From: Spirochaetales bacterium
GTDB taxonomy: Bacteria > Spirochaetota > Spirochaetia > Sphaerochaetales > Sphaerochaetaceae
Assembly: GCA_018433865.1 (NCBI GenBank)
Contig: JAHDQJ010000027.1
Coordinates: 1 to 62,063 of the forward strand
DNA: 62,063 nt
Reading direction: 5' to 3'
Shown: positions 1 to 62,063 of the stretch, piece by piece
How the letters are laid out: the number at the start of each line of letters is the position of its first letter
How positions within the stretch are numbered: the first letter of the stretch is position 1
The notes under the pieces: model-generated
Told to the model about the DNA's origin: nothing
What the model saw: the letters and a program-made list of their open reading frames with translations, nothing else
Database searches by the model: none
Translations under genes and position numbers: made by a program

Positions 1-92
1 CCCTAAAGACCGAAAGGCCGTCTTCAGACGTCACTCTCTCGGAAACCTGTCTTTCAATCGCCTTCCGTGGACTAAAGACTCCTCGCAAAACC

Positions 93-116
93 CCTGAAAA
101 CCACTACTTTCTCAGG
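93..116 (-). terminator. Probable terminator of the HAD phosphatase gene
   Basis: On the minus strand, just past the HAD gene stop, an 8-bp stem (CCTGAGAA paired with TTTTCAGG, one G-T wobble) encloses a short loop and is followed by GGTTTTGCG. The T-tract is short, so efficiency is uncertain. Bases 1-92 further left hold no gene I can support. Confidence 0.45.
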
Positions 117-157
117 TGACTTTTTCCCAGACGGTTGACGGCAAAATGTTTTATCAA

Positions 158-952
158 TCAAACAATCTGACGACGCTTGTCCAGCAGTACCCGCACACCC
201 TCGGCAAACCCCTGTCCCCCATCAGCGGCGGTGACATAGGCCGGCCAGTGTGTCATCATCTGTCCGTAGTGACGTACATTCGCTACTCCGACACTGCAAG
301 GAAAGTGACGGAACATCGGTTCGTCGTTCGGAGAGTCCCCGAAGAACATCACCGAATCGCTATACAGCACATCATCGTAGGAGAACCTGTACGCAAGCAG
401 GCGCACGGCCATGGAGAGCTTGTCATACCTTCCCATCCAGGTGTTGACATGGATGGAGCTGATCTTCGCGACTGCTCCCTCCTCCTCACAGATCGCCTTG
501 ATCCGCTGGGCATCGGATAAGGGAAGGAAAGGCTCCTCCTCGGCAAAGTCGATCGCGATATCGAAGAGCCTGCTCGCCTGGTCATGCGCGATGCGGCATC
601 CGGGGACCTCTTCAAGCGCCCTACGGGAAATCTTTTGGAGACTCGGGTGATCGTTGCGCACCGCCTGCTCATGGAAAAGTCGGCGCAGCTTGCCCTCCTC
701 CTCCCAGAACGCGAGCGCTCCGTTCTCACCGACGACTCCCGCTACCGGCCACTGGCGTGCGATCAAGTCGCACCAGCCGGCCGGACGTCCGGTGATCGGC
801 ACAGCGTGCAGACCGGCATCATGCAAATGCCAGAGGGCCTCGTAGGAAGCCGCGGGAAGCTTTCCGTCCGTGGTCATGGTATCGTCGATATCCATGAGTA
901 CGAAACGGATCGTCCGGGCACTCATGGTGTCCAATTCTTCGATCAAGCGCAT
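158..952 (-). CDS. HAD-superfamily (Cof/IIB-type) hydrolase
   Basis: A 264-residue member of the haloacid-dehalogenase superfamily, probably a cytoplasmic phosphatase acting on a small phosphorylated metabolite. The nucleophile motif DIDDT is at residues 21-25 and the metal-binding GDSPND motif lies near the C-terminus. The spacing with a large insert between them fits the Cof/IIB subgroup, which includes sugar phosphatases. ATG at 952 is chosen because GGAGG lies 5 bases upstream; an in-frame TTG directly precedes it. A second Met ten residues in (DIDDT then at about residue 12) cannot be excluded. Substrate is not predictable from sequence. It sits downstream of the KamA-like gene, separated by about 225 bases in which I see no other gene. 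Confidence 0.8.
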   Translation of the reverse strand: MRLIEELDTMSARTIRFVLMDIDDTMTTDGKLPAASYEALWHLHDAGLHAVPITGRPAGWCDLIARQWPVAGVVGENGALAFWEEEGKLRRLFHEQAVRNDHPSLQKISRRALEEVPGCRIAHDQASRLFDIAIDFAEEEPFLPLSDAQRIKAICEEEGAVAKISSIHVNTWMGRYDKLSMAVRLLAYRFSYDDVLYSDSVMFFGDSPNDEPMFRHFPCSVGVANVRHYGQMMTHWPAYVTAADGGQGFAEGVRVLLDKRRQIV

Positions 953-1179
953 CAAATCCTCCGTCGCGGTTCATCTTGGCTTGTTGTCATGACCACAGGC
1001 TCAGCCTACGGGTTTCTCACACTCATGAATGATACAGTAAAAAGATTTGGAAACATATGTGGAGCTGTCAAAAAAGCAGACACCTTTTCCTTGGCAAGGT
1101 CCATATCCGGAAGAAAATCCCTTTCCATCCCCTCGTGTCAATTTTTTCCGATAGCACCACAGGCTGATCTGTCATGAAT

Positions 1180-3321
1180 CTATCTTGACATCCCCTCGAA
1201 CACCGGATTTCGCATCTCGAGATACCCGGCCGAGTATCCCCAGATGCTGGCATACTCGTCAGGGTCCTCACCGATACCCTCCAATTGTCTCAGGTAACGG
1301 GCGATCGGCTTGGATTCGATGATCACCACCGGATCCATCTGTTCGATGACGGTACTGTGGGATCGTGTATGATCGAATTGGAACTCCAGGATCCTTCTCC
1401 CATCATCGGTGATTCCGATCGTACGATAGGTATTGCTCTTGCCCAGGCCGGGGAGGTTGATCGTATTGCGATCGGTCGCGAGGAATGGGATCTCATCGGC
1501 GTCCCTGACCGCATCGATGTGCACTTTCATGTTCGACGCGTCGGCGATGAAGGAGCGCATGGTGCTGTGGTACCGAAGATCCACCCTTCCGATCGACTTC
1601 TCCTCGATCTGCTCCTGCATCGATCGTGGATTGTTCGCAAACAGCTCACGATTCTCCTTGAATCCCTTCACCGTGAAGGTGTAATAGGGCAACACCCCGA
1701 TATCATTCAGGACCTGACGAAGTTTCGCACTGTGGCCCCGCCTGCTCGCCGCGACGGTGAAGACCTCTTGGTTGGTGACGGCCCATCCCGCCTCCAGCAA
1801 TCGCGAGACCGCCTTCGCCGAATCGACCGAGACCTCCATCGCACTTGAGAAGTGGGTCTGGATGATGCACTGCGTGATACCGATCCCTTTCGCCTCGATG
1901 CGGAAATTCCTGAGGACCTCGACCAACTCCTTGTTCACCCGCTGTGGGAGATACACGGGAAGCTTCGTCCCGAGCCGGACACGCCGGAACTCGGCCAACC
2001 GTTGCGTTGCCGGTCGGCCAAGGTTGTCCCGTTTCTTGTCCGAGGCCATATGCAGCACCGCATCAAGGATCGTACGCAACGAGGAGACAGAACTCATCAA
2101 AGCGTCCCCTCCCGTGATCAGGATATCCTCGAGATAGGGATCGGTCCGGAAATAGATCATCGTCTCGTGCAGGATCTCCGGCCATTGCTTTCTGGGTCTC
2201 AATTTGTCAAGATTGAAGTTGAAACGACCGTTCTGGAAATCGTACATCCTCTGGCAGTAGGCACACAATCCGCCGCACGCCCTTCCCATGGTGTCGGGGA
2301 TGAAGATCGCGACATCGGGATACCGGCGGTGGATGTGGTGGGAAGGCAGGATCCATCCCGCGGCATTCGGCTTGCCCGGTTCCACGACATCCTCTTTCTC
2401 CCATGCATTGATCGTACCGAACTCATCGACGAGATCCTGGCTGTAGAACAGATAGCCGCGCAAGACCTCGTCCGCGAAAGGATGCTCGCGTTGTCCGATC
2501 GGGCGGGTATCGACGAGAGAGAGGAAATAGGGAGTAGCGAATACGGGAATCCCCCTCTCTTCGGCCTCCCGCATGATCCGGAGGGTCTTCTCGTCGATCG
2601 AATTGTCGAGATAACGGTTCACTTCGGCACTGCTGCGGATCGCATGGCGAAGGTGGAAACGATCTTCCCTCCACCATCGCACCACAAGGCGACGCGCGTC
2701 GGCATCGCTCGTTCCTTGCGGAAATGTGTAGGTCGCCGAGGCGCCATGACCATCGCTGTCCTTGCGGATGCGATCGATCAGCAACTTGATGATGCGGCTC
2801 TTGTTCTGCTCACGCCAACGGATCACCTCGGGATCGAGACCTGACGGATGTCGGTCCATCCACTGCATCACGGTATTGCGCGTGGGAATGTCCTGATTCT
2901 CTTTCCCGTTCAACTGCCGGAGCAAGTGCAACATGTCGAGAAGGAAATCGGCATCGCAGTTTTCGGCCGTCCCTTTCATGAGTTTCCTTAAAAGTCCGAT
3001 CGGTCGGGAGACCACGGTACTGCCGTGGAGGTTACCATCCGGGTATGCCTGGGATTCATGATCAAGGTAATCCATGATCCTGATGAATGCGAACGACCTC
3101 CATGTCAACTTGTAGAAGGCAGCCTCGCCCTGTTCCGTACCCGAGTAATAGGCCCATGCTTTCGGAAATTCCCGTTGCATGATCCGACTGTAGTGTGCGC
3201 GCAACAGCGACACAAGGGCAGCATCATCGGTCGAGTCATCGAGAAAATAGCTCGTGAGGAGCGGATTCTCCTCCTGTATGATGCGCAACAGCACAGAGCT
3301 TTCTTCATGGAGTGTATGCAT
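1180..3321 (-). CDS. KamA-family radical SAM protein with long N-terminal extension
   Basis: A 713-residue radical-SAM protein related to lysine 2,3-aminomutase. The iron-sulfur ligands CxxxCxxC are at C349, C353 and C356, followed by the conserved ITGGDAL segment. The PLP-lysine motif of aminomutases (PGGGGK) appears here as PGLGK with the lysine at 628. Classical KamA is about 420 residues, so the first ~300 residues are an extra region that I do not recognise. Long KamA-like proteins are known in spirochaetes and clostridia, but their reaction is not established to my knowledge. Aminomutase activity is therefore inference; the family assignment is firm. A consensus-like promoter places the transcript start at about the ATG. 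Confidence 0.85.
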   Translation of the reverse strand: MHTLHEESSVLLRIIQEENPLLTSYFLDDSTDDAALVSLLRAHYSRIMQREFPKAWAYYSGTEQGEAAFYKLTWRSFAFIRIMDYLDHESQAYPDGNLHGSTVVSRPIGLLRKLMKGTAENCDADFLLDMLHLLRQLNGKENQDIPTRNTVMQWMDRHPSGLDPEVIRWREQNKSRIIKLLIDRIRKDSDGHGASATYTFPQGTSDADARRLVVRWWREDRFHLRHAIRSSAEVNRYLDNSIDEKTLRIMREAEERGIPVFATPYFLSLVDTRPIGQREHPFADEVLRGYLFYSQDLVDEFGTINAWEKEDVVEPGKPNAAGWILPSHHIHRRYPDVAIFIPDTMGRACGGLCAYCQRMYDFQNGRFNFNLDKLRPRKQWPEILHETMIYFRTDPYLEDILITGGDALMSSVSSLRTILDAVLHMASDKKRDNLGRPATQRLAEFRRVRLGTKLPVYLPQRVNKELVEVLRNFRIEAKGIGITQCIIQTHFSSAMEVSVDSAKAVSRLLEAGWAVTNQEVFTVAASRRGHSAKLRQVLNDIGVLPYYTFTVKGFKENRELFANNPRSMQEQIEEKSIGRVDLRYHSTMRSFIADASNMKVHIDAVRDADEIPFLATDRNTINLPGLGKSNTYRTIGITDDGRRILEFQFDHTRSHSTVIEQMDPVVIIESKPIARYLRQLEGIGEDPDEYASIWGYSAGYLEMRNPVFEGMSR

Positions 3322-3327
3322 GGATGG

Positions 3328-3357
3328 AGTGTACTATGGCATGGTTTTCGCTGTCAA
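3328..3357 (-). promoter_or_regulatory. Putative promoter of the KamA-like gene
   Basis: On the minus strand a perfect -35 TTGACA (3357-3352) is separated by 18 bases from TACACT (3333-3328). The expected start of transcription falls within a base or two of the ATG at 3321, and no Shine-Dalgarno sequence is visible before that ATG. Confidence 0.5.
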
Positions 3358-3461
3358 TGTATTGGAACGTACCATATATTTCATTATTCTTGAATGTTTT
3401 ACAGATTGCAAAGAGGAGGAGTTCGACTCCGTTTTGCCCGGTGTGACCCGGTCTGCTGTCA

Positions 3462-4409
3462 TCACGGGTCCTGACGATCCACTGACAGGACAGAGGCGAG
3501 GCTCTCCTCTGCAGTTGGCTGTTTTCTCATCTGGACGAGCACCACTCCCCCGAGGATCACCAGGGAACCGACCAGCTGCCAACCGTTCAAGAGCTCCTGG
3601 AAGAAAATCGCGCTGAGGAGCATGACGAATACCGGAGGCAGGTTCCCATAGACGGAAACCTGTGTGCTGCCGATATGTTTCACCGCGAGGTTCCAGATGA
3701 CGTTGGCCAAGAGGAAAGCGACCAGACCCGAATAGGTGGCGGTCGCCCAGACAACCGGATGGATCGCGGCGAAGGTGAGACTTCGCATCTCGCCAAGATT
3801 CACCAGCAGATAGAAGAGGACGGAGACCGACATCGCGAGGCCGGTGACCTGCAAAGGAGGATAGCGCTTCATGAAGTTGCGCAGGAATGTGGTATTTACG
3901 GCATAGCCCAATTCAGAGAGCACGACGAAAAGGATCCCGCGCAAGGTCGTATGTGTCTCAGTACCGTCATTCGCTGACGAGAAGGTGATCAGTGCGAGAC
4001 CAGCGATCGTGAGGAAGACCCCGAGGATCGACTTCAATTGCGGTCGCTCGAGACGGAAGACCAAGGAGATCACCACCACGTGGATCGGCATCGTAGCCAT
4101 CAGGATTCCACCCAAAGGAGCGCTGGTCTCGTCGATTCCGATCGGAAACAGTGTCTGGAACACCCCCAGCCCTACCAGACCGACCAAGGTGATGAGCCAG
4201 AAGTCCTTGGAAGAGAACGGTACCCTGTTCGGCAGCAGGAAGGTGAAGAACAGCATGAACGGGAGGGCCATGATCAAGCGGATGCCGCTGAACTGTTCCG
4301 GCGTCACATAAGCGAATCCGAATTTCAGAGCGATGTTGTTGAAGCCCCAGCTTATGGTGACCAACGTCAGCAAAAGATGTACCCACCCGCTCGCCATGAA
4401 TTTGCGCAT
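3462..4409 (-). CDS. EamA/DMT-family transporter
   Basis: A 315-residue integral membrane protein with about ten hydrophobic segments arranged as two EamA repeats (roughly residues 10-145 and 165-300), the usual drug/metabolite transporter fold. Family members export or import amino acids, nucleosides or other small metabolites; the substrate is unknown here. The N-terminal segment with TxxWGxNxxxxK is typical of the family. The first ATG is used, with a second in-frame ATG four codons later. It lies 140 bases upstream of the KamA-like gene on the same strand and is probably transcribed separately. Confidence 0.85.
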   Translation of the reverse strand: MRKFMASGWVHLLLTLVTISWGFNNIALKFGFAYVTPEQFSGIRLIMALPFMLFFTFLLPNRVPFSSKDFWLITLVGLVGLGVFQTLFPIGIDETSAPLGGILMATMPIHVVVISLVFRLERPQLKSILGVFLTIAGLALITFSSANDGTETHTTLRGILFVVLSELGYAVNTTFLRNFMKRYPPLQVTGLAMSVSVLFYLLVNLGEMRSLTFAAIHPVVWATATYSGLVAFLLANVIWNLAVKHIGSTQVSVYGNLPPVFVMLLSAIFFQELLNGWQLVGSLVILGGVVLVQMRKQPTAEESLASVLSVDRQDP

Positions 4410-4513
4410 AGCCTGGAATTACCGCCTTTTCTTGCCCATGATGATGTGATGCGAGGATAGCATGTTAGGTGATAAGGTGGGAAGAGGTCTGCTTCTTCGG
4501 CAGGTACACGTCC

Positions 4514-5131
4514 CTACAGGAGATTCGTGCCAGCTTCAGTCATGATCCTGCGCATTGACAGCTTCCCGCCCTCCAGGTTCGGTTTCCAGAAGGAACGCTG
4601 CGGCTTGCGGTTCTCGACCGAAAATCCAAGTTCCTCGTACATCCTGATTGCCCGGAAGTTCATCTCGGCAACCTCAAGCAGGTACTCCTTGTACGGGAGC
4701 ACGCCGAAGAGATGGCGTTGCAACTCCGAAGCGATGCCCATGCCACGGAAGGCCGAATCGGTCACCACATAATCGATGTAGCATTGCTGTTGCTCGAGGT
4801 TGATCGGTTGTCCGAAGACATCACGCAACCTGAAATAGGCGAGCGAGCCCTTGAGGAGCCCGAGCCGGCGTGTCAAGAATTCACGCCGGTACCGCTGGGG
4901 ACGACCTTGCGCATCGGAAATCGAGACCACAGCCACCACATTCCCGTCAAGAAGCGCCACATAGTGCCGGTCGGTCACGAATGCGTGTTCGAGCACGTCT
5001 GCGATGAGGTCGAGATCGTTCGAGATGAAGGAGAGTGGCTCGTAGAAGGTCGCGGCATAGATCTCAACTGCCTGCCGCAGGTGGATGCTCTCGAGTTCAG
5101 CGAGGTTCCTGAAAACCGGTTCCCCAGCCAT
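4514..5131 (-). CDS. GNAT-family N-acetyltransferase
   Basis: A 205-residue putative acyl-CoA-dependent N-acetyltransferase. The acetyl-CoA-binding motif A (RGMGIA, preceded by a V-V-T-D-S beta strand) is near residues 126-132 and the C-terminal N-x-x-A-I-x-x-Y-E-x-L-G-F stretch is the usual motif B. An AAGGGGAG Shine-Dalgarno lies 10 bases before the ATG. Substrate cannot be inferred. It precedes the DMT transporter on the same strand with about 100 bases between. Confidence 0.8.
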   Translation of the reverse strand: MAGEPVFRNLAELESIHLRQAVEIYAATFYEPLSFISNDLDLIADVLEHAFVTDRHYVALLDGNVVAVVSISDAQGRPQRYRREFLTRRLGLLKGSLAYFRLRDVFGQPINLEQQQCYIDYVVTDSAFRGMGIASELQRHLFGVLPYKEYLLEVAEMNFRAIRMYEELGFSVENRKPQRSFWKPNLEGGKLSMRRIMTEAGTNLL

Positions 5132-5286
5132 ACATGTTTCTCCCCTTTTGTCATCATACTACCGGAAATGAATTTAGGGAAGAAAAATTTCAGTAAAACT
5201 GTATGGAGGTGATAGGATTCCCATATAAGTGAGACAAGGGGCATCGCAGCGGCAGGACACAGGTTCCCGGCCGCTGTCCACGCGTT

Positions 5287-6951
5287 TCATCCCCTTCTCT
5301 GCCGCTCCTCGAATTTTCCCAGCTGCAGGTATCGTAAGTAGAGCTTGTCGTAGATTCCCCTGCGCTTCGCATCGGGCGAGTACACCGTTCCCACCGGAGC
5401 ACAGAGAGCTCCCTGGGCGGTGGGAACGTCGGGGTAGAGCCCCGCGGCAACGGAGGCGAACACCGCTGCTCCGATCGCGGGAGCCTGGTCATCACTGGTG
5501 ACGTGGATGTCCCGTCCGGTGACATCCGCGAGGATCTGCATGCCAATGCGGCTCTTCCTCGCGACACCGCCTATGGCCACGATCTTTTCGACCATCACGT
5601 CTCCCCGCTCATAACATTCCAGGATCGCTCGTGCACCGAACGCGGTCGACTCGAGGAGCATCCTCATCACCGCAGGAGCATCGGTACCGAGTGCGAGACC
5701 AGTCAACGCTCCCTTGAGCGTCTGGTCCGCATCGGGGGACCGACGGCCATTGATCCAATCCAGCGCGATCGGAGAATCCTCCGTAGGCTCTATCGCTTGC
5801 GCTGCATTCTCCAAAGCTGCGAGCACCCGTTTCTCCACGTTTCGCCGTACCGATTCCTCCAGATCGAGGCCCATCTGGTATACCGGCCAGGTAAGGAGGT
5901 TCCTGAACCAGGCGTAGAAATCACCATACGCAGACTGTCCCGCCTCGTAGCCGATGTATCCGGGAACGACCGAACCGTCGACCTGGCCTGCGATTCCCGC
6001 AACCCGTTTCTCAGACTCACCGGAAGGACTCTTAGGTCCGATGATGATGTCACAAGTACTCGTGCCGATGCTCTTCACCATCACCTTCTCAGCGACGTGT
6101 CCGCCGACCGCCCCGATATGTGCGTCGTAGGCACCGACACAGACGATGGTACCGACAGGCAAAGAGAGCCTTTCAGCCCATTCCGGTGTCAGGTTTCCGG
6201 CGATCATGTCGCTGGTATGCGTCTCGCTGCCGAGCGAGCGCCTGATCTTCACGAGGAAGGGATGCAATCTTCCGAGGAACTCTTCCGACGGATAGCCGCC
6301 CCAGGAGGCGTGCCATGCGATCTTGTGTCCGGCCGCACAGCGACTTCTCCTGATCGCATCGAAACCGGTGGTACCGGTCAGCAGTGCGGGGAACCAGTCA
6401 CAGTGTTCGACCGCTCCCGCAGCAGCGCCGACCACCGGATTCCCGCGCCGTGCGACATGCAGCAGTTTCGCCCAGAACCACTCCGAAGAATAGGTCCCAC
6501 CCATGTATTGGGTATAATCGGTACCACCCCAGGTGTGCGAGAGCCGATTGAAATCGTCAGCCTCGCAAATCGCCGTATGATCTTTCCAGAGGATGAACAT
6601 CGCATCGGGGTCTTCCGAGAACCGTTCATCCAAAGCCAAGGGAGTTCCTGAAGCATCCACGAGGCAGGGTGTCGAGCCGGTAGTATCGATGCACATCGCC
6701 CTGACCAGGCTCATCGCACCCTTCGCTTGGGAGGAGAGTTCTTGCACCGCCTCCTCGAAGCTCTCGATGTAATCCAGGGGATGCTGCCGGAACCGATTTT
6801 CCTTCGGGTTGCAGTAGAGCCCTTCTTTCCACCTGCGGTAGTAGGAAACTGCGGAAGCGATCATGGTCCCGTCATAGGCATCGATCACGACCACACGTAC
6901 GGAATCGGAACCGAAATCGGCACCCAACACATAGTTCTTACCCTTTTCCAT
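5287..6951 (-). CDS. araB: FGGY-family carbohydrate kinase, ribulokinase-like
   Basis: A 554-residue sugar kinase, size and order matching ribulokinase (L-ribulose to L-ribulose-5-phosphate). The N-terminal phosphate-1 motif GADFGSDSVR is at residues 10-19, ETDT-like DTTGSTPC follows near residue 90, and the C-terminal GGVARKS segment matches the adenosine-binding region. Ribulokinases are about 550-570 residues against about 500 for xylulose or glycerol kinases, which favours this call. No araA or araD is beside it, so the exact pentulose is inferred. AAGGAG lies 8 bases before the ATG. Confidence 0.8.
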   Translation of the reverse strand: MEKGKNYVLGADFGSDSVRVVVIDAYDGTMIASAVSYYRRWKEGLYCNPKENRFRQHPLDYIESFEEAVQELSSQAKGAMSLVRAMCIDTTGSTPCLVDASGTPLALDERFSEDPDAMFILWKDHTAICEADDFNRLSHTWGGTDYTQYMGGTYSSEWFWAKLLHVARRGNPVVGAAAGAVEHCDWFPALLTGTTGFDAIRRSRCAAGHKIAWHASWGGYPSEEFLGRLHPFLVKIRRSLGSETHTSDMIAGNLTPEWAERLSLPVGTIVCVGAYDAHIGAVGGHVAEKVMVKSIGTSTCDIIIGPKSPSGESEKRVAGIAGQVDGSVVPGYIGYEAGQSAYGDFYAWFRNLLTWPVYQMGLDLEESVRRNVEKRVLAALENAAQAIEPTEDSPIALDWINGRRSPDADQTLKGALTGLALGTDAPAVMRMLLESTAFGARAILECYERGDVMVEKIVAIGGVARKSRIGMQILADVTGRDIHVTSDDQAPAIGAAVFASVAAGLYPDVPTAQGALCAPVGTVYSPDAKRRGIYDKLYLRYLQLGKFEERQRRG

Positions 6952-7051
6952 CTGATTGCAACTCCTTCGCCTTCATCGACCTCATCCGATCACGGGATGT
7001 ACACAATCCTCAGTATAGTCAGGCCATCAAGAGGATGCAAGGTTCTTCTGC

Positions 7052-7630
7052 TCAGGTTCGAATCGGCTCATCGTTGAGCAGGACATGGTGGCAGTGCCCC
7101 TCCCATACTCCCGCGATGCACAGGTACCGGCTACTGTACCCTTCGTTGATGAATCCGAGGTTCTCCACGAGACGGACCGATGCATGGTTTGCCGGCATGA
7201 TGTTCGCCTCGATCCTGTGCAATCCATAGCGCCCGAACGCGATATCGATCAGGGCCCGCAGTGCTTCGGTCATGTATCCGCGGGAAGTTTCGCTCCGGGC
7301 CATGCGGTAGCCGAGAAAACAGGAGAGAAAGGGTCCGTAGATGATATTGGTCAGCGAGATCGAGCCGATGACCTGCTGTTCGCCGGGCAACATCAGGTAG
7401 AGAGTCAGCGCCCTTTCCCCACGGTTCTCTTCGCCTTGCCTGACAAGCATGCGCCGGATCGATTCCTGTTCATAGAAGGAAGGTGCCCTGAGAGGTTCCC
7501 ACGGTGCATGGAAAGCCTTGTTCTCGATGAAGAAGTGACGGACCTCCTCGGAGGGAACGTCGTACGGTTGGGTGAGCACCAATCTCTCGGTCCTGACGGG
7601 CGAGTCGACGAAACGGATTGCTGTCTCCAT
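7052..7630 (-). CDS. GNAT-family acetyltransferase (RimJ/RimL-like)
   Basis: A 192-residue acetyltransferase of the RimJ/RimL/SpeG-like type, recognisable by the L-x-x-P-x N-terminal strand, the central IGSISLTNI strand, the G-Y-R-M-A-x-x-x-x-x-x-G-Y-M-T-E-A motif and N-x-x-S-x-R-L-x-E-x-L-G-F near residues 150-162. These enzymes acetylate protein N-termini, ribosomal proteins or small amines. A strong GGGGGAGAG Shine-Dalgarno precedes the ATG. It follows the TIR gene by only 15 bases and is probably co-transcribed with it and the ferritin-like gene. Confidence 0.8.
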   Translation of the reverse strand: METAIRFVDSPVRTERLVLTQPYDVPSEEVRHFFIENKAFHAPWEPLRAPSFYEQESIRRMLVRQGEENRGERALTLYLMLPGEQQVIGSISLTNIIYGPFLSCFLGYRMARSETSRGYMTEALRALIDIAFGRYGLHRIEANIMPANHASVRLVENLGFINEGYSSRYLCIAGVWEGHCHHVLLNDEPIRT

Positions 7631-7645
7631 GTGCTCTCCCCCTGA

Positions 7646-8185
7646 TCACAATTGGGAGGAGTTCTTGACGTTCCTCCACAGCTGCTCATGGTGCTGATCC
7701 TTGACGCGCACCAGGTATCGCGGGGGAATCCCGACACTTCTCGAGATGGTCAACTGATGGTAGTCGGCATCATTCGGGAGCCGATATGCTTGTTTGCCAT
7801 CACTTGTGTTCACCACATAGATGCGGCGATTGATGAGCGAGGCGAACTTGAGCGCCTTCAGACAGTATTCCGAATGGATGGCTTGCTCCGTAACGATGAG
7901 AATGAAGACATCCGAGGCAGCAATCCGCGTCTTCAAGTCCCGTGCGATACCGCTCTTCGCTTCATCGGTATAGTAGCCGGAATCCCAGTCGAAGAATGCC
8001 TCGACCCCGGCTTTGCGCATCATGACGATGAACCCCTCCGCCAGCCTGAAGGAGGTCGGCTCGTTGCACAGGAAGTATCTGTGTCGCAAGAACCATGAAG
8101 GCCCCATATCCGATCGCCGCCACTGATTCAACCGATCATCATACGACACGGATTCATGTAACAACTCGTCCTGCGCGATTAGCAT
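7646..8185 (-). CDS. Stand-alone TIR-like domain protein lacking the canonical catalytic Glu
   Basis: A 179-residue protein whose residues ~35-150 read as a TIR fold: a first strand at RYFLC, a helix, the GVEAFFDWD strand, an A-A-S-D-V-F-I-L-I-V strand and the S-x-Y-C-x-x-x-L helix. In active NADase TIR domains this last motif is S-x-W-C-x-x-E-L; here it is S105-E-Y-C108-L-K-A111-L, so the catalytic glutamate position is alanine. No membrane segment or other domain is seen. ATG at 8185 is chosen over one at 8206 because GAGG lies 5 bases before it. It sits between a ferritin-like gene (51 bases upstream) and a GNAT gene (15 bases downstream). Function unknown; a signalling or scaffold role is possible. 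Confidence 0.6.
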   Translation of the reverse strand: MLIAQDELLHESVSYDDRLNQWRRSDMGPSWFLRHRYFLCNEPTSFRLAEGFIVMMRKAGVEAFFDWDSGYYTDEAKSGIARDLKTRIAASDVFILIVTEQAIHSEYCLKALKFASLINRRIYVVNTSDGKQAYRLPNDADYHQLTISRSVGIPPRYLVRVKDQHHEQLWRNVKNSSQL

Positions 8186-8236
8186 GTGTACCTCGATGTG
8201 GGGCATGCATTCCGTTGCCTGCCCCGCTGTGGTTCG

Positions 8237-8716
8237 TCAATAGTCTTCACGGACGCCGAACTCGGCGTGCTCTATCCAAGACTCGGGTCTCTCGACCATG
8301 ACGATGATATCATCGAGCAAGTCGTAGTGCCTCCGCTCCTCCTCGATGATCTTTGCCAAGGCACGCTTCTGTTTCACATCGGAAACCTTCTCATGCTGTT
8401 CCGAATAGAACTCGATCGCCTTCAGTTCGATTTCAAGCGCCTCCTCGTAGAGTGCCAGCTGACTTTCCTCATGGAGAAAATCGTCCTTGGAAAACTGCTT
8501 GAATATCTGCGAGGCCCTGACCGAGGCATCCGAAGTGCTTGCGGGTACACTGGTATTCGCCTTCATCGCCTCGAAGGTTGCCCTATGCCTATCCTCATCC
8601 TCTGCAAGCATCGTGAAAATATTGGTAAATCCTTCCGATGATGCCTTCTTGGCCAAATCGCGATAAAACGCGGCACCCTCAGCTTCCATCCTGATCGCAA
8701 TGTCAAACAGTTCCAT
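8237..8716 (-). CDS. Ferritin-like / rubrerythrin-type di-iron protein
   Basis: A 159-residue protein with two four-helix-bundle half-motifs: E-x-x-G-A-A-F-Y...E-D-E-D-R-H near residues 12-41 and E-x-x-A-I-E-F-Y...E-E-E-R-R-H near residues 105-140. These supply the carboxylate and histidine ligands of a di-iron centre. There is no C-terminal rubredoxin CxxC domain, so it is the ferritin-like (erythrin) type, in anaerobes usually linked to peroxide detoxification or iron handling. The ATG at 8716 has AGGAGG 6 bases upstream. It is first in a likely operon with the TIR and GNAT genes and has PerR/Fur-like boxes upstream. Confidence 0.8.
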   Translation of the reverse strand: MELFDIAIRMEAEGAAFYRDLAKKASSEGFTNIFTMLAEDEDRHRATFEAMKANTSVPASTSDASVRASQIFKQFSKDDFLHEESQLALYEEALEIELKAIEFYSEQHEKVSDVKQKRALAKIIEEERRHYDLLDDIIVMVERPESWIEHAEFGVREDY

Positions 8717-8860
8717 GATCACCTCCTGCCTACCGTTCCCTTGCATAGTACCAAGGAGTGAAGCTGTTGGCAAGCAAATGCTTTTAGAATCGAGGCCTGT
8801 ACAGAGCAGTTCACAAGATTCGGGGTCGTACCAAATATACACCGAAAAATCGTAAAATAT

Positions 8861-8875
8861 TGATAATAATCATAA
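8861..8875 (-). promoter_or_regulatory. PerR/Fur-like box 1
   Basis: TGATAATAATCATAA matches the PerR consensus TTATAATNATTATAA at 12 of 14 defined positions. It lies about 145 bases upstream of the ferritin-like gene start in an AT-rich control region. The assignment rests on pattern match only, in sequence where AT-rich matches are easier to find by chance. Confidence 0.45.
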
Positions 8876-8893
8876 CTATATGATATTTTATAT

Positions 8894-8923
8894 TTAGAAT
8901 CATGATTATTTTGATTTGTCAAG
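8894..8923 (-). promoter_or_regulatory. Second PerR/Fur-like box with adjacent -35 element
   Basis: TTAGAATCATGATTA (8894-8908) matches the PerR consensus at 11 of 14 positions. On the minus strand TTGACA (8923-8918) lies just upstream and could be the -35 of the ferritin-like operon; no convincing -10 follows at 16-18 bases. The 320-base gap 8717-9036 holds these sites and otherwise only AT-rich sequence. Confidence 0.35.
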
Positions 8924-9036
8924 AAATATTTTATTTATTTTCTCAAAACCTATTGCCATTCTCACCGGAATTATCGATACTCTAGGTGAGGCATACGGGA
9001 TATGCCGGAAAAGCACACAAGGAAGGAGGGGGTCAC

Positions 9037-9444
9037 ATGAAAGATGACACCAGCAAAGCAAGGATGGATTACCTTATGACGAGCACTGGTTCCGTGTTCA
9101 ACAAAACAGATTACCAGGCCCTGTCCGATCAGATAGAGGTACACAAGTACCTGATCAACCAGTCGATCCCCTGGACCATCACCTGGGATGACGCCGCATT
9201 CTCTTGGCTCGAGAATGTATACCTGCCGATCATGCAGGTGATCAAAAAGTGGGAGGTCCGTGATGCTTTTGCTCACAAGACGCTCGCACAGTTGTTCTTC
9301 GATGTATCGAACCACTGGTACTATCTGCTGGAGAAACACCCGCGGATTTCGGCCGATTATGCGGCGATGGATTATGCCGCGACCTATGGCAAGGGACTGG
9401 GGAAGCTCTTCTCGAAACTCCAGAGACCGAACAAGGTCGCCTGA
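9037..9444 (+). CDS. Small conserved protein, resembles C-terminal part of DUF4032-type proteins
   Basis: A 135-residue soluble protein without signal or membrane segment. It contains two related stretches: H-K-Y-L-I-N...I-T-W-D-D-A-A-F-S-W followed by V-Y-L-P-I-M-Q-V-I, and N-H-W-Y-Y-L...A-A-M-D-Y-A. This H-x-Y-L/W...A pattern recalls the helical C-terminal region of DUF4032-type proteins, from memory and with low certainty. No catalytic motif is visible. Start at 9037 is fixed by GGAGGGGG just upstream. It is divergent from the ferritin-like gene and followed by a strong hairpin. Confidence 0.6.
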   Translation: MKDDTSKARMDYLMTSTGSVFNKTDYQALSDQIEVHKYLINQSIPWTITWDDAAFSWLENVYLPIMQVIKKWEVRDAFAHKTLAQLFFDVSNHWYYLLEKHPRISADYAAMDYAATYGKGLGKLFSKLQRPNKVA

Positions 9445-9466
9445 GCAATCGGGACCGCGCATCAAG

Positions 9467-9491
9467 CAAGGCTGCCATGTCGGCAGCCTTG
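9467..9491 (+). terminator. Hairpin terminator after the DUF4032-like gene
   Basis: A perfect 10-bp stem, CAAGGCTGCC (9467-9476) paired with GGCAGCCTTG (9482-9491), with a 5-base loop, 23 bases after the stop. It is followed by TGTCGTCTT, so the T-tract is weak. Confidence 0.65.
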
Positions 9492-9564
9492 TGTCGTCTT
9501 CATGACGCACACTCACGGTGACAAGGTCACTGAAAGCAGCATCACATTCGTGCGATGATCACCT

Positions 9565-10143
9565 ATGGAACATGCAGACGCAAAGCGCAAGGGGTTGATT
9601 CCCCGATTATTCATCATCACATTGCTCTATTTTCTCTTGGGGTTCGTAGCGATAGAGTTCGCACTGCTTGCACTGGCTTGCATGAGCATCCCGTTCATGC
9701 TTCTCGCCCGATACAAGCAGAAGGTATGGTGCCACCGCTACTGCCCACGAGCCTCACTCATCCAGACATTCGGCAAGAAATGCTCACGATGGAGAGTCCT
9801 TCCCCCGATGTTCACCGATGGGTATCTGCGGAAAGTGTTGCTGTGGTATTTCGGACTGAATCTCTTGTTCATCGCCGGATCCACGATACGCATCGCTACA
9901 GGCGACATGGCTCCGATGCCCTATGTGCGACTGTTCATCGCGATCCCTCTGTGGCCGCTGCCACAACTGCTGCATATCGGCAGTCCCGATTGGCTCATCC
10001 ACCTCTCCTACAGATTCTACTCGATGATGCTCAGCTCCACGATACTGGGAGTGGTGGCTGCGATGATATGGCGTCCGAGGGCGTGGTGCGCGGTCTGTCC
10101 GGTCGGGAACCTTTCGAACAGACTGCTCCGTCACCATACGTAG
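9565..10143 (+). CDS. NapH/NosR-type membrane protein with two cysteine motifs
   Basis: A 192-residue membrane protein with about four hydrophobic segments (roughly 13-45, 83-105, 120-140, 155-170). Two membrane-adjacent cysteine motifs, WCHRYCPRASL (about residues 55-65) and WCAVCPVGNLS (about 173-183), match the Fer4_5 arrangement in the membrane part of NapH, NosR and CcoG. The soluble ferredoxin domain usual in those proteins is absent. It may carry electrons across the membrane or bind a metal. No clear Shine-Dalgarno precedes the ATG. It ends directly against the convergent alcohol dehydrogenase gene. Confidence 0.65.
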   Translation: MEHADAKRKGLIPRLFIITLLYFLLGFVAIEFALLALACMSIPFMLLARYKQKVWCHRYCPRASLIQTFGKKCSRWRVLPPMFTDGYLRKVLLWYFGLNLLFIAGSTIRIATGDMAPMPYVRLFIAIPLWPLPQLLHIGSPDWLIHLSYRFYSMMLSSTILGVVAAMIWRPRAWCAVCPVGNLSNRLLRHHT

Positions 10144-11325
10144 TCACATGGCAAGCTTCAGGATCTTCTCGATATCCTCGGCTTGCAACTTCTTGAAATT
10201 TCCCAGGTGGGAACGACCGGTCACGGCCGATTTCGCCATCCGCTTGAGGTGTTCGTTCCCGATGCCTGCATCGCTGAGCCGTACCGGAAGTCCGAGAGAG
10301 CGATAGAAGGACTCGAGGCGGTCGATCGCCGACTCCACCACCACATCCTTGTCATCCAGCGAAAGGCTCACGCTCCATACCCGAGTCGCATACTGCACGA
10401 ACCGATCGATGTTGTCCCGGTAGACATATTTCATCCATGCGGGAAAGACGATCGCGAGTCCCGCACCGTGGGCGATATCGTACAGTCCGCTCAGCTCGTG
10501 CTCGATATCGTGGCTCGCCCAATCAGCGATACGGCCTTGGTCGAGCAGGTTGTTGTGTGCCAAGGTTCCTGTCCACATCAGTTCAGCACGGTATCGATAG
10601 TCGTATGGGTGCTTCAGTGCCAGCGGTGCATAGGAGATGACGTTCCGCATCGCGTTCTCCAGCATCCGGTCGGAAAGATCGTTATGCTTCTCCATGGTGA
10701 AATACCGCTCATGGAGATGTGCCAGGATGTCGGAGGCGCCGCACGCCACTTGGTATGCGGGGAGACTGAAGTTGGTCTCCGGGTCCATGATCGCGAATCG
10801 GGGAATGAGCGTCTCGCTGTTCACCGGACGCTTGGTGTGGGTATCCCAATCGGTGATCACCGAACCGCTCGAACTCTCCGAACCGGCTGCGGGGATGGTG
10901 AGGACGACCCCGACCGGAAGCGTCTTGCTGATGGAATATCCCTCTCCCTTCAGGTAGTAGTCTCTCCAGACATCCTGTCCATCGGGCAACAGCGAGCCGA
11001 ATGCGATCGCTTTCGCCGAGTCGATCACGCTTCCGCCGCCTACGGCCAGGATCATGTCTATCTGCTTCTCCCTGCAGAGCTCGATTCCCTCGCGCACGAG
11101 CGAAAGGCGCGGATTGGGCACGACCCCGGCAAGCTCGGTGACGTGCACTCCCGCGGCCTTCAAGGAATCGATCACCTTGATATACACCCCATTCTTCTTG
11201 ATCGAACCGCCACCATAGTGAAGCAGGATATTCTTGCCGTATGCACGGGCCATGTCCCCCGTTTTCGCGATGGTCCCTTTTCCAAAGACAATCCTCGTCG
11301 GATTGTAATATTCGAAATTCAACAT
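10144..11325 (-). CDS. Iron-containing alcohol dehydrogenase (BdhA/YqhD-like)
   Basis: A 393-residue type III alcohol dehydrogenase, usually reducing aldehydes with NAD(P)H in the cytoplasm. The GGGSVIDSAKAI nucleotide-binding motif is near residues 95-106. The metal ligands are recognisable as D and H in G-A-S-D-I-L-A-H, then H in A-S-H-D-I-E-H-E-L, then H in Y-D-I-A-H-G. Length is typical. AAGGAG precedes the ATG. It follows the UPF0303 gene by 39 bases and is probably in the same transcript, suggesting a link to redox or aldehyde stress. Confidence 0.9.
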   Translation of the reverse strand: MLNFEYYNPTRIVFGKGTIAKTGDMARAYGKNILLHYGGGSIKKNGVYIKVIDSLKAAGVHVTELAGVVPNPRLSLVREGIELCREKQIDMILAVGGGSVIDSAKAIAFGSLLPDGQDVWRDYYLKGEGYSISKTLPVGVVLTIPAAGSESSSGSVITDWDTHTKRPVNSETLIPRFAIMDPETNFSLPAYQVACGASDILAHLHERYFTMEKHNDLSDRMLENAMRNVISYAPLALKHPYDYRYRAELMWTGTLAHNNLLDQGRIADWASHDIEHELSGLYDIAHGAGLAIVFPAWMKYVYRDNIDRFVQYATRVWSVSLSLDDKDVVVESAIDRLESFYRSLGLPVRLSDAGIGNEHLKRMAKSAVTGRSHLGNFKKLQAEDIEKILKLAM

Positions 11326-11364
11326 GTTGTCACGCTCCTTGTATCCGGTCGCCAGCCGGTGACG

Positions 11365-11847
11365 CTATTGCAGGCGAGGAACCGAAGAGAGCCTTCCGAG
11401 CATGACGGCCAGCGCCTCGACGACCAGGTCATGGTCATCCTCCTGCTTCAGGCCCGATACCGTGACGGCTCCCACCAGACCGGTACCTTCCACGATGATC
11501 GGAAAGCTTCCTCCGTGGAATCCGTAATCCGCCTCGTCCACATAGTGCTTCTCGTAGGCCGTCCGGCCCTCTTTCGCCAGTCTTCTGCCAAGATAAAGGC
11601 TGGAGTGGGCAAACCGCATCACACTCCGCTTCTTGCGCTCGATCCAGAACGCATTGTCAATGATCGCCCCGTTGGAAGACCAATGGAAGAGGCAGCGACC
11701 TCCGATCGTGATATCCACTGCGATCGGCAATGCCTCCGCGAGAGCCTTGCCCACGATCCATGAACCGAGCTCCCACGCGGATGCAGAATCGAACCCCTTG
11801 CATCGCAACTGTTGTTCCTGTTCCAACAAGACCTGCAAATCTTCCAT
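11365..11847 (-). CDS. UPF0303 / heme-degrading-domain-like protein
   Basis: A 160-residue protein of the UPF0303 family, related to the GlcG/HbpS fold. Recognisable segments are I-T-I-G-G-R-C-L-F-H, the central W-I-E-R-K-K-R-S-V-M-R-F-x-H-S-S, and the glycine-rich G-F-H-G-G-S-F-P-I-I-V-E-G-T-G-L-V-G-A stretch. Molecular function is not settled for this family; HbpS relatives bind heme or cobalamin. ATG at 11847 has AAGGAGG ten bases upstream, preferred over longer in-frame starts. First gene of a two-gene unit with the alcohol dehydrogenase. Confidence 0.75.
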   Translation of the reverse strand: MEDLQVLLEQEQQLRCKGFDSASAWELGSWIVGKALAEALPIAVDITIGGRCLFHWSSNGAIIDNAFWIERKKRSVMRFAHSSLYLGRRLAKEGRTAYEKHYVDEADYGFHGGSFPIIVEGTGLVGAVTVSGLKQEDDHDLVVEALAVMLGRLSSVPRLQ

Positions 11848-11878
11848 GGCACGAAGCCTCCTTGGTGTACTGATATAT

Positions 11879-11907
11879 ATAGTAAGCATACCATACCCCG
11901 TTGACAA
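11879..11907 (-). promoter_or_regulatory. Putative sigma-70-type promoter of UPF0303-adh
   Basis: On the minus strand TTGTCA (11907-11902) and TACTAT (11884-11879) are separated by 17 bases, about 30 bases before the UPF0303 ATG. Confidence 0.5.
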
Positions 11908-11988
11908 GGGGTACCGTCCTGCGGACAATATCGGACGAGAGTGTCCACAACAGCCGGTACGGACTGTGCCAAACACCCCGGGGATCGC

Positions 11989-12972
11989 ATGACCATCATT
12001 TCAAGCACACCCATCATCATCTTGCACAATCATGTGGAAGCACACGACCCTGAGGACGTCCAGGACATCCTCAGGCAAGCGATCTGGATCGAGCAGTTGC
12101 TCACCCAGCAAGGGTACTCCGTGCAACGCCTTCCCTTTGACTTGGCATCCCTCGTCTCCGTCGCCCCGCGATTGCATGAGACACAAGCGGTCGTACTGAA
12201 CCTCGTCGATGCATCCCTGCATGAGGAACAACTCTCCTACTTGGTTCCGGGAATCCTCAGCCATCTCGCACTGTCCTACACCGGCTGCTCGTTGGAAGCC
12301 CTGCACCTGACTACCGACAAGCTGGTTGCCAAACGGCTCATGCACATGCATGGAATCGACACGCCCGACTGGATCGAACCTGATGAGCACAAAGCGTTGC
12401 AACAGGGAAGCTACCTGGTGAAACCGGTGTGGGATGACGCCTCGATCGGCATCGACGATCAATCCTTGGTCCCAAACGACGGTTCCGATGCGGTCATCCG
12501 TGAGGTGATGCACCGGGTCCGCTCAACAGGAAAACCGCACTATGCGGAGCGATTCATAGACGGACGCGAGTTCACCGTCTGTATCTATGGCAGTGCATCC
12601 GACCCGATCGCGATGACACCGTATGAGTGGGTGTTCCAGGGGTTCGAGGAACGGAACCTGCCGAGACTGTTCACCTTCGCCGCAAAGTGGGACGAAAGCT
12701 GCTATGCGTTCGATCACATCGTCGCCCGGTATGCGTTCGATGAGTCCGATGCTCCGCTGCTGCAGAGGTTGCAGCAGATTGCCTTGCGCTGCTGGAACCT
12801 CTTCGGGCTCTCCGGGTATGCCCGCATCGACTTCAGGATCGATCGTGACGGACATCCATGGGTACTCGAGGCCAACGGGAATCCGAGCTTCTACGGTTTC
12901 TACCACAGTGCGGAGAGTTCGGGAACGACCTTCGATGCGGTCTTGGAGCAGATCATCGCAGCTGCCCGGTGA
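11989..12972 (+). CDS. D-Ala-D-Ala-ligase-like ATP-grasp protein
   Basis: A 327-residue ATP-grasp enzyme resembling D-alanine-D-alanine ligase. The lid and ATP-binding part includes T-T-D-K-L-V-A-K (about residues 106-113), Y-L-V-K-P-V-W-D-D-A-S-I-G and the Y-A-E-R-F-I-D-G-R-E-F strand. The magnesium-binding end is R-I-D-F-R-I-D-R-D-G-H-P-W-V-L-E-A-N-G-N-P-S. The N-terminal third lacks the usual Ddl G-G-x-S-x-E-x-x-V-S start, so another amino acid or peptide may be the substrate. A FemAB-type gene nearby fits a cell-wall or peptide-forming role, as inference. ATG 11989 is preferred over 11941. Confidence 0.75.
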   Translation: MTIISSTPIIILHNHVEAHDPEDVQDILRQAIWIEQLLTQQGYSVQRLPFDLASLVSVAPRLHETQAVVLNLVDASLHEEQLSYLVPGILSHLALSYTGCSLEALHLTTDKLVAKRLMHMHGIDTPDWIEPDEHKALQQGSYLVKPVWDDASIGIDDQSLVPNDGSDAVIREVMHRVRSTGKPHYAERFIDGREFTVCIYGSASDPIAMTPYEWVFQGFEERNLPRLFTFAAKWDESCYAFDHIVARYAFDESDAPLLQRLQQIALRCWNLFGLSGYARIDFRIDRDGHPWVLEANGNPSFYGFYHSAESSGTTFDAVLEQIIAAAR

Positions 12973-13431
12973 TCACAAGTAGCGATCGACCCACACCAAC
13001 GGCTCTGTCTCCATCCCCATCCCTTCGTAGAAATTGATCGCATTGGTGTTTTTCGGATGGGTGACCAATGCCATGTAGACGCAACCGTGCTCCTTCGCCC
13101 ATTCACGGACGAAGGTGAGCATGCTGGATCCGATCCCACCCTTGCGCATCTGTGGCAGGACGTACAATTCGTTGAGCCACAGGTAATCCCCGCCACATTC
13201 GAGGCCGCAACAGCGGTTTCCGAAGGCAAAGGAGATCACCTGGCCATCCTCACCGGTCCCCACGAACAGGATCGCACGCGACCCGGCTCGCAAGGCATGC
13301 TTCACGATGGCCAGAGCCTCTCCTTGCGTATACTCATACCCGATGAACTGCATCTGTTGTACCACCAGTTCCAGCAAGCCTTCCATCCGTTCCGTGTTGA
13401 GCTCTCCCGGTTCCACCACCTCGATATGCAT
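12973..13431 (-). CDS. GNAT-family N-acetyltransferase
   Basis: A 152-residue acetyltransferase with the P-Q-M-R-K-G-G-I-G-S-S-M acetyl-CoA loop (about residues 92-103) preceded by the L-W-L-N-E-L-Y-V strand, and the N-A-I-N-F-Y-E-G-M-G-M motif near 130-140. Substrate unknown. ATG 13431 is chosen because AAGAGG lies 6 bases upstream. Convergent with the ATP-grasp gene: the two stop codons form one TGATCA hexamer. Confidence 0.8.
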   Translation of the reverse strand: MHIEVVEPGELNTERMEGLLELVVQQMQFIGYEYTQGEALAIVKHALRAGSRAILFVGTGEDGQVISFAFGNRCCGLECGGDYLWLNELYVLPQMRKGGIGSSMLTFVREWAKEHGCVYMALVTHPKNTNAINFYEGMGMETEPLVWVDRYL

Positions 13432-13548
13432 CTGCGACCTCTTGGATCCATTGTACTCCTTTGTTCGGTGTGAATCGAGAGCTCTGGTAACATTCACCGC
13501 TTCATGATACGGTGGGGGAACACCGACAATTCGGTTACGGAGCGTGTG

Positions 13549-14682
13549 ATGGACATGTGCATCCAGCCCAAGAGTACCTTCGGGCTGTACGAGACCCCGT
13601 TGTTGCACCAGACTTCATTCTGGTCCACCGTCAAGCACAAGCAAGGGATTCAGAGCAAAGCCTACGACATCAAGATACGCAGCAGTGACATCGGCCGGGA
13701 AAGTCCCGAGACCTACGCCATCGATGACTTGCTGGTCCTGTTCCAGCAGATCGGAGCCAATCAGATGATCGGCTATGTTCCCTATGGACCATCGATCCGT
13801 CCTGAGGACGAACATATCGGAGGGTTTCTCGAAGAACTTTCCGAAATGCTCAGGGAGCATCTCCCCGAATCCTGCATCTTCCTCCGCTACGACCTTCCTT
13901 GGGAAAGCCCCTGGGCTCATGAAGAGGATACGTACGATGATGAAGGCAGATGGCTCGGTCCTCCCGAACCCGATTTGCAGGAATTGCGGCTCAACTGGGG
14001 AACACAGCAGCGGAACATCCACAAGGCAACCACCGACATACTCCCTTCCGATACGGTACTCGTGGACCTGAGAGGCGATGAAGAGTCTATCCTGGAATCG
14101 ATGAAGCCGAAGACCCGTTACAATATCCGGACCGCCATCCGCCACGGCGTGTCGGTCCGCCGGGGATCGATCGAAGACATAGGGATATTCTACGACCTCT
14201 ATGCCCAGACGTGCCGGAGGAACTGCATCGTCTTGCATCAGCGCACCTTCTTCGAAGCTATGTTCGCCACCCATGATGCGAGAGGACCGGCCTTGGACAG
14301 TTCCACCGACTTCGAGCTGTTGATCGCCGAGGACTGCGGCTTCCCGCTTGCCGCGCTCTTTCTCGTCTACTCCAGCACACAAGCCACCTACCTCTTCGGA
14401 GCTTCCTCCTCCGAGCGGAGGAACCTGATGGGAACCTACGCGTTGCAGTGGGAGGCCATCAGGCGCTCGAAGGCAAGAGGATGCACTACCTACGATCTCT
14501 TCGGAACCGCACCGACCGACGACCCTTCCCATCCGATGCACGGGCTCTACCGGTTCAAGACCGGATTCAGCGATCTCTCGTTCCACCGGATGGGCTGCTG
14601 GGATTATCCATTCGAACAGGACGACTACCAACGGTTTTCCACACAAGAGATGGTCTCCCAGGGGTATCACCTTTCCAGGTGA
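13549..14682 (+). CDS. FemA/FemB/MurM-like peptidoglycan bridge aminoacyltransferase
   Basis: A 377-residue protein of the FemAB family, which uses aminoacyl-tRNA to add amino acids to the lipid II or peptidoglycan side chain. The signature is in the C-terminal half: M-K-P-K-T-R-Y-N-I-R-x-A-x-R-x-G, then F-Y-D-L-Y, L-F-G-A-S-S-S-E-R-R-N-L-M-G-T-Y-A-L-Q-W, and Y-D-L-F-G ... G-L-Y-R-F-K-x-G-F. The long seryl-tRNA-synthetase-like coiled coil seen in some FemA proteins is absent. Start at 13549 follows a GGAG; an in-frame ATG two codons later is possible. Divergent from the GNAT gene. Confidence 0.8.
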   Translation: MDMCIQPKSTFGLYETPLLHQTSFWSTVKHKQGIQSKAYDIKIRSSDIGRESPETYAIDDLLVLFQQIGANQMIGYVPYGPSIRPEDEHIGGFLEELSEMLREHLPESCIFLRYDLPWESPWAHEEDTYDDEGRWLGPPEPDLQELRLNWGTQQRNIHKATTDILPSDTVLVDLRGDEESILESMKPKTRYNIRTAIRHGVSVRRGSIEDIGIFYDLYAQTCRRNCIVLHQRTFFEAMFATHDARGPALDSSTDFELLIAEDCGFPLAALFLVYSSTQATYLFGASSSERRNLMGTYALQWEAIRRSKARGCTTYDLFGTAPTDDPSHPMHGLYRFKTGFSDLSFHRMGCWDYPFEQDDYQRFSTQEMVSQGYHLSR

Positions 14683-14778
14683 TGCGCCGATTCATCCGCG
14701 TTCGGTAGCAAAATCGCCTCAACCGACGATGGTGTTGCCGACAGCGTTGCCGTACGATGCTTTGCACAGGGGCACCGT

Positions 14779-17298
14779 ATGCAACACTCATGGAAAAAAG
14801 ATATCGCGATCGTACTCGGAACCATCCTCCTGGCAGCGGCATCGCTGCTCATGATAGGCCGTCTCACCGTCGACAGCTCAACCGACGCGTTCATGCCGAA
14901 AGGAGCTCCGGTCATCAAGGTGAACGATCGGATCGAGAGTCAGTTCGGCTCGCTCGATGCGATCATCGTGGGGCTTTCGGTAGAGGAAGGCTCGATCTTG
15001 AACCGGGAGACCCTCGCATTGCTTGAGTCATTGACCGGGAGCATCGCTGCGATGGATGCGGTCAACCGGGTGATGAGCATCACCAATACCGAACATATCA
15101 CCAGCGGAGACGAGGGATTCGAGGTCGTCCCTCTCTATGATCCGACCGAACCTGATGCCATCGGCATGCTTGAAAAGCGGCTCGGAGAGTGGTCCCAAGT
15201 CTATGACGGGGACTTGATCAGCACCGACCGCAGCATGGCTTCGATGATCATCCAGAGCGAGGCCGGTCTCTCACAACATGAGATCGACACGCTGCTCGAC
15301 CAGGTCGGAAAGCTCCTGGACGAGCATGCGACCGATGGCGTGCGATTCTCCCTCATCGGACTGCCGCTGGTGAAACAACAGATAAATCGCAGCCTCCTCT
15401 CTGACATGGCGATTCTCGGCCCGATAGTCGGTCTTCTCATCGTGCTTGTGCTTTTCTTCTCCTTCAGGCGATTGGCGGGCATCATTCTCCCGCTGGTCGG
15501 GCTGGTCATCTCAGCTGCGATCTCCTTGGGCATCATGGCGATCCTTGACATCACCTTCACGATGGCGACCATGCTGGTGCCTGTCCTCCTGTTGATCGTC
15601 GGCAGTGCCTATGCAATCCATGTGATGAGCCATTTCTATGAAGAGGTGGCCCACCTCGGCAGGACCGTCAGCGCTCAACAGACCTTCGCGATCATCGATA
15701 CGGTCATCCATCGCAACCGGATGCCCATCATCATGGCCGGTGCCACGACGGCCGCAGGATTCATCGCCCAGTTCACCAGCCCGCTCGGACCGTTCAGGAC
15801 ATTCGGATTGCTCAGTGCAGTGGGAGTGGTACTCTCACAACTCAGCTCGCTCTACCTGTTGCCCGCGATGCTCCGCATCACCTACCGCCACGGTATCGAT
15901 CCGTTGCGCCTTCACGCAGAGCGCGAATTGAAGCGGGAGTTCAAGGGGCACCCCGTCTTCAACCTATTCGAACGGTGGTCACTCACGAGGCGCGTGCCCT
16001 TGGTCATCATCTCAAGTGTCCTGTTCATCGTCACGATCATCCTGTTGCCGACCATCGAGACGGGAACCGACATGCTCAAGTTCTTCCATCGTTCGACGAA
16101 GCTGGTGAGCGATACCGAACTCTACAACCAGCACATGTCGGGCAGCGGCATCCTGACAGTCATGATCGATGGAAATGAGGAGTCCGCGGTATTGGATCCT
16201 GCATTCCTCACCACATTGGAACGTTTCACCGCACAGGTCGAATCGGTCGAAGGGGTGGGAAAGGTACAGACGGTGGTCCCCTACCTCAAGCGGATGAACC
16301 TGATCATGAACCAGGATCAGGAACCGTACCGGAGCCAAACGGAACCGCAGGCGGATTTCGATTTCTTCGGCGATTCGTTCGGCTTCTCCTTCGATGAAGA
16401 CTCGGTTCCCGAGGATGCAACGCAACAGCCTGAATCCGTGTGGGATCCGCTTACCTACGAGGAGATTCCCACCGACCCCGCCAAGTACGGACTCGCCACC
16501 ACGGATGACCTGAAAGGATTGCTCTCGCAGTATCTGTTGCTCTATGGTGGAAACCTCGGCCCGATGATCAACGACGAGCTCGAACCCAGTGCCACCCTCG
16601 TGACCATCCAGATGCGGGAGAGCGGAAACAGCAACACCCGTGCGATGCGCCGGACCATCGAATCCTATTGGGACGAGCATCTGGCTGAAGGCTGGTCCTA
16701 TGCGATCGGCGGTGGCGAGGCGATCAGCCTGGCCCTGACCGACCTGGTCACCAAGAGCCAGATCTATTCGCTTGTCGGAGCACTGGTGATCGTCTGGCTC
16801 CTGGTCAGTCTCATCTTCCGCTCCCCTATCGCAGGATTGCTCGGGCTGGTTCCTGTCGTCTTTGCCCTTGCAGCCATTTTCTCGGCGATGGCACTTATCG
16901 GGATCACGCTTGATGTGATCACCAGCTTGCTCGCCGCCTTGGCAATCGGCATCGGAGTCGACTACGCGATCCACTTCATGGCTGCCTGCAGGAGACAGTC
17001 TCGCGACAAAGAGGGCAAGGGCGGACTCTCGGCGATCATGAACACCACCGGTCGAGCGATCGTGATCAACGCCGCATCGGTGATCATCGGGTTCTCAGGA
17101 CTGGTATTCAGCCGGTTCATCCCGATCAGGCAGATGGGCATACTCTTCTGTGTCTCCATGGTCTTCTCTTCCCTTTCGAGCCTTACCGTACTGCCCATGA
17201 TCATCACCTGGGCACAGCCGAAATTCCTGACATCCGAACGGCATCGTCCCGAAAAGGACACGTCGGCGGCAGACACATCAAGGAGGATCTATCCATGA
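14779..17298 (+). CDS. RND-superfamily exporter (MMPL/HAE3 type)
   Basis: An 839-residue inner-membrane transporter with the RND duplication: TM1 at about residues 9-28, a ~180-residue periplasmic loop, five more helices to about 375, then the pattern repeats with a helix near 415, a second loop to about 660 and five helices to about 810. Both halves keep the conserved helix start (G-S-A-Y-A-I-H and G-V-D-Y-A-I-H). HAE3-type exporters move lipids, hopanoids or hydrophobic compounds using the proton gradient. It overlaps the LolA-like gene by 4 bases, making a transport operon. Substrate unknown. Confidence 0.88.
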   Translation: MQHSWKKDIAIVLGTILLAAASLLMIGRLTVDSSTDAFMPKGAPVIKVNDRIESQFGSLDAIIVGLSVEEGSILNRETLALLESLTGSIAAMDAVNRVMSITNTEHITSGDEGFEVVPLYDPTEPDAIGMLEKRLGEWSQVYDGDLISTDRSMASMIIQSEAGLSQHEIDTLLDQVGKLLDEHATDGVRFSLIGLPLVKQQINRSLLSDMAILGPIVGLLIVLVLFFSFRRLAGIILPLVGLVISAAISLGIMAILDITFTMATMLVPVLLLIVGSAYAIHVMSHFYEEVAHLGRTVSAQQTFAIIDTVIHRNRMPIIMAGATTAAGFIAQFTSPLGPFRTFGLLSAVGVVLSQLSSLYLLPAMLRITYRHGIDPLRLHAERELKREFKGHPVFNLFERWSLTRRVPLVIISSVLFIVTIILLPTIETGTDMLKFFHRSTKLVSDTELYNQHMSGSGILTVMIDGNEESAVLDPAFLTTLERFTAQVESVEGVGKVQTVVPYLKRMNLIMNQDQEPYRSQTEPQADFDFFGDSFGFSFDEDSVPEDATQQPESVWDPLTYEEIPTDPAKYGLATTDDLKGLLSQYLLLYGGNLGPMINDELEPSATLVTIQMRESGNSNTRAMRRTIESYWDEHLAEGWSYAIGGGEAISLALTDLVTKSQIYSLVGALVIVWLLVSLIFRSPIAGLLGLVPVVFALAAIFSAMALIGITLDVITSLLAALAIGIGVDYAIHFMAACRRQSRDKEGKGGLSAIMNTTGRAIVINAASVIIGFSGLVFSRFIPIRQMGILFCVSMVFSSLSSLTVLPMIITWAQPKFLTSERHRPEKDTSAADTSRRIYP

Positions 17299-18071
17299 AA
17301 CGTATCGCATTGCTCACACTTCTCACCGTACTGTCCGTTCTCCCGCTGTGGAGCGCCGACGATGCGCCATCGATCATGCAGCGGGTCATGGACGCCCAAG
17401 CTGCCGGCAGTTCTGCAATGGACATCAGGCTCTCGCTGATCGATGGCAGCTCGGAGGTACGGGAGAGGCGGATCCAGACCCTCACGCTCACCGAAGGAGG
17501 ATTGACCAATACCATCACCGTGTTCCTCTCCCCCGCCAGCGTGAAGAACACGCGCTTCCTCACGAGGGAACGTGCCGACGGTACGGACGACCAGTGGATA
17601 TTCCTTCCCGCGCTCGGGCGTGTCAAGCGGATCGCGGCGAGCGAAGGCGGCGGCTCCTTCATGGGCAGCGATTTCACCTACGCCGACATGGCCTCCACCA
17701 CCTATGACACCACGGAGGCCGAACACACCCTGATCGGACAGGAGACGGTCAACGGAAGAAGCGCTTACAAGATCAAGTCGATCCCCTATGATCCCACCGC
17801 TTATGTGCAGACGATCATCTGGGTCGACAAGGAACACGATCTTCCGTTGCGGGTCGAATTCTTCGAGAAGGATCCGACGACTGTCAGCAAGGTACTCACC
17901 ACTGATGACATCGCATTTGTCGAGGGAAGGTGGATCACCAAGAGCGTGACGATGACCACAGTGGCGACGCAACACAGCACGCGTGTCGAGATCCTGCAGG
18001 CGAAGTATGACATCCCGATGAACAGTGCCTACTTCACCACTACATTCCTCGAGACCGGGAGGCTCCAATGA
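17295..18071 (+). CDS. Outer-membrane lipoprotein-sorting protein, LolA-like (COG2834)
   Basis: A 258-residue secreted protein with an N-terminal signal peptide (hydrophobic residues ~4-18, cleavage near W-S-A-D). The mature part matches COG2834: M-D-I-R-L-S-L-I-D-G, F-L-S-P-A-S-V-K-N-T-R-F-L, W-I-F-L-P-A-L-G-R-V-K-R-I and a closing set of strands ending in Y-F-T. These proteins form an open beta barrel that carries lipid or lipidated cargo through the periplasm. The 4-base overlaps with the RND gene before it and the barrel gene after it imply coupled translation and a shared pathway. Confidence 0.85.
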   Translation: MKRIALLTLLTVLSVLPLWSADDAPSIMQRVMDAQAAGSSAMDIRLSLIDGSSEVRERRIQTLTLTEGGLTNTITVFLSPASVKNTRFLTRERADGTDDQWIFLPALGRVKRIAASEGGGSFMGSDFTYADMASTTYDTTEAEHTLIGQETVNGRSAYKIKSIPYDPTAYVQTIIWVDKEHDLPLRVEFFEKDPTTVSKVLTTDDIAFVEGRWITKSVTMTTVATQHSTRVEILQAKYDIPMNSAYFTTTFLETGRLQ

Positions 18072-19438
18072 AACGTATCCTGCCCTTGTGCCTCATCATC
18101 CTCATGATCGGCACCACTGCCTTCGCATTCGAAGGATTCTCTGACATCTTCGGCCCTGTAGAGGAGAACACCGCATCGGTTGGTACCGCTGCCGAGAAGC
18201 CGGGAGGATTGGATCTTGGCGGATCACTCTCCTTCAGCATCATGGGAATACGGAATCGTACCGACCAGACGGAAATCGACACCTCGGTCAACGGTGGACT
18301 CACACTCGACCTTTCGTGGAACGGATCGATCGTCGATGCGAAGGCGAATCTCGCACTCGAGCCGAAGATCGACAATGTCCCGACCTGGATCGATATCTTC
18401 ACCGGACTCTCCATCACCACCTACTTCCCGGGCGGCAGGCTCGAAGCCGGATTGCTCAAGAAAGAGTGGGGCTCGGGCGACGGTGTACACGTGGTCGATG
18501 TACTGAATGCCCCCGACTATCGCAAGGGAATCGTCGATGACACGATGGCGATGAAAATCGCCGAGCCGATGATCATCTCGACCGCCACCTGGGGAGACAC
18601 CTCGCTCGAAATCGTGTTCAAGCCGATGCTCGTCCCGATGGTGGCAGCCCAGGACCCGGGTGACCGGTGGTCGATGACCTCTCCGACCCAACAAGCATAT
18701 CTCGCCAGTGCCTCCGATCCTGCCCCCCCGTTGGATCCATCCGACCTGGCAACCCTATCGCACAGCCAGTACGGAGGTCGGCTCACCAGCATCCTCGGCC
18801 CGGCCGATGTCGGGTTGATCTACTGGAAAGGTTTCTACACGCAACCATCCATGAGAATCTCGCTGAATCCCGACTATTCGTTGAAAACCATCGACTATGC
18901 ATTCACCAGCGCCCATTTGTTCGCGGGGGAAGCCACATTGGTGGCAGGACCGATTACCCTCATGATGGAGGGAGGGTTCTGGCTCAGCGAGGATACTGAC
19001 GGGAGCGATCCTGCGGTTGCGAACAGCAAGTGGGTCTACCTCGGGGGGATCGGATTCATGGTACCGAAGACGAGTGCCTACGTCAGCCTTACCTGGCATG
19101 GGCACTACATCACCGACTTCAATGGTGCGAATCCTCTCGATACCGACACCGCAACTGCAATCCAAAGCTCGAACGGAGAACCGTACATGAACACGATCAT
19201 CGCAGCGGTGGAACTTCCCTTGGCTCGTGAGAAGGTGAAGGTACGACTCGCAGGGACCTACCAGGTGGAAAGCATGGGCTACGCCCTGCTTCCCTCGGTG
19301 AGCTGGAACATCGCCGACGACCTGCTCTTCAAGGCGGCGGCCCGTGTGTTCGGTTCGCACTCCTCAGGAAGCGAGAGCCTCTTCAGGACCTGGGACTCCA
19401 ACGATTCGCTGACGATGGGAATCAGCTACCTGTTCTGA
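18068..19438 (+). CDS. Predicted outer-membrane beta-barrel protein (DUF1302-like)
   Basis: A 456-residue exported protein with a signal peptide ending at about residue 20 (T-T-A-F-A-F). The remainder alternates hydrophobic and polar residues in strand-like stretches and ends in an aromatic residue (G-I-S-Y-L-F), the usual C-terminal strand of outer-membrane barrels. Segments such as the N-terminal glycine-rich L-D-L-G-G-S-L-S and repeated W/Y-rich strands recall DUF1302 proteins found with RND exporters in other phyla. Probably the outer-membrane exit or acceptor for the RND/LolA pair. Overlaps the previous gene by 4 bases. Confidence 0.6.
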   Translation: MKRILPLCLIILMIGTTAFAFEGFSDIFGPVEENTASVGTAAEKPGGLDLGGSLSFSIMGIRNRTDQTEIDTSVNGGLTLDLSWNGSIVDAKANLALEPKIDNVPTWIDIFTGLSITTYFPGGRLEAGLLKKEWGSGDGVHVVDVLNAPDYRKGIVDDTMAMKIAEPMIISTATWGDTSLEIVFKPMLVPMVAAQDPGDRWSMTSPTQQAYLASASDPAPPLDPSDLATLSHSQYGGRLTSILGPADVGLIYWKGFYTQPSMRISLNPDYSLKTIDYAFTSAHLFAGEATLVAGPITLMMEGGFWLSEDTDGSDPAVANSKWVYLGGIGFMVPKTSAYVSLTWHGHYITDFNGANPLDTDTATAIQSSNGEPYMNTIIAAVELPLAREKVKVRLAGTYQVESMGYALLPSVSWNIADDLLFKAAARVFGSHSSGSESLFRTWDSNDSLTMGISYLF

Positions 19439-19451
19439 AGGAGGAGATCGC

Positions 19452-19973
19452 ATGCGTGGGACATGGCGGATGCTTCTGATATTCCTCTGTTGCATGCACT
19501 CCGTTCCACTCACGGCGCAATCGGCAACCGATGCGATCGGGTTCTGGAAGACCGAAGATCCGAAAGAGCGGTTCGTCACCTCCATCATGGTCGTCTATGC
19601 ATACGATGATCTGCTCTATGGGCGGATCATCGTCAGCTACGCTGAGGATGACGGGCGCCTGCTGGAGACGTGGCACCATCCACAACAGAGGATCGAGACC
19701 ATCGGTTCACGAGTGCACCTGCTCTCGACCGATATCATCTGGGGCCTGAGACGCGACGGCTCGCGATGGAAACAAGGCCACGTGCTCGATATCCGTACCG
19801 GCAAGCGCTACGGGTGCGACATCTGGGTGGAGGATGACCGTCTCGTGCTCCGCGGGAGACTCGGTCCATTCGGTGTCCGCCAGATCTTCTTGCGTGCGAC
19901 AGCGCAAGACATGCCCGTGGGAATCCCGTTCCCCTCACCGGACTACTTCATCCCTTCCCCTCCCGAACCCTGA
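19452..19973 (+). CDS. DUF2147-type secreted protein
   Basis: A 173-residue protein with a signal peptide (hydrophobic ~7-19, cleavage near T-A-Q-S). The mature N-terminus D-A-I-G-F-W-K-T-E-D and the later W-G-L-R-R-D-G...G-H-V-L-D-I-R-T-G-K-R-Y-G-C-D-I-W follow the DUF2147 pattern, a small lipocalin-like periplasmic domain of unknown function. GGAGGAG precedes the ATG and the gap to the barrel gene is 13 bases, so it belongs to the export operon. Lipocalin-like folds bind hydrophobic ligands, consistent with that context but unproven. Confidence 0.7.
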   Translation: MRGTWRMLLIFLCCMHSVPLTAQSATDAIGFWKTEDPKERFVTSIMVVYAYDDLLYGRIIVSYAEDDGRLLETWHHPQQRIETIGSRVHLLSTDIIWGLRRDGSRWKQGHVLDIRTGKRYGCDIWVEDDRLVLRGRLGPFGVRQIFLRATAQDMPVGIPFPSPDYFIPSPPEP

Positions 19974-19981
19974 ACCCCATA

Positions 19982-20014
19982 GGCATCGGTCGAGCCGTGT
20001 GCTACACTGATGCC
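19982..20014 (+). terminator. Hairpin between DUF2147 gene and LuxR regulator gene
   Basis: GGCATCGGT (19982-19990) can pair with ACTGATGCC (20006-20014), one G-T wobble, 15-base loop. No T-run follows, so this may slow rather than end transcription into the regulator gene. Confidence 0.35.
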
Positions 20015-20037
20015 ATCGTTCACGCAAGGAGAGGCTT

Positions 20038-20982
20038 GTGTTCATCCTGGGAGATATGCTGCTGTTCTCAACCACTGCCCTGGTGCTGTCGATCACCTGC
20101 CTGTGCATCCTCTTGCATGTGCGTGCGCGTGACAACTACACGATGGAATTCCTCACCGTATTGGTCCCGCTCTGCCTGCAGATGTGCCTGAGTTTTTTCA
20201 TGACCTACATGCACCGGGTCCTTCCGTCCGAACAATTGAGCGGGAAGCCGTATGAGATATTCTGTCTGTGGACGACCTTGTCCTCGATCCTGATGACCAC
20301 CGTGCTGGTATATGTGATGAGCAGGTACCTGATCGGATTGCTGCCGATAGAAGAAATCCAGAAGAGATTGGGAAAGCGGATATCCATGGTGATCGTGGCG
20401 CTCTTTCTCATTCTCAGCCTCTTTTTCATCATCGGACGCAGCGGTGGCAACTGGGTGGCTGCCATGAATTATACCTTCGGGTATCATTTCTTCAGCGGCA
20501 GCATGCTGATGGTTGCCCACGGCATCACCAGCCTGGTGTTCCGCAAACGTGCCCTCGGCCGTGAGCAAGAGGTACTGCTTTTGGGGATGAGCGCGACCTT
20601 CCTGCCGCTGATCATCACATTCCCCATCGACCTGATATTCTTCAGGGAACATCCCTTCAAGCTCGCCTACATGAGTTTCTCCATCTACGTGGTATTCCTC
20701 TACCTCTTCATCAGCCGCCGGTATTTCCAGGACTTCGAGATCCCCTGTCCGCAACAGACGATTCCTCACACGCTTTTGCAGGAGAAAGGGGTATCGGCAA
20801 GGGAGGAACAGATCATCTCGCTGTTGGTCTTGGGGAAGTCGAACAGGGAGATCGCCGAGGAGCTGTTCATATCCGCGAATACGGTGAAGACCCATATCAA
20901 GAATATCTACGGGAAGCTGGGAGTATCGAACAGGGTCCAGCTTTTCTCACTCTTGCGCGGAAGCGTTCCCCCTGCCTCTTGA
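20038..20982 (+). CDS. Membrane-anchored LuxR-family transcription regulator
   Basis: A 314-residue protein with about seven hydrophobic segments in residues 1-225 and a C-terminal LuxR helix-turn-helix at about 250-308 (S-A-R-E-E-Q-I-I-S-L-L-V-L-G-K-S-N-R-E-I-A, then T-V-K-T-H-I-K-N-I-Y). The receptor-like membrane part probably senses an envelope or extracellular signal. The start codon is GTG at 20038 with AAGGAG eight bases upstream. As last gene of the RND/LolA/barrel run it is a good candidate for its local regulator. Its last 36 bases overlap the 3' end of the convergent sbcC gene. Confidence 0.8.
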   Translation: MFILGDMLLFSTTALVLSITCLCILLHVRARDNYTMEFLTVLVPLCLQMCLSFFMTYMHRVLPSEQLSGKPYEIFCLWTTLSSILMTTVLVYVMSRYLIGLLPIEEIQKRLGKRISMVIVALFLILSLFFIIGRSGGNWVAAMNYTFGYHFFSGSMLMVAHGITSLVFRKRALGREQEVLLLGMSATFLPLIITFPIDLIFFREHPFKLAYMSFSIYVVFLYLFISRRYFQDFEIPCPQQTIPHTLLQEKGVSAREEQIISLLVLGKSNREIAEELFISANTVKTHIKNIYGKLGVSNRVQLFSLLRGSVPPAS

Positions 20983-23900
20983 GCATCCGGGTCCCTCTAT
21001 CCTGCTTACTCCTTGGCTGATCGGAATCACCGATATCCTGACGGGGATGCGTTCCTGCAATGCCCCGACATGACTGATGATCCCGACCAGCTTCCCTCTG
21101 CTTCGCAATGAAGAAAGAGCCGCGAGCGCGGTTTCGAGTGTCTGTTCATCCAACGTGCCGAATCCTTCATCGAGGAACAGGGAGTCGACCTGGACCTTCT
21201 TGCTCGAGATCGAGGAGAGCCCCAAGGATAGGGCGAGGCTCACCAGGAAGCTCTCCCCTCCGGAGAGGTTGCGAGTGGAACGGACCTCCCCCGCCTGATA
21301 GAGGTCGACCACCGAGAACTCCAACGGCTTCACCGGATCGGAGGTGAGCATGAAGCGGTCCGAGAGTTCTCGCAAGTGGACATTGGCATGACCGATGAGC
21401 AGATCGAACGTCAATCCTTGGGCAAAGTTGCGATACTTCTTCCCATCATAGCTGCCGATGAGGTCCTCAAGAAGTTCCCACCGTTCACGAATCTTCCGCT
21501 GCACCGCGATCGCCTCGAGACGTTGCGCATGCGAGGCACGAAGCCGTGCATCCTGTGCCAGGCGTTCATCGATCGCACCGAGTCTCCTGATGCTTTCGTT
21601 CCTCTGGTTCTCGAGAAAACGAAGATCCTCGTCGACCATTCCTTCGGTCCACCGCTCGGGTATGAGGGATGCAAGTGTGGCGCCTTCGGCAATCGCGGCT
21701 TCGCTTTGCACCCGATGCGATTCCTTGCGACGCTCGAATTGTTCGATGGAGAGATTCCATGCCTGCCGGTCCTGCAATGAAGCTTTCGCTTCCAGGAACG
21801 CAGCTTCATGTGCAAAGCCATGCATGGTGAGCATGGAGGTGAATTCGGACTCTTGTGTCTGTCGCAGCTCTTGTTCGGAGGCCAGCCTTCGTGATACCGA
21901 GCTACGGGAACTTTCGAGCCTATCGACCTCACGCACCGCCTCATGATATGCCTGCGACACTTCCGTGAAAGCCTGTCGTATCGTGCTGAGCTCTGCATCC
22001 GCACTGCTTAGGGCTGCATCGGCATGTACATCTCCGAGCAACTTGTACCGCGTTTCCCACCGCAAGGAAATTTGCGAACGGACCTCGCGGAGTTCTCTTC
22101 TCAACGAATCGATGTGTTCCCGCATCATGAGCTGTTGCCTTTGGGCCGTTTCGTGCTCATTGCGGGCAAGGATGAGCGCATGATCGGCTCGATCCGATTC
22201 CTGCATCTTGGCAGACCACATGCGTTCACGCTCTTCCAAGGATGCGATGAGCGTATCGATATCCTCCTGTTCGGCAATCGCCTCAAGCCAAGGGGACATG
22301 GAGGTGAGCACCTGGTCACGGATCGTTGCGTACGCGGCACGTGCCGTATCCACCTTCCGGGCCAGTTCACGCGCGGCGTGCTCTTCGGAGGCAATGTTCT
22401 TCTCTTCCGACTCCAGTTGCGTCCGCACTGCAGTGGCCTGCAAGTCATGAGCGGACAACGCACCGACAGCGCCGACCTGCTGGCGGAGCAACTCGGCGTG
22501 TCGTTCCAGCAATTGCCGGATATCCCCGACCCGCCGCTCCAAGTCATCCGAAGGCATGGGGGGAAGATGCTCACGATAGGGGTGTTCGGTCGAACCGCAC
22601 AAGGGACACGGATTTCCCGCCTCGAGTCGATTCCGTTGCTCTTCGAGCGAGGCGATCGTAGCGAGAAGAACCCGTTTCTCCTGCAGGTGTGTCCGTTCCT
22701 GCTCATACTCGCGAACCGAACGGTCTTGCAAGAGCTTTTCGATTTCGTGTTCGGTGTCCGCGAGGGCAAGGGACAACGTGAGTCGTTCGGCTTCGAGCTG
22801 CTGCAAGCTTTGTGCGTATTGCTCCCTGAGCAATCTCATCGTATGCAGACGACCGTCCAGTTCCTGTTTCTGTACAAGGAGTTCGGAGAGCCGATTTGCC
22901 ACATTGCCCGCATCCCTCGCACGTTGGCGCATCGAAGGCAAAGCATCTGCAAGGAATGCATCCTGCTGATGGGCCTGTATCCATGCACCCACCTGTCCTA
23001 CGGTCCGTTCGGCCATCGAGAGCGCTGCGCTCTTGCGCCCAGCTTCGTGTGCACCGTGTCTATGTCGTTTCAGCTCTGCACCAAGTTCTTTCCGCAGCTT
23101 GTCCGCGTCCTGTTGCATCCGATCGATCGTTTCATCGATCGCACGAGCCGAACCGATGTCGGCCGTCCGCTCCTTGTGGATCCTCTCTGCCTCTTCCTGC
23201 GCAGCTTGGGCAGAAACAAGTGCATGCTCCACCTCGGTCTTTCTTTCGATCGCCGCTTGCAGTGCCAGGGAAATCTCCTGACTTTCGGTCGTCAGGGTAC
23301 CGATCGAGGTTCTCCGTTGCCGGAGAGCCGAGAATGCAGGCTCGATCTCCACGGAGCGCAGTGCAACGGCGAGTCGATCGCGCAGCTTCTGCAGATCCTC
23401 CTCCTGTTGACGGATCTCCTGCCCCTCCGTCTCCAATCGTCCGATCAGACTTGCATGCTGCCTGGCTGCCCGGAGGGTATCACGTGCGGTCTCACAGGAG
23501 TGTTCCCTTCTGGCACACGTGGCAATGAACCGCTGTTGCAACGACCGTTCATCTTCGAGCGTGATCCGTTCCTTCTCGCTGAGCGGCTTGGAGAGCGATA
23601 CCTCGTTTTCCATGTTCTCAAGCGTATTCCGATGGATGACCACAGTTTCATGCACCCGTTTCGATATCTCGGAGTAGATCTCCGTCCCGGTGATCTGTTC
23701 GAGGATCGGTGAGCGCTGGTCGCTGTCCGCGTTGAGGAACGCAGCGAACTGACCTTGGGCAAGGAGCATCGAGCGGGTGAACCTATCGAAATTCATCCCG
23801 GTCGCATCCTCAACCGCCTGGGCAACCTCACGCTTCTTCGTACAGAGGATGGCATGCGTGCCCATGTCGGCGAACTCGTGTTTCGAGTCCGCGAGCTTCC

Positions 23901-24219
23901 CCTCAGGCCGCTTGCGTGCCCGATGCTGTGACCAGTGGCACCTGAACACCCCCTTGTGCGTCGCGAAGACAACTTCGGCGAAGCACTCGCCTCTCTGGCG
24001 GCTCATGATCTCGTTCGACTGTTGGGAAATGGAATCGAGCCGCGGGGTCCTTCCGTAGAGCGCGAGACAGATGGCATCGAGGATGGTCGACTTGCCCGCT
24101 CCCGTAGGGCCGGTGATGGCGAACAATCCGTCACGCATATAGGAGGGATTCGTGAAGTCGATCTCCCACTCATCGTACAGGGAATTCAGGTTGGCAAACC
24201 GCACGGAGAGGATCCTCAT
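20947..24219 (-). CDS. sbcC: Exonuclease subunit SbcC (Rad50-like ATPase)
   Basis: A 1090-residue SMC-like ATPase that works with SbcD to open and cut DNA hairpins and protein-blocked ends. Walker A GPTGAGKST is at residues 37-45; long coiled coils flank a central zinc hook (N-P-C-P-L-C-G-S-T-E-H-P); the ABC signature L-S-G-G-E and Walker B L-F-L-D-E-G-F-G-T-L-D close the C-terminal lobe. Length is usual for SbcC. It overlaps sbcD by 4 bases. The C-terminal tail reads through the 3' end of the convergent LuxR gene. Confidence 0.95.
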   Translation of the reverse strand: MRILSVRFANLNSLYDEWEIDFTNPSYMRDGLFAITGPTGAGKSTILDAICLALYGRTPRLDSISQQSNEIMSRQRGECFAEVVFATHKGVFRCHWSQHRARKRPEGKLADSKHEFADMGTHAILCTKKREVAQAVEDATGMNFDRFTRSMLLAQGQFAAFLNADSDQRSPILEQITGTEIYSEISKRVHETVVIHRNTLENMENEVSLSKPLSEKERITLEDERSLQQRFIATCARREHSCETARDTLRAARQHASLIGRLETEGQEIRQQEEDLQKLRDRLAVALRSVEIEPAFSALRQRRTSIGTLTTESQEISLALQAAIERKTEVEHALVSAQAAQEEAERIHKERTADIGSARAIDETIDRMQQDADKLRKELGAELKRHRHGAHEAGRKSAALSMAERTVGQVGAWIQAHQQDAFLADALPSMRQRARDAGNVANRLSELLVQKQELDGRLHTMRLLREQYAQSLQQLEAERLTLSLALADTEHEIEKLLQDRSVREYEQERTHLQEKRVLLATIASLEEQRNRLEAGNPCPLCGSTEHPYREHLPPMPSDDLERRVGDIRQLLERHAELLRQQVGAVGALSAHDLQATAVRTQLESEEKNIASEEHAARELARKVDTARAAYATIRDQVLTSMSPWLEAIAEQEDIDTLIASLEERERMWSAKMQESDRADHALILARNEHETAQRQQLMMREHIDSLRRELREVRSQISLRWETRYKLLGDVHADAALSSADAELSTIRQAFTEVSQAYHEAVREVDRLESSRSSVSRRLASEQELRQTQESEFTSMLTMHGFAHEAAFLEAKASLQDRQAWNLSIEQFERRKESHRVQSEAAIAEGATLASLIPERWTEGMVDEDLRFLENQRNESIRRLGAIDERLAQDARLRASHAQRLEAIAVQRKIRERWELLEDLIGSYDGKKYRNFAQGLTFDLLIGHANVHLRELSDRFMLTSDPVKPLEFSVVDLYQAGEVRSTRNLSGGESFLVSLALSLGLSSISSKKVQVDSLFLDEGFGTLDEQTLETALAALSSLRSRGKLVGIISHVGALQERIPVRISVIPISQGVSRIEGPGCSRGRGNASAQE

Positions 24220-25442
24220 GAGATCTCCTCCTCAGCGAGGGAACGCAGCACCTGTTCATGCAGCACGAGCAGCTGCTGCTTCTCCTCATCGTTCAATTCG
24301 GTCTGGTCCAGACGGCGACGGAACACCTCCCGCTCATCGAGATCCTCGAGCGTCTGCTCCCAGCCCGAACTTTCCAGGGAGTACACCCCCAAGGAGGTAT
24401 TCCTCAGACGGAGAATCTCCACTTCCGATGCCGCTGTCACCTCCTGGATTGCTTCGCGCAGGCTCGAGGGAGGAAGCGAGCCCCGGTAGTCGATCTCTAC
24501 CCAGACCGACTCCTTGCGAGCGACGAGATCGTGCAGCATGGCAAGGATTTCCTCCAAGTCTCCCTCGATGTGCTCGAGGTGTTGGAAACGGGGCACGGTG
24601 AGGGGAGAGACCAGGGGGAACAGGGAGTGCGGGGAGAACTCGACCAGGACCACCTCTTTCTGCTGGGTACACTCCGAGAACCCCATGGGAATGGGCGAAC
24701 CGCTGTACCGGATCACCTGAGAGTCTCCCACCTGTTGCGGGACATGCAGATGTCCGAGTGCCACATAATCGGCATGATCGGGAAAAATGGAAGCATCGAC
24801 ATGGACTGCGGTCCCGACATAGAGATCCCGCACTCCATCCCCATCGGTCGTCTTTCCGCCCGAGGTGAACAGGTGTCCGGTATAGATGATCGGGATAGAA
24901 GGGTCGACAGAGCTCCTGAGGCACAGAGCTTCCTCCCCCACCTGACGGTAGTGCTCCGCGATTCCGGTGACCAGGTGGGTCCCTTTGTCGTCGATGCTCT
25001 CCCGCTCTACCACCTGCCGCACGTCCCGGTCCCGCAGGAAGGGGACCGCGCAAACGATCGCCTCGGCCTTTCCCGTCTCATCCCGAAGCAGCAGCACCTC
25101 TTCTTCGGGCCTCACAGCTCCTCCGACTACGTGGACGCCCATGCTCTGCAACACAAGGCGCGGTGCATCGAGGAGGGATGGAGCATCGTGATTTCCTCCC
25201 ACGATGACGATGTGGCGGCACCCACGGTCATGCGCCTTGCGAAGGAACTCGTAATAGAGCTGGAGGCTTTTGTTCGAGGGAGCGATGGTATCGAAGACAT
25301 CACCGCAGACCAGGAGCATATCCGCCTCATGATCGGCCAAGATGCCGAGCAGCCACTCCAGGAATGCGAGGTGCTCCTCGTACCGCCGCTTATCACCGAG
25401 CGTACGGCCGATATGCCAATCGGAAGTATGGAGAATCTTCAC
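24216..25442 (-). CDS. sbcD: Exonuclease subunit SbcD (Mre11-like nuclease)
   Basis: A 408-residue calcineurin-like metallophosphoesterase, partner of SbcC. Metal-binding motifs are present in order: H-T-S-D-W-H-I-G-R at the N-terminus, G-D-V-F-D at about 50-54, G-G-N-H-D at about 85-89, G-H-L-F-T-S and G-H-L-H-V-P. The start is GTG at 25442, which gives the exact family N-terminus V-K-I-L-H-T-S-D-W; AGGAGG lies ten bases upstream. The first 4 bases overlap the stop of the NusG-paralogue gene, so translation is coupled. Confidence 0.95.
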   Translation of the reverse strand: MKILHTSDWHIGRTLGDKRRYEEHLAFLEWLLGILADHEADMLLVCGDVFDTIAPSNKSLQLYYEFLRKAHDRGCRHIVIVGGNHDAPSLLDAPRLVLQSMGVHVVGGAVRPEEEVLLLRDETGKAEAIVCAVPFLRDRDVRQVVERESIDDKGTHLVTGIAEHYRQVGEEALCLRSSVDPSIPIIYTGHLFTSGGKTTDGDGVRDLYVGTAVHVDASIFPDHADYVALGHLHVPQQVGDSQVIRYSGSPIPMGFSECTQQKEVVLVEFSPHSLFPLVSPLTVPRFQHLEHIEGDLEEILAMLHDLVARKESVWVEIDYRGSLPPSSLREAIQEVTAASEVEILRLRNTSLGVYSLESSGWEQTLEDLDEREVFRRRLDQTELNDEEKQQLLVLHEQVLRSLAEEEIS

Positions 25443-25984
25443 CTGGTGGGAACCTCCTGGCCTGGTTCGAGATCCAGGACATTGACGCTCAGGTTGATAT
25501 GCCGCTCGGTGCCTGCGAACATGAATGCCACGATCACCCGCTTGTGATGGCGGTCCAGCTTGATGATCTTCCCCTGCATGTCTTTCAGCGGACCGTCGAG
25601 GATCTTGACCAGCTGGCCCTCCTTGAATACCACGGTACTCGGTTGCAGCTCTCCACCGTGGTTGTAGATCCACATGGCGTACGCGGCATCCCCGTCCTGC
25701 AGCTCCATCGTCCCGTCGCTATAGCGGAGGATTTTGTAGGCATCCCGTTCCTGTTTGATGATGAAGAGCGGCAGAGGAGTCTCATCCTCAAGATAGAGGA
25801 ACAGATAGCCGGGCAGAAGCGGTTGCTCCACCCGTATCCATCTGCCCCGGTTGCGTTGGTTCATCACTCGGGTGGGAAACATGACCTCCAATTCCATCGA
25901 GAGCAAGTCGCGCATGTCCTTCTTCAAAAGATATACCAGCTTCTCTTCTGAACCTGTCTTGCAATAGAGGCAGTAGGCTTTCAT
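25439..25984 (-). CDS. NusG-paralogue antiterminator (LoaP/UpxY-like)
   Basis: A 181-residue specialised NusG protein. The NGN domain covers about residues 3-110 (Y-C-L-Y-C-K-T-G-S-E-E-K at the start; L-L-P-G-Y-L-F-L-Y in the middle) and a KOW motif follows near 122-150 (G-Q-L-V-K-I-L-D-G-P-L-K-D-M-Q-G-K-I). Such paralogues (LoaP, UpxY, RfaH) bind elongating RNA polymerase and promote read-through of long polysaccharide or secondary-metabolite operons. Here it lies between a nucleotide-sugar dehydratase gene and sbcD, overlapping each by 4 bases; a large glycan operon is not visible in this window. Confidence 0.85.
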   Translation of the reverse strand: MKAYCLYCKTGSEEKLVYLLKKDMRDLLSMELEVMFPTRVMNQRNRGRWIRVEQPLLPGYLFLYLEDETPLPLFIIKQERDAYKILRYSDGTMELQDGDAAYAMWIYNHGGELQPSTVVFKEGQLVKILDGPLKDMQGKIIKLDRHHKRVIVAFMFAGTERHINLSVNVLDLEPGQEVPTR

Positions 25985-27822
25985 TGTGTCTCTTCGGTGG
26001 TGACCGGTCCTTGGTAGGTGAACTCCGGGACCAGTTTCCTCAGGATCTCAAGAAGTTGCGTGGGCTCCATGGTATAGATCGACTGCATGAACGAGGCGAA
26101 CCGCTGTTCGTCCAAGGTTCCGTTGACGATCGCCTTGAAGACCTTCGGATTGTCCGTGGGGATGGTCTTGTCCTTGTCGCTCAACTTCTCCTCATAGAGT
26201 TTCTCTCCCGGTCGCAACCCGGTGATGATGACTTCGCTGCGACCGTCGCCGAAATACTTCACCAGGCGTTTTGCGAAGTCATGGATATTCACTTGCTCGC
26301 CCATGTCGAGGACCATGACTTCTCCCCCATGCCCCATCGCACCGGCGAGGAAAACAAGGCTCACCGCCTCGGGAATGGTCATGAAGTAGCGGATGATACG
26401 CTTGTCCGTGACGGTGATCGGCAATCCCGCACGCATCTGCTCGAGGAAAAGGGGAAGCATCGAACCCCTGCTGCCGAGCACGTTGCCGAAGCGGACGCAG
26501 ACGATCTCCGTCTTGCTGTTGTTGCACATGCTGGCCACCATCTCGGCGACCCGCTTGGTGGCGCCCATCACGTTCGTGGGATTCACCGCCTTGTCAGTGC
26601 TGATCAGGATGCAACGGGCCGCGTCGTGACGGTTCGCTGCGCTGAAGACGTTGTAGGTCCCTCCGATATTGGTCCTGATGGCCTCCTCGGGGTAGTACTC
26701 CATCATCGGCACATGCTTGTATGCTGCAGCATGGAATACGATCTCGGGGCGGTATTTCTTGAATACACGGTCCAACTTCACGCCGTTGCGCACGTCGCAG
26801 ACGATCGGCATGATGTCATCGGAGAACTCTGCCTGGAACTGGTGCAACCTGAGCGAAAGGTCGTGCAACTCAGTCTCATCTATGTCCAGCAACAGCAGTT
26901 GGGAGGGTTGGTAAGAGAGCAGTTGCCGTGAGATCTCACTGCCGATGGACCCTCCCGCACCGGTGACCAGGACCCGTTTGCCCTTCACCATGTCGTGGAT
27001 GGGGGTCCTGTCGAAGGAGATGGGACTGCGGCCCAGCAGGTCATCGAAGTTGATCGAACGGATGTCGGCGACACTCTTGCGTCCCTGTTCCATTTCGAAG
27101 AGCGAGGGAACGATTTTCGTGTCGATGCCGAACCGCTCCGCGGTATCGAGCGCGGTACGCATCTTGTCGCTCGAGAGGTTCGTGATCGCGAGGATCAGGC
27201 ATTCGGCCTGCATGGTGCGCAGGATCATCGGAAGGTTCTCCAGATTGCCCAGGACCGTAAGTCCCCCGACGATGGAGTGTTGCTTCGCAGGATTGTCATC
27301 GATGAAGCCGAGGAGATTGAATGGGAGTTTCTTCTTGTAGTACTGTCGGGCGAGCTGCAAGCCGATCTCGCCCGCCCCATAGATGATTGTCTTCGGGTAT
27401 CCGTTGCCATTCGCGCCACGTACATGGTACGAGAATGCCATCCGGTAGATGATACGATAGCCGAGGAGGAAAAGCACGCTGAACGAGACATAGACGCTGA
27501 TCAGCCGCAATGCGGCCGACAGGTCCTTCGTGACCAGCATCAGGACGACGGAAATGACCAATGAGGAGAGCAACAGTGCCCCGGCCCCGCGAACCGCGAG
27601 ATCGAGCGAGCTGTCGACCAGCCTGATGTGATAGATCCTGAATGCCATGAGAAATGCGATCTGGACCAGGATGATGCCGAAGACCAGCAAGGGGTGTGCC
27701 GTTACGGTCCTGAGGCTCGCCTCTACCGCGTAGGAGGAGAGCAATCCGCAACCGTACAATACCAATGCGTCGATGAGAATCATCACACCACGTTTCGCGA
27801 GCCGTCTCAACCGATTCTTCAT
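25981..27822 (-). CDS. Membrane-anchored nucleotide-sugar 4,6-dehydratase/epimerase (CapD/WbpM-like)
   Basis: A 613-residue polysaccharide-biosynthesis protein. Four N-terminal membrane helices (about residues 10-125) are followed by a first Rossmann-like CoA-binding-type domain (I-I-Y-G-A-G-E-I-G near 145) and the SDR domain beginning V-T-G-A-G-G-S-I-G-S-E at about 284. The catalytic segment S-T-D-K-A-V-N-P-T-N-V-M-G-A-T-K carries Met where most SDRs have Tyr, as known for WbpM/FlaA1-type 4,6-dehydratases. It probably makes a UDP-4-keto-6-deoxy sugar for surface glycan. ATG 27822 is chosen; a GTG at 27846 would add eight residues. First gene of the operon. Confidence 0.88.
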   Translation of the reverse strand: MKNRLRRLAKRGVMILIDALVLYGCGLLSSYAVEASLRTVTAHPLLVFGIILVQIAFLMAFRIYHIRLVDSSLDLAVRGAGALLLSSLVISVVLMLVTKDLSAALRLISVYVSFSVLFLLGYRIIYRMAFSYHVRGANGNGYPKTIIYGAGEIGLQLARQYYKKKLPFNLLGFIDDNPAKQHSIVGGLTVLGNLENLPMILRTMQAECLILAITNLSSDKMRTALDTAERFGIDTKIVPSLFEMEQGRKSVADIRSINFDDLLGRSPISFDRTPIHDMVKGKRVLVTGAGGSIGSEISRQLLSYQPSQLLLLDIDETELHDLSLRLHQFQAEFSDDIMPIVCDVRNGVKLDRVFKKYRPEIVFHAAAYKHVPMMEYYPEEAIRTNIGGTYNVFSAANRHDAARCILISTDKAVNPTNVMGATKRVAEMVASMCNNSKTEIVCVRFGNVLGSRGSMLPLFLEQMRAGLPITVTDKRIIRYFMTIPEAVSLVFLAGAMGHGGEVMVLDMGEQVNIHDFAKRLVKYFGDGRSEVIITGLRPGEKLYEEKLSDKDKTIPTDNPKVFKAIVNGTLDEQRFASFMQSIYTMEPTQLLEILRKLVPEFTYQGPVTTEETQ

Positions 27823-27906
27823 ACGAATTGCCAAGCCCCCTGTCACTGGAATTGTGACTTATGTCTCAATCATATAAGTTCCGTATTACTTTATCATAAT
27901 CAGGAC

Positions 27907-27942
27907 GATCCCGATACCCACTTTTTGCCAAGTATCGGAATC
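27907..27942 (-). promoter_or_regulatory. Leader hairpin upstream of the dehydratase-antiterminator operon
   Basis: GATTCCGATAC and GTATCGGGATC (minus strand) form an 11-bp stem with one wobble and a 14-base loop, 85 bases before the dehydratase start and about 30 bases after the aminotransferase stop. No T-run follows on either strand. It may be a processed end of the upstream mRNA or an RNA element for the NusG paralogue. Confidence 0.4.
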
Positions 27943-27972
27943 TCGACTCACGAGAATGGGGCTTGACAAGGA

Positions 27973-29178
27973 TCAGGCGACCGGGTCTTTCCTTCCCGGA
28001 TACGATGCGAGAGCCGCTTTCAGGCATGCCATCGCATGCTTCAGGTCAACCGTGTTGAGCACATAGGCGATGCGTACTTCGTCCCGTCCGAGTCCTTCGG
28101 TCACATAGAAACCCTCTGCCGGTGCGAGCATCACGGTCTGTCCGTTCAGCTGGAAGTCACGCAGCAGGTAGATGCAGAAATCCTCCGCATTCTCAACCGG
28201 GAGCTTCGCAACCAGGTAGAACGCTCCCTTGGGTTCGCTGCAGAGCACTCCGGGGATCTTGTGCAATTCATTGACGATGAAATCACGACGGCTCTCGTAC
28301 TCGTCGCGGACGCGGTCGAGATACTCCTGGGGAGTCTTCACCGCAGCCAAGGCCGCGACCTGCTCGATATCGGGGGGACAGAGCCGAGCCTGCGCTATCT
28401 TCATCGCTCCTTCGAGTACCACCTTATTCTTGCAGACCAGCGCTCCGATCCGCGCACCGCACATGCTGTAGCGCTTGGAGAAGGAGTCGACCACCACTAC
28501 CCTGTCCGCATATTCGGGGTAGCTGAGCACACTGGTGAACCGCTTGCCATCGTAGACGAACTCACGGTACACCTCGTCGACGATAAGGAAGATATCGAGT
28601 CGCTTCACGAGGTCCAGAATCTGCCTGAGTTCTTCATCGGTATAGATGTGTCCGGTGGGATTGTTCGGGCTGCACAGCATGATGGCGCGCGTCTTTGGTG
28701 TCACCATCGCCTCGAAATGGGCGATATCCGGCAAGGTGAATCCATCCTCGAGACGGCTGGTCACCGGCTTGAGGGTGATGCTCGCAGTCTGGGCGAACGC
28801 ACCGACATTGGTGTAATAGGGTTCGGGAACGATCACCTCATCACCCGGGTCGCAGAGGGTCATGAAGGTGAACTGGATGGCTTCGCTGCCTCCGGTGGTG
28901 ATCATGATGTCATCGGCAGCGACATCGACACCAAAGCTCTTGTAATAGGAAGGAAGGGCTTCGCGCAACTCGAGCTCCCCTTCGCTCTGCCCATAGGCAA
29001 TGATCTTCCGTCCATAATCCCTGACCGCCTCGATCACCTGTGGTGGAGTGATGATGTCGGGTTGCCCAATATTGAGGTGGAATACATGTACTCCGCGCCG
29101 CTTCGCATCATTCGCGTAGGGAACCAGTCTCCTGATCGGTGAGGCTTGGAATCCTGAAATTCTCTTGGACATCCGCAT
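27973..29178 (-). CDS. Class I/II PLP-dependent aminotransferase (aspartate-aminotransferase-like)
   Basis: A 401-residue fold-type I aminotransferase. Key features are N-I-G-Q-P-D near residue 37, G-G-S-E-A-I-Q near 96, S-P-N-N-P-T-G near 170, D-E-V-Y near 202 and the PLP-lysine motif S-F-S-K-R-Y-S-M-C-G-A-R-I-G near 231-244. It would transfer an amino group between an amino acid and 2-oxoglutarate or pyruvate; substrate specificity is not fixed by these motifs. AGGAG precedes the ATG by seven bases. It follows the PRPP synthetase gene by 95 bases. Confidence 0.9.
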   Translation of the reverse strand: MRMSKRISGFQASPIRRLVPYANDAKRRGVHVFHLNIGQPDIITPPQVIEAVRDYGRKIIAYGQSEGELELREALPSYYKSFGVDVAADDIMITTGGSEAIQFTFMTLCDPGDEVIVPEPYYTNVGAFAQTASITLKPVTSRLEDGFTLPDIAHFEAMVTPKTRAIMLCSPNNPTGHIYTDEELRQILDLVKRLDIFLIVDEVYREFVYDGKRFTSVLSYPEYADRVVVVDSFSKRYSMCGARIGALVCKNKVVLEGAMKIAQARLCPPDIEQVAALAAVKTPQEYLDRVRDEYESRRDFIVNELHKIPGVLCSEPKGAFYLVAKLPVENAEDFCIYLLRDFQLNGQTVMLAPAEGFYVTEGLGRDEVRIAYVLNTVDLKHAMACLKAALASYPGRKDPVA

Positions 29179-29273
29179 GGTTTTTCTCCTGTGTTTGGTC
29201 GTTTGGCGTGATTACCGTCACGCGGCGGTGGGGCTTGGCGACCAGCCGAGGAGATCGGATACCCTGGGAACCG

Positions 29274-30566
29274 TCAATCGCGGTCCGAATAGGCTTCCTT
29301 GCTCCCCGGCAATGGAGCCTGCGGATTTGCCTGGCTCATATCCACCAACCGGTGGATGAACTGGCGGTTGTCCAACAACGGACTCAGCGGCCGTCCGTGG
29401 TGCAACCGGCTGATGACCCGGGCAAACAGCTCGGTGACATCGGCTTGGACAAACCACTCCTTGTCAGTGAGGGTTTTGTCGTGGAAGACGGCATTCGTGC
29501 CGACCACACGGTAGAAAACTCCCTCTTTGTATGCTTGGTCGAACTCCTCGCGCGAATTCCCGTTGAAGAAGGGCAAGCTTGCGAGACAGATGATCTTCTT
29601 GGCTCCGAGATTCTTCAGCTCGCGCATCGCAATCAAGAGCGTGCCTCCGGTCCCGATCATGTCATCGGCCATCAGGACCGTCTTTCCCTTCACATCACCG
29701 AGCAAGCTGATGCTGCGGATGTTCGAGTGCTTCGCATCCTTGCTCACCACCGAGTAGTCACGTTCCTTGTAGAGCATCGCGAGCGGACGGTGCAGGGCTT
29801 CGGCGTAGAACTTGTTGCGCTGGACGGCTCCGGTATCGGGGCTGACGACCACCAAATCGGGATCGCTGAAATCGATGATCTTGTGGAGCTTGATGAGCGC
29901 CTGGTAACTGGCGTGCAGGTTTTCCAAGTGAGTCTGGCTGAAACAGTTCTCGATCTCACGTGAGTGTATGTCGAGCGTGATGATCCGCTCCACCCCCATG
30001 TTCTCGCACATGCGGCCGAACAGCGCGGCGGTCAGTGCCTCACGGCCACTTTTCTTATGTTGCCGTGAATAGGGATAGGTGGGCAGGACCAGCGTGACAC
30101 TCTCCACTCCGGCGTTTTTCAGTGCGTTCACCGTGGTGAAGAGGAACATCAGATGGTCATTGATGCTGATCGAGATCGGTTCGTCACACCCTGCGACCTT
30201 GATCGGATATTGGTTCGAGACATCATAGATGACGAACATGCGCAAGCCGCGGACCGCCTGAAGGATCTCCGCCTTCACCTCGCCGTTCGCGAATCGTGTA
30301 TATTTCACCGGGATTTCGAAATCGGGACAGCTGTAGGCTTTCGGTTTGCGCCCCCTGGGAATCTTCTTGCTCATCAGGTCGTCGTTCAGCGTGACCACAT
30401 CAAGCAGTTCCTCGGGGCTCATGTTGTGCCGCTTCACAAGCGCGGCACTGAGCTTCTGGTATCGATCCAAATAGAGCCTCCGCAGGTGCTTGACGACCTT
30501 TCCTGCGAAGAATTCCGAGCCGGGTCCGGCAATGATTCCCAGCTTGTGGGGTTTGACGATACTCAT
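29274..30566 (-). CDS. prs: Ribose-phosphate pyrophosphokinase-like protein, long divergent form
   Basis: A 430-residue member of the PRPP synthetase family, making phosphoribosyl pyrophosphate from ribose-5-phosphate and ATP for nucleotide, His and Trp synthesis. F-A-N-G-E (usually F-x-D-G-E), the P-Y-S-R-Q-H-K segment, D-I-H-S and S-P-D-T-G-A are in family order. The PRPP loop is D-D-M-I-G-T-G-G-T, with Gly replacing the usual second Asp. Bacterial Prs is about 315 residues; here roughly 55 residues are inserted before F-A-N-G-E and the C-terminus is extended. Such long forms occur in spirochaetes, from memory. Function is likely but the altered loop deserves caution. Confidence 0.8.
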   Translation of the reverse strand: MSIVKPHKLGIIAGPGSEFFAGKVVKHLRRLYLDRYQKLSAALVKRHNMSPEELLDVVTLNDDLMSKKIPRGRKPKAYSCPDFEIPVKYTRFANGEVKAEILQAVRGLRMFVIYDVSNQYPIKVAGCDEPISISINDHLMFLFTTVNALKNAGVESVTLVLPTYPYSRQHKKSGREALTAALFGRMCENMGVERIITLDIHSREIENCFSQTHLENLHASYQALIKLHKIIDFSDPDLVVVSPDTGAVQRNKFYAEALHRPLAMLYKERDYSVVSKDAKHSNIRSISLLGDVKGKTVLMADDMIGTGGTLLIAMRELKNLGAKKIICLASLPFFNGNSREEFDQAYKEGVFYRVVGTNAVFHDKTLTDKEWFVQADVTELFARVISRLHHGRPLSPLLDNRQFIHRLVDMSQANPQAPLPGSKEAYSDRD

Positions 30567-30659
30567 GATCGTACTCTAACACAATTGCATGTTTCGATTC
30601 AACTGCAATCCCGAAATACACATCACAGGGAAAAAAGGAACGGACATCATCGGATCCTC

Positions 30660-30777
30660 AAGACAGGAAGTATAAATAACTCCTATATAGTACATATAAT
30701 ATTCATTTTTAAAGTCACATTATATGTCATAATTGAATATTTTATTAGTATTGTATTTATATATCAGTAGGAGGATA
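30660..30777. promoter_or_regulatory. AT-rich intergenic control region
   Basis: A markedly AT-rich stretch between prs (minus) and the VWA lipoprotein gene (plus), with many TATAAT-like words (for example at about 30694-30702 and 30755-30765). Individual -35/-10 pairs cannot be assigned with confidence. The nearer part of the gap (30567-30659) shows no feature I recognise. Confidence 0.35.
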
Positions 30778-30876
30778 ATGAAGCAGGAACCTTGTTCCTT
30801 CGGCCGGAGAATCCACCATGAATCCACCGGGAACAAAGGAGTTGACGATGGTCCCCATCAAGAGGGTCCATGTTGA
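30778..30876 (+). CDS. Candidate 32-codon leader peptide
   Basis: ATG at 30778 is preceded at ideal distance by AGGAGG, a better ribosome site than many genes here. The 32-residue product is basic/polar with two Cys and no similarity I recognise. It ends 39 bases before the VWA lipoprotein gene, with two hairpins nearby. It could be a translated leader that controls the downstream gene, or a chance ORF. Confidence 0.4.
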   Translation: MKQEPCSFGRRIHHESTGNKGVDDGPHQEGPC

Positions 30877-30882
30877 AAGCCT

Positions 30883-30901
30883 GCCCATCCGGAAGATGGG
30901 C
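30883..30901 (+). promoter_or_regulatory. Hairpin just before the VWA lipoprotein ribosome site
   Basis: GCCCATC (30883-30889) pairs perfectly with GATGGGC (30895-30901) around a 5-base loop; the GAGGAGG ribosome site begins four bases later. A weaker pairing of CCTTGTTCC (30790-30798) with GGAACAAAGG (30830-30839) lies inside the leader ORF. Confidence 0.45.
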
Positions 30902-30915
30902 CCTGAGGAGGATGT

Positions 30916-32079
30916 ATGAAATCGAAAAGAGTGTTGATCCTGGTACTGGCAGTCTTCATCGTACTGACCGCGGTAGCATGCGACCTTGTGTCCAGTACCG
31001 TGGAGTCATTGTTCGACGGAGGGTTCGTCCTCCCGCCGACCATCGCAACGAATACCATAAACTTCGAGATCACCGGAGTCGGGACGGGATTGCGCGGTTA
31101 TGACAACTTCCCCTCCATTACCCTGTTCGTGCAACCGAAGAATCCCGCTGATTCCGTGGTCATCCCGAACCTCGTCGAGGCAGACTTCTTTGATGTCATC
31201 GATGACAATGGTGAGGCACGCCCGATCGAAGTGACTCCACGCGGGTCCGTGACCACGAGCAACAACATGGCCGACATCGTCTTCGTCATCGATACCACGG
31301 GGAGCATGTACGGCTATCTCGACACCATGGTAACGAAAGCACAGGACTTTGCAGACACCCTGGAAGCATCCGATGTCGACTATCGCGTCGGATACGTGAC
31401 CTTCGGAGATGATATCCGCAAAGGTGCCCATGAGCGGCTCGCACCCACCTCGGACATCCTGACCTTCAAGACCGAGATCGACTTGATCACTGCATATGGC
31501 GGAGCTGATGGCCCGGAGAACCAGATCGATGCGATCGACTACGCACGTGCAGGAACCAGTGAGACCACCAGCAACCCCGCAGGCTCGTTCCAGAACGATA
31601 TGGGATTCCTCTATCGTGATGCAGCAATCCGGATGTTCATCCTGATCACGGACATCGACTACCATGTACCGGGTGAAACATACTCGGATGTCCTCGGTTA
31701 CTACCCGGGCGGGGTGGCCAATACTGTCGCCCAAGAGATTGCCAAGCTCAATGCAACCGGAGCGGTATGCTATGTGGTTGCTCCCAGTTATTATCAGGAT
31801 GATTACGAAGAGCTCGCCACGGGAACCGGTGGGGCGTTCTTCGACGGTGAGACCGATTTCGCCGGCATCATCGATACGATCGGCGAAGAGATCACCACCC
31901 GCGGCGATTACATGATCACGTTCATGACCAACGATTTTACGGCGAACAAACTCCACACCTTGCGTCTCGCGGTCCACACCAGTTTGGGAGATGCCCAGGG
32001 GATCGTGACCTACACCTCCCCCGCGGTGGTCAACTACACCAGGGCGATGGAAATCTACGAGGCGGGACTGGCTGAGTAA
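30916..32079 (+). CDS. Lipoprotein with von Willebrand factor A domain
   Basis: A 387-residue exported lipoprotein: signal segment about residues 5-21 and a lipobox T-A-V-A-C with the lipidated Cys at 22. A VWA domain begins near residue 118 with the metal-ion-dependent adhesion motif V-I-D-T-T-G-S-M (D-x-T-x-S form), a further conserved aspartate in I-T-D-I-D-Y, and ends near 330. VWA domains mediate adhesion or assembly of protein complexes through a bound metal. The first ~95 mature residues are an unrecognised beta-rich region. A leader ORF and hairpins lie upstream, a terminator downstream. Confidence 0.82.
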   Translation: MKSKRVLILVLAVFIVLTAVACDLVSSTVESLFDGGFVLPPTIATNTINFEITGVGTGLRGYDNFPSITLFVQPKNPADSVVIPNLVEADFFDVIDDNGEARPIEVTPRGSVTTSNNMADIVFVIDTTGSMYGYLDTMVTKAQDFADTLEASDVDYRVGYVTFGDDIRKGAHERLAPTSDILTFKTEIDLITAYGGADGPENQIDAIDYARAGTSETTSNPAGSFQNDMGFLYRDAAIRMFILITDIDYHVPGETYSDVLGYYPGGVANTVAQEIAKLNATGAVCYVVAPSYYQDDYEELATGTGGAFFDGETDFAGIIDTIGEEITTRGDYMITFMTNDFTANKLHTLRLAVHTSLGDAQGIVTYTSPAVVNYTRAMEIYEAGLAE

Positions 32080-32114
32080 ACCGTTTTTCGCTTCTGATTC
32101 ACTTTTTCCCGGAA

Positions 32115-32142
32115 AACCGCTCCGATATCGATCGGGGCGGTT
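32115..32142 (+). terminator. Terminator of the VWA lipoprotein gene
   Basis: A 12-bp stem, AACCGCTCCGAT with ATCGGGGCGGTT (one G-T wobble) around the tetraloop ATCG, 36 bases after the stop and followed by GCCTCTTTG. Confidence 0.65.
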
Positions 32143-32159
32143 GCCTCTTTGAAACAAAA

Positions 32160-32190
32160 GCGTGACATTGTTGTTATAACAATGTCACGC
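32160..32190. promoter_or_regulatory. Inverted repeat (13-bp arms) upstream of exported protein gene
   Basis: GCGTGACATTGTT (32160-32172) and AACAATGTCACGC (32178-32190) are perfect inverted repeats with 5 bases between. The centre contains the 12-base palindrome TTGTTATAACAA. No T-run follows on the plus strand, and a terminator for the preceding gene already lies 18 bases upstream, so an operator role is plausible. Confidence 0.45.
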
Positions 32191-32236
32191 ATGCATACCG
32201 ATGTTCCGCAGACGGACAATCGGGAAGGAGGCACAC

Positions 32237-32779
32237 ATGGAAAAGAGAAGCAAGACGGTTCTGGTCCTGCTGATGATACTGTTGTTCGCAGCATCCCCGC
32301 TGGTTTCCAGGCCTACTGACGGAATTGCGATCGGAGCCCAGGTGGGAGCCCTAGCCACCGGAGTGGTCGTAGACATTCCGCTCGGGAACCTCGCACTCAA
32401 CGTAGGGCTGAATACGCCGTTGCTATGGACCTATATCGCAAGCCAGTCGGGTGCTGCCGAAGAGAACTTGGTGGCGCCGTTCTTCATCCTTTCGGGAGAC
32501 CTGACCAAACCGATACCGCTAGGCGAGCATTTTGATCTCAAGCTTGGCATCAGTTCGCTCGCGGGAACCGATTTCGAGACAGGTGTGATCGGAATCGGAG
32601 GGGCCACCGCGAAGGGCGAATATTGGATTCCGGACAAGAACCTGGGACTGTTCATGCACATGGATGTCCCCTTGTTCTATTACATGGTATCCGAAGACGA
32701 TTCCTTCATCAGCTCGAACTGGCTGATTCCCCTGTTCGGTATCTTCACCACATCCGCGGGAGTCCTGTGGACCTTCTGA
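32237..32779 (+). CDS. Hypothetical exported protein
   Basis: A 180-residue protein with an N-terminal signal peptide (hydrophobic ~7-19, cleavage near P-L-V-S-R). The rest is rich in glycine and alternating hydrophobic residues (G-A-L-A-T-G-V-V-V-D, P-L-G-N-L-A-L-N-V-G-L-N, G-I-G-G-A-T-A-K-G-E-Y-W) and ends in aromatic Phe, suggesting a small 8-strand-type outer-membrane barrel. I do not recognise the family. AAGGAGG fixes the ATG at 32237. A strong inverted repeat lies just upstream. Its stop shares a TGATCA hexamer with the stop of argH. Confidence 0.65.
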   Translation: MEKRSKTVLVLLMILLFAASPLVSRPTDGIAIGAQVGALATGVVVDIPLGNLALNVGLNTPLLWTYIASQSGAAEENLVAPFFILSGDLTKPIPLGEHFDLKLGISSLAGTDFETGVIGIGGATAKGEYWIPDKNLGLFMHMDVPLFYYMVSEDDSFISSNWLIPLFGIFTTSAGVLWTF

Positions 32780-34150
32780 TCACCACGTGACCAGGAGGGA
32801 GGCTTCCCTGTCGAGCTTGAGATAGACATCCTGGAGCGTCTGCAGCTTGGATTCGCATGTCGATGCGACCTCTTGGGCCTGGGAACGACCGTTTTCCAGG
32901 CCCAAGTTTCCCGTAGTGCCCAAGGCGGTGCGCTCGCGTACCGTACGGTAGGGATCATAGGCCGCCACCGAGGCAAGGTCCATGCCGACCTCACGATAGA
33001 CATCCCGGAACGGGCGTCCTGCAGCAATACGGCGCATCACCTCGTCGGTCGCATAGAGCTCGCTCGCACATCCGCGCACCAGCGCCTGCTCGTTCACCTC
33101 GAGCTTCTGCACCATCAGGCGCATGACCCGCACCACCAGCATCGCGCTCTTGGTTCCGACGAACAGCGGCTCCTTCGTGTCCTGGAAATCTCGATTGTAC
33201 CCCGATGGGAGGCTGCGGATGATCGATTTGACCCGCTCCGAACAGGAAGAGACTACCGCGCTCCTGCTCCTGGTGAGTTCCAAACCGTCGGGATTCTTTT
33301 TCTGCGGCATGATGCTGCTTCCGGTGCACAACTTGGCAGGAAGTGAGAAATATCCCAGCTCACCCAACGAGAAGAGCATCAAGTCCTGGGCAAGCTTGCT
33401 CGTCGTCAGCGTCACATAATCACATCCGTCAAGAACCATCGCCTCGAACTTTCCCCTGCTGTTGTTGGCGTAGAGGACATTGTTCTGTACCTTTGCGAAT
33501 CCCATCTGATCGGCGCTGTAGAGCCGGTCCAATGGCAACGAGGTGCCGTACGAGGCGGCGGAGCCGAGGGGGCTTTGGTCCACGAGTGCATGAAGTTGCA
33601 AGAGGTGCCGGCTCTCATCCACCAGCTCTTCGGCAAAAGAGGCTGCCCACAAACCGACCGAGGAGGGCATCGCCAGTTGCATGTGCGTCCGTCCCGGCAT
33701 CGGGACAAACTCGTGTTCCTTGGCAAGCGCGAACAGATCGTCCGCCAACAAGGCGGTCTGTGCGGCAAAGTGGAGGAGGAACTCGCGCATCCACAACCGC
33801 AACGCAGTCTGTACCTGATCGTTCCGCGAACGCCCCGTATGTATCTTCTTGCCCGCCTCCCCGACGTGCTTCGTCAGGTATGCTTCGATCGCAGTGTGGC
33901 AATCTTCGTCGGCGACGGAGATATCGAACTGTCCGTTTTTCTGTAGGACCAGGATGTCGGAAAATGATTGCTCGAGTGATTCCAATTCCTCTGTCGTCAG
34001 AAGGGAAGCCCGGTGCAGGGTCCTTGCGTGGGCAATCGATGCCAAGCAGTCGGCTGTCACCAGGTTGCGATCCAACAGATAATCGTTCCCTACGGTGAAC
34101 TCCTCCATCAAGCCATCCAACGAATAATCTTTCTGCCACAACTTTCCCAT
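32780..34150 (-). CDS. argH: Argininosuccinate lyase
   Basis: A 456-residue fumarase/aspartase-superfamily enzyme that splits argininosuccinate into arginine and fumarate, last step of arginine synthesis. The superfamily signature G-S-S-I-M-P-Q-K-K-N-P is near residues 268-278; H-T-G-R-S-R-N-D-Q near 99-107 and T-H-M-Q near 150 are also typical. The ATG at 34150 has GGGGAGG eight bases upstream and gives the usual N-terminus. No other arginine genes are adjacent, so it stands alone here. Confidence 0.93.
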   Translation of the reverse strand: MGKLWQKDYSLDGLMEEFTVGNDYLLDRNLVTADCLASIAHARTLHRASLLTTEELESLEQSFSDILVLQKNGQFDISVADEDCHTAIEAYLTKHVGEAGKKIHTGRSRNDQVQTALRLWMREFLLHFAAQTALLADDLFALAKEHEFVPMPGRTHMQLAMPSSVGLWAASFAEELVDESRHLLQLHALVDQSPLGSAASYGTSLPLDRLYSADQMGFAKVQNNVLYANNSRGKFEAMVLDGCDYVTLTTSKLAQDLMLFSLGELGYFSLPAKLCTGSSIMPQKKNPDGLELTRSRSAVVSSCSERVKSIIRSLPSGYNRDFQDTKEPLFVGTKSAMLVVRVMRLMVQKLEVNEQALVRGCASELYATDEVMRRIAAGRPFRDVYREVGMDLASVAAYDPYRTVRERTALGTTGNLGLENGRSQAQEVASTCESKLQTLQDVYLKLDREASLLVTW

Positions 34151-34243
34151 GAACCGACCTCCCCGTCGGGCAAAGTGTAGTTGAACTGCCACGTGAGGTC
34201 AATCGATTCGCAGCTTTGACACGTTCATTGTGCAGGAGGTGCC

Positions 34244-35221
34244 ATGAGACCTAGTACATGGAAGATACTCTTGCTGTTTCCCCTGTTCGTCCTGCTGAGC
34301 AATTGCGAAGCACAACCGCAACGGGAGCTGTTCAACGTACTTGCGGGGAAGGATCACCAAGGACCGGTACTCCTCGGTTGGCATGCTACGGGAACCCACA
34401 GTGCACGTTGCAGCTTCGATGAGTTCGTCAGGTGTGACGCCGGAAAGATCGTCTGCCCCGATGGGACGAACGCGGTACTCTCGGCCGTCGCCTTCGAACG
34501 GGAGGTGGAACTGACTTTTTCCAGACCGCTGGTTCCTGGCAAGAGACAGGAAATCCGTGCGCGGGTAACCGATATGGTGGGCAACTCACTGAGCTTCACC
34601 GTGGGGATCTGGGGGTATAACGCGAACCCTCCGGAGTTGCGGATCAACGAGTTCGTGACCAAGGGAAGCAGCACCAATCCCGATCGCGTCGAACTGTATG
34701 TGAAGCAGGGGGGAAACCTCGCGGGTATCACGCTCTATGACGGCATGAGCGGATCGTTCGACAGTGAGTGCATCCTGCCCGCCTTCGCTGTATCGGCGGG
34801 CGATCATGTCGTGATCGAATACGGAGAACGGCTCAGGGGCATCCATCCGATCGAGTTCTGGGGAGGCGAAGTGGGATTGGGGGCGAACAACGGGGTGATC
34901 AGTCTCTATGACGCACCCGAGGGACGGATCATCGATGCGGTCCTCTACAGCAACAGGACCAGCTCGTCAGATGAGCAGTACGGAGGTTTCGGTACGAAGA
35001 AAGTCCAGCAACGGGCAGTGCTGTTGCAGGAATCGGGTGAATGGAAACCGATTCCCATCGTTCCCGAGAGTGGAGTCGACAGCACGTACTGTACCGCTAC
35101 CCGCTCGATCTGCCGTACTCCGGGAGCGGCCGATACCGATCGGGCAGCAGACTGGCATGTGGTACCGACCGGAAAGGCAAGCTTCGGAAACGAAAACGAA
35201 AAAGAGTCGTATCATCCATGA
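34244..35221 (+). CDS. Lipoprotein with lamin-tail-like (LTD) domain
   Basis: A 325-residue exported protein with signal segment about 8-19 and lipobox L-L-S-N-C (Cys 21). A lamin-tail-type Ig-like domain starts near residue 130 with L-R-I-N-E-F-V-T-K-G-S and continues D-R-V-E-L-Y-V, L-A-G-I-T-L-Y-D-G, G-D-H-V-V-I-E-Y and V-L-Y-S-N. In bacteria LTD domains occur in cell-surface and secreted nucleases; no nuclease domain is seen here. An Ig-like stretch probably precedes it. Divergent from argH; ends in a shared TGATCA with the diguanylate cyclase gene. Confidence 0.72.
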   Translation: MRPSTWKILLLFPLFVLLSNCEAQPQRELFNVLAGKDHQGPVLLGWHATGTHSARCSFDEFVRCDAGKIVCPDGTNAVLSAVAFEREVELTFSRPLVPGKRQEIRARVTDMVGNSLSFTVGIWGYNANPPELRINEFVTKGSSTNPDRVELYVKQGGNLAGITLYDGMSGSFDSECILPAFAVSAGDHVVIEYGERLRGIHPIEFWGGEVGLGANNGVISLYDAPEGRIIDAVLYSNRTSSSDEQYGGFGTKKVQQRAVLLQESGEWKPIPIVPESGVDSTYCTATRSICRTPGAADTDRAADWHVVPTGKASFGNENEKESYHP

Positions 35222-36199
35222 TCATCGGGGACCGATGATCTTGTTCCTTCCGCTGCGCTTCGCCTCATAGAGCCGATTGTCGGCCAAGGTGACCAACTCG
35301 TCGATGCCCTGCCCCTGAAAGAGTGCCAAGCCTCCGCTGATGGTCAGCCGGATCCCCCCGGTGAATGCATGATCGGCGACGGTGATGCGGATCCTTTCGG
35401 CAACCTGCATCGCTTCCTGCATGCCGAGACCGTCGAGGACCATCATGAACTCCTCACCGCCGTACCGACCGAACGCATCGGCGCCACGCACGCGGGAACC
35501 GACCAAACGGGCCAATTGCACCAACACCTCATCCCCCACTTGGTGGCCGTAACTATCATTGATGTGCTTGAAGTGATCGATATCGAGCATCAGCAACGCG
35601 AACGAACGGTCCTCCTGCACGCACCGGTCGTGCGTGGACCGGAGAAACCTGAACAGTGCGGCGCGGCTGAGCACCTTGGTCAGCTCATCGTGATCGACCA
35701 ACTGTTGCAGCAGTTCATTTTGCAGGGCAAGCTGTTGTTCCATCAGTTTCTGCTTGGTGATGTCGAAGACGATGCCGACCAACTGGAGAGGTTTGCCCGC
35801 TGCGTCCCGCTGGGTGATCTTCCCCCGGTCGTAATACCAGCGCCATGAGCCGTCCTTGTGGCGGATCCTGTAGCTTGCCTCATACACTGCGTCGGTACCC
35901 GCAAGATGCCGACGCATCTGGTCCATCACCGGGCCATGATCATCGGGATGCAGCAGGTCGGTGAAGAACGCATGTCCGATACGATCGGGAATCTCTTGTT
36001 TCGCATAGCCAAGGTTGAGGATTTTCAGATCATTGCAGATCACCGTATCGGAAGGGACATTCCATATCCAGGAACCGAGGTTCCCGGCCCAAGGAAGATC
36101 AAGCAACTCTTCGCGATTCTTTTGCTCCGTGAGCGTGCGGACGGTACGCTCGAGTTCCTCGATCCGTCGTTCAAGCGAGAGGCATGTATCTTCAGCCAT
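35222..36199 (-). CDS. PAS-GGDEF diguanylate cyclase
   Basis: A 325-residue cytoplasmic signalling enzyme making cyclic-di-GMP from two GTP. Residues ~1-25 are a short coiled coil, a PAS_3-type sensor covers about 35-150 (Y-R-I-R-H-K-D-G-S-W-R-W-Y), and the GGDEF domain about 165-325 has the active site G-R-Y-G-G-E-E-F. An inhibitory-site R-G-A-D lies five residues before G-G-E-E-F, so product feedback is expected. ATG 36199 has GGAGGAG upstream. A terminator sits between thioredoxin and this gene, 15 bases before the start codon. Confidence 0.9.
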   Translation of the reverse strand: MAEDTCLSLERRIEELERTVRTLTEQKNREELLDLPWAGNLGSWIWNVPSDTVICNDLKILNLGYAKQEIPDRIGHAFFTDLLHPDDHGPVMDQMRRHLAGTDAVYEASYRIRHKDGSWRWYYDRGKITQRDAAGKPLQLVGIVFDITKQKLMEQQLALQNELLQQLVDHDELTKVLSRAALFRFLRSTHDRCVQEDRSFALLMLDIDHFKHINDSYGHQVGDEVLVQLARLVGSRVRGADAFGRYGGEEFMMVLDGLGMQEAMQVAERIRITVADHAFTGGIRLTISGGLALFQGQGIDELVTLADNRLYEAKRSGRNKIIGPR

Positions 36200-36211
36200 C
36201 ACTCCTCCCAC

Positions 36212-36244
36212 AAAAAAACCGGACATGCGATGAAGTCCGGTTTT
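36212..36244 (-). terminator. Rho-independent terminator after trxA, directly before the GGDEF gene
   Basis: On the minus strand AAAACCGGAC (36244-36235) pairs perfectly with GTCCGGTTTT (36224-36215), 10-base loop, and the run TTTTTTT ends at 36212. This is a textbook terminator; the ribosome site of the diguanylate cyclase gene follows almost at once. Confidence 0.88.
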
Positions 36245-36265
36245 CCGTATGTCAGATGCCGAGAC

Positions 36266-36586
36266 TCAGACGTACTCGGCGACAAAGGATTCGAGCACAG
36301 CGAGCGACACCGCACCGATGCGCTGATTCACTACCTTGCCGTCCTTGAATATGGCCAGGGTCGGAATGCTGGAGATGTGGTATTTCTCCGCGAGATCCGG
36401 TTGCTCGTCCACATTCACTTTTCCCACCTTCAGCTTGCCGGCATGATTATCGGCCAGCTTTGCGACCGCGGGGGCGACCATCTTGCAGGGACCGCACCAT
36501 ACAGCCCAGAAATCCACCAGGACGGGGAGCTTCGATTTCAATACTTCCGTTTCAAAGTTGGCGTTGGTCAACGTAATTTCACTCAT
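36266..36586 (-). CDS. trxA: Thioredoxin
   Basis: A 106-residue classical thioredoxin, the small cytoplasmic disulfide reductant. The active site W-C-G-P-C lies near residues 29-33 within F-W-A-V-W-C-G-P-C-K-M, followed by V-N-V-D-E-Q and the cis-proline I-S-S-I-P-T. Length is typical. GAGGAGG precedes the ATG at 36586. No reductase gene is adjacent. Confidence 0.95.
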   Translation of the reverse strand: MSEITLTNANFETEVLKSKLPVLVDFWAVWCGPCKMVAPAVAKLADNHAGKLKVGKVNVDEQPDLAEKYHISSIPTLAIFKDGKVVNQRIGAVSLAVLESFVAEYV

Positions 36587-36679
36587 GTGATCCTCCTCGG
36601 GTATGTAACGATCCAAGTATACAATGAGCCGATGCAAAAGGAAAGCGACATGCGTCGGAACCGGGAATGATCAACGTGA

Positions 36680-36916
36680 AGGAGAGGATTCGAAGGCTCC
36701 AGGAAGGTCTCCCGGAGGACTTTTCCCGATAGCATACGCCAGCCCCCACACGATGCGAGAGTCCCCTGGCTCCCACACGGATCACTGCATGACCTTGCAT
36801 CAGAAGCAATTGCAAGAAGATTAAAAATTTCAGGAGCAAATGCTGGAAATGCTCTTGAGTCTCTAGTTGCTATAAGGTTTACAGTTCGCACCATCGAGGA
36901 ATACCGGGAGGTCGGT
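36680..36916 (+). other. Open in-frame extension upstream of the amidohydrolase, possible gene remnant
   Basis: The 330-base gap 36587-36916 carries, from 36680, a stop-free stretch in frame with the amidohydrolase. Its last ~45 codons (about 36782-36916) look protein-like (for example E-A-I-A-R-R-L-K-I-S-G-A-N-A-G-N-A-L-E-S-L). A short ORF in another frame at 36667-36732 (E-R-I-R-R-L-Q-E-G-L-P-E-D-F) could be the earlier part of the same decayed gene. No start codon and ribosome site serve the long frame. I do not recognise the protein, and no purine riboswitch consensus is visible. Confidence 0.3.
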
Positions 36917-38296
36917 GTGCACAACCATACACTGATTCGCAAAGCCAAGGCAGTCGTCACCTGCGATGCTGCCGATCACATCCTTCACGATGTGGACATC
37001 AGGATCGAAGAGGGAAAGATCACCCGAATCGGAGCAGGTCTCGATCCGATCGGGTGTGAGATCATCGACGCGTCCCATTCGTTCGTCTACCCCGGGCTGA
37101 TCAACACGCATCATCACTTCTTCCAGACGTTCGTCCGCAACCTGATGAGCATCGATTATCCGAACATGCTGGTCGTCGAGTGGCTCGACCGCATCTACCG
37201 CGTGTTCAAGGAGATCGATTCCGATGTCATCTACCACTCTTCGCTTACCGCGATGGCCGATCTGGTGAAACATGGGTGCACCTGTGCGTTCGATCATCAA
37301 TACTGCTACACCAAGAAGACCGGGACATCGCCAGTCGATCGTCAGATGGAGGCGGCAGGCACAATCGGATTGCGCTATCACGCGGGAAGAGGATGCAACA
37401 CACTCCCACGCAGCCAAGGAAGCACCATACCGGACGAAATGCTTGAGACCACCGACGCTTTCCTCGCCGATTGCGAGCGCCTGATCGATGCCTATCATGA
37501 ACCCGATCCGTTCGGCATGCATCGGATCGTCGTCGCTCCGTGCCAGCCGATCAACAGCCATCCGCATACCTTCATCGAATCGGCAGCGTTTGCACGGGAC
37601 AAGCATGTCCGGCTGCACACGCATCTCGGAGAGGGAGAGAATCCGATCATGAAAGCACGCCACGGGAAGAGAACCCTCGCGTGGTGCGAAGAGATCGGGT
37701 TCGTGGGACCCGATGTATGGTTCGCCCACGCGTGGGAACTTGATGCACAGGAACATGCAGTCCTCGCTGCAACGGGTAGCGGCGTATCACACTGTCCCGC
37801 TCCTGCGACCTTGGGCGGGTTCCCCATCCTCGACATCCCCGGGATGCTGGAGAAGAGCGTCCCGCTCAGCCTCGGATGCGACGGATCGGCGACGAACGAC
37901 AGTTCGAACCTGCTCGATTCATTGCGCATGGCCTACCTGATGCAAGCATTCCACGGGAAAAGCCGCAATCGGGTCCCCTCGCCCTACGAGATGCTCAAGA
38001 TAGCCACCGTCGGAGGGGCACAAGCCCTGGGGAGGAGCGAACTCGGCTCGTTGGAAGTCGGAAAGGCTGCCGACCTCTTTTTCGTGGATGTCGACATGCT
38101 GGAACTCTGCGGAACCTTGCACGACCCGGCAAACCTGATCGCCCGCGCAGGAGTCTGCGGTCCTGTCGAACGGACGATCGTGGCGGGAAAGACGGTCTGG
38201 GAGCATGGCAGGTTTCCCACATTGGATGAGCGGGAGCTTGCACGTGAGGGAAATCGCATCTGTACCGAAAGGATGGCTCCCCATTTCCCTCTCTGA
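36917..38296 (+). CDS. Amidohydrolase, 8-oxoguanine-deaminase/TrzA-like
   Basis: A 459-residue metal-dependent hydrolase of the amidohydrolase superfamily (ATZ/TRZ group), deaminating a purine or related ring. Metal ligands are present: H-H-H-F in N-T-H-H-H-F-F-Q near residue 66, the H in L-H-T-H-L-G-E-G near 235-242, F-A-H-A-W near 274 and L-G-C-D-G-S near 325. This pattern and length match 8-oxoguanine deaminase and hydroxydechloroatrazine hydrolases. GTG at 36917 follows GGGAGG. The BMP-type ABC importer directly downstream supports a purine substrate, by inference. Confidence 0.8.
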   Translation: MHNHTLIRKAKAVVTCDAADHILHDVDIRIEEGKITRIGAGLDPIGCEIIDASHSFVYPGLINTHHHFFQTFVRNLMSIDYPNMLVVEWLDRIYRVFKEIDSDVIYHSSLTAMADLVKHGCTCAFDHQYCYTKKTGTSPVDRQMEAAGTIGLRYHAGRGCNTLPRSQGSTIPDEMLETTDAFLADCERLIDAYHEPDPFGMHRIVVAPCQPINSHPHTFIESAAFARDKHVRLHTHLGEGENPIMKARHGKRTLAWCEEIGFVGPDVWFAHAWELDAQEHAVLAATGSGVSHCPAPATLGGFPILDIPGMLEKSVPLSLGCDGSATNDSSNLLDSLRMAYLMQAFHGKSRNRVPSPYEMLKIATVGGAQALGRSELGSLEVGKAADLFFVDVDMLELCGTLHDPANLIARAGVCGPVERTIVAGKTVWEHGRFPTLDERELAREGNRICTERMAPHFPL

Positions 38297-38345
38297 ACGA
38301 TTGATCGCTATCACCGGGGGAATCCCCGTGAAGAGGAGAATACAT

Positions 38346-39344
38346 ATGAAGAGGATCGCAATCGTGCTGTTCGTCGCACTGGCAAGCATCGGATGCTTGT
38401 TCGCAACCGGCGCCGCGGAGAAGCAAGCGGATGATGCCATGAAGGTAGCCTTGCTGCTCTCGGGACCGGCGAATGACCAGGGATGGAATGCCGTCGCATT
38501 CGCGGGACTGAAGGAAGCCGAGGCGAAGTATGGTCTGCAGACAGCCTACTCCGAACACGTCGGCATCGCAGATGGCGAAGCCGCGTTCACCGACTATGCA
38601 TCCCAAGGGTATGATTTGGTGATCGGACACGGATTCCAGTTCGGCGATCCCGCCGTGCGTGTCTCCGGCCGGTTCCCGAATACCAAGTTCATGGCGATCG
38701 AGTCCAATGTCCATTCGAAGAACGCCGCATCGTATGTGATGGCCTGTGAGGAAGCGGGGTACCTGATGGGCATGCTTGCGGCTTCGATGACAAAGACAGG
38801 GAAGATCGGCATGGTGGGAGGTTTCGAACAACCTTCGATCGTGAAGGTCGTCGAAGCCTACAAGCTCGGAGCTGCTGCAGTGAACCCGGGCGTGCAAGTG
38901 TTCGAAGCCTATGTCAGCAGCTTCACCGATGTCGCACTCGGCAAGGAGGCGGCCATTGCGATGGCTGACCGCGGTGCGGATGTACTCTCCCATGTGGCGA
39001 ACCAGGCGGGAACGGGGGTGATCAAGGCAGCCGAAGAACGCGGGTTGCTGGCGACCGGCGACTCCTACGACCAGAATTCCATAGCACCCGCCACGGTGAT
39101 GTGCTCCACCATCTACAGCGTCCCGATGCTGGTGCTCAATGCAGTCGAGAAGGTGAAGAACGGCACGTACGAGGGCGGAGTCTTCTACCTCGGCATGCAA
39201 GACGGTGTGGTTGACATTGCACCGTACAATTCGTTCGAACAGAAGATACCCACTGCGGTGAAGGATCTGATCACGAAGACGAAAAACTCGATCCTTGACG
39301 GAAGCCTCAAGATCCCGATGATCGAGACGCCGACCGCAAAATGA
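38346..39344 (+). CDS. BMP/PnrA-family substrate-binding lipoprotein
   Basis: A 332-residue lipoprotein of the BMP/PnrA family, the nucleoside-binding component of ABC importers. The lipobox A-S-I-G-C puts the lipidated Cys at residue 17. The mature protein has V-A-L-L-L-S-G-P-A-N-D-Q-G-W-N, G-Y-D-L-V-I-G-H-G-F-Q-F, and K-I-G-M-V-G-G in family order. AGAGGAG precedes ATG 38346. It follows the deaminase by 49 bases and is followed by ATPase and two permease genes, forming a complete importer. Confidence 0.93.
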   Translation: MKRIAIVLFVALASIGCLFATGAAEKQADDAMKVALLLSGPANDQGWNAVAFAGLKEAEAKYGLQTAYSEHVGIADGEAAFTDYASQGYDLVIGHGFQFGDPAVRVSGRFPNTKFMAIESNVHSKNAASYVMACEEAGYLMGMLAASMTKTGKIGMVGGFEQPSIVKVVEAYKLGAAAVNPGVQVFEAYVSSFTDVALGKEAAIAMADRGADVLSHVANQAGTGVIKAAEERGLLATGDSYDQNSIAPATVMCSTIYSVPMLVLNAVEKVKNGTYEGGVFYLGMQDGVVDIAPYNSFEQKIPTAVKDLITKTKNSILDGSLKIPMIETPTAK

Positions 39345-39398
39345 GGAAAGGCGGGGAATCGGTGCTTCCGGTTCCCCGTTTCCCGTGAGGAGTTCTCG

Positions 39399-40916
39399 AT
39401 GACCCGACTGCGCATGCGCAACATAAGCAAAAGTTTTTTCGGTTCCTATGCGAACCACGAGGTGTGCCTCGATGTGGACAGTGCTGAGATACACGCACTC
39501 CTCGGAGAGAACGGTGCGGGCAAGACCACTCTCATGAACATCCTCTACGGAATCTATCGAAAGGATGGCGGGACGATCACGATCGACGGTGAAGAGGTGG
39601 ATTTCAAGAGTCCCAAGGAGGCGATCGCACGCTCCGTGGGGATGGTCCACCAGCACTTCACCTTGGTACCGACCCTCACCGTGCAGCAGAACATCACCCT
39701 CGGACTGAAAGATGCAGGATATCCATGCTCACGGGAGCGCCAGCGTTGCGCGCACATCGCACGGCTTGCAACGTCGTATGGGTGGAAGATCGATCCGTCG
39801 GCCTTGGTACGGGAGCTCTCGGTCGGCGAGATGCAGCGGGTCGAGATACTGAAGCTTCTGTACAGGAACGCACGTGTGTTGATCTTCGATGAACCGACTG
39901 CGGTCCTGACCATGCAGGAATCGGCCCAACTCTTCGAAATGTTCAAGCTCCTGAAGGCTCAGGGTTGTTCGATCATTGTCATCACCCATCATATCCAGGA
40001 GGTCCTGGAGCACTGCGACCGGGTCACCGTGCTCCGTGACGGCAAGTCGATCGGGACCGAGAGGATTGCCGATGTCGATGCCAAGCGTCTTTCCAGCCTG
40101 ATGATCGGCAGGGATCTTGTACCTGTGGCCCGCGAACGTGACCGAAAGGGCTCCGGCGAGACGATCCTGGAACTTGCAGGATATGGGTTTGCCCGTTCGG
40201 GAACCAAACGGGGAAGCGTAGACCTCTCGTTGGACCGTTCGGAGATCGTGGGTATCGCAGGTGTCGACGGTAATGGGCAGAAAGAGTTGCTCGAGACGTT
40301 GATGGGGTTGCGAGACCACGTATCGGGGAACGCCTTTTTCAAAGGCAAGGACATCTCGATGCTTTCCACTGCCCAGAGGAGGACCATGGGCATCAGCTAT
40401 ATCTCCGATGACCGGCACCACGACTCGCTGGTGCTGGACATGGGAGCGGCACAGAACATGATGTTGCGCCCGGGTGCGCTCTGCGAGACAGTCACGCATC
40501 ATCTGATCGACCGCAGGAAGATGCATCGGCTGGCGGCCGAGGCTGTCGAATCCTATGGGATCAAGACACAAGGAATTTCGGAACCCATGCGCTTCCTCTC
40601 GGGTGGGAACCAGCAGAAATTGGTCCTCGCCAGGGAACTTGCCGGCCGGCCGGATCTCATCATCGCGTTCCAGCCGACACGGGGCCTGGACATCGGTGCC
40701 ACCGAGTTCATCCATCATACGCTCTTGCGCATGCGGGATGCCGGTTCGGCTACGCTTCTGGTCAGTACGAACCTCGAGGAGATTCTCCTGTTGAGCGACC
40801 GTATCGCAGTCATGCACGAAGGGATGATCACGGGTATCATCGATAACGACTCGCCTGACATCATGCGCATCGGCCTGATGATGGCGGGAATCGATTGCCA
40901 GGGGGAAAAGACATGA
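39399..40916 (+). CDS. ABC importer ATPase, nucleoside type with two ATPase domains
   Basis: A 505-residue protein with two fused ABC domains, as in ribose and nucleoside importers (NupA/YufO). First domain: Walker A G-E-N-G-A-G-K-T-T near 35-43, signature L-S-V-G-E-M-Q-R near 145, Walker B V-L-I-F-D-E-P-T. The second domain has a degenerate Walker A (G-V-D-G-N-G-Q-K-E) and signature L-S-G-G-N-Q-Q-K, as is normal for these proteins. It overlaps the next gene by 4 bases. Confidence 0.93.
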   Translation: MTRLRMRNISKSFFGSYANHEVCLDVDSAEIHALLGENGAGKTTLMNILYGIYRKDGGTITIDGEEVDFKSPKEAIARSVGMVHQHFTLVPTLTVQQNITLGLKDAGYPCSRERQRCAHIARLATSYGWKIDPSALVRELSVGEMQRVEILKLLYRNARVLIFDEPTAVLTMQESAQLFEMFKLLKAQGCSIIVITHHIQEVLEHCDRVTVLRDGKSIGTERIADVDAKRLSSLMIGRDLVPVARERDRKGSGETILELAGYGFARSGTKRGSVDLSLDRSEIVGIAGVDGNGQKELLETLMGLRDHVSGNAFFKGKDISMLSTAQRRTMGISYISDDRHHDSLVLDMGAAQNMMLRPGALCETVTHHLIDRRKMHRLAAEAVESYGIKTQGISEPMRFLSGGNQQKLVLARELAGRPDLIIAFQPTRGLDIGATEFIHHTLLRMRDAGSATLLVSTNLEEILLLSDRIAVMHEGMITGIIDNDSPDIMRIGLMMAGIDCQGEKT

Positions 40917-41932
40917 GGCGTTGGCTTTCCATGGTATGGACAGGGGGAGCTACGTTGGCCGTGGCGATCATACTCATCGTACTGGTCGGCAGTGATGTGC
41001 CACTCGCCGTGATGAGCTTCCTCAAGGGAATATTCGGCTCGACCTATGCCTTGAGCGAGGTCGTGGTGCGGGCCACCCCGCTCATGCTCGCCGGGTTGGG
41101 AGTGTCGGTCGGGTTCAAGACCGGCTTCACCAACCTCGGGGCAGAGGGACAGATCTATGCAGGAGCAATCGCGATGAGCGCCACCGCGATGCTGTTCCCC
41201 TCTCTTCCGGCACCGCTCATGATACCCTTGGTGATCGTGGTGGGATTTGTCGCCGGAGGAGCCTGGGCGCTGCTTCCGGGAATCCTGAAAGCACGTTTTG
41301 CGATCAGTGAAGTCATCATGACGATCATGCTCAACTACGTGGCGATCAACTTGACGGGAGTACTGGTGAGGACCGCGCTGAAGGATCCGTCATACCCCTA
41401 CCCCATGTCTCCCATGCTCAGCAACACATCTGATTTCGTACAACTGTTTCCCCCGACCCGGATCCACGGTGGCATCATCCTGGCATTGCTTGCCCTCCTG
41501 GCAGTCCATGTGCTGCTCTTCCGATCCCGTTTGGGATTCGAGATGCGTGCAGTGGGGCTGAACAGCAGGGCCTGTGCATGCAGTGGGATCGCGGTCAACC
41601 GTGCACTGATCATCAGCGCGATAGTCGGTGGAGGGCTCGCGGGACTTGCCGGAGTGAGTGAGATCGCAGGCTTGCACCATCGCCTCATCGAGGGAATCAG
41701 CAGCGGATTCGGGTATGTCGCGATCATCGTCGCGTTGCTCGGGAAGAACAATCCGGTAGGGATCGTGTTCGCATCGCTTGGCATCGCGGCATTGCAAGTC
41801 GGTTCGATGGCCATGCAGCGTGCGGCGAAGGTTCCTACCTCGATCGCATCGATCATCATGGGAACGCTCATCCTCCTGTTGGTAATCAGGGATGCCAAGC
41901 GCTCCGTCTCCATGCCGGAAGGGGGTGCATGA
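40913..41932 (+). CDS. ABC importer permease (nucleoside type, NupB/YufP-like)
   Basis: A 339-residue inner-membrane permease of the BPD_transp_2 family with about nine to ten hydrophobic segments. The motif G-A-E-G-Q-I-Y-A-G-A near residue 78 and G-L-N-S-R-A-C-A-C-S-G-I near 220 are characteristic. The start codon overlaps the ATPase stop (ATGA). Partner of the following permease. Confidence 0.92.
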   Translation: MRRWLSMVWTGGATLAVAIILIVLVGSDVPLAVMSFLKGIFGSTYALSEVVVRATPLMLAGLGVSVGFKTGFTNLGAEGQIYAGAIAMSATAMLFPSLPAPLMIPLVIVVGFVAGGAWALLPGILKARFAISEVIMTIMLNYVAINLTGVLVRTALKDPSYPYPMSPMLSNTSDFVQLFPPTRIHGGIILALLALLAVHVLLFRSRLGFEMRAVGLNSRACACSGIAVNRALIISAIVGGGLAGLAGVSEIAGLHHRLIEGISSGFGYVAIIVALLGKNNPVGIVFASLGIAALQVGSMAMQRAAKVPTSIASIIMGTLILLLVIRDAKRSVSMPEGGA

Positions 41933-41935
41933 AAG

Positions 41936-42871
41936 ATGGAACTGTTGTTGTTGCTCGTGACATTCCTCGCAGCCTCGATTCGCATGGCGATCCCTCTCGC
42001 TCTCGCAGGTCTCGGTGAAAGCATCTCGGAAAAGAGTGGATTGTTGAACATCGGAGTAGAGGCAATCATGCTCTGCGGTGCGTTCTTCAGTTTCATGGCA
42101 GTCTTTGCCACCGGCAGCTTTTTCCTCGGCATGGTGGGGGGAGTGTTCGGCGGCGTATCGATGAGCATGATCCACGCGCTGCTGTCCATCCGGTTCAAGG
42201 CCAACCAGACGATCGTAGGGCTCGCACTGAACTTTCTTGCCCTCGGATTGACCAGTTTCCTTTTCCTGATGAGTTTCGGACAGACCACGACCCTCCCCTC
42301 GACTGCAGTGATGGCCGCGATACGGCTTCCCCTTCTTTCGGCGATACCGGTGGTCGGCGAGCTGTTGTTCACGCAGAATCTCTTCGTCTACCTCACCATC
42401 GCGTGCATGGTCATCACGCACTTTGTCTTTTTCAAGACCGATTTCGGTGTCGCATTGCACGCGGTCGGAGAACACCCCATCGCTGCCGACACCGCGGGAA
42501 TCTCGGTCACTACGGTCCGCTATGTCGCGGCGCTTCTCAACGGAATGCTCGGAGGACTCGGAGGGGCATACCTCACCATCGTGAAGCTGGGATTCTTCCA
42601 GGAGAACTTGACTGCAGGCAAGGGGTATATCGCGCTGGTGACCGTCATTCTCGGCAAACGAACCCCGTTCGGCGTCCTCGGGGCAGCCTTGATCATCGGA
42701 GGAGCGGAAGCCCTGCAGATCCGGTTGCAGACCGCAGGGACGAACATTCCCTCCCAACTCTTCGCAATGTTTCCCTACCTCATGACGATCCTCGCACTGC
42801 TGCTGACCATCGGATCATCCGGAGATCCGGCGGCACTGGGCACTCCCTATGACCGGAACAGACGCGGTTGA
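41936..42871 (+). CDS. ABC importer permease (nucleoside type, NupC/YufQ-like)
   Basis: A 311-residue second permease of the same importer, with about eight to nine membrane segments and the motifs G-I-E/V-E-A-I-M-L-C-G-A-F near residue 37 and V-G-E-H-P-I-A-A-D-T-A-G-I near 178. It starts three bases after the preceding stop. It ends 16 bases from the convergent putative peptidase gene; no terminator is visible in that space. Confidence 0.92.
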   Translation: MELLLLLVTFLAASIRMAIPLALAGLGESISEKSGLLNIGVEAIMLCGAFFSFMAVFATGSFFLGMVGGVFGGVSMSMIHALLSIRFKANQTIVGLALNFLALGLTSFLFLMSFGQTTTLPSTAVMAAIRLPLLSAIPVVGELLFTQNLFVYLTIACMVITHFVFFKTDFGVALHAVGEHPIAADTAGISVTTVRYVAALLNGMLGGLGGAYLTIVKLGFFQENLTAGKGYIALVTVILGKRTPFGVLGAALIIGGAEALQIRLQTAGTNIPSQLFAMFPYLMTILALLLTIGSSGDPAALGTPYDRNRRG

Positions 42872-42887
42872 CCGGTACCGTGCAAAA

Positions 42888-44069
42888 TCACATCCAAGGC
42901 GCACCAAGGAATCCTTCCAGCGAATGCATCCTCCCATAGAGATAGGTGATGAAATCTCCGAATCGTTCCTTGGGAGTATGCAGGCGCACCTCACGTACTG
43001 CTTGGTTCCCATGATAATAGGAAGCGTTGAATGGTCCGCGATAGATATGCTTGGCTTGGGTGATGCGACCATCCACATAGGGATTGATTGCAAATCCCGT
43101 TTCCTTGATATACCGGACGACCGATTGCTCATCCTCTCCCAATTGCATCAATTTCCAGGAAGCAGTGGTGGCGACCGCGATACGCAACCTTCGCAGGGCG
43201 ATCTGGATGACATCGTCATCATCCTCCACCCAATCGATGATCTCGGTAGCTTGGTCGCCGATCCCTTCCTGGATCACCCCGGGTATTCCGTTCAAGGTAC
43301 ACAGCAGGACATCCGCACTCGCGTTCCCCTTCCGATAGGCATCCGCCGTATAGAGCAGCTGTGTCGCATGTCCGGGGAAGTTCTCGTGAGTCACCAGGTG
43401 TTTCAATGCCGCACGGGTACATCCGATGTCTGTGTTGATCTCCATGGTCTTCCCGAGGAAGTTGCACCTGCCCGCAGCATGTGTGCCTGAAGTCAGCACC
43501 AATTCCATCCGGAAATCACCCACATCGAACACCCGCTGTGCGGTCCTGCGTACCGCCTCCTCTTGCAGCATACGGTACTCGGATTCCAGTTTTTCCACCG
43601 GGATGAACTTGCTGCCCTGCCAGGATTGCACCCGCTCGGCCAAGGATCCCCTGATGATATTCCGCCTGGTGAGCGCACGATCGATCTCCTCACGGAGTTC
43701 CTCGATCACCTTTTCATCGGCGGGACCTGCCGGAACTCCCACAAGATGTTCCAACCGATAGGCGAACGAAGTGGGTTCTCCCCGGAATACTTTGATGGCT
43801 GCTCGCAGCGAACGGACCAGCGCTTCGAGAAATGATTTCCGCGTGTCCAGGGGACACTCCCCAATCTTTGCGGTTATCGCAGCGAGATCTCGCTGGGCCT
43901 CTGTCCAATCGGCGTACCGATTCGGTTCCACCAGATCTTCACCGGTATAGATCGGGATCAATCCTTCGGTGTCGAGCGCTTTGCCACCCTGCTGCAGCCG
44001 ACGCTCCAATGCATTCATTCCCAACGCGATCGCGGTAATGTCGTATCCGACCTGCATGTCATCGTACAT
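42888..44069 (-). CDS. HExxPGH-type (DUF885-like) putative metallopeptidase, copy 1
   Basis: A 393-residue cytoplasmic protein. The motif H-L-V-T-H-E-N-F-P-G-H-A-T-Q (HExxPGH) near residues 236-245 is the zinc-binding motif typical of DUF885-type putative peptidases, which are usually 550-600 residues; this is a short form. Conserved blocks shared with the adjacent copy include L-E-H-L-V-G-V-P-A, T-R-A-A-L-K-H-L-V, S-A-D-V-L-L-C-T-L-N-G-I and G-V-I-Q-E-G-I-G-D-Q. The E in Q-E-G-I may be the third ligand. Start codon shares one base with the preceding stop (TGATG). Catalysis is inferred. Confidence 0.7.
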   Translation of the reverse strand: MYDDMQVGYDITAIALGMNALERRLQQGGKALDTEGLIPIYTGEDLVEPNRYADWTEAQRDLAAITAKIGECPLDTRKSFLEALVRSLRAAIKVFRGEPTSFAYRLEHLVGVPAGPADEKVIEELREEIDRALTRRNIIRGSLAERVQSWQGSKFIPVEKLESEYRMLQEEAVRRTAQRVFDVGDFRMELVLTSGTHAAGRCNFLGKTMEINTDIGCTRAALKHLVTHENFPGHATQLLYTADAYRKGNASADVLLCTLNGIPGVIQEGIGDQATEIIDWVEDDDDVIQIALRRLRIAVATTASWKLMQLGEDEQSVVRYIKETGFAINPYVDGRITQAKHIYRGPFNASYYHGNQAVREVRLHTPKERFGDFITYLYGRMHSLEGFLGAPWM

Positions 44070-45277
44070 CAGCGGTCTCCATGACTGCGGTATGCAACAC
44101 CGGTGGCGAGGCAGAGACTTTCGGGAGCGTGCATGTTGCCGTACAGTTCATCGATGAACAATCGTCTCCGTTTCGGATCATGTTCCACTGCGAGCCGGAC
44201 ACGTCTCACCGCTTCGTTCCCATAGAAATAGGAACTGATGAATCCGCTGCGGAAGGGGTGCCTGGCCATGTGGATCCTTCCTTTGATCCTCGCATCTTGC
44301 ATCGCCCCCACATCCCGCATGTAGGCGTACGCCTGAGCATCCGTGATCCGCTCCATGTTGATCTTCCATGCCGCTTGTGTGGCTACGGAACTCTGATACC
44401 GTCGCAACAGCGCCTGGATCTCGTCATGCACATCCTCGATCCAATCGATCAGCTCGACACCTTGGTCGCCGATGCCTTCCTGGATGACCCCGGTGATTCC
44501 GTTGAGACTGCACAGCAGCACATCTGCCGATGCGGTCCCCTGCTTGAAACTGCGCAGCGTGTAGATGTTCTGCGTCGAGTGGCCGGGAAAGCATTCGTGT
44601 GCCACCAGGTGTTTCAGTGCTGCCCGTGAGAAGCGGTTGTCCACATTGATGTCCATCTTGCCGCCGCTGAAGTTGCATCTTGCGGAAAAATGGGTGTTCC
44701 GTACCGGATTGAGGACCATCGTGTAGCCTTCCGTATCCACGATCATCCGATCGGTGCGCTCCTGTGCTTCGGCCATCAGCTCGCCGAATACCTTTTCAAG
44801 GTGCTCGGGTTCTATCGCGCCGCTCTGTTCCCAAGCCAAGATTTTGTCCCTGACCGTGCCTGTCGAGAATCCTGCACGGTCCAATGCTTCTTCGAGACGT
44901 GAGGCCAGATCCCCAATGAAACTGTCCTCCAAGGATTCGGCAGGCACTCCCACCAATTTCGTGAGCTTGTCAACGAACGGGGCATCCCCTCCCTGGAACA
45001 GCATCGATGCCATCCGCAACGAATGCATCAGCTTTTCCAAGAACAATTTCCTCGGTCCTTGCCCCAGCTTTCCGACAGAAGCCGCCGCCTCTTCGATCGC
45101 ATGGTCGACCTCTTCCCAGCTGCGAAAGTCCCGCTCGTCGATCAGGTCCTTGCCGAGGTAGAGGGGAATGAGTCCTTCATCGTCGATGATTCCTTTTCCC
45201 TTGAAGACCTTGCGTTCAAACGAATCCAGACCTGCTGCGATCGCCGTGATTTCGTAACCGAGTTCCTTGGTGTCCAT
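44069..45277 (-). CDS. HExxPGH-type (DUF885-like) putative metallopeptidase, copy 2
   Basis: A 402-residue paralogue of the next gene, alike over the full length: D-E-G-L-I-P-L-Y, L-V-G-V-P-A, S-R-A-A-L-K-H-L-V, H-E-C-F-P-G-H-S-T-Q and G-V-I-Q-E-G-I-G-D-Q occur in the same order. Tandem duplication followed by divergence is the simple explanation. No signal peptide, so a cytoplasmic role on imported substrate fits. ATG 45277 has GGGAG upstream. It is first of a two-gene unit whose promoter region carries the palindromes also seen at the ABC importer promoter. Confidence 0.7.
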   Translation of the reverse strand: MDTKELGYEITAIAAGLDSFERKVFKGKGIIDDEGLIPLYLGKDLIDERDFRSWEEVDHAIEEAAASVGKLGQGPRKLFLEKLMHSLRMASMLFQGGDAPFVDKLTKLVGVPAESLEDSFIGDLASRLEEALDRAGFSTGTVRDKILAWEQSGAIEPEHLEKVFGELMAEAQERTDRMIVDTEGYTMVLNPVRNTHFSARCNFSGGKMDINVDNRFSRAALKHLVAHECFPGHSTQNIYTLRSFKQGTASADVLLCSLNGITGVIQEGIGDQGVELIDWIEDVHDEIQALLRRYQSSVATQAAWKINMERITDAQAYAYMRDVGAMQDARIKGRIHMARHPFRSGFISSYFYGNEAVRRVRLAVEHDPKRRRLFIDELYGNMHAPESLCLATGVAYRSHGDR

Positions 45278-45321
45278 ATGCACTCCCTTTCCATTATGAT
45301 CAATTAAGATATATTTTACAT

Positions 45322-45343
45322 AATATATGATATATAGTATATC
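45322..45343. promoter_or_regulatory. Candidate operator between peptidase pair and SDR gene
   Basis: AATATATGATATATA (45322-45336) is an inverted repeat that differs by one base from the site at 58883-58897 read on the other strand. A second inverted repeat, GATATA-TAG-TATATC (45329-45343), overlaps it. Both lie in the divergent control region of the peptidase pair (minus) and the SDR gene (plus). Confidence 0.55.
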
Positions 45344-45419
45344 GCGTGGTTCCACCCTGAACAAGGAAAACCTTGTGTGAAAGGATGTAGAGCGATGTGC
45401 AGTTCACAGGAGGCTTCGC

Positions 45420-46232
45420 ATGGGAACAGGAATGTTTGATTTCTCGGGAGAGACGATCCTCGTCTCCGGCTCCGCCCGCGGCATAGGCCGGACGATGGTG
45501 TTGCAGTTTTCCAAAGCGGGAGCCCGGGTGATCGCGGTCGATCGCGATGCACAAGGATTGTCGGAGACCCAGTCGCTCTGCCGGTCCTGCATCACCAGGA
45601 CCGTGGATATCCGCGACATCGATGCAGTGACGAATCTCATGGGATTCATCAAGGAGCACTGTGCTACGTTGCATGTGTGCATCAACAACGCCGCCGTTGC
45701 TCCCCACCAAAGCCTGGAGACCTATCAGGAGAAAGTCTGGGACCGTGTCTACGACGTCAACTGCAAAGGCACCTTCCTCATGACCCAGGCTGCAGGCAAC
45801 TTGATGCGTGAGACCGGGACCAAAGGAACCATCATCAACTTCTCGTCCGCCGCAGCAGTCAAGAGCGGGGCGGGAAGCGCGGCGTATGCTTCCAGCAGGG
45901 CGGCGACGGAGGCGTTCGGAAGAAGCGCCGCGATCGAGTTCGCCCCCTACGGCATCCGGGTGAACACGATCAGGCCGGGATTGATCGACACCCAACCGAA
46001 ACCGCTTCCTCCCGCGATGCGCGAGGGTCTGGAAGCTCGGATTCCCACGCTCCCGTTCCGACGGGCAGGGCATAGCGAGGAAGTGGGAAACGTGGCCCTG
46101 TTCCTTGCCTCCTCCCTCGCTTCCTATATCACCGGCTCGGTGATAACCGTGGATGGGGGATCCCTTTGTGGCAACTATCCCGATTCCAAGGTTACTGATG
46201 ATGATACCCGTTACCGCTGGATCTACGACTGA
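45420..46232 (+). CDS. Short-chain dehydrogenase/reductase
   Basis: A 270-residue classical SDR oxidoreductase using NAD(P). The cofactor motif appears as S-G-S-A-R-G-I-G (TGxxxGIG type) near residues 16-23, N-N-A-A-V near 86, catalytic Ser in I-N-F-S-S-A-A-A-V and the Y-A-S-S-R-A segment where the usual YxxxK has Arg in place of Lys. The C-terminal L-A-S-S-L-A-S-Y-I-T-G-S-V-I-T-V-D-G-G is typical. The Lys-to-Arg change may alter activity. GGAGG precedes the ATG. It overlaps the 3' end of the DUF885 gene by 10 bases. Confidence 0.85.
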   Translation: MGTGMFDFSGETILVSGSARGIGRTMVLQFSKAGARVIAVDRDAQGLSETQSLCRSCITRTVDIRDIDAVTNLMGFIKEHCATLHVCINNAAVAPHQSLETYQEKVWDRVYDVNCKGTFLMTQAAGNLMRETGTKGTIINFSSAAAVKSGAGSAAYASSRAATEAFGRSAAIEFAPYGIRVNTIRPGLIDTQPKPLPPAMREGLEARIPTLPFRRAGHSEEVGNVALFLASSLASYITGSVITVDGGSLCGNYPDSKVTDDDTRYRWIYD

Positions 46233-47902
46233 CCGTCGAGATCCGCGAGCATCTCTTGTGCGATGCGGGATACGGGAACGGTGCCGTAGGAGAGGAACTC
46301 GTCATGGAACCGCTGCAGCGAGAAATCCGTACCCAACCTGCGGGCGACTTCATCGCGCAATGCTTCTATCTGCTCGACGCCGTACAGATACATGATCGCC
46401 CCGCCGGGGAACAGACTGTTCTTCACCGCCTCGCCGTGAGCCGCGGCCCCTGGCATCTTCGCATATTCCCGATAATAGGCTTCGGCATCCTCGATGCTGT
46501 ACTGTCCGGTGTGCAACCGGATATCCACTACGGCACGCGCTGCCATGCGTCGTCTGGATGACAATTCAGCATACAATTCAAGCGGTTCCAAGAATCCCCG
46601 GTGCCCTGCAAGTTCCGAGATATAGCATGCCCACCCTTCACAGAGTGTACCGCCGCACAACATCGTGAGACGCGCCGGACCATCGTTCGCCGCAACCTGC
46701 GCGATCCGCGAACGGGAACGGACTGCATTGTAGTTCTGCACGTGATGACCGATGCCACCGTGGTGGAGGACATGGTTGGTCTTGATGACAAACGTATTGT
46801 TGGCTCGCAAGAACTCCTCTTGCAATGACGCTGTCTCTTCCAGCGGATACACATGGTACCGATACGTAGGCGGCTTGTGCCACCGTGGAGGACAACGGTA
46901 GAAGAGGAAATAGAGGTACGGTTGCACATTCCTCGCCCACAACGGAATCGGTTGATACTCGATGGGATTATCGTCCCACGTGACCAAGCGTTCCCGCTCA
47001 TTGAGCTTCCTGCTCGCCTCCCACAACTCTCCGTAGCTTGACAGGTATCCTTCGGCATCAGGATGTGCATCACGCAACCGTGCGAGGGCAACTTCCGGGG
47101 TAGTGCAACCGAACTGCGGAGCCTGTGATTCCAGTGCGGCGCTGCACTGCCGGATGATCTGCTCCGCATGTGCCGCGTACGCGTGCAGATCGAAATCTTG
47201 ATCAATCCCATGAGCCCAACCGAGTATGTTCCGGAACGCGGTCTTTCCACAACCGGTATACTCCAATGGTTTGTCTGACAGGTCCTCTTCCAAGAAGCGG
47301 GAGAATCCTTCGCACGCCTCGATGGCTGCCGACCGGCAGTTCGGATCAACGGCCAACCCCTCCTGGGCAATCAGATGATCCAGTCCTTCGCCAAGGAATA
47401 GCAAGGTGCCTGTGCACTCCTTGATCGCACGTTCGGTCCATGCGTGCGGAGCTTGCACGAGGTTCTGTCTCGCATCCGCATAGAACCGTGGCAAACCGCT
47501 GAGCCTGGCATGGAAATCGGATTGTTTCTCCGGCACCGGCCGAAAGTCCGAGAGGAACGGCGAGAGCAATGCGAACGCTGCCTCCCCGGTATAGGTGACC
47601 GGATTGCATCGGTACATGATCCCGTCGTCCCGTTCCCACCCTTGCATGAGGAGAAACCCCTTGGCAAGGTCGTAGTCGATGCGTTGGAACTTGTCCAACG
47701 CATCGCGATCGATTTCCGAGAGACGCCTGAGCAATCCGTCGATCTCTTCCCTTGTTTCTGCCAACCCTTCCCCGCTCATGTCCGGAAGCATCGCGTTGTA
47801 CTCACGCAAACCGGCAAAGGTTGCGTCAACGGGGCGCCTTGCGAACATGTGCACGAAAAAATCATCCGACCACTGTGAAAACCGACTCTCGATCTCTGTC
47901 AT
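46223..47902 (-). CDS. DUF885-family protein with degenerate zinc motif
   Basis: A 559-residue protein of DUF885 length. The family HExxPGHH motif appears as H-H-G-G-I-G-H-H (about residue 387), so the catalytic Glu is His and the Pro is Ile, while the downstream C-E-G-W-A-C-Y-I-S-E-L matches the conserved E-G-W-A block that supplies the third ligand. Three His remain, so a metal may still bind, but peptidase activity is doubtful. ATG 47902 follows GGGAG. Last gene of the long operon, 23 bases after the Gfo/Idh/MocA gene. Confidence 0.75.
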   Translation of the reverse strand: MTEIESRFSQWSDDFFVHMFARRPVDATFAGLREYNAMLPDMSGEGLAETREEIDGLLRRLSEIDRDALDKFQRIDYDLAKGFLLMQGWERDDGIMYRCNPVTYTGEAAFALLSPFLSDFRPVPEKQSDFHARLSGLPRFYADARQNLVQAPHAWTERAIKECTGTLLFLGEGLDHLIAQEGLAVDPNCRSAAIEACEGFSRFLEEDLSDKPLEYTGCGKTAFRNILGWAHGIDQDFDLHAYAAHAEQIIRQCSAALESQAPQFGCTTPEVALARLRDAHPDAEGYLSSYGELWEASRKLNERERLVTWDDNPIEYQPIPLWARNVQPYLYFLFYRCPPRWHKPPTYRYHVYPLEETASLQEEFLRANNTFVIKTNHVLHHGGIGHHVQNYNAVRSRSRIAQVAANDGPARLTMLCGGTLCEGWACYISELAGHRGFLEPLELYAELSSRRRMAARAVVDIRLHTGQYSIEDAEAYYREYAKMPGAAAHGEAVKNSLFPGGAIMYLYGVEQIEALRDEVARRLGTDFSLQRFHDEFLSYGTVPVSRIAQEMLADLDGQS

Positions 47903-47925
47903 GCTTTGTATCTCCCGATATGTGA

Positions 47926-49095
47926 TCACATCTCCGAATGGTGAACCCAACGCTTCTCATAATGTGCGGTACTGGCCATGTTGATGACTTTCTGCACACG
48001 TGCGCTCTGTATGAAGTTTCCTTGGTTCACGCTGCCACCGGAGACTATTTCCTCCATGAAGTTGTGGATCAGGCACGCGTAGAAGACCTGGTCCCACGAC
48101 TGACCTTCCTCGTATGCGGGTGGGAAGAACTTCCGGGGGATCGGCATGTCGACATACTCGACCGCATCGGGCTTCGCACCCTTGAGCGTCTGGATCACGC
48201 CGAATTCCTCAACCAGCCTGACTTGGAGACCGCCTTGCGAACCATAGATGCGCGCTTCGATTCCCGGGTAGTTGCCGACGGTCACGATGCTCGACTGCAA
48301 GGAGAACATGGTACCGTTCATCCCCTCTGCGATGAAGATGTCAGCATCATCCACGTTGATCCTGGAATACTCGGTATCCAGATTGGTCAACCTCCTGTGC
48401 TTGACCATGTTGGCCATGATGCAACTGACACGCTCCAAGTCCGATCCGATCAGCTCCAACCCGATATCGATCGTGGGAGCGCCATATCCTTCGAGACTGA
48501 ATATGCCGATTCCTTCGGGAGTCAGGTCCTTGTGGAATGAGGGGGGCGTACTCGGATAGACACGATGGATGCGTTTGTCCATGGGATAATCCGGGCTCAA
48601 CCATTGTGAGTTCTGCTCGTATCCGTTGTAGACAAACGGATCGCCGATAAATCCGTCCCTGACCAACTCGAACATGTATTGGACCGCGGGGGCATACCGG
48701 AACGTAAGTCCCACCTTTGTCTTGAGATTCTTGCTGTCCGCAAGCTCTTGTGCCCGGATCACATCCTTGTAATCGTGGCAGACCGGCTTCTCCACCAGCA
48801 CGTGCTTTCCCGCCTCGAGCGCCTGGAATGTAAGCACTTCATGGCTGTTGTCGAACTGGTCTCCCGCTCGGGTCACCACATCGATCACATCGATGTCCTC
48901 ACGTTGCAACATGCGCTGGTAATCGGTATAGACATCGGGGATCCCGAACTTCGCCGCGGCATCCTTTGCCAAATCCTCATGCAGGTCGCTGATGGCCACG
49001 ATGTCACACAACGGCGAACCGACATATCCAGGCAAGTGAGCACGTTGACACCAGCGGCCCGCTCCGATCACCCCTACTCTCAGTTTCTCTCTCAT
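47926..49095 (-). CDS. Gfo/Idh/MocA-family oxidoreductase
   Basis: A 389-residue NAD(P)-dependent dehydrogenase. The Rossmann motif G-V-I-G-A-G-R-W is at about residues 7-14 and the family signature V-L-V-E-K-P-V-C-H-D-Y near 95-105. The C-terminal domain is the usual alpha/beta Gfo/Idh/MocA fold. These enzymes oxidise or reduce sugars, inositols and related polyols; some act on amino-sugars or opine-like compounds. ATG 49095 has AAGGAG six bases upstream. Substrate unknown. Confidence 0.88.
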   Translation of the reverse strand: MREKLRVGVIGAGRWCQRAHLPGYVGSPLCDIVAISDLHEDLAKDAAAKFGIPDVYTDYQRMLQREDIDVIDVVTRAGDQFDNSHEVLTFQALEAGKHVLVEKPVCHDYKDVIRAQELADSKNLKTKVGLTFRYAPAVQYMFELVRDGFIGDPFVYNGYEQNSQWLSPDYPMDKRIHRVYPSTPPSFHKDLTPEGIGIFSLEGYGAPTIDIGLELIGSDLERVSCIMANMVKHRRLTNLDTEYSRINVDDADIFIAEGMNGTMFSLQSSIVTVGNYPGIEARIYGSQGGLQVRLVEEFGVIQTLKGAKPDAVEYVDMPIPRKFFPPAYEEGQSWDQVFYACLIHNFMEEIVSGGSVNQGNFIQSARVQKVINMASTAHYEKRWVHHSEM

Positions 49096-49132
49096 CTTTT
49101 GCTCCTTCTGCAATAATCCGCAGGTGTCCGAT

Positions 49133-49681
49133 TCATCGGACAGCCCGTATCAGTTCCTCCACCTGCAATCGTGACACTTGTTGTGGTTGCACAGCAGGTC
49201 TCCCGACCGGCAACAACAACAGGGGAGTCAACTCAGCAGGTATCCCCAGCACATCCTTCAGCCGCCCTGCGTCGAAGCCGATCACACAGGTAGTGCCCAA
49301 TCCCAATGCGGTGGTCGCAAGCATCATGTTCTGGGCGACACCCATGCAATCAAGCTTGCTCATGTCTGTCCGTCCCTTGTCTCCGTATCGAGCTCCCATG
49401 CGGCGCCGATCATAGCAGATGACGATGATGACATCCGCACGTGAGACCCACCGTTGAGTCAGCACGGTTCCCCGGGAGGTGATTCCTGCATCCGTGGTCG
49501 CGGCGACAGCCTCGCGACCTTCGGGACTTCGTACGATGACGAACTCTCTCGCTTGCATGTTGCCTGCCGATGGCGCATGAGTGCCTGCCTCGAGGATTGC
49601 GTACAGCTCCTTGTCGCTTACCGCCTCGTCGGTGAACTCACGGATGCTTCTGCGTTCGCGCATGCATGAAAACACATCCAC
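49133..49681 (-). CDS. Nitroreductase-family FMN protein
   Basis: A 182-residue flavin oxidoreductase-like protein. M-R-E-R-R-S-I-R-E-F near the N-terminus is the FMN-phosphate motif, followed by A-G-T-H-A-P-S-A-G-N-M-Q and, later, G-L-G-T-T-C-V-I-G-F. The start is uncertain. I prefer GTG 49681, because AGGAG (inside the end of the previous gene) lies nine bases upstream and the gap to the previous stop is four bases; ATG 49708 would overlap that gene. Could reduce an imported substrate or a pathway intermediate. Confidence 0.78.
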   Translation of the reverse strand: MDVFSCMRERRSIREFTDEAVSDKELYAILEAGTHAPSAGNMQAREFVIVRSPEGREAVAATTDAGITSRGTVLTQRWVSRADVIIVICYDRRRMGARYGDKGRTDMSKLDCMGVAQNMMLATTALGLGTTCVIGFDAGRLKDVLGIPAELTPLLLLPVGRPAVQPQQVSRLQVEELIRAVR

Positions 49682-49685
49682 TTCG

Positions 49686-50279
49686 TCACACTCCTGATCC
49701 GAGGCCATCGGCATCCCATCGCACATACTCGTCAAGGTACAACCGAGGCCTCCTTTTGGGCTCTGTCGCCATGTGCCCGATTGCCAGCAGCAGTACGGGA
49801 TCCATGTGCGATGGCAACGAGAACAGTCGACAGACCGCATCCGGGTCGAATTCCCTGATGATGGTTCCCCCGATTCCAAGTCGCTTGCCTGCCTGGAACA
49901 TGCACGCAACCGCCATCCCGATATCCATCAAGGCGAATCGGTTGGCACCGACAGGCCCGCTCTTTGCGTTCGCACGCAGCCTGTTCATCAGGACCGTGAG
50001 GATCACGGGAGCTTGTCCGAACCACGAAACCTCCTGTGCCCCAGGAGGAATCGGGCGAAACTGCACATCAAGCAACGTACCTGCCACATGCATTTTCGCC
50101 TCAGCATCGACAGTCACGATGAACTCCCATGGTTGACAGTTGGCGATCGAAGGAGCGTATCCGGCCGCTCCCAGGATTTCCCGCATCTCATCGGGGGTGA
50201 CGGGGGTATCGAGGAACGTATCCACTCCGTCAAGGAATCCTGGATTCATGGCCTGCGCGGCACCTTCCGTACCATTCAT
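49686..50279 (-). CDS. Second nitroreductase-family protein
   Basis: A 197-residue protein resembling nitroreductases: A-G-Y-A-P-S-I-A-N-C-Q-P-W-E-F near residues 39-53, M-D-I-G-M-A-V-A-C-M near 117, and G-I-G-G-T near 135. The usual N-terminal R-R-S-I/V-R FMN-phosphate motif is missing; the protein starts with an unrelated short stretch, so cofactor binding may be altered or shared with the neighbouring subunit. Its ATG overlaps the ThDP-enzyme stop (ATGA), and the next nitroreductase starts four bases after its stop. Heterodimer formation is a possibility. Confidence 0.72.
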   Translation of the reverse strand: MNGTEGAAQAMNPGFLDGVDTFLDTPVTPDEMREILGAAGYAPSIANCQPWEFIVTVDAEAKMHVAGTLLDVQFRPIPPGAQEVSWFGQAPVILTVLMNRLRANAKSGPVGANRFALMDIGMAVACMFQAGKRLGIGGTIIREFDPDAVCRLFSLPSHMDPVLLLAIGHMATEPKRRPRLYLDEYVRWDADGLGSGV

Positions 50280-51898
50280 TTGTGCTTCCTCAGGATCAAC
50301 GGCTCATATTCGCTCTGGTCGACGATCGCATGCACGATCACCGGACCTTCGGCTGCAAAGGCCTGTTCCAACGCGATCCGGAAGGAATCGGCAGTAGCGG
50401 CACCAAGGACCGGGACGCCGAACATGTTGTTGGGCACCGGCGGTTGCTCATCACTCAAGGTCGTACCCTCGGTGATCTTGCCACGTTTCTTCTGCTTGAG
50501 GCGGATGAGTTCGAGCTTGGTATCGGAGAGGACGATGAACACGATGTTCATGCCGATCCGGCGTGCGGTGGCCATCTCTCCCGCCATCATCATGTATCCG
50601 CCGTCACCCGTGATGCAGACCACCGGAACCTCAGGGCGTGCAAGCTTGGCTCCAAGTGCCGCGGGAATACCGAAGCCCATCGAGGACCATCCATTGGTCA
50701 TCAATTGCCCGAACGGATGTCTCGTTCGCCATGCCTGTCCGATCAAGTGGGTATGCGCACCGACATCGCATGTCATGATGCCCTCGTCAGGCAACAGCTC
50801 ACGAAGGATCTTCAGGACACTCAAGGGACCGAACACCCCGGCCTTGGGTTCAAACCGGGCGAACATTGCCTCACGACGTTCACGCAATGCCTGCATGTCC
50901 CACCCGAACGACATCGGCCCGAGAGCCGACAGGCGCTTAAGTGCACACACGGGATTGCCCACCACATCACAGACCTTCGCATACGTCTTGCGGTCTATAT
51001 CACACGCGACGGTATCGATATGGATCAGGGGAACCACGGGCATCCACGATTCATAGTTGAACTCGACCGGGTCGTATCCGACGGCGATGATCAGGTCAGC
51101 TTGCACGTTTGTCTGCGCGACCACATCGCTGAGGGCGTGGAACAGGACTCCCGCGTAGCTGCGATGGTCCTCATCGATCAACCCTTTGGCCATCGGCGTC
51201 AGGACGACCGGGACATCAAACTGCTCTGCAAGCTTGACGATCTTCTCTCCAAGATCGAACCGGATCGCAGTCAATCCCACGGCCAACAAGGGCTTGCGGG
51301 ATTGCTTCACCAACCGTTCCATGTCGATCAGGGCGGACTCGTCGGGATCCGAAGGCATCGCCGGCTTGGAGACCTTGGGCAACGCACCGGTGATCCGCAT
51401 GTCTCCCAATCCTTCGGGAAGACCGATGTGGACCGGGCCGGGGACCTCAGCCGACGCGGTCTCGAACATGTCGGCCAGCGCTTCGGCAGCCTGGTCCGCC
51501 TGCAAGCGGATCGTCTTCTTGGTCAGCGGCTTGAACAGCGTCTGATGGTCGATGGCCATCTGGGTTGTCCGCCCCATCATATGGTTGGGCGGTTCGGTTG
51601 TCAGCGCGATCAGGGGTGCGCGATCCAGCAGGGCGCTGCCCACACCGGTGGACAGGTTCGTGGCACCCGGTCCGGTCGTTCCGTAACACACTCCCGGGAC
51701 GCCGGTCAGCCATCCGTAGACGGTCGCCATGAATCCTCCGCTCGCCTCATTCGCGACGAGGACATACTCCACATCGCCCTTCTCCATCGCTTCCATGTAT
51801 GACATCCAGTCACCGCTGGGGACACCGAATATATGTTTGACACCTTGCTCCTTGAAAAAAGCTGTCAGGTACTCCGAAAATCTCATGTCCTGTTCCAT
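50276..51898 (-). CDS. Thiamine-diphosphate-dependent enzyme (acetolactate-synthase/benzoylformate-decarboxylase-like)
   Basis: A 540-residue ThDP enzyme. The catalytic Glu is in V-A-N-E-A-S near residue 52, G-T-T-G-P-G-A-T-N near 74 follows, and the ThDP/Mg motif is G-D-G-G-Y-M-M-M-A-G-E...S-D-T-K near 443-475. It would decarboxylate or ligate a 2-keto acid. No acetolactate synthase regulatory subunit or branched-chain genes are adjacent, so a catabolic decarboxylase-type role within this operon is more likely. GGAGGAG precedes the ATG. Overlaps the next gene by 4 bases. Confidence 0.85.
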   Translation of the reverse strand: MEQDMRFSEYLTAFFKEQGVKHIFGVPSGDWMSYMEAMEKGDVEYVLVANEASGGFMATVYGWLTGVPGVCYGTTGPGATNLSTGVGSALLDRAPLIALTTEPPNHMMGRTTQMAIDHQTLFKPLTKKTIRLQADQAAEALADMFETASAEVPGPVHIGLPEGLGDMRITGALPKVSKPAMPSDPDESALIDMERLVKQSRKPLLAVGLTAIRFDLGEKIVKLAEQFDVPVVLTPMAKGLIDEDHRSYAGVLFHALSDVVAQTNVQADLIIAVGYDPVEFNYESWMPVVPLIHIDTVACDIDRKTYAKVCDVVGNPVCALKRLSALGPMSFGWDMQALRERREAMFARFEPKAGVFGPLSVLKILRELLPDEGIMTCDVGAHTHLIGQAWRTRHPFGQLMTNGWSSMGFGIPAALGAKLARPEVPVVCITGDGGYMMMAGEMATARRIGMNIVFIVLSDTKLELIRLKQKKRGKITEGTTLSDEQPPVPNNMFGVPVLGAATADSFRIALEQAFAAEGPVIVHAIVDQSEYEPLILRKHK

Positions 51899-51959
51899 TC
51901 CGTACTCCTCCTCGTTTCATCGGCAAGGCCTGATTGCCTACCTGTATCGCTTTTGCGCA

Positions 51960-53261
51960 TCAATTTTCGGTGTGAAAGAATTGTGTGAAGGCGGCGTACA
52001 CATACGCATTGTCACGTGTCCCACCGGTCTCCCGGATCGAGTGCATCGCCCACAGCGCGAGCCCAATGTCCACACCTCGCATGTCAGCATGCGTGATGGA
52101 ATCGGCACCGGCGGCGGATCCTCCGGGCGAATCGGCCCGATTGACGTAGTATTGCCAGGGGACCTTCGCTTCCTTGCAAATCTGCTGGAATACTGCGCTC
52201 GACTCACTGTTGGTGGTGAATTTCTGTGCACCACTCGACTTGATGACCACCCCACCGTTCAGCTTGGCTTGGACCACAGGGTCGCTTCGCTCCGGAACGT
52301 TCGGATGCACCGCATGGGACATATCGGCAGAAAGCATGAATGAGCGCTGCAGGGTACGGAAGTAATCCTCCCTATCTCCGCCCAATGCGAGCACGATCCT
52401 CTCGAGGACCGAGGAGAGCATCGGGGAGTCTCCCCCCTGACGGGTCCGGTTTCCGACCTCTTCGCTATCGAGACAACAGATGATCTGGGTCCCCTTGGTC
52501 TTCGAAGCATGCGCGAGCGCACAGACCGAAGCATAGAGCAGTCCGAGATTGTCCAGCTTTTTCGAACTGATGAACTCACGATCGGGCCCGAACACACATC
52601 CGCGCTCAAATTCGGAGGTATACAATTCATAGTCAAGGATTTCTTCTGGCTTGCACCCTATCTGGCGGGCCAACAGGTCAACCAGCTTGAGAGGATGCGA
52701 TCCATCTGTTTGTCCGAGAATCGGAATCATATCCTTCTGGGGATTGAGTTCCACCCCTGAATTGACACTCTTGTTGTGATGGATGCTCAGGTTGGGAATG
52801 TACACTTGCGGATCGGCAAACTCAACCAGCACCTGCTGAGGAGCCAGGGGCGATGTTCCGGCCAGGGAGACCCTGCCGGCCAGGGAGAGGGGACGATCGA
52901 GCCAGGTCGGGAGGATCGGCGACCCGTATACCTCTGCGTTCAGCTTGACGATGCCACCTGCGCCGGTCATTTCGGGATTGGGTTTGATCCGGATGGAGGG
53001 AGAATCGGTATGGGTCTGTATCAATCGGAACCCATCGGTCTCGACCTTCCCTGTCCCCACCGTGAATGCGATCAACGCAGAACCGTTCACCGTCACGAAG
53101 TAGCGTCCTCCCCGTTCGAGATCCCAACGTGCCGACTGGTCAAGTTCGACGAATCCAGCCGTTTGCAGGATTCCGACCGAGGAACGTACGACGTGGAACG
53201 GGCTCGGCGAAGCATGGATGAAATCGATGAGATCCTGTGCTAATGTCAGTGCGTCTTGCAT
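51960..53261 (-). CDS. apeB: M18-family aspartyl aminopeptidase
   Basis: A 433-residue zinc aminopeptidase that removes N-terminal acidic residues from peptides in the cytoplasm. Metal-binding segments are Q-T-H-T-D-S-P (about residue 79-85), C-L-D-S-E-E-V-G-N (about 262-270) and M-S-A-D-M-S-H-A-V-H-P near 310-318. Length and order match the family. AGAGG precedes the ATG at 53261. It begins 17 bases after the OppF-type ATPase gene, tying peptide uptake to peptide breakdown. Confidence 0.92.
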   Translation of the reverse strand: MQDALTLAQDLIDFIHASPSPFHVVRSSVGILQTAGFVELDQSARWDLERGGRYFVTVNGSALIAFTVGTGKVETDGFRLIQTHTDSPSIRIKPNPEMTGAGGIVKLNAEVYGSPILPTWLDRPLSLAGRVSLAGTSPLAPQQVLVEFADPQVYIPNLSIHHNKSVNSGVELNPQKDMIPILGQTDGSHPLKLVDLLARQIGCKPEEILDYELYTSEFERGCVFGPDREFISSKKLDNLGLLYASVCALAHASKTKGTQIICCLDSEEVGNRTRQGGDSPMLSSVLERIVLALGGDREDYFRTLQRSFMLSADMSHAVHPNVPERSDPVVQAKLNGGVVIKSSGAQKFTTNSESSAVFQQICKEAKVPWQYYVNRADSPGGSAAGADSITHADMRGVDIGLALWAMHSIRETGGTRDNAYVYAAFTQFFHTEN

Positions 53262-53278
53262 GGCTTTCCTCTTGTTCT

Positions 53279-54259
53279 TCAGACCATATGGCAAGCACAG
53301 AAGTGCTTGGCGGTCTTCTCCTCGAATATCGGTGCCTCCTCCCGGCAAATCTGTGTTGCCATCGGGCACCGCGGATGAAAGTAACACCCCTTCGGAGGAT
53401 TGATCGGACTGGGAACCTCCCCTTCGAGAGATTGCAGCGGATGCGCTTCGGCGTACACCGGATCGGGTACCGGGATCGCCCTCAGCAAGGCCTGTGTATA
53501 GGGGTGTTGCGGGTGTTCGTAGATTTCGTCACGGTCCGAAAGCTCGACGATCTTCCCCAGGTACATGACCGCCACGCGGTTCGAGATATGGCGGACCATC
53601 GAGAGGTCATGGGCGATGAAGAGATAGGTGAGATTCATCTTCTCCTGCAACTCTTCCATGAGGGTGACGACCTGAGCTTGGACTGAAACGTCCAGCGCGG
53701 AGATCGGCTCGTCGCACACGATGAACTCGGGCTTTACCGCGAGTGCACGTGCGATGCCGATCCGCTGGCGTTGTCCTCCGGAGAATTCATGCGGATACCG
53801 GTTGATGAATCCTGGATTCATGTTGACTTGCATCAAGAGTTCCTTGCTGTAGTCAAGCCGGTCCTGCTTGCTCATCTCCGGGTGGTGGATCAACAGGGGT
53901 TCCGAGATGATGTTCCCGACTGTCAGACGGGGATTCAATGAGGAGTACGGGTCCTGGAAGATGATCTGGATCTTCCGCCGGTACTCGAGCAGCGCATCAT
54001 GTTTCAGTGTAGTGATGTCGACCCCCTGGTAATGGATGGTTCCCGCAGTCGGCTTGTACAGTTGCAGGATGGTCCTTCCGGCAGTCGATTTGCCACACCC
54101 GCTCTCTCCGACGAGTCCCAAGGTCTCTCCTTGATGGATGTCGAAATCAAGTCCGTTTACCGCTTGGACCAGATTTCCCCGCCTGAACAATCCTTTGCCT
54201 ACGATGAAGTGTTTTTTCAAGCCGCGTACTTGTACCAATGTCTGTGCTTCACTCTGCAT
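53279..54259 (-). CDS. Peptide-type ABC importer ATPase (OppF-like)
   Basis: A 326-residue ABC ATPase with Walker A G-E-S-G-C-G-K-S-T near residue 58-66, signature F-S-G-G-Q-R-Q-R-I-G-I-A-R-A near 165 and Walker B F-I-V-C-D-E-P. The C-terminal C-Y-F-H-P-R-C-P-M-A oligopeptide extension (cysteine-rich, 4Fe-4S-like in this family) is present. AAGGAGG fixes ATG 54259, overlapping the preceding gene by 11 bases. Confidence 0.92.
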   Translation of the reverse strand: MQSEAQTLVQVRGLKKHFIVGKGLFRRGNLVQAVNGLDFDIHQGETLGLVGESGCGKSTAGRTILQLYKPTAGTIHYQGVDITTLKHDALLEYRRKIQIIFQDPYSSLNPRLTVGNIISEPLLIHHPEMSKQDRLDYSKELLMQVNMNPGFINRYPHEFSGGQRQRIGIARALAVKPEFIVCDEPISALDVSVQAQVVTLMEELQEKMNLTYLFIAHDLSMVRHISNRVAVMYLGKIVELSDRDEIYEHPQHPYTQALLRAIPVPDPVYAEAHPLQSLEGEVPSPINPPKGCYFHPRCPMATQICREEAPIFEEKTAKHFCACHMV

Positions 54260-55238
54260 GGGTTCCTCCTTCACCGATATTCCAGCAGGCAACCCAGTGT
54301 CCGCTCGTGATCTCATCCAACGGAGGATTCTCCCGGATGCATCGTTCGGTTGCCTTGGGGCACCGCGGTGCGAACGGACAGGCTTCGGTGAGCGTCAGCA
54401 GATTCGGGGGAGCACCCTTGATGGTCTCCAGTTTCTTATGCTGACGATTCTGGATTTTCGGCAATGAGTTCAGCAATCCCAAGGTATAGGGATGCATCCC
54501 ATGTGCGAACAACTCCTTCACGCTACACTTCTCGACGATATAGCCGGAGTACATGACCTGCACGTTCTGGGCGAAATTCGCCACGACACCGAGGTCGTGG
54601 GTGATCCAGATGACCGCCATCTTGAATTGTTGCTGGATTTCCTTGATCAGCTTCATGATCTGGGCCTGGATCGTGACATCGAGTGCCGTTGTCGGCTCAT
54701 CGGCGATCAACAGTTTCGGATTGCATGTCAGTGCCATCGCAATCATCACCCGCTGGCGCATGCCTCCGGAAAGCTGGAAGGCGAAGCCCTCTATCCGCTT
54801 CTCTGCGTTCGGGATTCCCACCAGCTTCAACAGGTCGACGGCCCGCTCATACGCCTGTTGCTTCGTCATGTCGGTATGTTTGAGCATTCCCTCGATCATC
54901 TGCCGCTTGACGGTCAGCACGGGGTTCAAGCTCGTCATGGGATCCTGGAAAATCATCGAGACATCCTTGCCCCGTACCTTGCGGATCTCTTCATCGCTCA
55001 GTTTCAGCAAGTCAATGCCTTGGAACAGCGCCTCGCCACTCTCGATCTTTCCCGGCGGCTGCTGTATCAATTGCATGAGCGAGAGCACTCCCACGCTTTT
55101 TCCACAACCGCTTTCTCCCACGATCGCCAGTATCTCCCCTTCATCGACGGTGTAGGAAATGCCGTTCACTGCCTTCACTACGCCTTCTCGGGTATAGAAC
55201 CGGGTCTTCAAGTCCCTTACTTCCAGTATGTTTGCCAT
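54249..55238 (-). CDS. Peptide-type ABC importer ATPase (OppD-like)
   Basis: A 329-residue ABC ATPase pairing with the OppF-like subunit. Walker A is G-E-S-G-C-G-K-S-V near 39-47, signature L-S-G-G-M-R-Q-R-V-M-I-A near 155 and Walker B L-L-I-A-D-E-P-T-T-A-L-D. The C-terminal C-P-F-A-P-R-C-P oligopeptide-type extension is present. It begins 9 bases after the permease stop. Confidence 0.92.
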   Translation of the reverse strand: MANILEVRDLKTRFYTREGVVKAVNGISYTVDEGEILAIVGESGCGKSVGVLSLMQLIQQPPGKIESGEALFQGIDLLKLSDEEIRKVRGKDVSMIFQDPMTSLNPVLTVKRQMIEGMLKHTDMTKQQAYERAVDLLKLVGIPNAEKRIEGFAFQLSGGMRQRVMIAMALTCNPKLLIADEPTTALDVTIQAQIMKLIKEIQQQFKMAVIWITHDLGVVANFAQNVQVMYSGYIVEKCSVKELFAHGMHPYTLGLLNSLPKIQNRQHKKLETIKGAPPNLLTLTEACPFAPRCPKATERCIRENPPLDEITSGHWVACWNIGEGGTHAE

Positions 55239-55247
55239 GCCTAGTTC

Positions 55248-56147
55248 CTATAAAGTCGGGTCGAGGGCATCTTGGAGACCATCCCCGATGAAGTTGACAC
55301 AGAGGACGGTCAACAAGATAGCCATGCCTGGGAAAACGGTGAGCCAAGGCTGGCTCGCCATGGTCGCCTGACTGTCCATCAACATGTTTCCCCATGTCGG
55401 TGTCGGAGGCGATACGCCCAAGCCGAGAAAGCTCAGCGAGGACTCCGTGATGATCGCATTTCCGACACCCAACGTCGCTCCCACGATGATCGAGTTGGAG
55501 ATGTTCGGCAACACATGCCGCAGGATGATCAAACGATCCTTAGCTCCCAACGCACGTGCAGCAGTGACGTATTCGTTCTCCTTGACCGACAGGATCGCTC
55601 CTCGCACGACACGCGCCGTTTGCATCCAGCTGAACAGGCCGATGATCACCACGATGCCGAATGCCTGTGTATTCGAGTAGCTGCTGATGACAATGATCAG
55701 CGGCAAGGTGGGTATCGAATAGGCAAGATCGGTGAACCGCATCAGCAAGTTGTCGATCCGACCTCCGAAATACCCTGCACTCGAGCCGATCACCGTGCCG
55801 ACGAACGAACCCAGAAGTGCGGCTGTCAGCCCGATGGTGATCGATATCCTCCCACCGAAGAGCAATCGGGTGAGCAGGTCACGACCGAGTGCATCCGTAC
55901 CCAACAGGTGCTTCATCGAAGGAGCACTTCTGATATTGTACAAGTCGATCGCATCGAACTCGTAGGGAGCTATCACCGGGGCCAAGAAACAAAGTGTTGC
56001 AAGCAAGAGGAGAAAGATGGACGCCACCACGGCCAACTTGTGTTGCAAGAACTTTTCCCACATGATCTTCTTGTTCGAACGCAGTTGCACTGCGATGCCT
56101 TCTGCAGCCAGACTCTGCGCTTGGTTGCTTGATACTGTTTCACTCAT
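55248..56147 (-). CDS. Peptide-type ABC importer permease (OppC/DppC-like)
   Basis: A 299-residue permease with an N-terminal helix (about 38-60) and five further helices. The inner-membrane coupling motif R-A-L-G-A-K-D-R-L-I-I-L-R-H-V-L-P-N matches the EAA loop. G-T-D-A-L-G-R-D-L-L-T-R-L-L-F-G-G-R-I-S is the OppC signature. ATG 56147 with GGAG seven bases upstream is preferred over a TTG two codons earlier. Confidence 0.92.
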   Translation of the reverse strand: MSETVSSNQAQSLAAEGIAVQLRSNKKIMWEKFLQHKLAVVASIFLLLLATLCFLAPVIAPYEFDAIDLYNIRSAPSMKHLLGTDALGRDLLTRLLFGGRISITIGLTAALLGSFVGTVIGSSAGYFGGRIDNLLMRFTDLAYSIPTLPLIIVISSYSNTQAFGIVVIIGLFSWMQTARVVRGAILSVKENEYVTAARALGAKDRLIILRHVLPNISNSIIVGATLGVGNAIITESSLSFLGLGVSPPTPTWGNMLMDSQATMASQPWLTVFPGMAILLTVLCVNFIGDGLQDALDPTL

Positions 56148-56164
56148 GTGCAATCTCCGTAACC

Positions 56165-57118
56165 CTATTCATAGGAAATCCTGGGATCCAGCCAGCCATA
56201 GATCACATCAGCGATCAGGTTGAATACCACCACCATCGTCGACCCCATCATCATGATTCCCATGAGCAGCGGATAATCCCGCGCATGCATCGCCTGGATG
56301 AACATCCGGCCGATCCCGGGCCAGCCGAAGATGGTCTCGGTGATCACCGCACCTGAGAAAAGCCGTGCGATGTCCAACGTCATGACCGAGACGACCGGGA
56401 TGCTCGCATTCTTCACCGCGTGTACCGAGATGACGGTGCGCTTTTCGAGTCCCTTGCTATGTGCCGTCCTGATATAATCCTGGTTCAATACACCGAGCAT
56501 CGAGCTACGCATGTACCGGGACCACCCTGCTATGCTGTGCAACGAGAGCACGGTCGCCGGCATGAGAATGTGCTTGAGCTTGTCCATGAACCCTCCGACA
56601 CCGACAGTCATCGTGCCGGCTACCGGAAGCCATTGCAGCTTCACACTGAAAAAATACTGCATCATCAGTCCGAACCAGAACACGGGCATCGCGATAGCGA
56701 TGAAAGATGCTCCCGTGGCCAGGAAATCGAACGTCGAATACTGTTTTACCGCTGAGAACACCCCAAGCGGTATCGCGATGATCGCCGCGACGATGAACGA
56801 CAAGCCCATGAGGCGCAAGGTGTCGGGCATCCGCTCGAGAATCATCATGAGCACCGGCCGTTGTGTCTGGAAACTGATTCCCATGTCCCCGGTGAGCATC
56901 GCTCCGACCCACTTGAAATATTGGATGTAGACCGGTTGGTCCACGCCGAGGCGAGCACGATATGCATCGATCGCCGCAGGGTCGACAAACATGCCCCTGT
57001 CGAGCAAGGTCCCCTCCGGTCCGCCTGGAGCCGCCTGGATTATCGAGAATATCACGACGGATATCGCGAAGAGCAGCGGGATCATTTGCAGGGTACGCCG
57101 AATTACATATTTTAACAT
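56165..57118 (-). CDS. Peptide-type ABC importer permease (OppB/DppB-like)
   Basis: A 317-residue permease with six membrane helices and the typical N-terminus M-L-K-Y-V-I-R-R, the A-P-G-G-P segment and the R-Y-M-R-S-S-M-L-G-V-L-N-Q-D-Y-I-R-T-A-x-S-K-G coupling loop. AAGGACG precedes the ATG. It follows the binding-protein gene by 104 bases that contain a strong hairpin. Confidence 0.93.
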   Translation of the reverse strand: MLKYVIRRTLQMIPLLFAISVVIFSIIQAAPGGPEGTLLDRGMFVDPAAIDAYRARLGVDQPVYIQYFKWVGAMLTGDMGISFQTQRPVLMMILERMPDTLRLMGLSFIVAAIIAIPLGVFSAVKQYSTFDFLATGASFIAIAMPVFWFGLMMQYFFSVKLQWLPVAGTMTVGVGGFMDKLKHILMPATVLSLHSIAGWSRYMRSSMLGVLNQDYIRTAHSKGLEKRTVISVHAVKNASIPVVSVMTLDIARLFSGAVITETIFGWPGIGRMFIQAMHARDYPLLMGIMMMGSTMVVVFNLIADVIYGWLDPRISYE

Positions 57119-57174
57119 TGTCCGTCCTTACGCATGTATCTCTGTAAATTTCTTGCAAGTCAAAAAGCGTACAA

Positions 57175-57202
57175 GATGCCGGAGCAAGATTGCCCCGGCA
57201 TC
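57175..57202 (-). terminator. Intercistronic hairpin between binding-protein and permease genes
   Basis: GATGCCGG (57175-57182) pairs with CCGGCATC (57195-57202); after one A-C mismatch GCAA and TTGC can extend the stem. On the minus strand a TTTTT run follows about 10 bases later. Such hairpins commonly raise binding-protein mRNA relative to permease mRNA. Confidence 0.65.
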
Positions 57203-57222
57203 GTAACAATCAACAGTTCCTC

Positions 57223-58866
57223 TTACTTGAGGTCCCACTCGTACGCGTTCCACCAGTTGCCGAGATTCGTGCCGGAACCGCGGAAATTGACCAGACTGTC
57301 GGAAACCACCCACGGGCTGTCACGATAGTAGAGGTACATCGAGACCACTTCATCAGCAAGAATCTGCTGGGCCCTGTCGAGAAGAGCCTTGCGCTCGTTG
57401 AAATCGAGGGTCTTGTCAGCCTTCAACATCAATTGGTCGAGCTCAGGGTTCCCCATTCCGGTGAAGTTGTTGCTGCCGTTCTTCCCATCACGCGTATGAT
57501 AGTAGTTCGTCAGGCTGGCATCGCTGCTCATGAACCAACCGCCTACCTGTGCATCCCACTGGCTGTTTCTCCAGCGTTCCGACCAAGCGGCTGCCTCGTA
57601 TTCTTTCATCAGCACCTCGATCCCGAGTGCCTTCAGCTGAGCCTGGACAACCTGTGCGATCGCAATCCGGTCCGCACGACCTGAGCGGTTCATGAAGGTG
57701 AATGAGAACTTCACCCCATCTTTGTCAAGGATCCCATCCCCGTTGGTGTCGCGCCAGCCGGCTTCGGCGAGCAACCGCTTTGCCTCTTCCGGATTGTATT
57801 GGGCAGCCTTGATGTTGGGGTTGTGGTAGGCGCTTGTCGGAGGAATCGGGCTGTTCGCAATCTGGACCGTCCCTTCGAGCAGCTGATCGACGATTGCCTT
57901 CCGGTCGATGGCACTGTACAGTGCGCGGCGTACGCGGACATCACTGAACAATTCCGGGCGTCCGCCCTCCTTGGTCACATTCAGATCGATATGATAGAAG
58001 ACGTTCGAGGGAATCATTTCCACGTGCAAGCCCTTCGTGTTGAAGTTCTTGACCTGGGTAGCCTCGATCTGCCCGATGTGATACGCACCCGACTTCATGG
58101 CGTTGAACCGAGCCGTCTGGTCAGGGATGAACTGCCATACCATCTCATCGATCAGAGGATACTGCGGTCCTCTCCAATAGTTGGGGTTGCGGACGATACG
58201 GATGTACTCGCCGGACTTCCACTCTTTGAACATGAAAGGACCGGTACCGATGAACTCAGGTCCGCGGTTGTATGGCTCGTAGCGGGCAATCTCTTCCCAG
58301 CTCAAGTGTCCGAGCACGTGCTTCGGGAGCATGGCCTCGAAGATTCCGGGATAGAAGGTATACAGGTCGTCCCAAGTGAACTTGATCGTGTACTTGTCGA
58401 TGACTTCCGACTTGATGATCTTGTTGTACTCGCTCTGGTTGTAGACCTGCGGGGTGTTGTGCACGAAATCCAGGGTGAACTGCACGTCTTCTGCAGTGAA
58501 CTCGACACCGTCATGCCACATGACGCCTTCATGCAGATGCCAAGTCATGTCGTAGGTACCATCGGCATTCTTGACGACGCCACCATTTTCGAATGTCGGG
58601 ATCTCCTTCGCCAAGACAGGAATGAATTCGTTCTTATCGTTGGTGATGATCAATCCCTCGCTCACGTTATGCTGCAGATCGCATAACATTTGGCTGGTAA
58701 ACGGATTGAACAGATCCAATTCCCTGTCATACGCGATATAGAGGATCTTCTTCCCCCCATCGGCACTCTGTGCTGCACCTGCGTCTTTCTGGCCACCGGC
58801 AAATACCATACCGAAGACACACGTAAGCAACAGAACGGTTGTGAACGCGATTTTCCATGTTTTCAT
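57223..58866 (-). CDS. Peptide-type ABC importer substrate-binding protein (SBP_bac_5)
   Basis: A 547-residue exported binding protein of the oligopeptide/dipeptide/nickel family. Signal peptide about residues 4-23 (V-F-G-M-V-F-A-G-G); no lipobox Cys is visible, so it may be free in the periplasm or cleaved by signal peptidase I. The family pattern W-H-L-H-E-G-V-M-W-H-D-G-V-E-F-T-A-E-D-V is at about 111-130 and R-R-A-L-Y-S-A-I-D-R near 309. AAAGGAGG precedes the ATG. First gene of the long operon; palindromes lie just upstream. Confidence 0.93.
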   Translation of the reverse strand: MKTWKIAFTTVLLLTCVFGMVFAGGQKDAGAAQSADGGKKILYIAYDRELDLFNPFTSQMLCDLQHNVSEGLIITNDKNEFIPVLAKEIPTFENGGVVKNADGTYDMTWHLHEGVMWHDGVEFTAEDVQFTLDFVHNTPQVYNQSEYNKIIKSEVIDKYTIKFTWDDLYTFYPGIFEAMLPKHVLGHLSWEEIARYEPYNRGPEFIGTGPFMFKEWKSGEYIRIVRNPNYWRGPQYPLIDEMVWQFIPDQTARFNAMKSGAYHIGQIEATQVKNFNTKGLHVEMIPSNVFYHIDLNVTKEGGRPELFSDVRVRRALYSAIDRKAIVDQLLEGTVQIANSPIPPTSAYHNPNIKAAQYNPEEAKRLLAEAGWRDTNGDGILDKDGVKFSFTFMNRSGRADRIAIAQVVQAQLKALGIEVLMKEYEAAAWSERWRNSQWDAQVGGWFMSSDASLTNYYHTRDGKNGSNNFTGMGNPELDQLMLKADKTLDFNERKALLDRAQQILADEVVSMYLYYRDSPWVVSDSLVNFRGSGTNLGNWWNAYEWDLK

Positions 58867-58882
58867 ACACGTCCTCCTTTAG

Positions 58883-58897
58883 AATATATCATATATT
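58883..58897. promoter_or_regulatory. Candidate operator, importer promoter proximal
   Basis: AATATAT-C-ATATATT is a perfect 7-1-7 inverted repeat 17 bases before the binding-protein ATG, almost touching the ribosome site. Read on the minus strand it differs in one base of 15 from 45322-45336. Confidence 0.6.
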
Positions 58898-58906
58898 TTG
58901 CATTAG

Positions 58907-58922
58907 ACATCATATATGATGT
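58907..58922. promoter_or_regulatory. Candidate operator, 16-base perfect palindrome
   Basis: ACATCATATATGATGT is a perfect 16-base palindrome ten bases from the preceding site. A TTGTCA on the minus strand about 17 bases upstream could be the -35 of the importer operon, which would put the palindrome on the -10. Confidence 0.6.
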
Positions 58923-59087
58923 GGTGATAGTATAATGACAAGGTCAATATTGCAAGCGAAACCTGCAGAATATTTTCAGAATCATGCATAGATATGCAAA
59001 TTCTATGCAGTCAAGTCGATTTCTCCTTGTCGGAGTGATCTTGGCAGGTGGAAGATGGGTGTGAACTCGGGGAAGGGAAGGTTCTCG

Positions 59088-59158
59088 GGATCTGCGAGTG
59101 CCGGTGAACCGCGACAGGCAGGAGCCTGGAGCCTCCAGCAGGAACCGGCACCCGATCC
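59088..59158. other. GC-rich structured palindromic element of unknown kind
   Basis: Nested inverted repeats: GGATC (59088-59092) with GATCC (59154-59158), GTGCCGGT (59098-59105) with ACCGGCAC (59144-59151), and CTGG/CCAG near 59126-59138. It lies in the 367-base gap between importer and GntR genes. It does not match a riboswitch consensus I know, although the minus-strand GGGTGCCGG start was considered for cobalamin. A structured RNA, an insulator or a dispersed repeat are possible. Confidence 0.4.
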
Positions 59159-59193
59159 AGAGAATTCTCTGTACGATGGAATCTTCAATAGAG

Positions 59194-59211
59194 TACAATT
59201 GTATCATATAC
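59194..59211. promoter_or_regulatory. Candidate autoregulatory operator of the GntR gene
   Basis: TACAATTGTA (59194-59203) is a perfect 10-base palindrome of the kind bound by FadR/FCD-type GntR proteins. It overlaps GTAT-CAT-ATAC (59201-59211), whose minus strand carries the TATATGAT core shared with the other sites. It lies 23 bases before the GntR start codon. Confidence 0.5.
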
Positions 59212-59233
59212 TAGTGGGTCGAGGAGTCAGTGC

Positions 59234-59902
59234 ATGGAAAGGAAGAAATCGATGATCGTACCGGTACGCGAGCAAATATTCAACAGGATCAAAAAGTCGG
59301 TGCTGAGCAACGATTATCAACCGGGGGAGATCATTCCGATCGACAAGATCGCGCGTGAGTTCGGCGTGAGTTCGACACCGATCAGGGAAGCGTTCATCCG
59401 ACTGGAAAGTGCCGGGTTGCTGACCCTCATTCCAAACAAAGGGGCGATGGTCGTCGAAGTCACTCCGAAAGATATCCTGAACATCTGGGAGATGCGCAAG
59501 CTGCTCGAACCGTATGCTGGAAAGCTGACGGCACAACATGACATCGAAGCCGAAATAGCGAAGCTGGAGAAGGATATCACTACTCTACTACATGAAGATT
59601 TCGAACAGGAACTCTATATCGAGACCGACCAGAGTATCCACGAGTTGTTCTTCAAGCATATCCAGAACGACTTGATCATCGAGACATTCCAAAAGCTCAA
59701 CAACATCTCGTTGCGCATGCGCTACCAAGCGGAGAACTTCACCAAACGAAACGAGTCGATCATGCGTCAAGTCTGCAATGAACATCTGCATATCCTCGAA
59801 TGCCTCCGCAGCAAGGACCCCGTACGTATCGAACAGGCCATCTATGACCATTTGGATAATGGTGAGAAACGGACCCTGCAATCGGCGTTGGCCGAAGTGT
59901 GA
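59234..59902 (+). CDS. GntR-family regulator, FCD (FadR) subfamily
   Basis: A 222-residue transcription regulator. The winged helix covers about residues 10-75 (I-D-K-I-A-R-E-F-G-V-S-S-T-P-I-R-E-A-F-I-R-L-E-S-A-G-L-L), followed by an all-helical FCD ligand domain from about 80 to 210 that usually binds an organic acid and metal. It is divergent from the ABC importer operon and the best candidate to sense the imported compound or its product. GAGGAG precedes the ATG. Confidence 0.9.
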   Translation: MERKKSMIVPVREQIFNRIKKSVLSNDYQPGEIIPIDKIAREFGVSSTPIREAFIRLESAGLLTLIPNKGAMVVEVTPKDILNIWEMRKLLEPYAGKLTAQHDIEAEIAKLEKDITTLLHEDFEQELYIETDQSIHELFFKHIQNDLIIETFQKLNNISLRMRYQAENFTKRNESIMRQVCNEHLHILECLRSKDPVRIEQAIYDHLDNGEKRTLQSALAEV

Positions 59903-59970
59903 ACGTTCCGGACCAAAGCACAGATTACGACCGAAGCTGGTGCGATTGACACCACATAGCACCACTCTAT

Positions 59971-60750
59971 ATGCTCAATGACATGAAGGATACATTCTCG
60001 ATCGGCGAATTCAGCAAGCTCTTCGGCATCGACGTGCAGACCCTGCGGTACTACGATTCGATCAGCTTGATGGAACCTGCATATCGGGAACCGAATACCG
60101 GATACCGCTCCTATCGGTTCGACCAAGTCTACCGGTTCGCGCAGATCAGGTACCTCAGGCAATTGGGATGCTCGCTCGACCAGATCCGTGAATATCTTGA
60201 CGGGCGGGACAGGAATACCTCGATGCAGGTGTTGCGAGACCAGTCGGACCAGTTGCGGCGCAAGTGGGAACACTTGGTCCAGATCGACTCGGTCATCCAA
60301 CGGAAAATCGGGTTCATCGAGCACTCGGTCATCGATCTCGACACCACATTCATGGGGGTGAAGAGTTTCGATGAGCGGTACTACATCCCGATCGGCAACG
60401 AGGAATCCCTTTATGCCTCCGAAGAGTTCTACTTCTACCCCACCCTGGTGTTTTACCATGAGGAGGGCAAGCGTTTCGGTTCATACCTGCACGACTGGAC
60501 CGCAGGGGATCTCGCCGCGGATGATCGGCTCACCCCAAGGATCGAGAAGATAGTGGCAGGTGATTTCTTCTGTGCCTATCATGTCGGGCCGTATCACACC
60601 ATGCACGAGACGTTCGAGAGGATGCGATCACATGCCAGAGGACTGAAACTCGGTCCGGTGCCCGTAGATTTCAATATCATCGACCAATTTGTCGAGCGTG
60701 ACAGCAACAAGTACATCACCGAGGTGCAGATTCCCATTCTTGCAAAGTAA
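59971..60750 (+). CDS. MerR-family regulator with effector-binding domain
   Basis: A 259-residue BmrR-like regulator. The N-terminal MerR helix-turn-helix (F-S-I-G-E-F-S-K-L-F-G-I-D-V-Q-T-L-R-Y-Y-D) is at about residues 9-29, a coiled dimerisation helix follows to about 120, and a GyrI-like effector domain covers about 130-258. MerR proteins of this type sense drugs or metabolites. No Shine-Dalgarno is seen before either ATG (59971 or 59983), so the start is uncertain. It follows the GntR gene by 68 bases on the same strand and may be co-transcribed. Confidence 0.85.
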   Translation: MLNDMKDTFSIGEFSKLFGIDVQTLRYYDSISLMEPAYREPNTGYRSYRFDQVYRFAQIRYLRQLGCSLDQIREYLDGRDRNTSMQVLRDQSDQLRRKWEHLVQIDSVIQRKIGFIEHSVIDLDTTFMGVKSFDERYYIPIGNEESLYASEEFYFYPTLVFYHEEGKRFGSYLHDWTAGDLAADDRLTPRIEKIVAGDFFCAYHVGPYHTMHETFERMRSHARGLKLGPVPVDFNIIDQFVERDSNKYITEVQIPILAK

Positions 60751-60781
60751 GCTCCCCGTTCATTCCTCCTATGCAAAAAAG

Positions 60782-60816
60782 GCGCATGGAGGCCGCCTGT
60801 GTGAACCTCCATGCGC
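60782..60816 (-). terminator. Terminator of ssb
   Basis: GCGCATGGAGG (60782-60792) and CCTCCATGCGC (60806-60816) form a perfect 11-bp stem with a 13-base loop. On the minus strand CCTTTTTTGC follows at once, so it serves ssb. Confidence 0.88.
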
Positions 60817-60849
60817 GCACGTAAGGGGAATGATGTACATCTACGGTTG

Positions 60850-61260
60850 TTATTCTGCTTTCCCCCGTTTCTTTTTCTGTGATACCGGTTCACTGACCAG
60901 ACTTTCCAATGTCTCCGCCGTCTCTTGGTTCTTGGAGTCGGGATGGAATTCCACATGTTCGGCGACCACGACATACCGTTCCCGCGTCCGCTCATCCTCG
61001 CCCTGCCACTTTTCCTGCTTCAGCCGCCCGACAACCCGGACACCCCTACCTTTAAAGAGGAACTTGCCACAATTCTCTGCGAGCGCCCCCCATGTGTCGA
61101 TGTTCACATAGGAAACTTCGTTGATCAGTTCCTTCTCACTATTTCGATAATAGCGGTTCGAAGCGATGGAGAATCTGCAGAGACTCTTGCCACTGGGAAG
61201 CACGCTCATCTCGGGATCTTGGGTCAGGTTGCCCTCAATGACAACTTGCCCATGATACAA
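60850..61260 (-). CDS. ssb: Single-stranded DNA-binding protein
   Basis: A 136-residue OB-fold protein that coats single-stranded DNA in replication and repair. The core V-V-I-E-G-N-L-T-Q-D-P-E, F-S-I-A-S-N-R-Y-Y, V-N-I-D-T-W-G and G-R-G-V-R-V-V-G-R-L are in SSB order. The C-terminal tail is basic (Q-K-K-K-R-G-K-A-E) and lacks the usual acidic D-D-D-I-P-F tip. No in-frame ATG is available; TTG 61260 follows AGGG at five bases (TTG 61275 is the alternative). An ATG one base out of frame lies at 61253. Next to a recombinase gene, it may belong to a mobile element. Confidence 0.8.
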   Translation of the reverse strand: MYHGQVVIEGNLTQDPEMSVLPSGKSLCRFSIASNRYYRNSEKELINEVSYVNIDTWGALAENCGKFLFKGRGVRVVGRLKQEKWQGEDERTRERYVVVAEHVEFHPDSKNQETAETLESLVSEPVSQKKKRGKAE

Positions 61261-61302
61261 GATTACCCTATGCAAGTGTTTGTTTTGTAAACATTTAATT
61301 TT

Positions 61303-61322
61303 CTGGTATTTTACCAGTTTTT
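61303..61322 (+). terminator. Small plus-strand terminator-like hairpin
   Basis: CTGGTA (61303-61308) and TACCAG (61312-61317) with a TTT loop are followed by TTTTT. No plus-strand gene ends here; on the minus strand the stem lies in the ssb leader. Confidence 0.45.
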
Positions 61323-61369
61323 CATCATTTTTTGATATTTTAGACTACTCAATTTCGTCAATTTTTACC

Positions 61370-61393
61370 GAAGATACGCACACTCGTATCTTC
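61370..61393. repeat. Perfect inverted repeat between ssb and the recombinase gene
   Basis: GAAGATACG (61370-61378) and CGTATCTTC (61385-61393) form a 9-bp stem with a 6-base loop in an AT-rich spacer, 26 bases after the recombinase stop. No T-run follows. On the minus strand TTGACG just downstream could be the -35 of an ssb promoter. A recombination or regulatory role cannot be told apart. Confidence 0.45.
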
Positions 61394-61419
61394 AACAATA
61401 CCGTTGATTAATATGCCAT

Positions 61420-62063
61420 TTAGTTTTGGGGTTTGGTTGTTTTCTTTGCCTTGGCAACAGCCTTTTTGGAGCTGTAATGGGTGCTCTTTCGGACCTTGTT
61501 GCCGTGCTCATCGACCTCGATGTTGGAGCGTTTCGCCTTGAGTTTCTGCACACGCTTGAAACGGCGCTCATGGATGATTGGGAGGTGATGGTTGCGTGAT
61601 CGGTGGACCTCGAACGGGTCGCGAACCGTTCTCTTGGTTGAGGGAAAATCTGCGGACTCTGTTTCTCCATAGACGGAGGTACCGGTATACTTCTCATTGG
61701 TGAGGATGTTCTCGATCGTCTTCACCGCCCATTTCTTCTTACCGGTTGGTGAGGGAACCTTCAGCGCTTCCAGTTCCTTCTTGATCCTCACGATACTCCA
61801 GCCTTGCTCGTACCAATCGAATATCTTCAGGACTATTCTGGCTTCAGCGATATTGAGGATGAGTCCTTCCTCCTCATTACGATCATAGCCATAACACCTT
61901 CTTGAGAATGCAGGGCTATCAGGATCCATGGTGCTTCTTCTCAGGCCCCACTTGATGTTCTCGCTCTTGTTCTCACTCTCAGCCTGGGCTATGCCGGCAT
62001 GAAGAGTAAGGAGCAACTCCCCTGCTTGACTGAGGAGGTGGATCTGCTCGTTGTAGAAATAGA
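61420..62063 (-). CDS. Serine recombinase (resolvase/invertase family), C-terminal part, runs off the window
   Basis: The frame is open to the right edge, so the gene is cut and its catalytic N-terminal domain lies outside. The visible ~213 residues begin near L-L-L-T-L-H-A-G-I-A-Q-A-E-S-E-N, the end of the catalytic domain and its long helix, then the Recombinase DNA-binding domain (Y-G-Y-D...A-R-I-V-L-K-I-F-D-W-Y-x-x-G-W-S, N-I-L-T-N-E-K-Y-T-G). The zinc ribbon usual in large serine recombinases is absent; the protein ends in a Lys-rich tail. It probably moves an integrated element. Confidence 0.85.
   Translation of the reverse strand, partial: YFYNEQIHLLSQAGELLLTLHAGIAQAESENKSENIKWGLRRSTMDPDSPAFSRRCYGYDRNEEEGLILNIAEARIVLKIFDWYEQGWSIVRIKKELEALKVPSPTGKKKWAVKTIENILTNEKYTGTSVYGETESADFPSTKRTVRDPFEVHRSRNHHLPIIHERRFKRVQKLKAKRSNIEVDEHGNKVRKSTHYSSKKAVAKAKKTTKPQN

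Follow-up and report, generated by a model that had tools for sequence, protein, structure and literature searches.

What do the two short, overlapping genes A and B encode, and do their products act together or separately? The genes lie in the window, which is the whole stretch of 62,063 nucleotides analysed here. Our preferred answer, which we consider probable, is that the two products are zinc metallopeptidases located in the cytoplasm and belonging to a compact branch of DUF885, that they take part in a catabolic cluster for imported peptides, and that they have diverged in specificity. The pair and its motifs are located as follows.

44069 to 45277, minus strand: gene A, predicted compact DUF885-fold metallopeptidase, 402 residues (Pfam, AlphaFold model and fold match)
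42888 to 44069, minus strand: gene B, paralogue of A, 393 residues, its start sharing one base with the stop of A
44579 to 44599, minus strand: HECFPGH of A, containing H227, E228 and H233 (sequence and motif alignment)
44462 to 44491, minus strand: GVIQEGIGDQ of A, containing E267, the putative third metal ligand, opposite EGWA of DUF885 (profile alignment)
43368 to 43388, minus strand: HENFPGH of B (sequence)
43251 to 43280, minus strand: GVIQEGIGDQ of B (sequence)

Base 44069 is common to the stop of A and the start of B, within TGATG. GGAG is found 7 bases 5' of the ATG of B, inside the coding sequence of A, and AAAGGGAG is found 5' of the ATG of A at 45277 (both read directly). Because the latter sequence is ribosome-binding-like, this ATG was preferred over an upstream TTG as the start of A. 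Scans for promoters and terminators gave matches that were no more numerous than in shuffled sequences. The two proteins share 44% identity over 389 residues (BLASTP E 4e-109), and GVIQEGIGDQ is letter-for-letter the same in both. Together with their relatives they form the family designated SHORT, of which 16 of 18 sequences make up the alignment A5. HExxPGH and an EGI(G/A)D block, at a spacing of 40, are present in 18 of 18 aligned members, three of which (L026, L027 and L014) were chosen by HExxPGH and hold this motif by construction. The pair is no chance reading frame because two congeneric species and a marine spirochaete metagenome-assembled genome (MAG) carry the same two genes side by side and overlapping. 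The original prediction had described two neighbouring genes sharing one base, encoding paralogues with HExxPGH and GVIQEGIGDQ that are shorter than usual DUF885 proteins. The gene layout and motifs agree with this description to the base, and the length estimate was about right (393–402 residues, against 532 positions in the PF05960 model and 575 residues in LONG, the full-length homologue discussed below).

In the Pfam search against PF05960 (DUF885), A scored 32.7 bits, just above the gathering cut-off of 32.4, and B scored 13.2 bits, below it. Three of four plasmid relatives scored 20.9, 22.7 and 19.0 bits and the fourth gave no match, so that none reached the cut-off. Neither A nor B had an NCBIfam match or a match to the Pfam M32 profile at E up to 10, and no PDB sequence matched A, B or their profiles at E ≤ 0.01. 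The AlphaFold model of A, built from four sequences, has a pLDDT of 84.4 and a pTM of 0.86. The top five chains in a Foldseek search with this model are all DUF885 proteins (E 8.9e-8 to 7.9e-5), coming from three solved entries. In VIA-align, A matched 3iuk, 3o0y and 3u24 with Z values of 25.8, 25.6 and 23.4 over 355–368 residues, and the next family reached 13.8; the ranking after DUF885 consists of M3, MATCAP, M32 and ACE. The model of B is poor (pLDDT 58.9), but the same three entries are still the best (Z 15.6, 18.5 and 15.7), followed by MATCAP at 10.8.

The SHORT profile was also compared with nine canonical DUF885 proteins, namely all five matches above the cut-off other than our own and four of the 19 non-cluster plasmid records; the match in genome G192, which is under the cut-off (18.7 bits), was left out. 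The profile–profile alignment (probability 97.2%, E 4.7e-11) pairs HExxPGH with HExxPGH, QEGIG with EGWA, and Y350 and G353 with the invariant Tyr and Gly of DUF885. Because QEGIG is set against EGWA, GVIQEGIGDQ can be identified as the third metal-ligand block of DUF885. The alignment starts at SHORT column 113 (residue 99 of A) and DUF885 column 276, indicating that the residues absent from SHORT are mostly those of the N-terminal half.

A thus has the DUF885 fold over its whole length, the HExxPGH motif, the Glu-Gly third-ligand block and the C-terminal Tyr/Gly pair. In contrast to DUF885 proteins, which have about 530 residues or more, A and B (402 and 393) are shorter by about 130–175 residues, mostly before residue 100 or so of A, B is under the Pfam cut-off, and no lipoprotein-type N-terminus is seen in either. 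The downstream EGWAxY block is absent as well, its Glu-Gly being retained as EGI(G/A)D and the remainder being different in 18 of 18 SHORT sequences. DUF885 is assigned to the Peptidase_MA clan in a passage of PMC12572635, in which its predicted zinc site is His-His-Glu. From the fold, the profile–profile comparison and the marginal Pfam match of A, we conclude that A and B are a compact, unnamed branch within DUF885 and not a new family. The "separate, little-described peptidase family" of the original prediction is little-described, as neither NCBIfam nor PDB sequences match it, but these three lines of evidence deprive it of its separateness. The profile search and structure prediction that had been suggested for distinguishing DUF885 from M32 favoured the former, with Z values for A of 23–26 against 12–13. 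A peptidase family unrelated to DUF885 is ruled out by the fold and profile comparisons, and membership in M32 is ruled out by the motif spacing (His residues six apart) and the absence of a Pfam M32 match.

The more distant fold relatives differ from A in several respects. M32 carboxypeptidases (1k9x, 3hq2, 3hoa and 5giv) belong to the same broad metallopeptidase fold class (Z 12.0–12.7), but they have HExxH spacing where A and B have HExxPGH. M3/PZ peptidase and oligoendopeptidase F, which also carry HExxH, are similar in fold class (Z 12.0–13.8), but their identity is 6–9% and their motif spacing is different. Because the two His residues are six apart in HExxPGH and four apart in the classic HExxH, the active-site geometry is not readable from a known enzyme. 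As judged from the fold, H227, H233 and E267 of A would hold the metal, E228 would be the general base, and Y350 would stabilise the intermediate. MATCAP (KIAA0895L tubulin carboxypeptidase) is compact and among the next nearest folds (Z 13.7 for A and 10.8 for B), but it is eukaryotic, its substrate is the microtubule, and the identity is 9–11% over the aligned part only. MATCAP is a metallocarboxypeptidase according to an excerpt of PMC10499314.

A and B close a long minus-strand run that starts with an Opp-type binding protein. The order in this run is binding protein, two permeases, two ATPases, M18 aminopeptidase, thiamine diphosphate (ThDP) enzyme, two nitroreductases, GFO, LONG, A and B.

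59234 to 59902, plus strand: GntR/FCD regulator, divergent from the operon
57223 to 58866, minus strand: Opp-type substrate-binding protein (nearest solved structure, AppA oligopeptide-binding protein 1xoc, 223 bits)
53279 to 57118, minus strand: Opp-type ABC transporter, two ATPases and two permeases
51960 to 53387, minus strand: M18 aminopeptidase (NF002759, 516 bits, cut-off 356)
50276 to 51898, minus strand: ThDP enzyme of the acetolactate-synthase superfamily (under every NCBIfam cut-off listed)
49686 to 50279, minus strand: nitroreductase-family protein 2
49133 to 49909, minus strand: nitroreductase-family protein 1
47926 to 49095, minus strand: GFO, Gfo/Idh/MocA dehydrogenase, linked partner
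46223 to 47950, minus strand: LONG, full-length DUF885 protein (Pfam, 193.7 bits), 575 residues, HHGGIGHH for HExxPGH
46745 to 46765, minus strand: HHGGIGH of LONG, the catalytic Glu position being His397
45420 to 46232, plus strand: SDR oxidoreductase between LONG and A

GFO, the ThDP enzyme and the binding protein match broad families only. The 3' end of the SDR gene overlaps that of LONG by 10 bases. Two adjacent nitroreductase genes were found only in the window's own genus (the window, L008 and L009), and not in the marine spirochaete locus L007 or the plasmid clusters. Positions 36917 to 42871 of the plus strand, convergent with gene B, probably form a separate purine uptake operon: an 8-oxoguanine-deaminase-like amidohydrolase comes first, a BMP/PnrA-type binding protein next, and then an ABC ATPase and two likely permeases, the ATPase and the permeases being assigned by eye. 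A recombinase-domain protein near the contig end (61420 to 62016, minus strand) is a possible sign of mobility.

The cluster was mapped by tblastn over 14 loci, comprising 12 with a SHORT protein of the main clade and two from Neorhizobium (L014 and L027, two of five such records). SHORT, GFO and LONG occur together in all 12 main-clade loci. Opp-type transporter genes are present in 11 of them, and the stretch of the twelfth (L008) stops within the ThDP gene. The ThDP enzyme is present and a ketopantoate-reductase-like gene absent in all four spirochaete loci, whereas the eight plasmid loci show the reverse. Five of the plasmid loci, from Deinococcus, additionally carry RraA, SDR, M29, IclR and M24 genes. 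In the two Neorhizobium loci, a distant SHORT protein is accompanied by a transporter, by M24 genes and by an amidohydrolase, and the stretch contains neither GFO nor LONG. When 72,556 plasmid records were searched with LONG, the same eight records were obtained as with SHORT (31–35% identity, query coverage of 92% or more). Searches limited to E 1e-40 again gave these eight, at 35–37% identity for GFO and at 70% or above for the ketopantoate-reductase-like protein, whose next match is at 35%. The co-occurrence in 12 of 12 loci and the agreement of the separate plasmid searches on the same eight records are strong evidence that the SHORT/LONG/GFO cluster is one functional unit that moved between phyla. 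Between the same spirochaete genomes, GFO is 84–95% conserved and SHORT or LONG 59–77% (for GFO, L007 4119–5285 versus window 47926–49095). In some plasmids, the ketopantoate-reductase-like and M24 genes look split, by frameshift or sequencing error (L011 6983–7880 and 14189–15405; L014 3032–5393).

Of everything at the locus, the linkage of LONG in this cross-phylum cluster is of greatest interest, and it lies outside the gene pair to which the original prediction was confined. Alignment of LONG with 3u24 places HHGxxGHH at the position of HEAIPGH in the solved structure. HHGxxGHH is found in 12 of 12 loci (11 of the 12 sequences form the LONG alignment A4), with His at the position of the catalytic Glu in all, and the putative metal-ligand positions H396, H402 and E438 (the Glu of EGWACY) are retained. 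By comparison, all nine other DUF885 proteins examined, of which four are plasmid-borne and five come from genomes of the window's phylum, have HExxPGH and EGWAxY. Because the Glu-less motif is strictly conserved, it is kept for a purpose rather than decaying. Two roles are conceivable for LONG, either as a partner of SHORT that does not cleave or as an enzyme that performs some other chemistry.

The strict conservation of HHGxxGHH and the constant company of SHORT and LONG, down to the same eight plasmid records, raise the possibility that the two are parts of one enzyme, in which SHORT provides the intact metal site and the Glu-less LONG binds the substrate or regulates, like the alpha subunit of mitochondrial processing peptidase. 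Pairs of active and inactive metallopeptidases have precedent in the section of PMC11266112 on mitochondrial processing peptidase (M16B), where an active metallopeptidase is paired with a catalytically dead homologue; this enzyme belongs to an unrelated family, however, and serves as a model for SHORT and LONG only. We regard a two-part enzyme as rather unlikely, given that the SHORT and LONG profiles resemble each other weakly (28%) and that LONG, with all three putative metal ligands, may itself be an enzyme of other chemistry. A broader and still tentative proposal is that a horizontally spread catabolic cluster of three phyla uses a split DUF885 system, consisting of a compact catalytic protein (doubled in spirochaetes) and a full-length HHGxxGHH homologue that still holds the metal, on a peptide-like compound outside known pathways; the homologue would be a pseudopeptidase subunit or would perform a new non-hydrolytic chemistry.

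The pair itself is narrowly distributed. Of 61 relatives, three have it, namely every genome examined from the own genus, with no match elsewhere. In a draw of 296 genomes from the phylum, in which the two congeners did not appear, the own genome was the only carrier. In the marine Spirochaeta MAG (L007), the two genes of the pair overlap by 8 bases; among 80 kin of its genome, it alone has the pair and the other 79 lack it. A spirochaete-wide family is ruled out by these three surveys. On plasmids, A matched eight records at 43–47% identity (42–47% for SHORT as a whole) among the 72,556 searched (five Deinococcus, two Ensifer and one Lichenicola), five distant Neorhizobium records (28–30%) and one weak Nocardia record. 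B matched the same eight and the same five Neorhizobium records, plus three weak actinobacterial ones. A scan of viral contigs yielded 34 pattern matches with no relative among them. The scan of genome contigs by exact short peptides found one relative; because it relies on such peptides, it may miss chromosomal copies in other phyla.

SHORT is single-copy in the Deinococcus, Ensifer and Lichenicola plasmid relatives. In the tree of all 18 SHORT sequences, A and B form separate clades (both 100/100) that are sisters to each other (98/96), and the single-copy Deinococcus and alphaproteobacterial sequences fall outside them. An old family-wide pair is ruled out by the sister clades and the single-copy relatives elsewhere, and the pair is, by this phylogeny, a duplication seen only in spirochaetes. 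There are 37 positions that are fixed differently in A and B and at which the outgroup has a majority residue; A is outgroup-like at 17 of these, B at 10, and neither at 10. This split fits a divergence of both copies, which we infer to be one of specificity.

The same data bear on the proposal, made in the original prediction, that A and B work as a heteromer. An obligate heteromer, supplied in equal amounts from overlapping genes, would agree with the adjacent, overlapping arrangement in four of four spirochaete loci with the 37 fixed differences, and with the retention of every motif residue in both copies. However, overlapping genes are frequent in bacterial operons, and the single-copy relatives evidently manage without a second short copy, which makes such an assembly improbable. 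A heteromer is in any case not intrinsic to the family, because the Deinococcus, Ensifer and Lichenicola members are single-copy and the duplication is seen only in spirochaetes. On our preferred reading, A and B, as spirochaete-specific duplicates, would have diverged in specificity.

No lipoprotein or signal-like N-terminus was seen in the sequences of A, B and LONG, and for this reason all three are probably located in the cytoplasm, where they would act once uptake is complete. The Opp-type ABC transporter would import a peptide-like compound; Opp-type binding proteins also include carriers of nickel, opines and sugars, and peptide uptake is read here from the transporter family only. The amide bonds would be cut by A and B and by an aminopeptidase dedicated to the cluster, which is M18 in the window and M29 together with M24 in Deinococcus. 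The released part would then be processed by dehydrogenases (Gfo/Idh, and elsewhere also the ketopantoate-reductase-like protein) and by a 2-oxo-acid-type enzyme (ThDP here, RraA in Deinococcus). The combination of M18, M29 and M24 peptidases with 2-oxo- or hydroxy-acid-type enzymes (ThDP, RraA, ketopantoate-reductase-like and Gfo/Idh) points to a small, peptide-like compound that has an unusual acid part. M32, ACE and MATCAP take off C-terminal residues. Because most of the nearest fold relatives whose activities have been named are carboxypeptidases, and because aminopeptidases are already supplied by the cluster, our best guess is that A and B would cleave at the C-terminal side, as carboxypeptidases.

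The composition of the cluster also allows A and B to be seen as non-peptidases, that is, as metal-dependent amidohydrolases or isomerases whose substrate would be a natural product other than a peptide, for example an opine-like or glycosyl-amino compound. Oxidoreductases are abundant in the cluster, the best solved relatives of GFO include DgpA and sugar dehydrogenases, opine-binding proteins are among the relatives of the transporter family, and an amidohydrolase adjoins the distant SHORT relative in Neorhizobium. However, the GFO–DgpA matches are weak (57–70 bits), and aminopeptidases of three unrelated families (M18, M29 and M24) recur in the clusters, which fits peptide bonds, so that we hold this possibility to be unlikely. 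The combination of an Opp transporter and aminopeptidases is frequent in nutrient acquisition and could also reflect general peptide scavenging without a special substrate. This is quite doubtful in view of the linked dehydrogenases and ThDP or RraA enzymes and of the very narrow distribution (three of 61 relatives, all of the own genus, one of the 296 drawn from the phylum and one of the 80 marine MAG kin). The peptidase function proposed above remains our preferred reading of A and B.

DUF885 structures have been solved since 2009, and searches of a paper library listed no paper describing the function of any DUF885 protein. A compact DUF885 protein in a small, well-defined cluster, with culturable carriers in Deinococcus and Ensifer, offers a practical route to a first DUF885 substrate. 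The conserved loss of Glu in LONG provides a clean test between a dead partner and a new kind of enzyme. Another DUF885 protein possibly adjoins a metabolite pathway, as an excerpt of PMC11479980 reports an iron experiment in Streptomyces scabies in which SCAB_1391 (DUF885) was measured with the putative salicylate synthase SCAB_1381 and PchE SCAB_1481.
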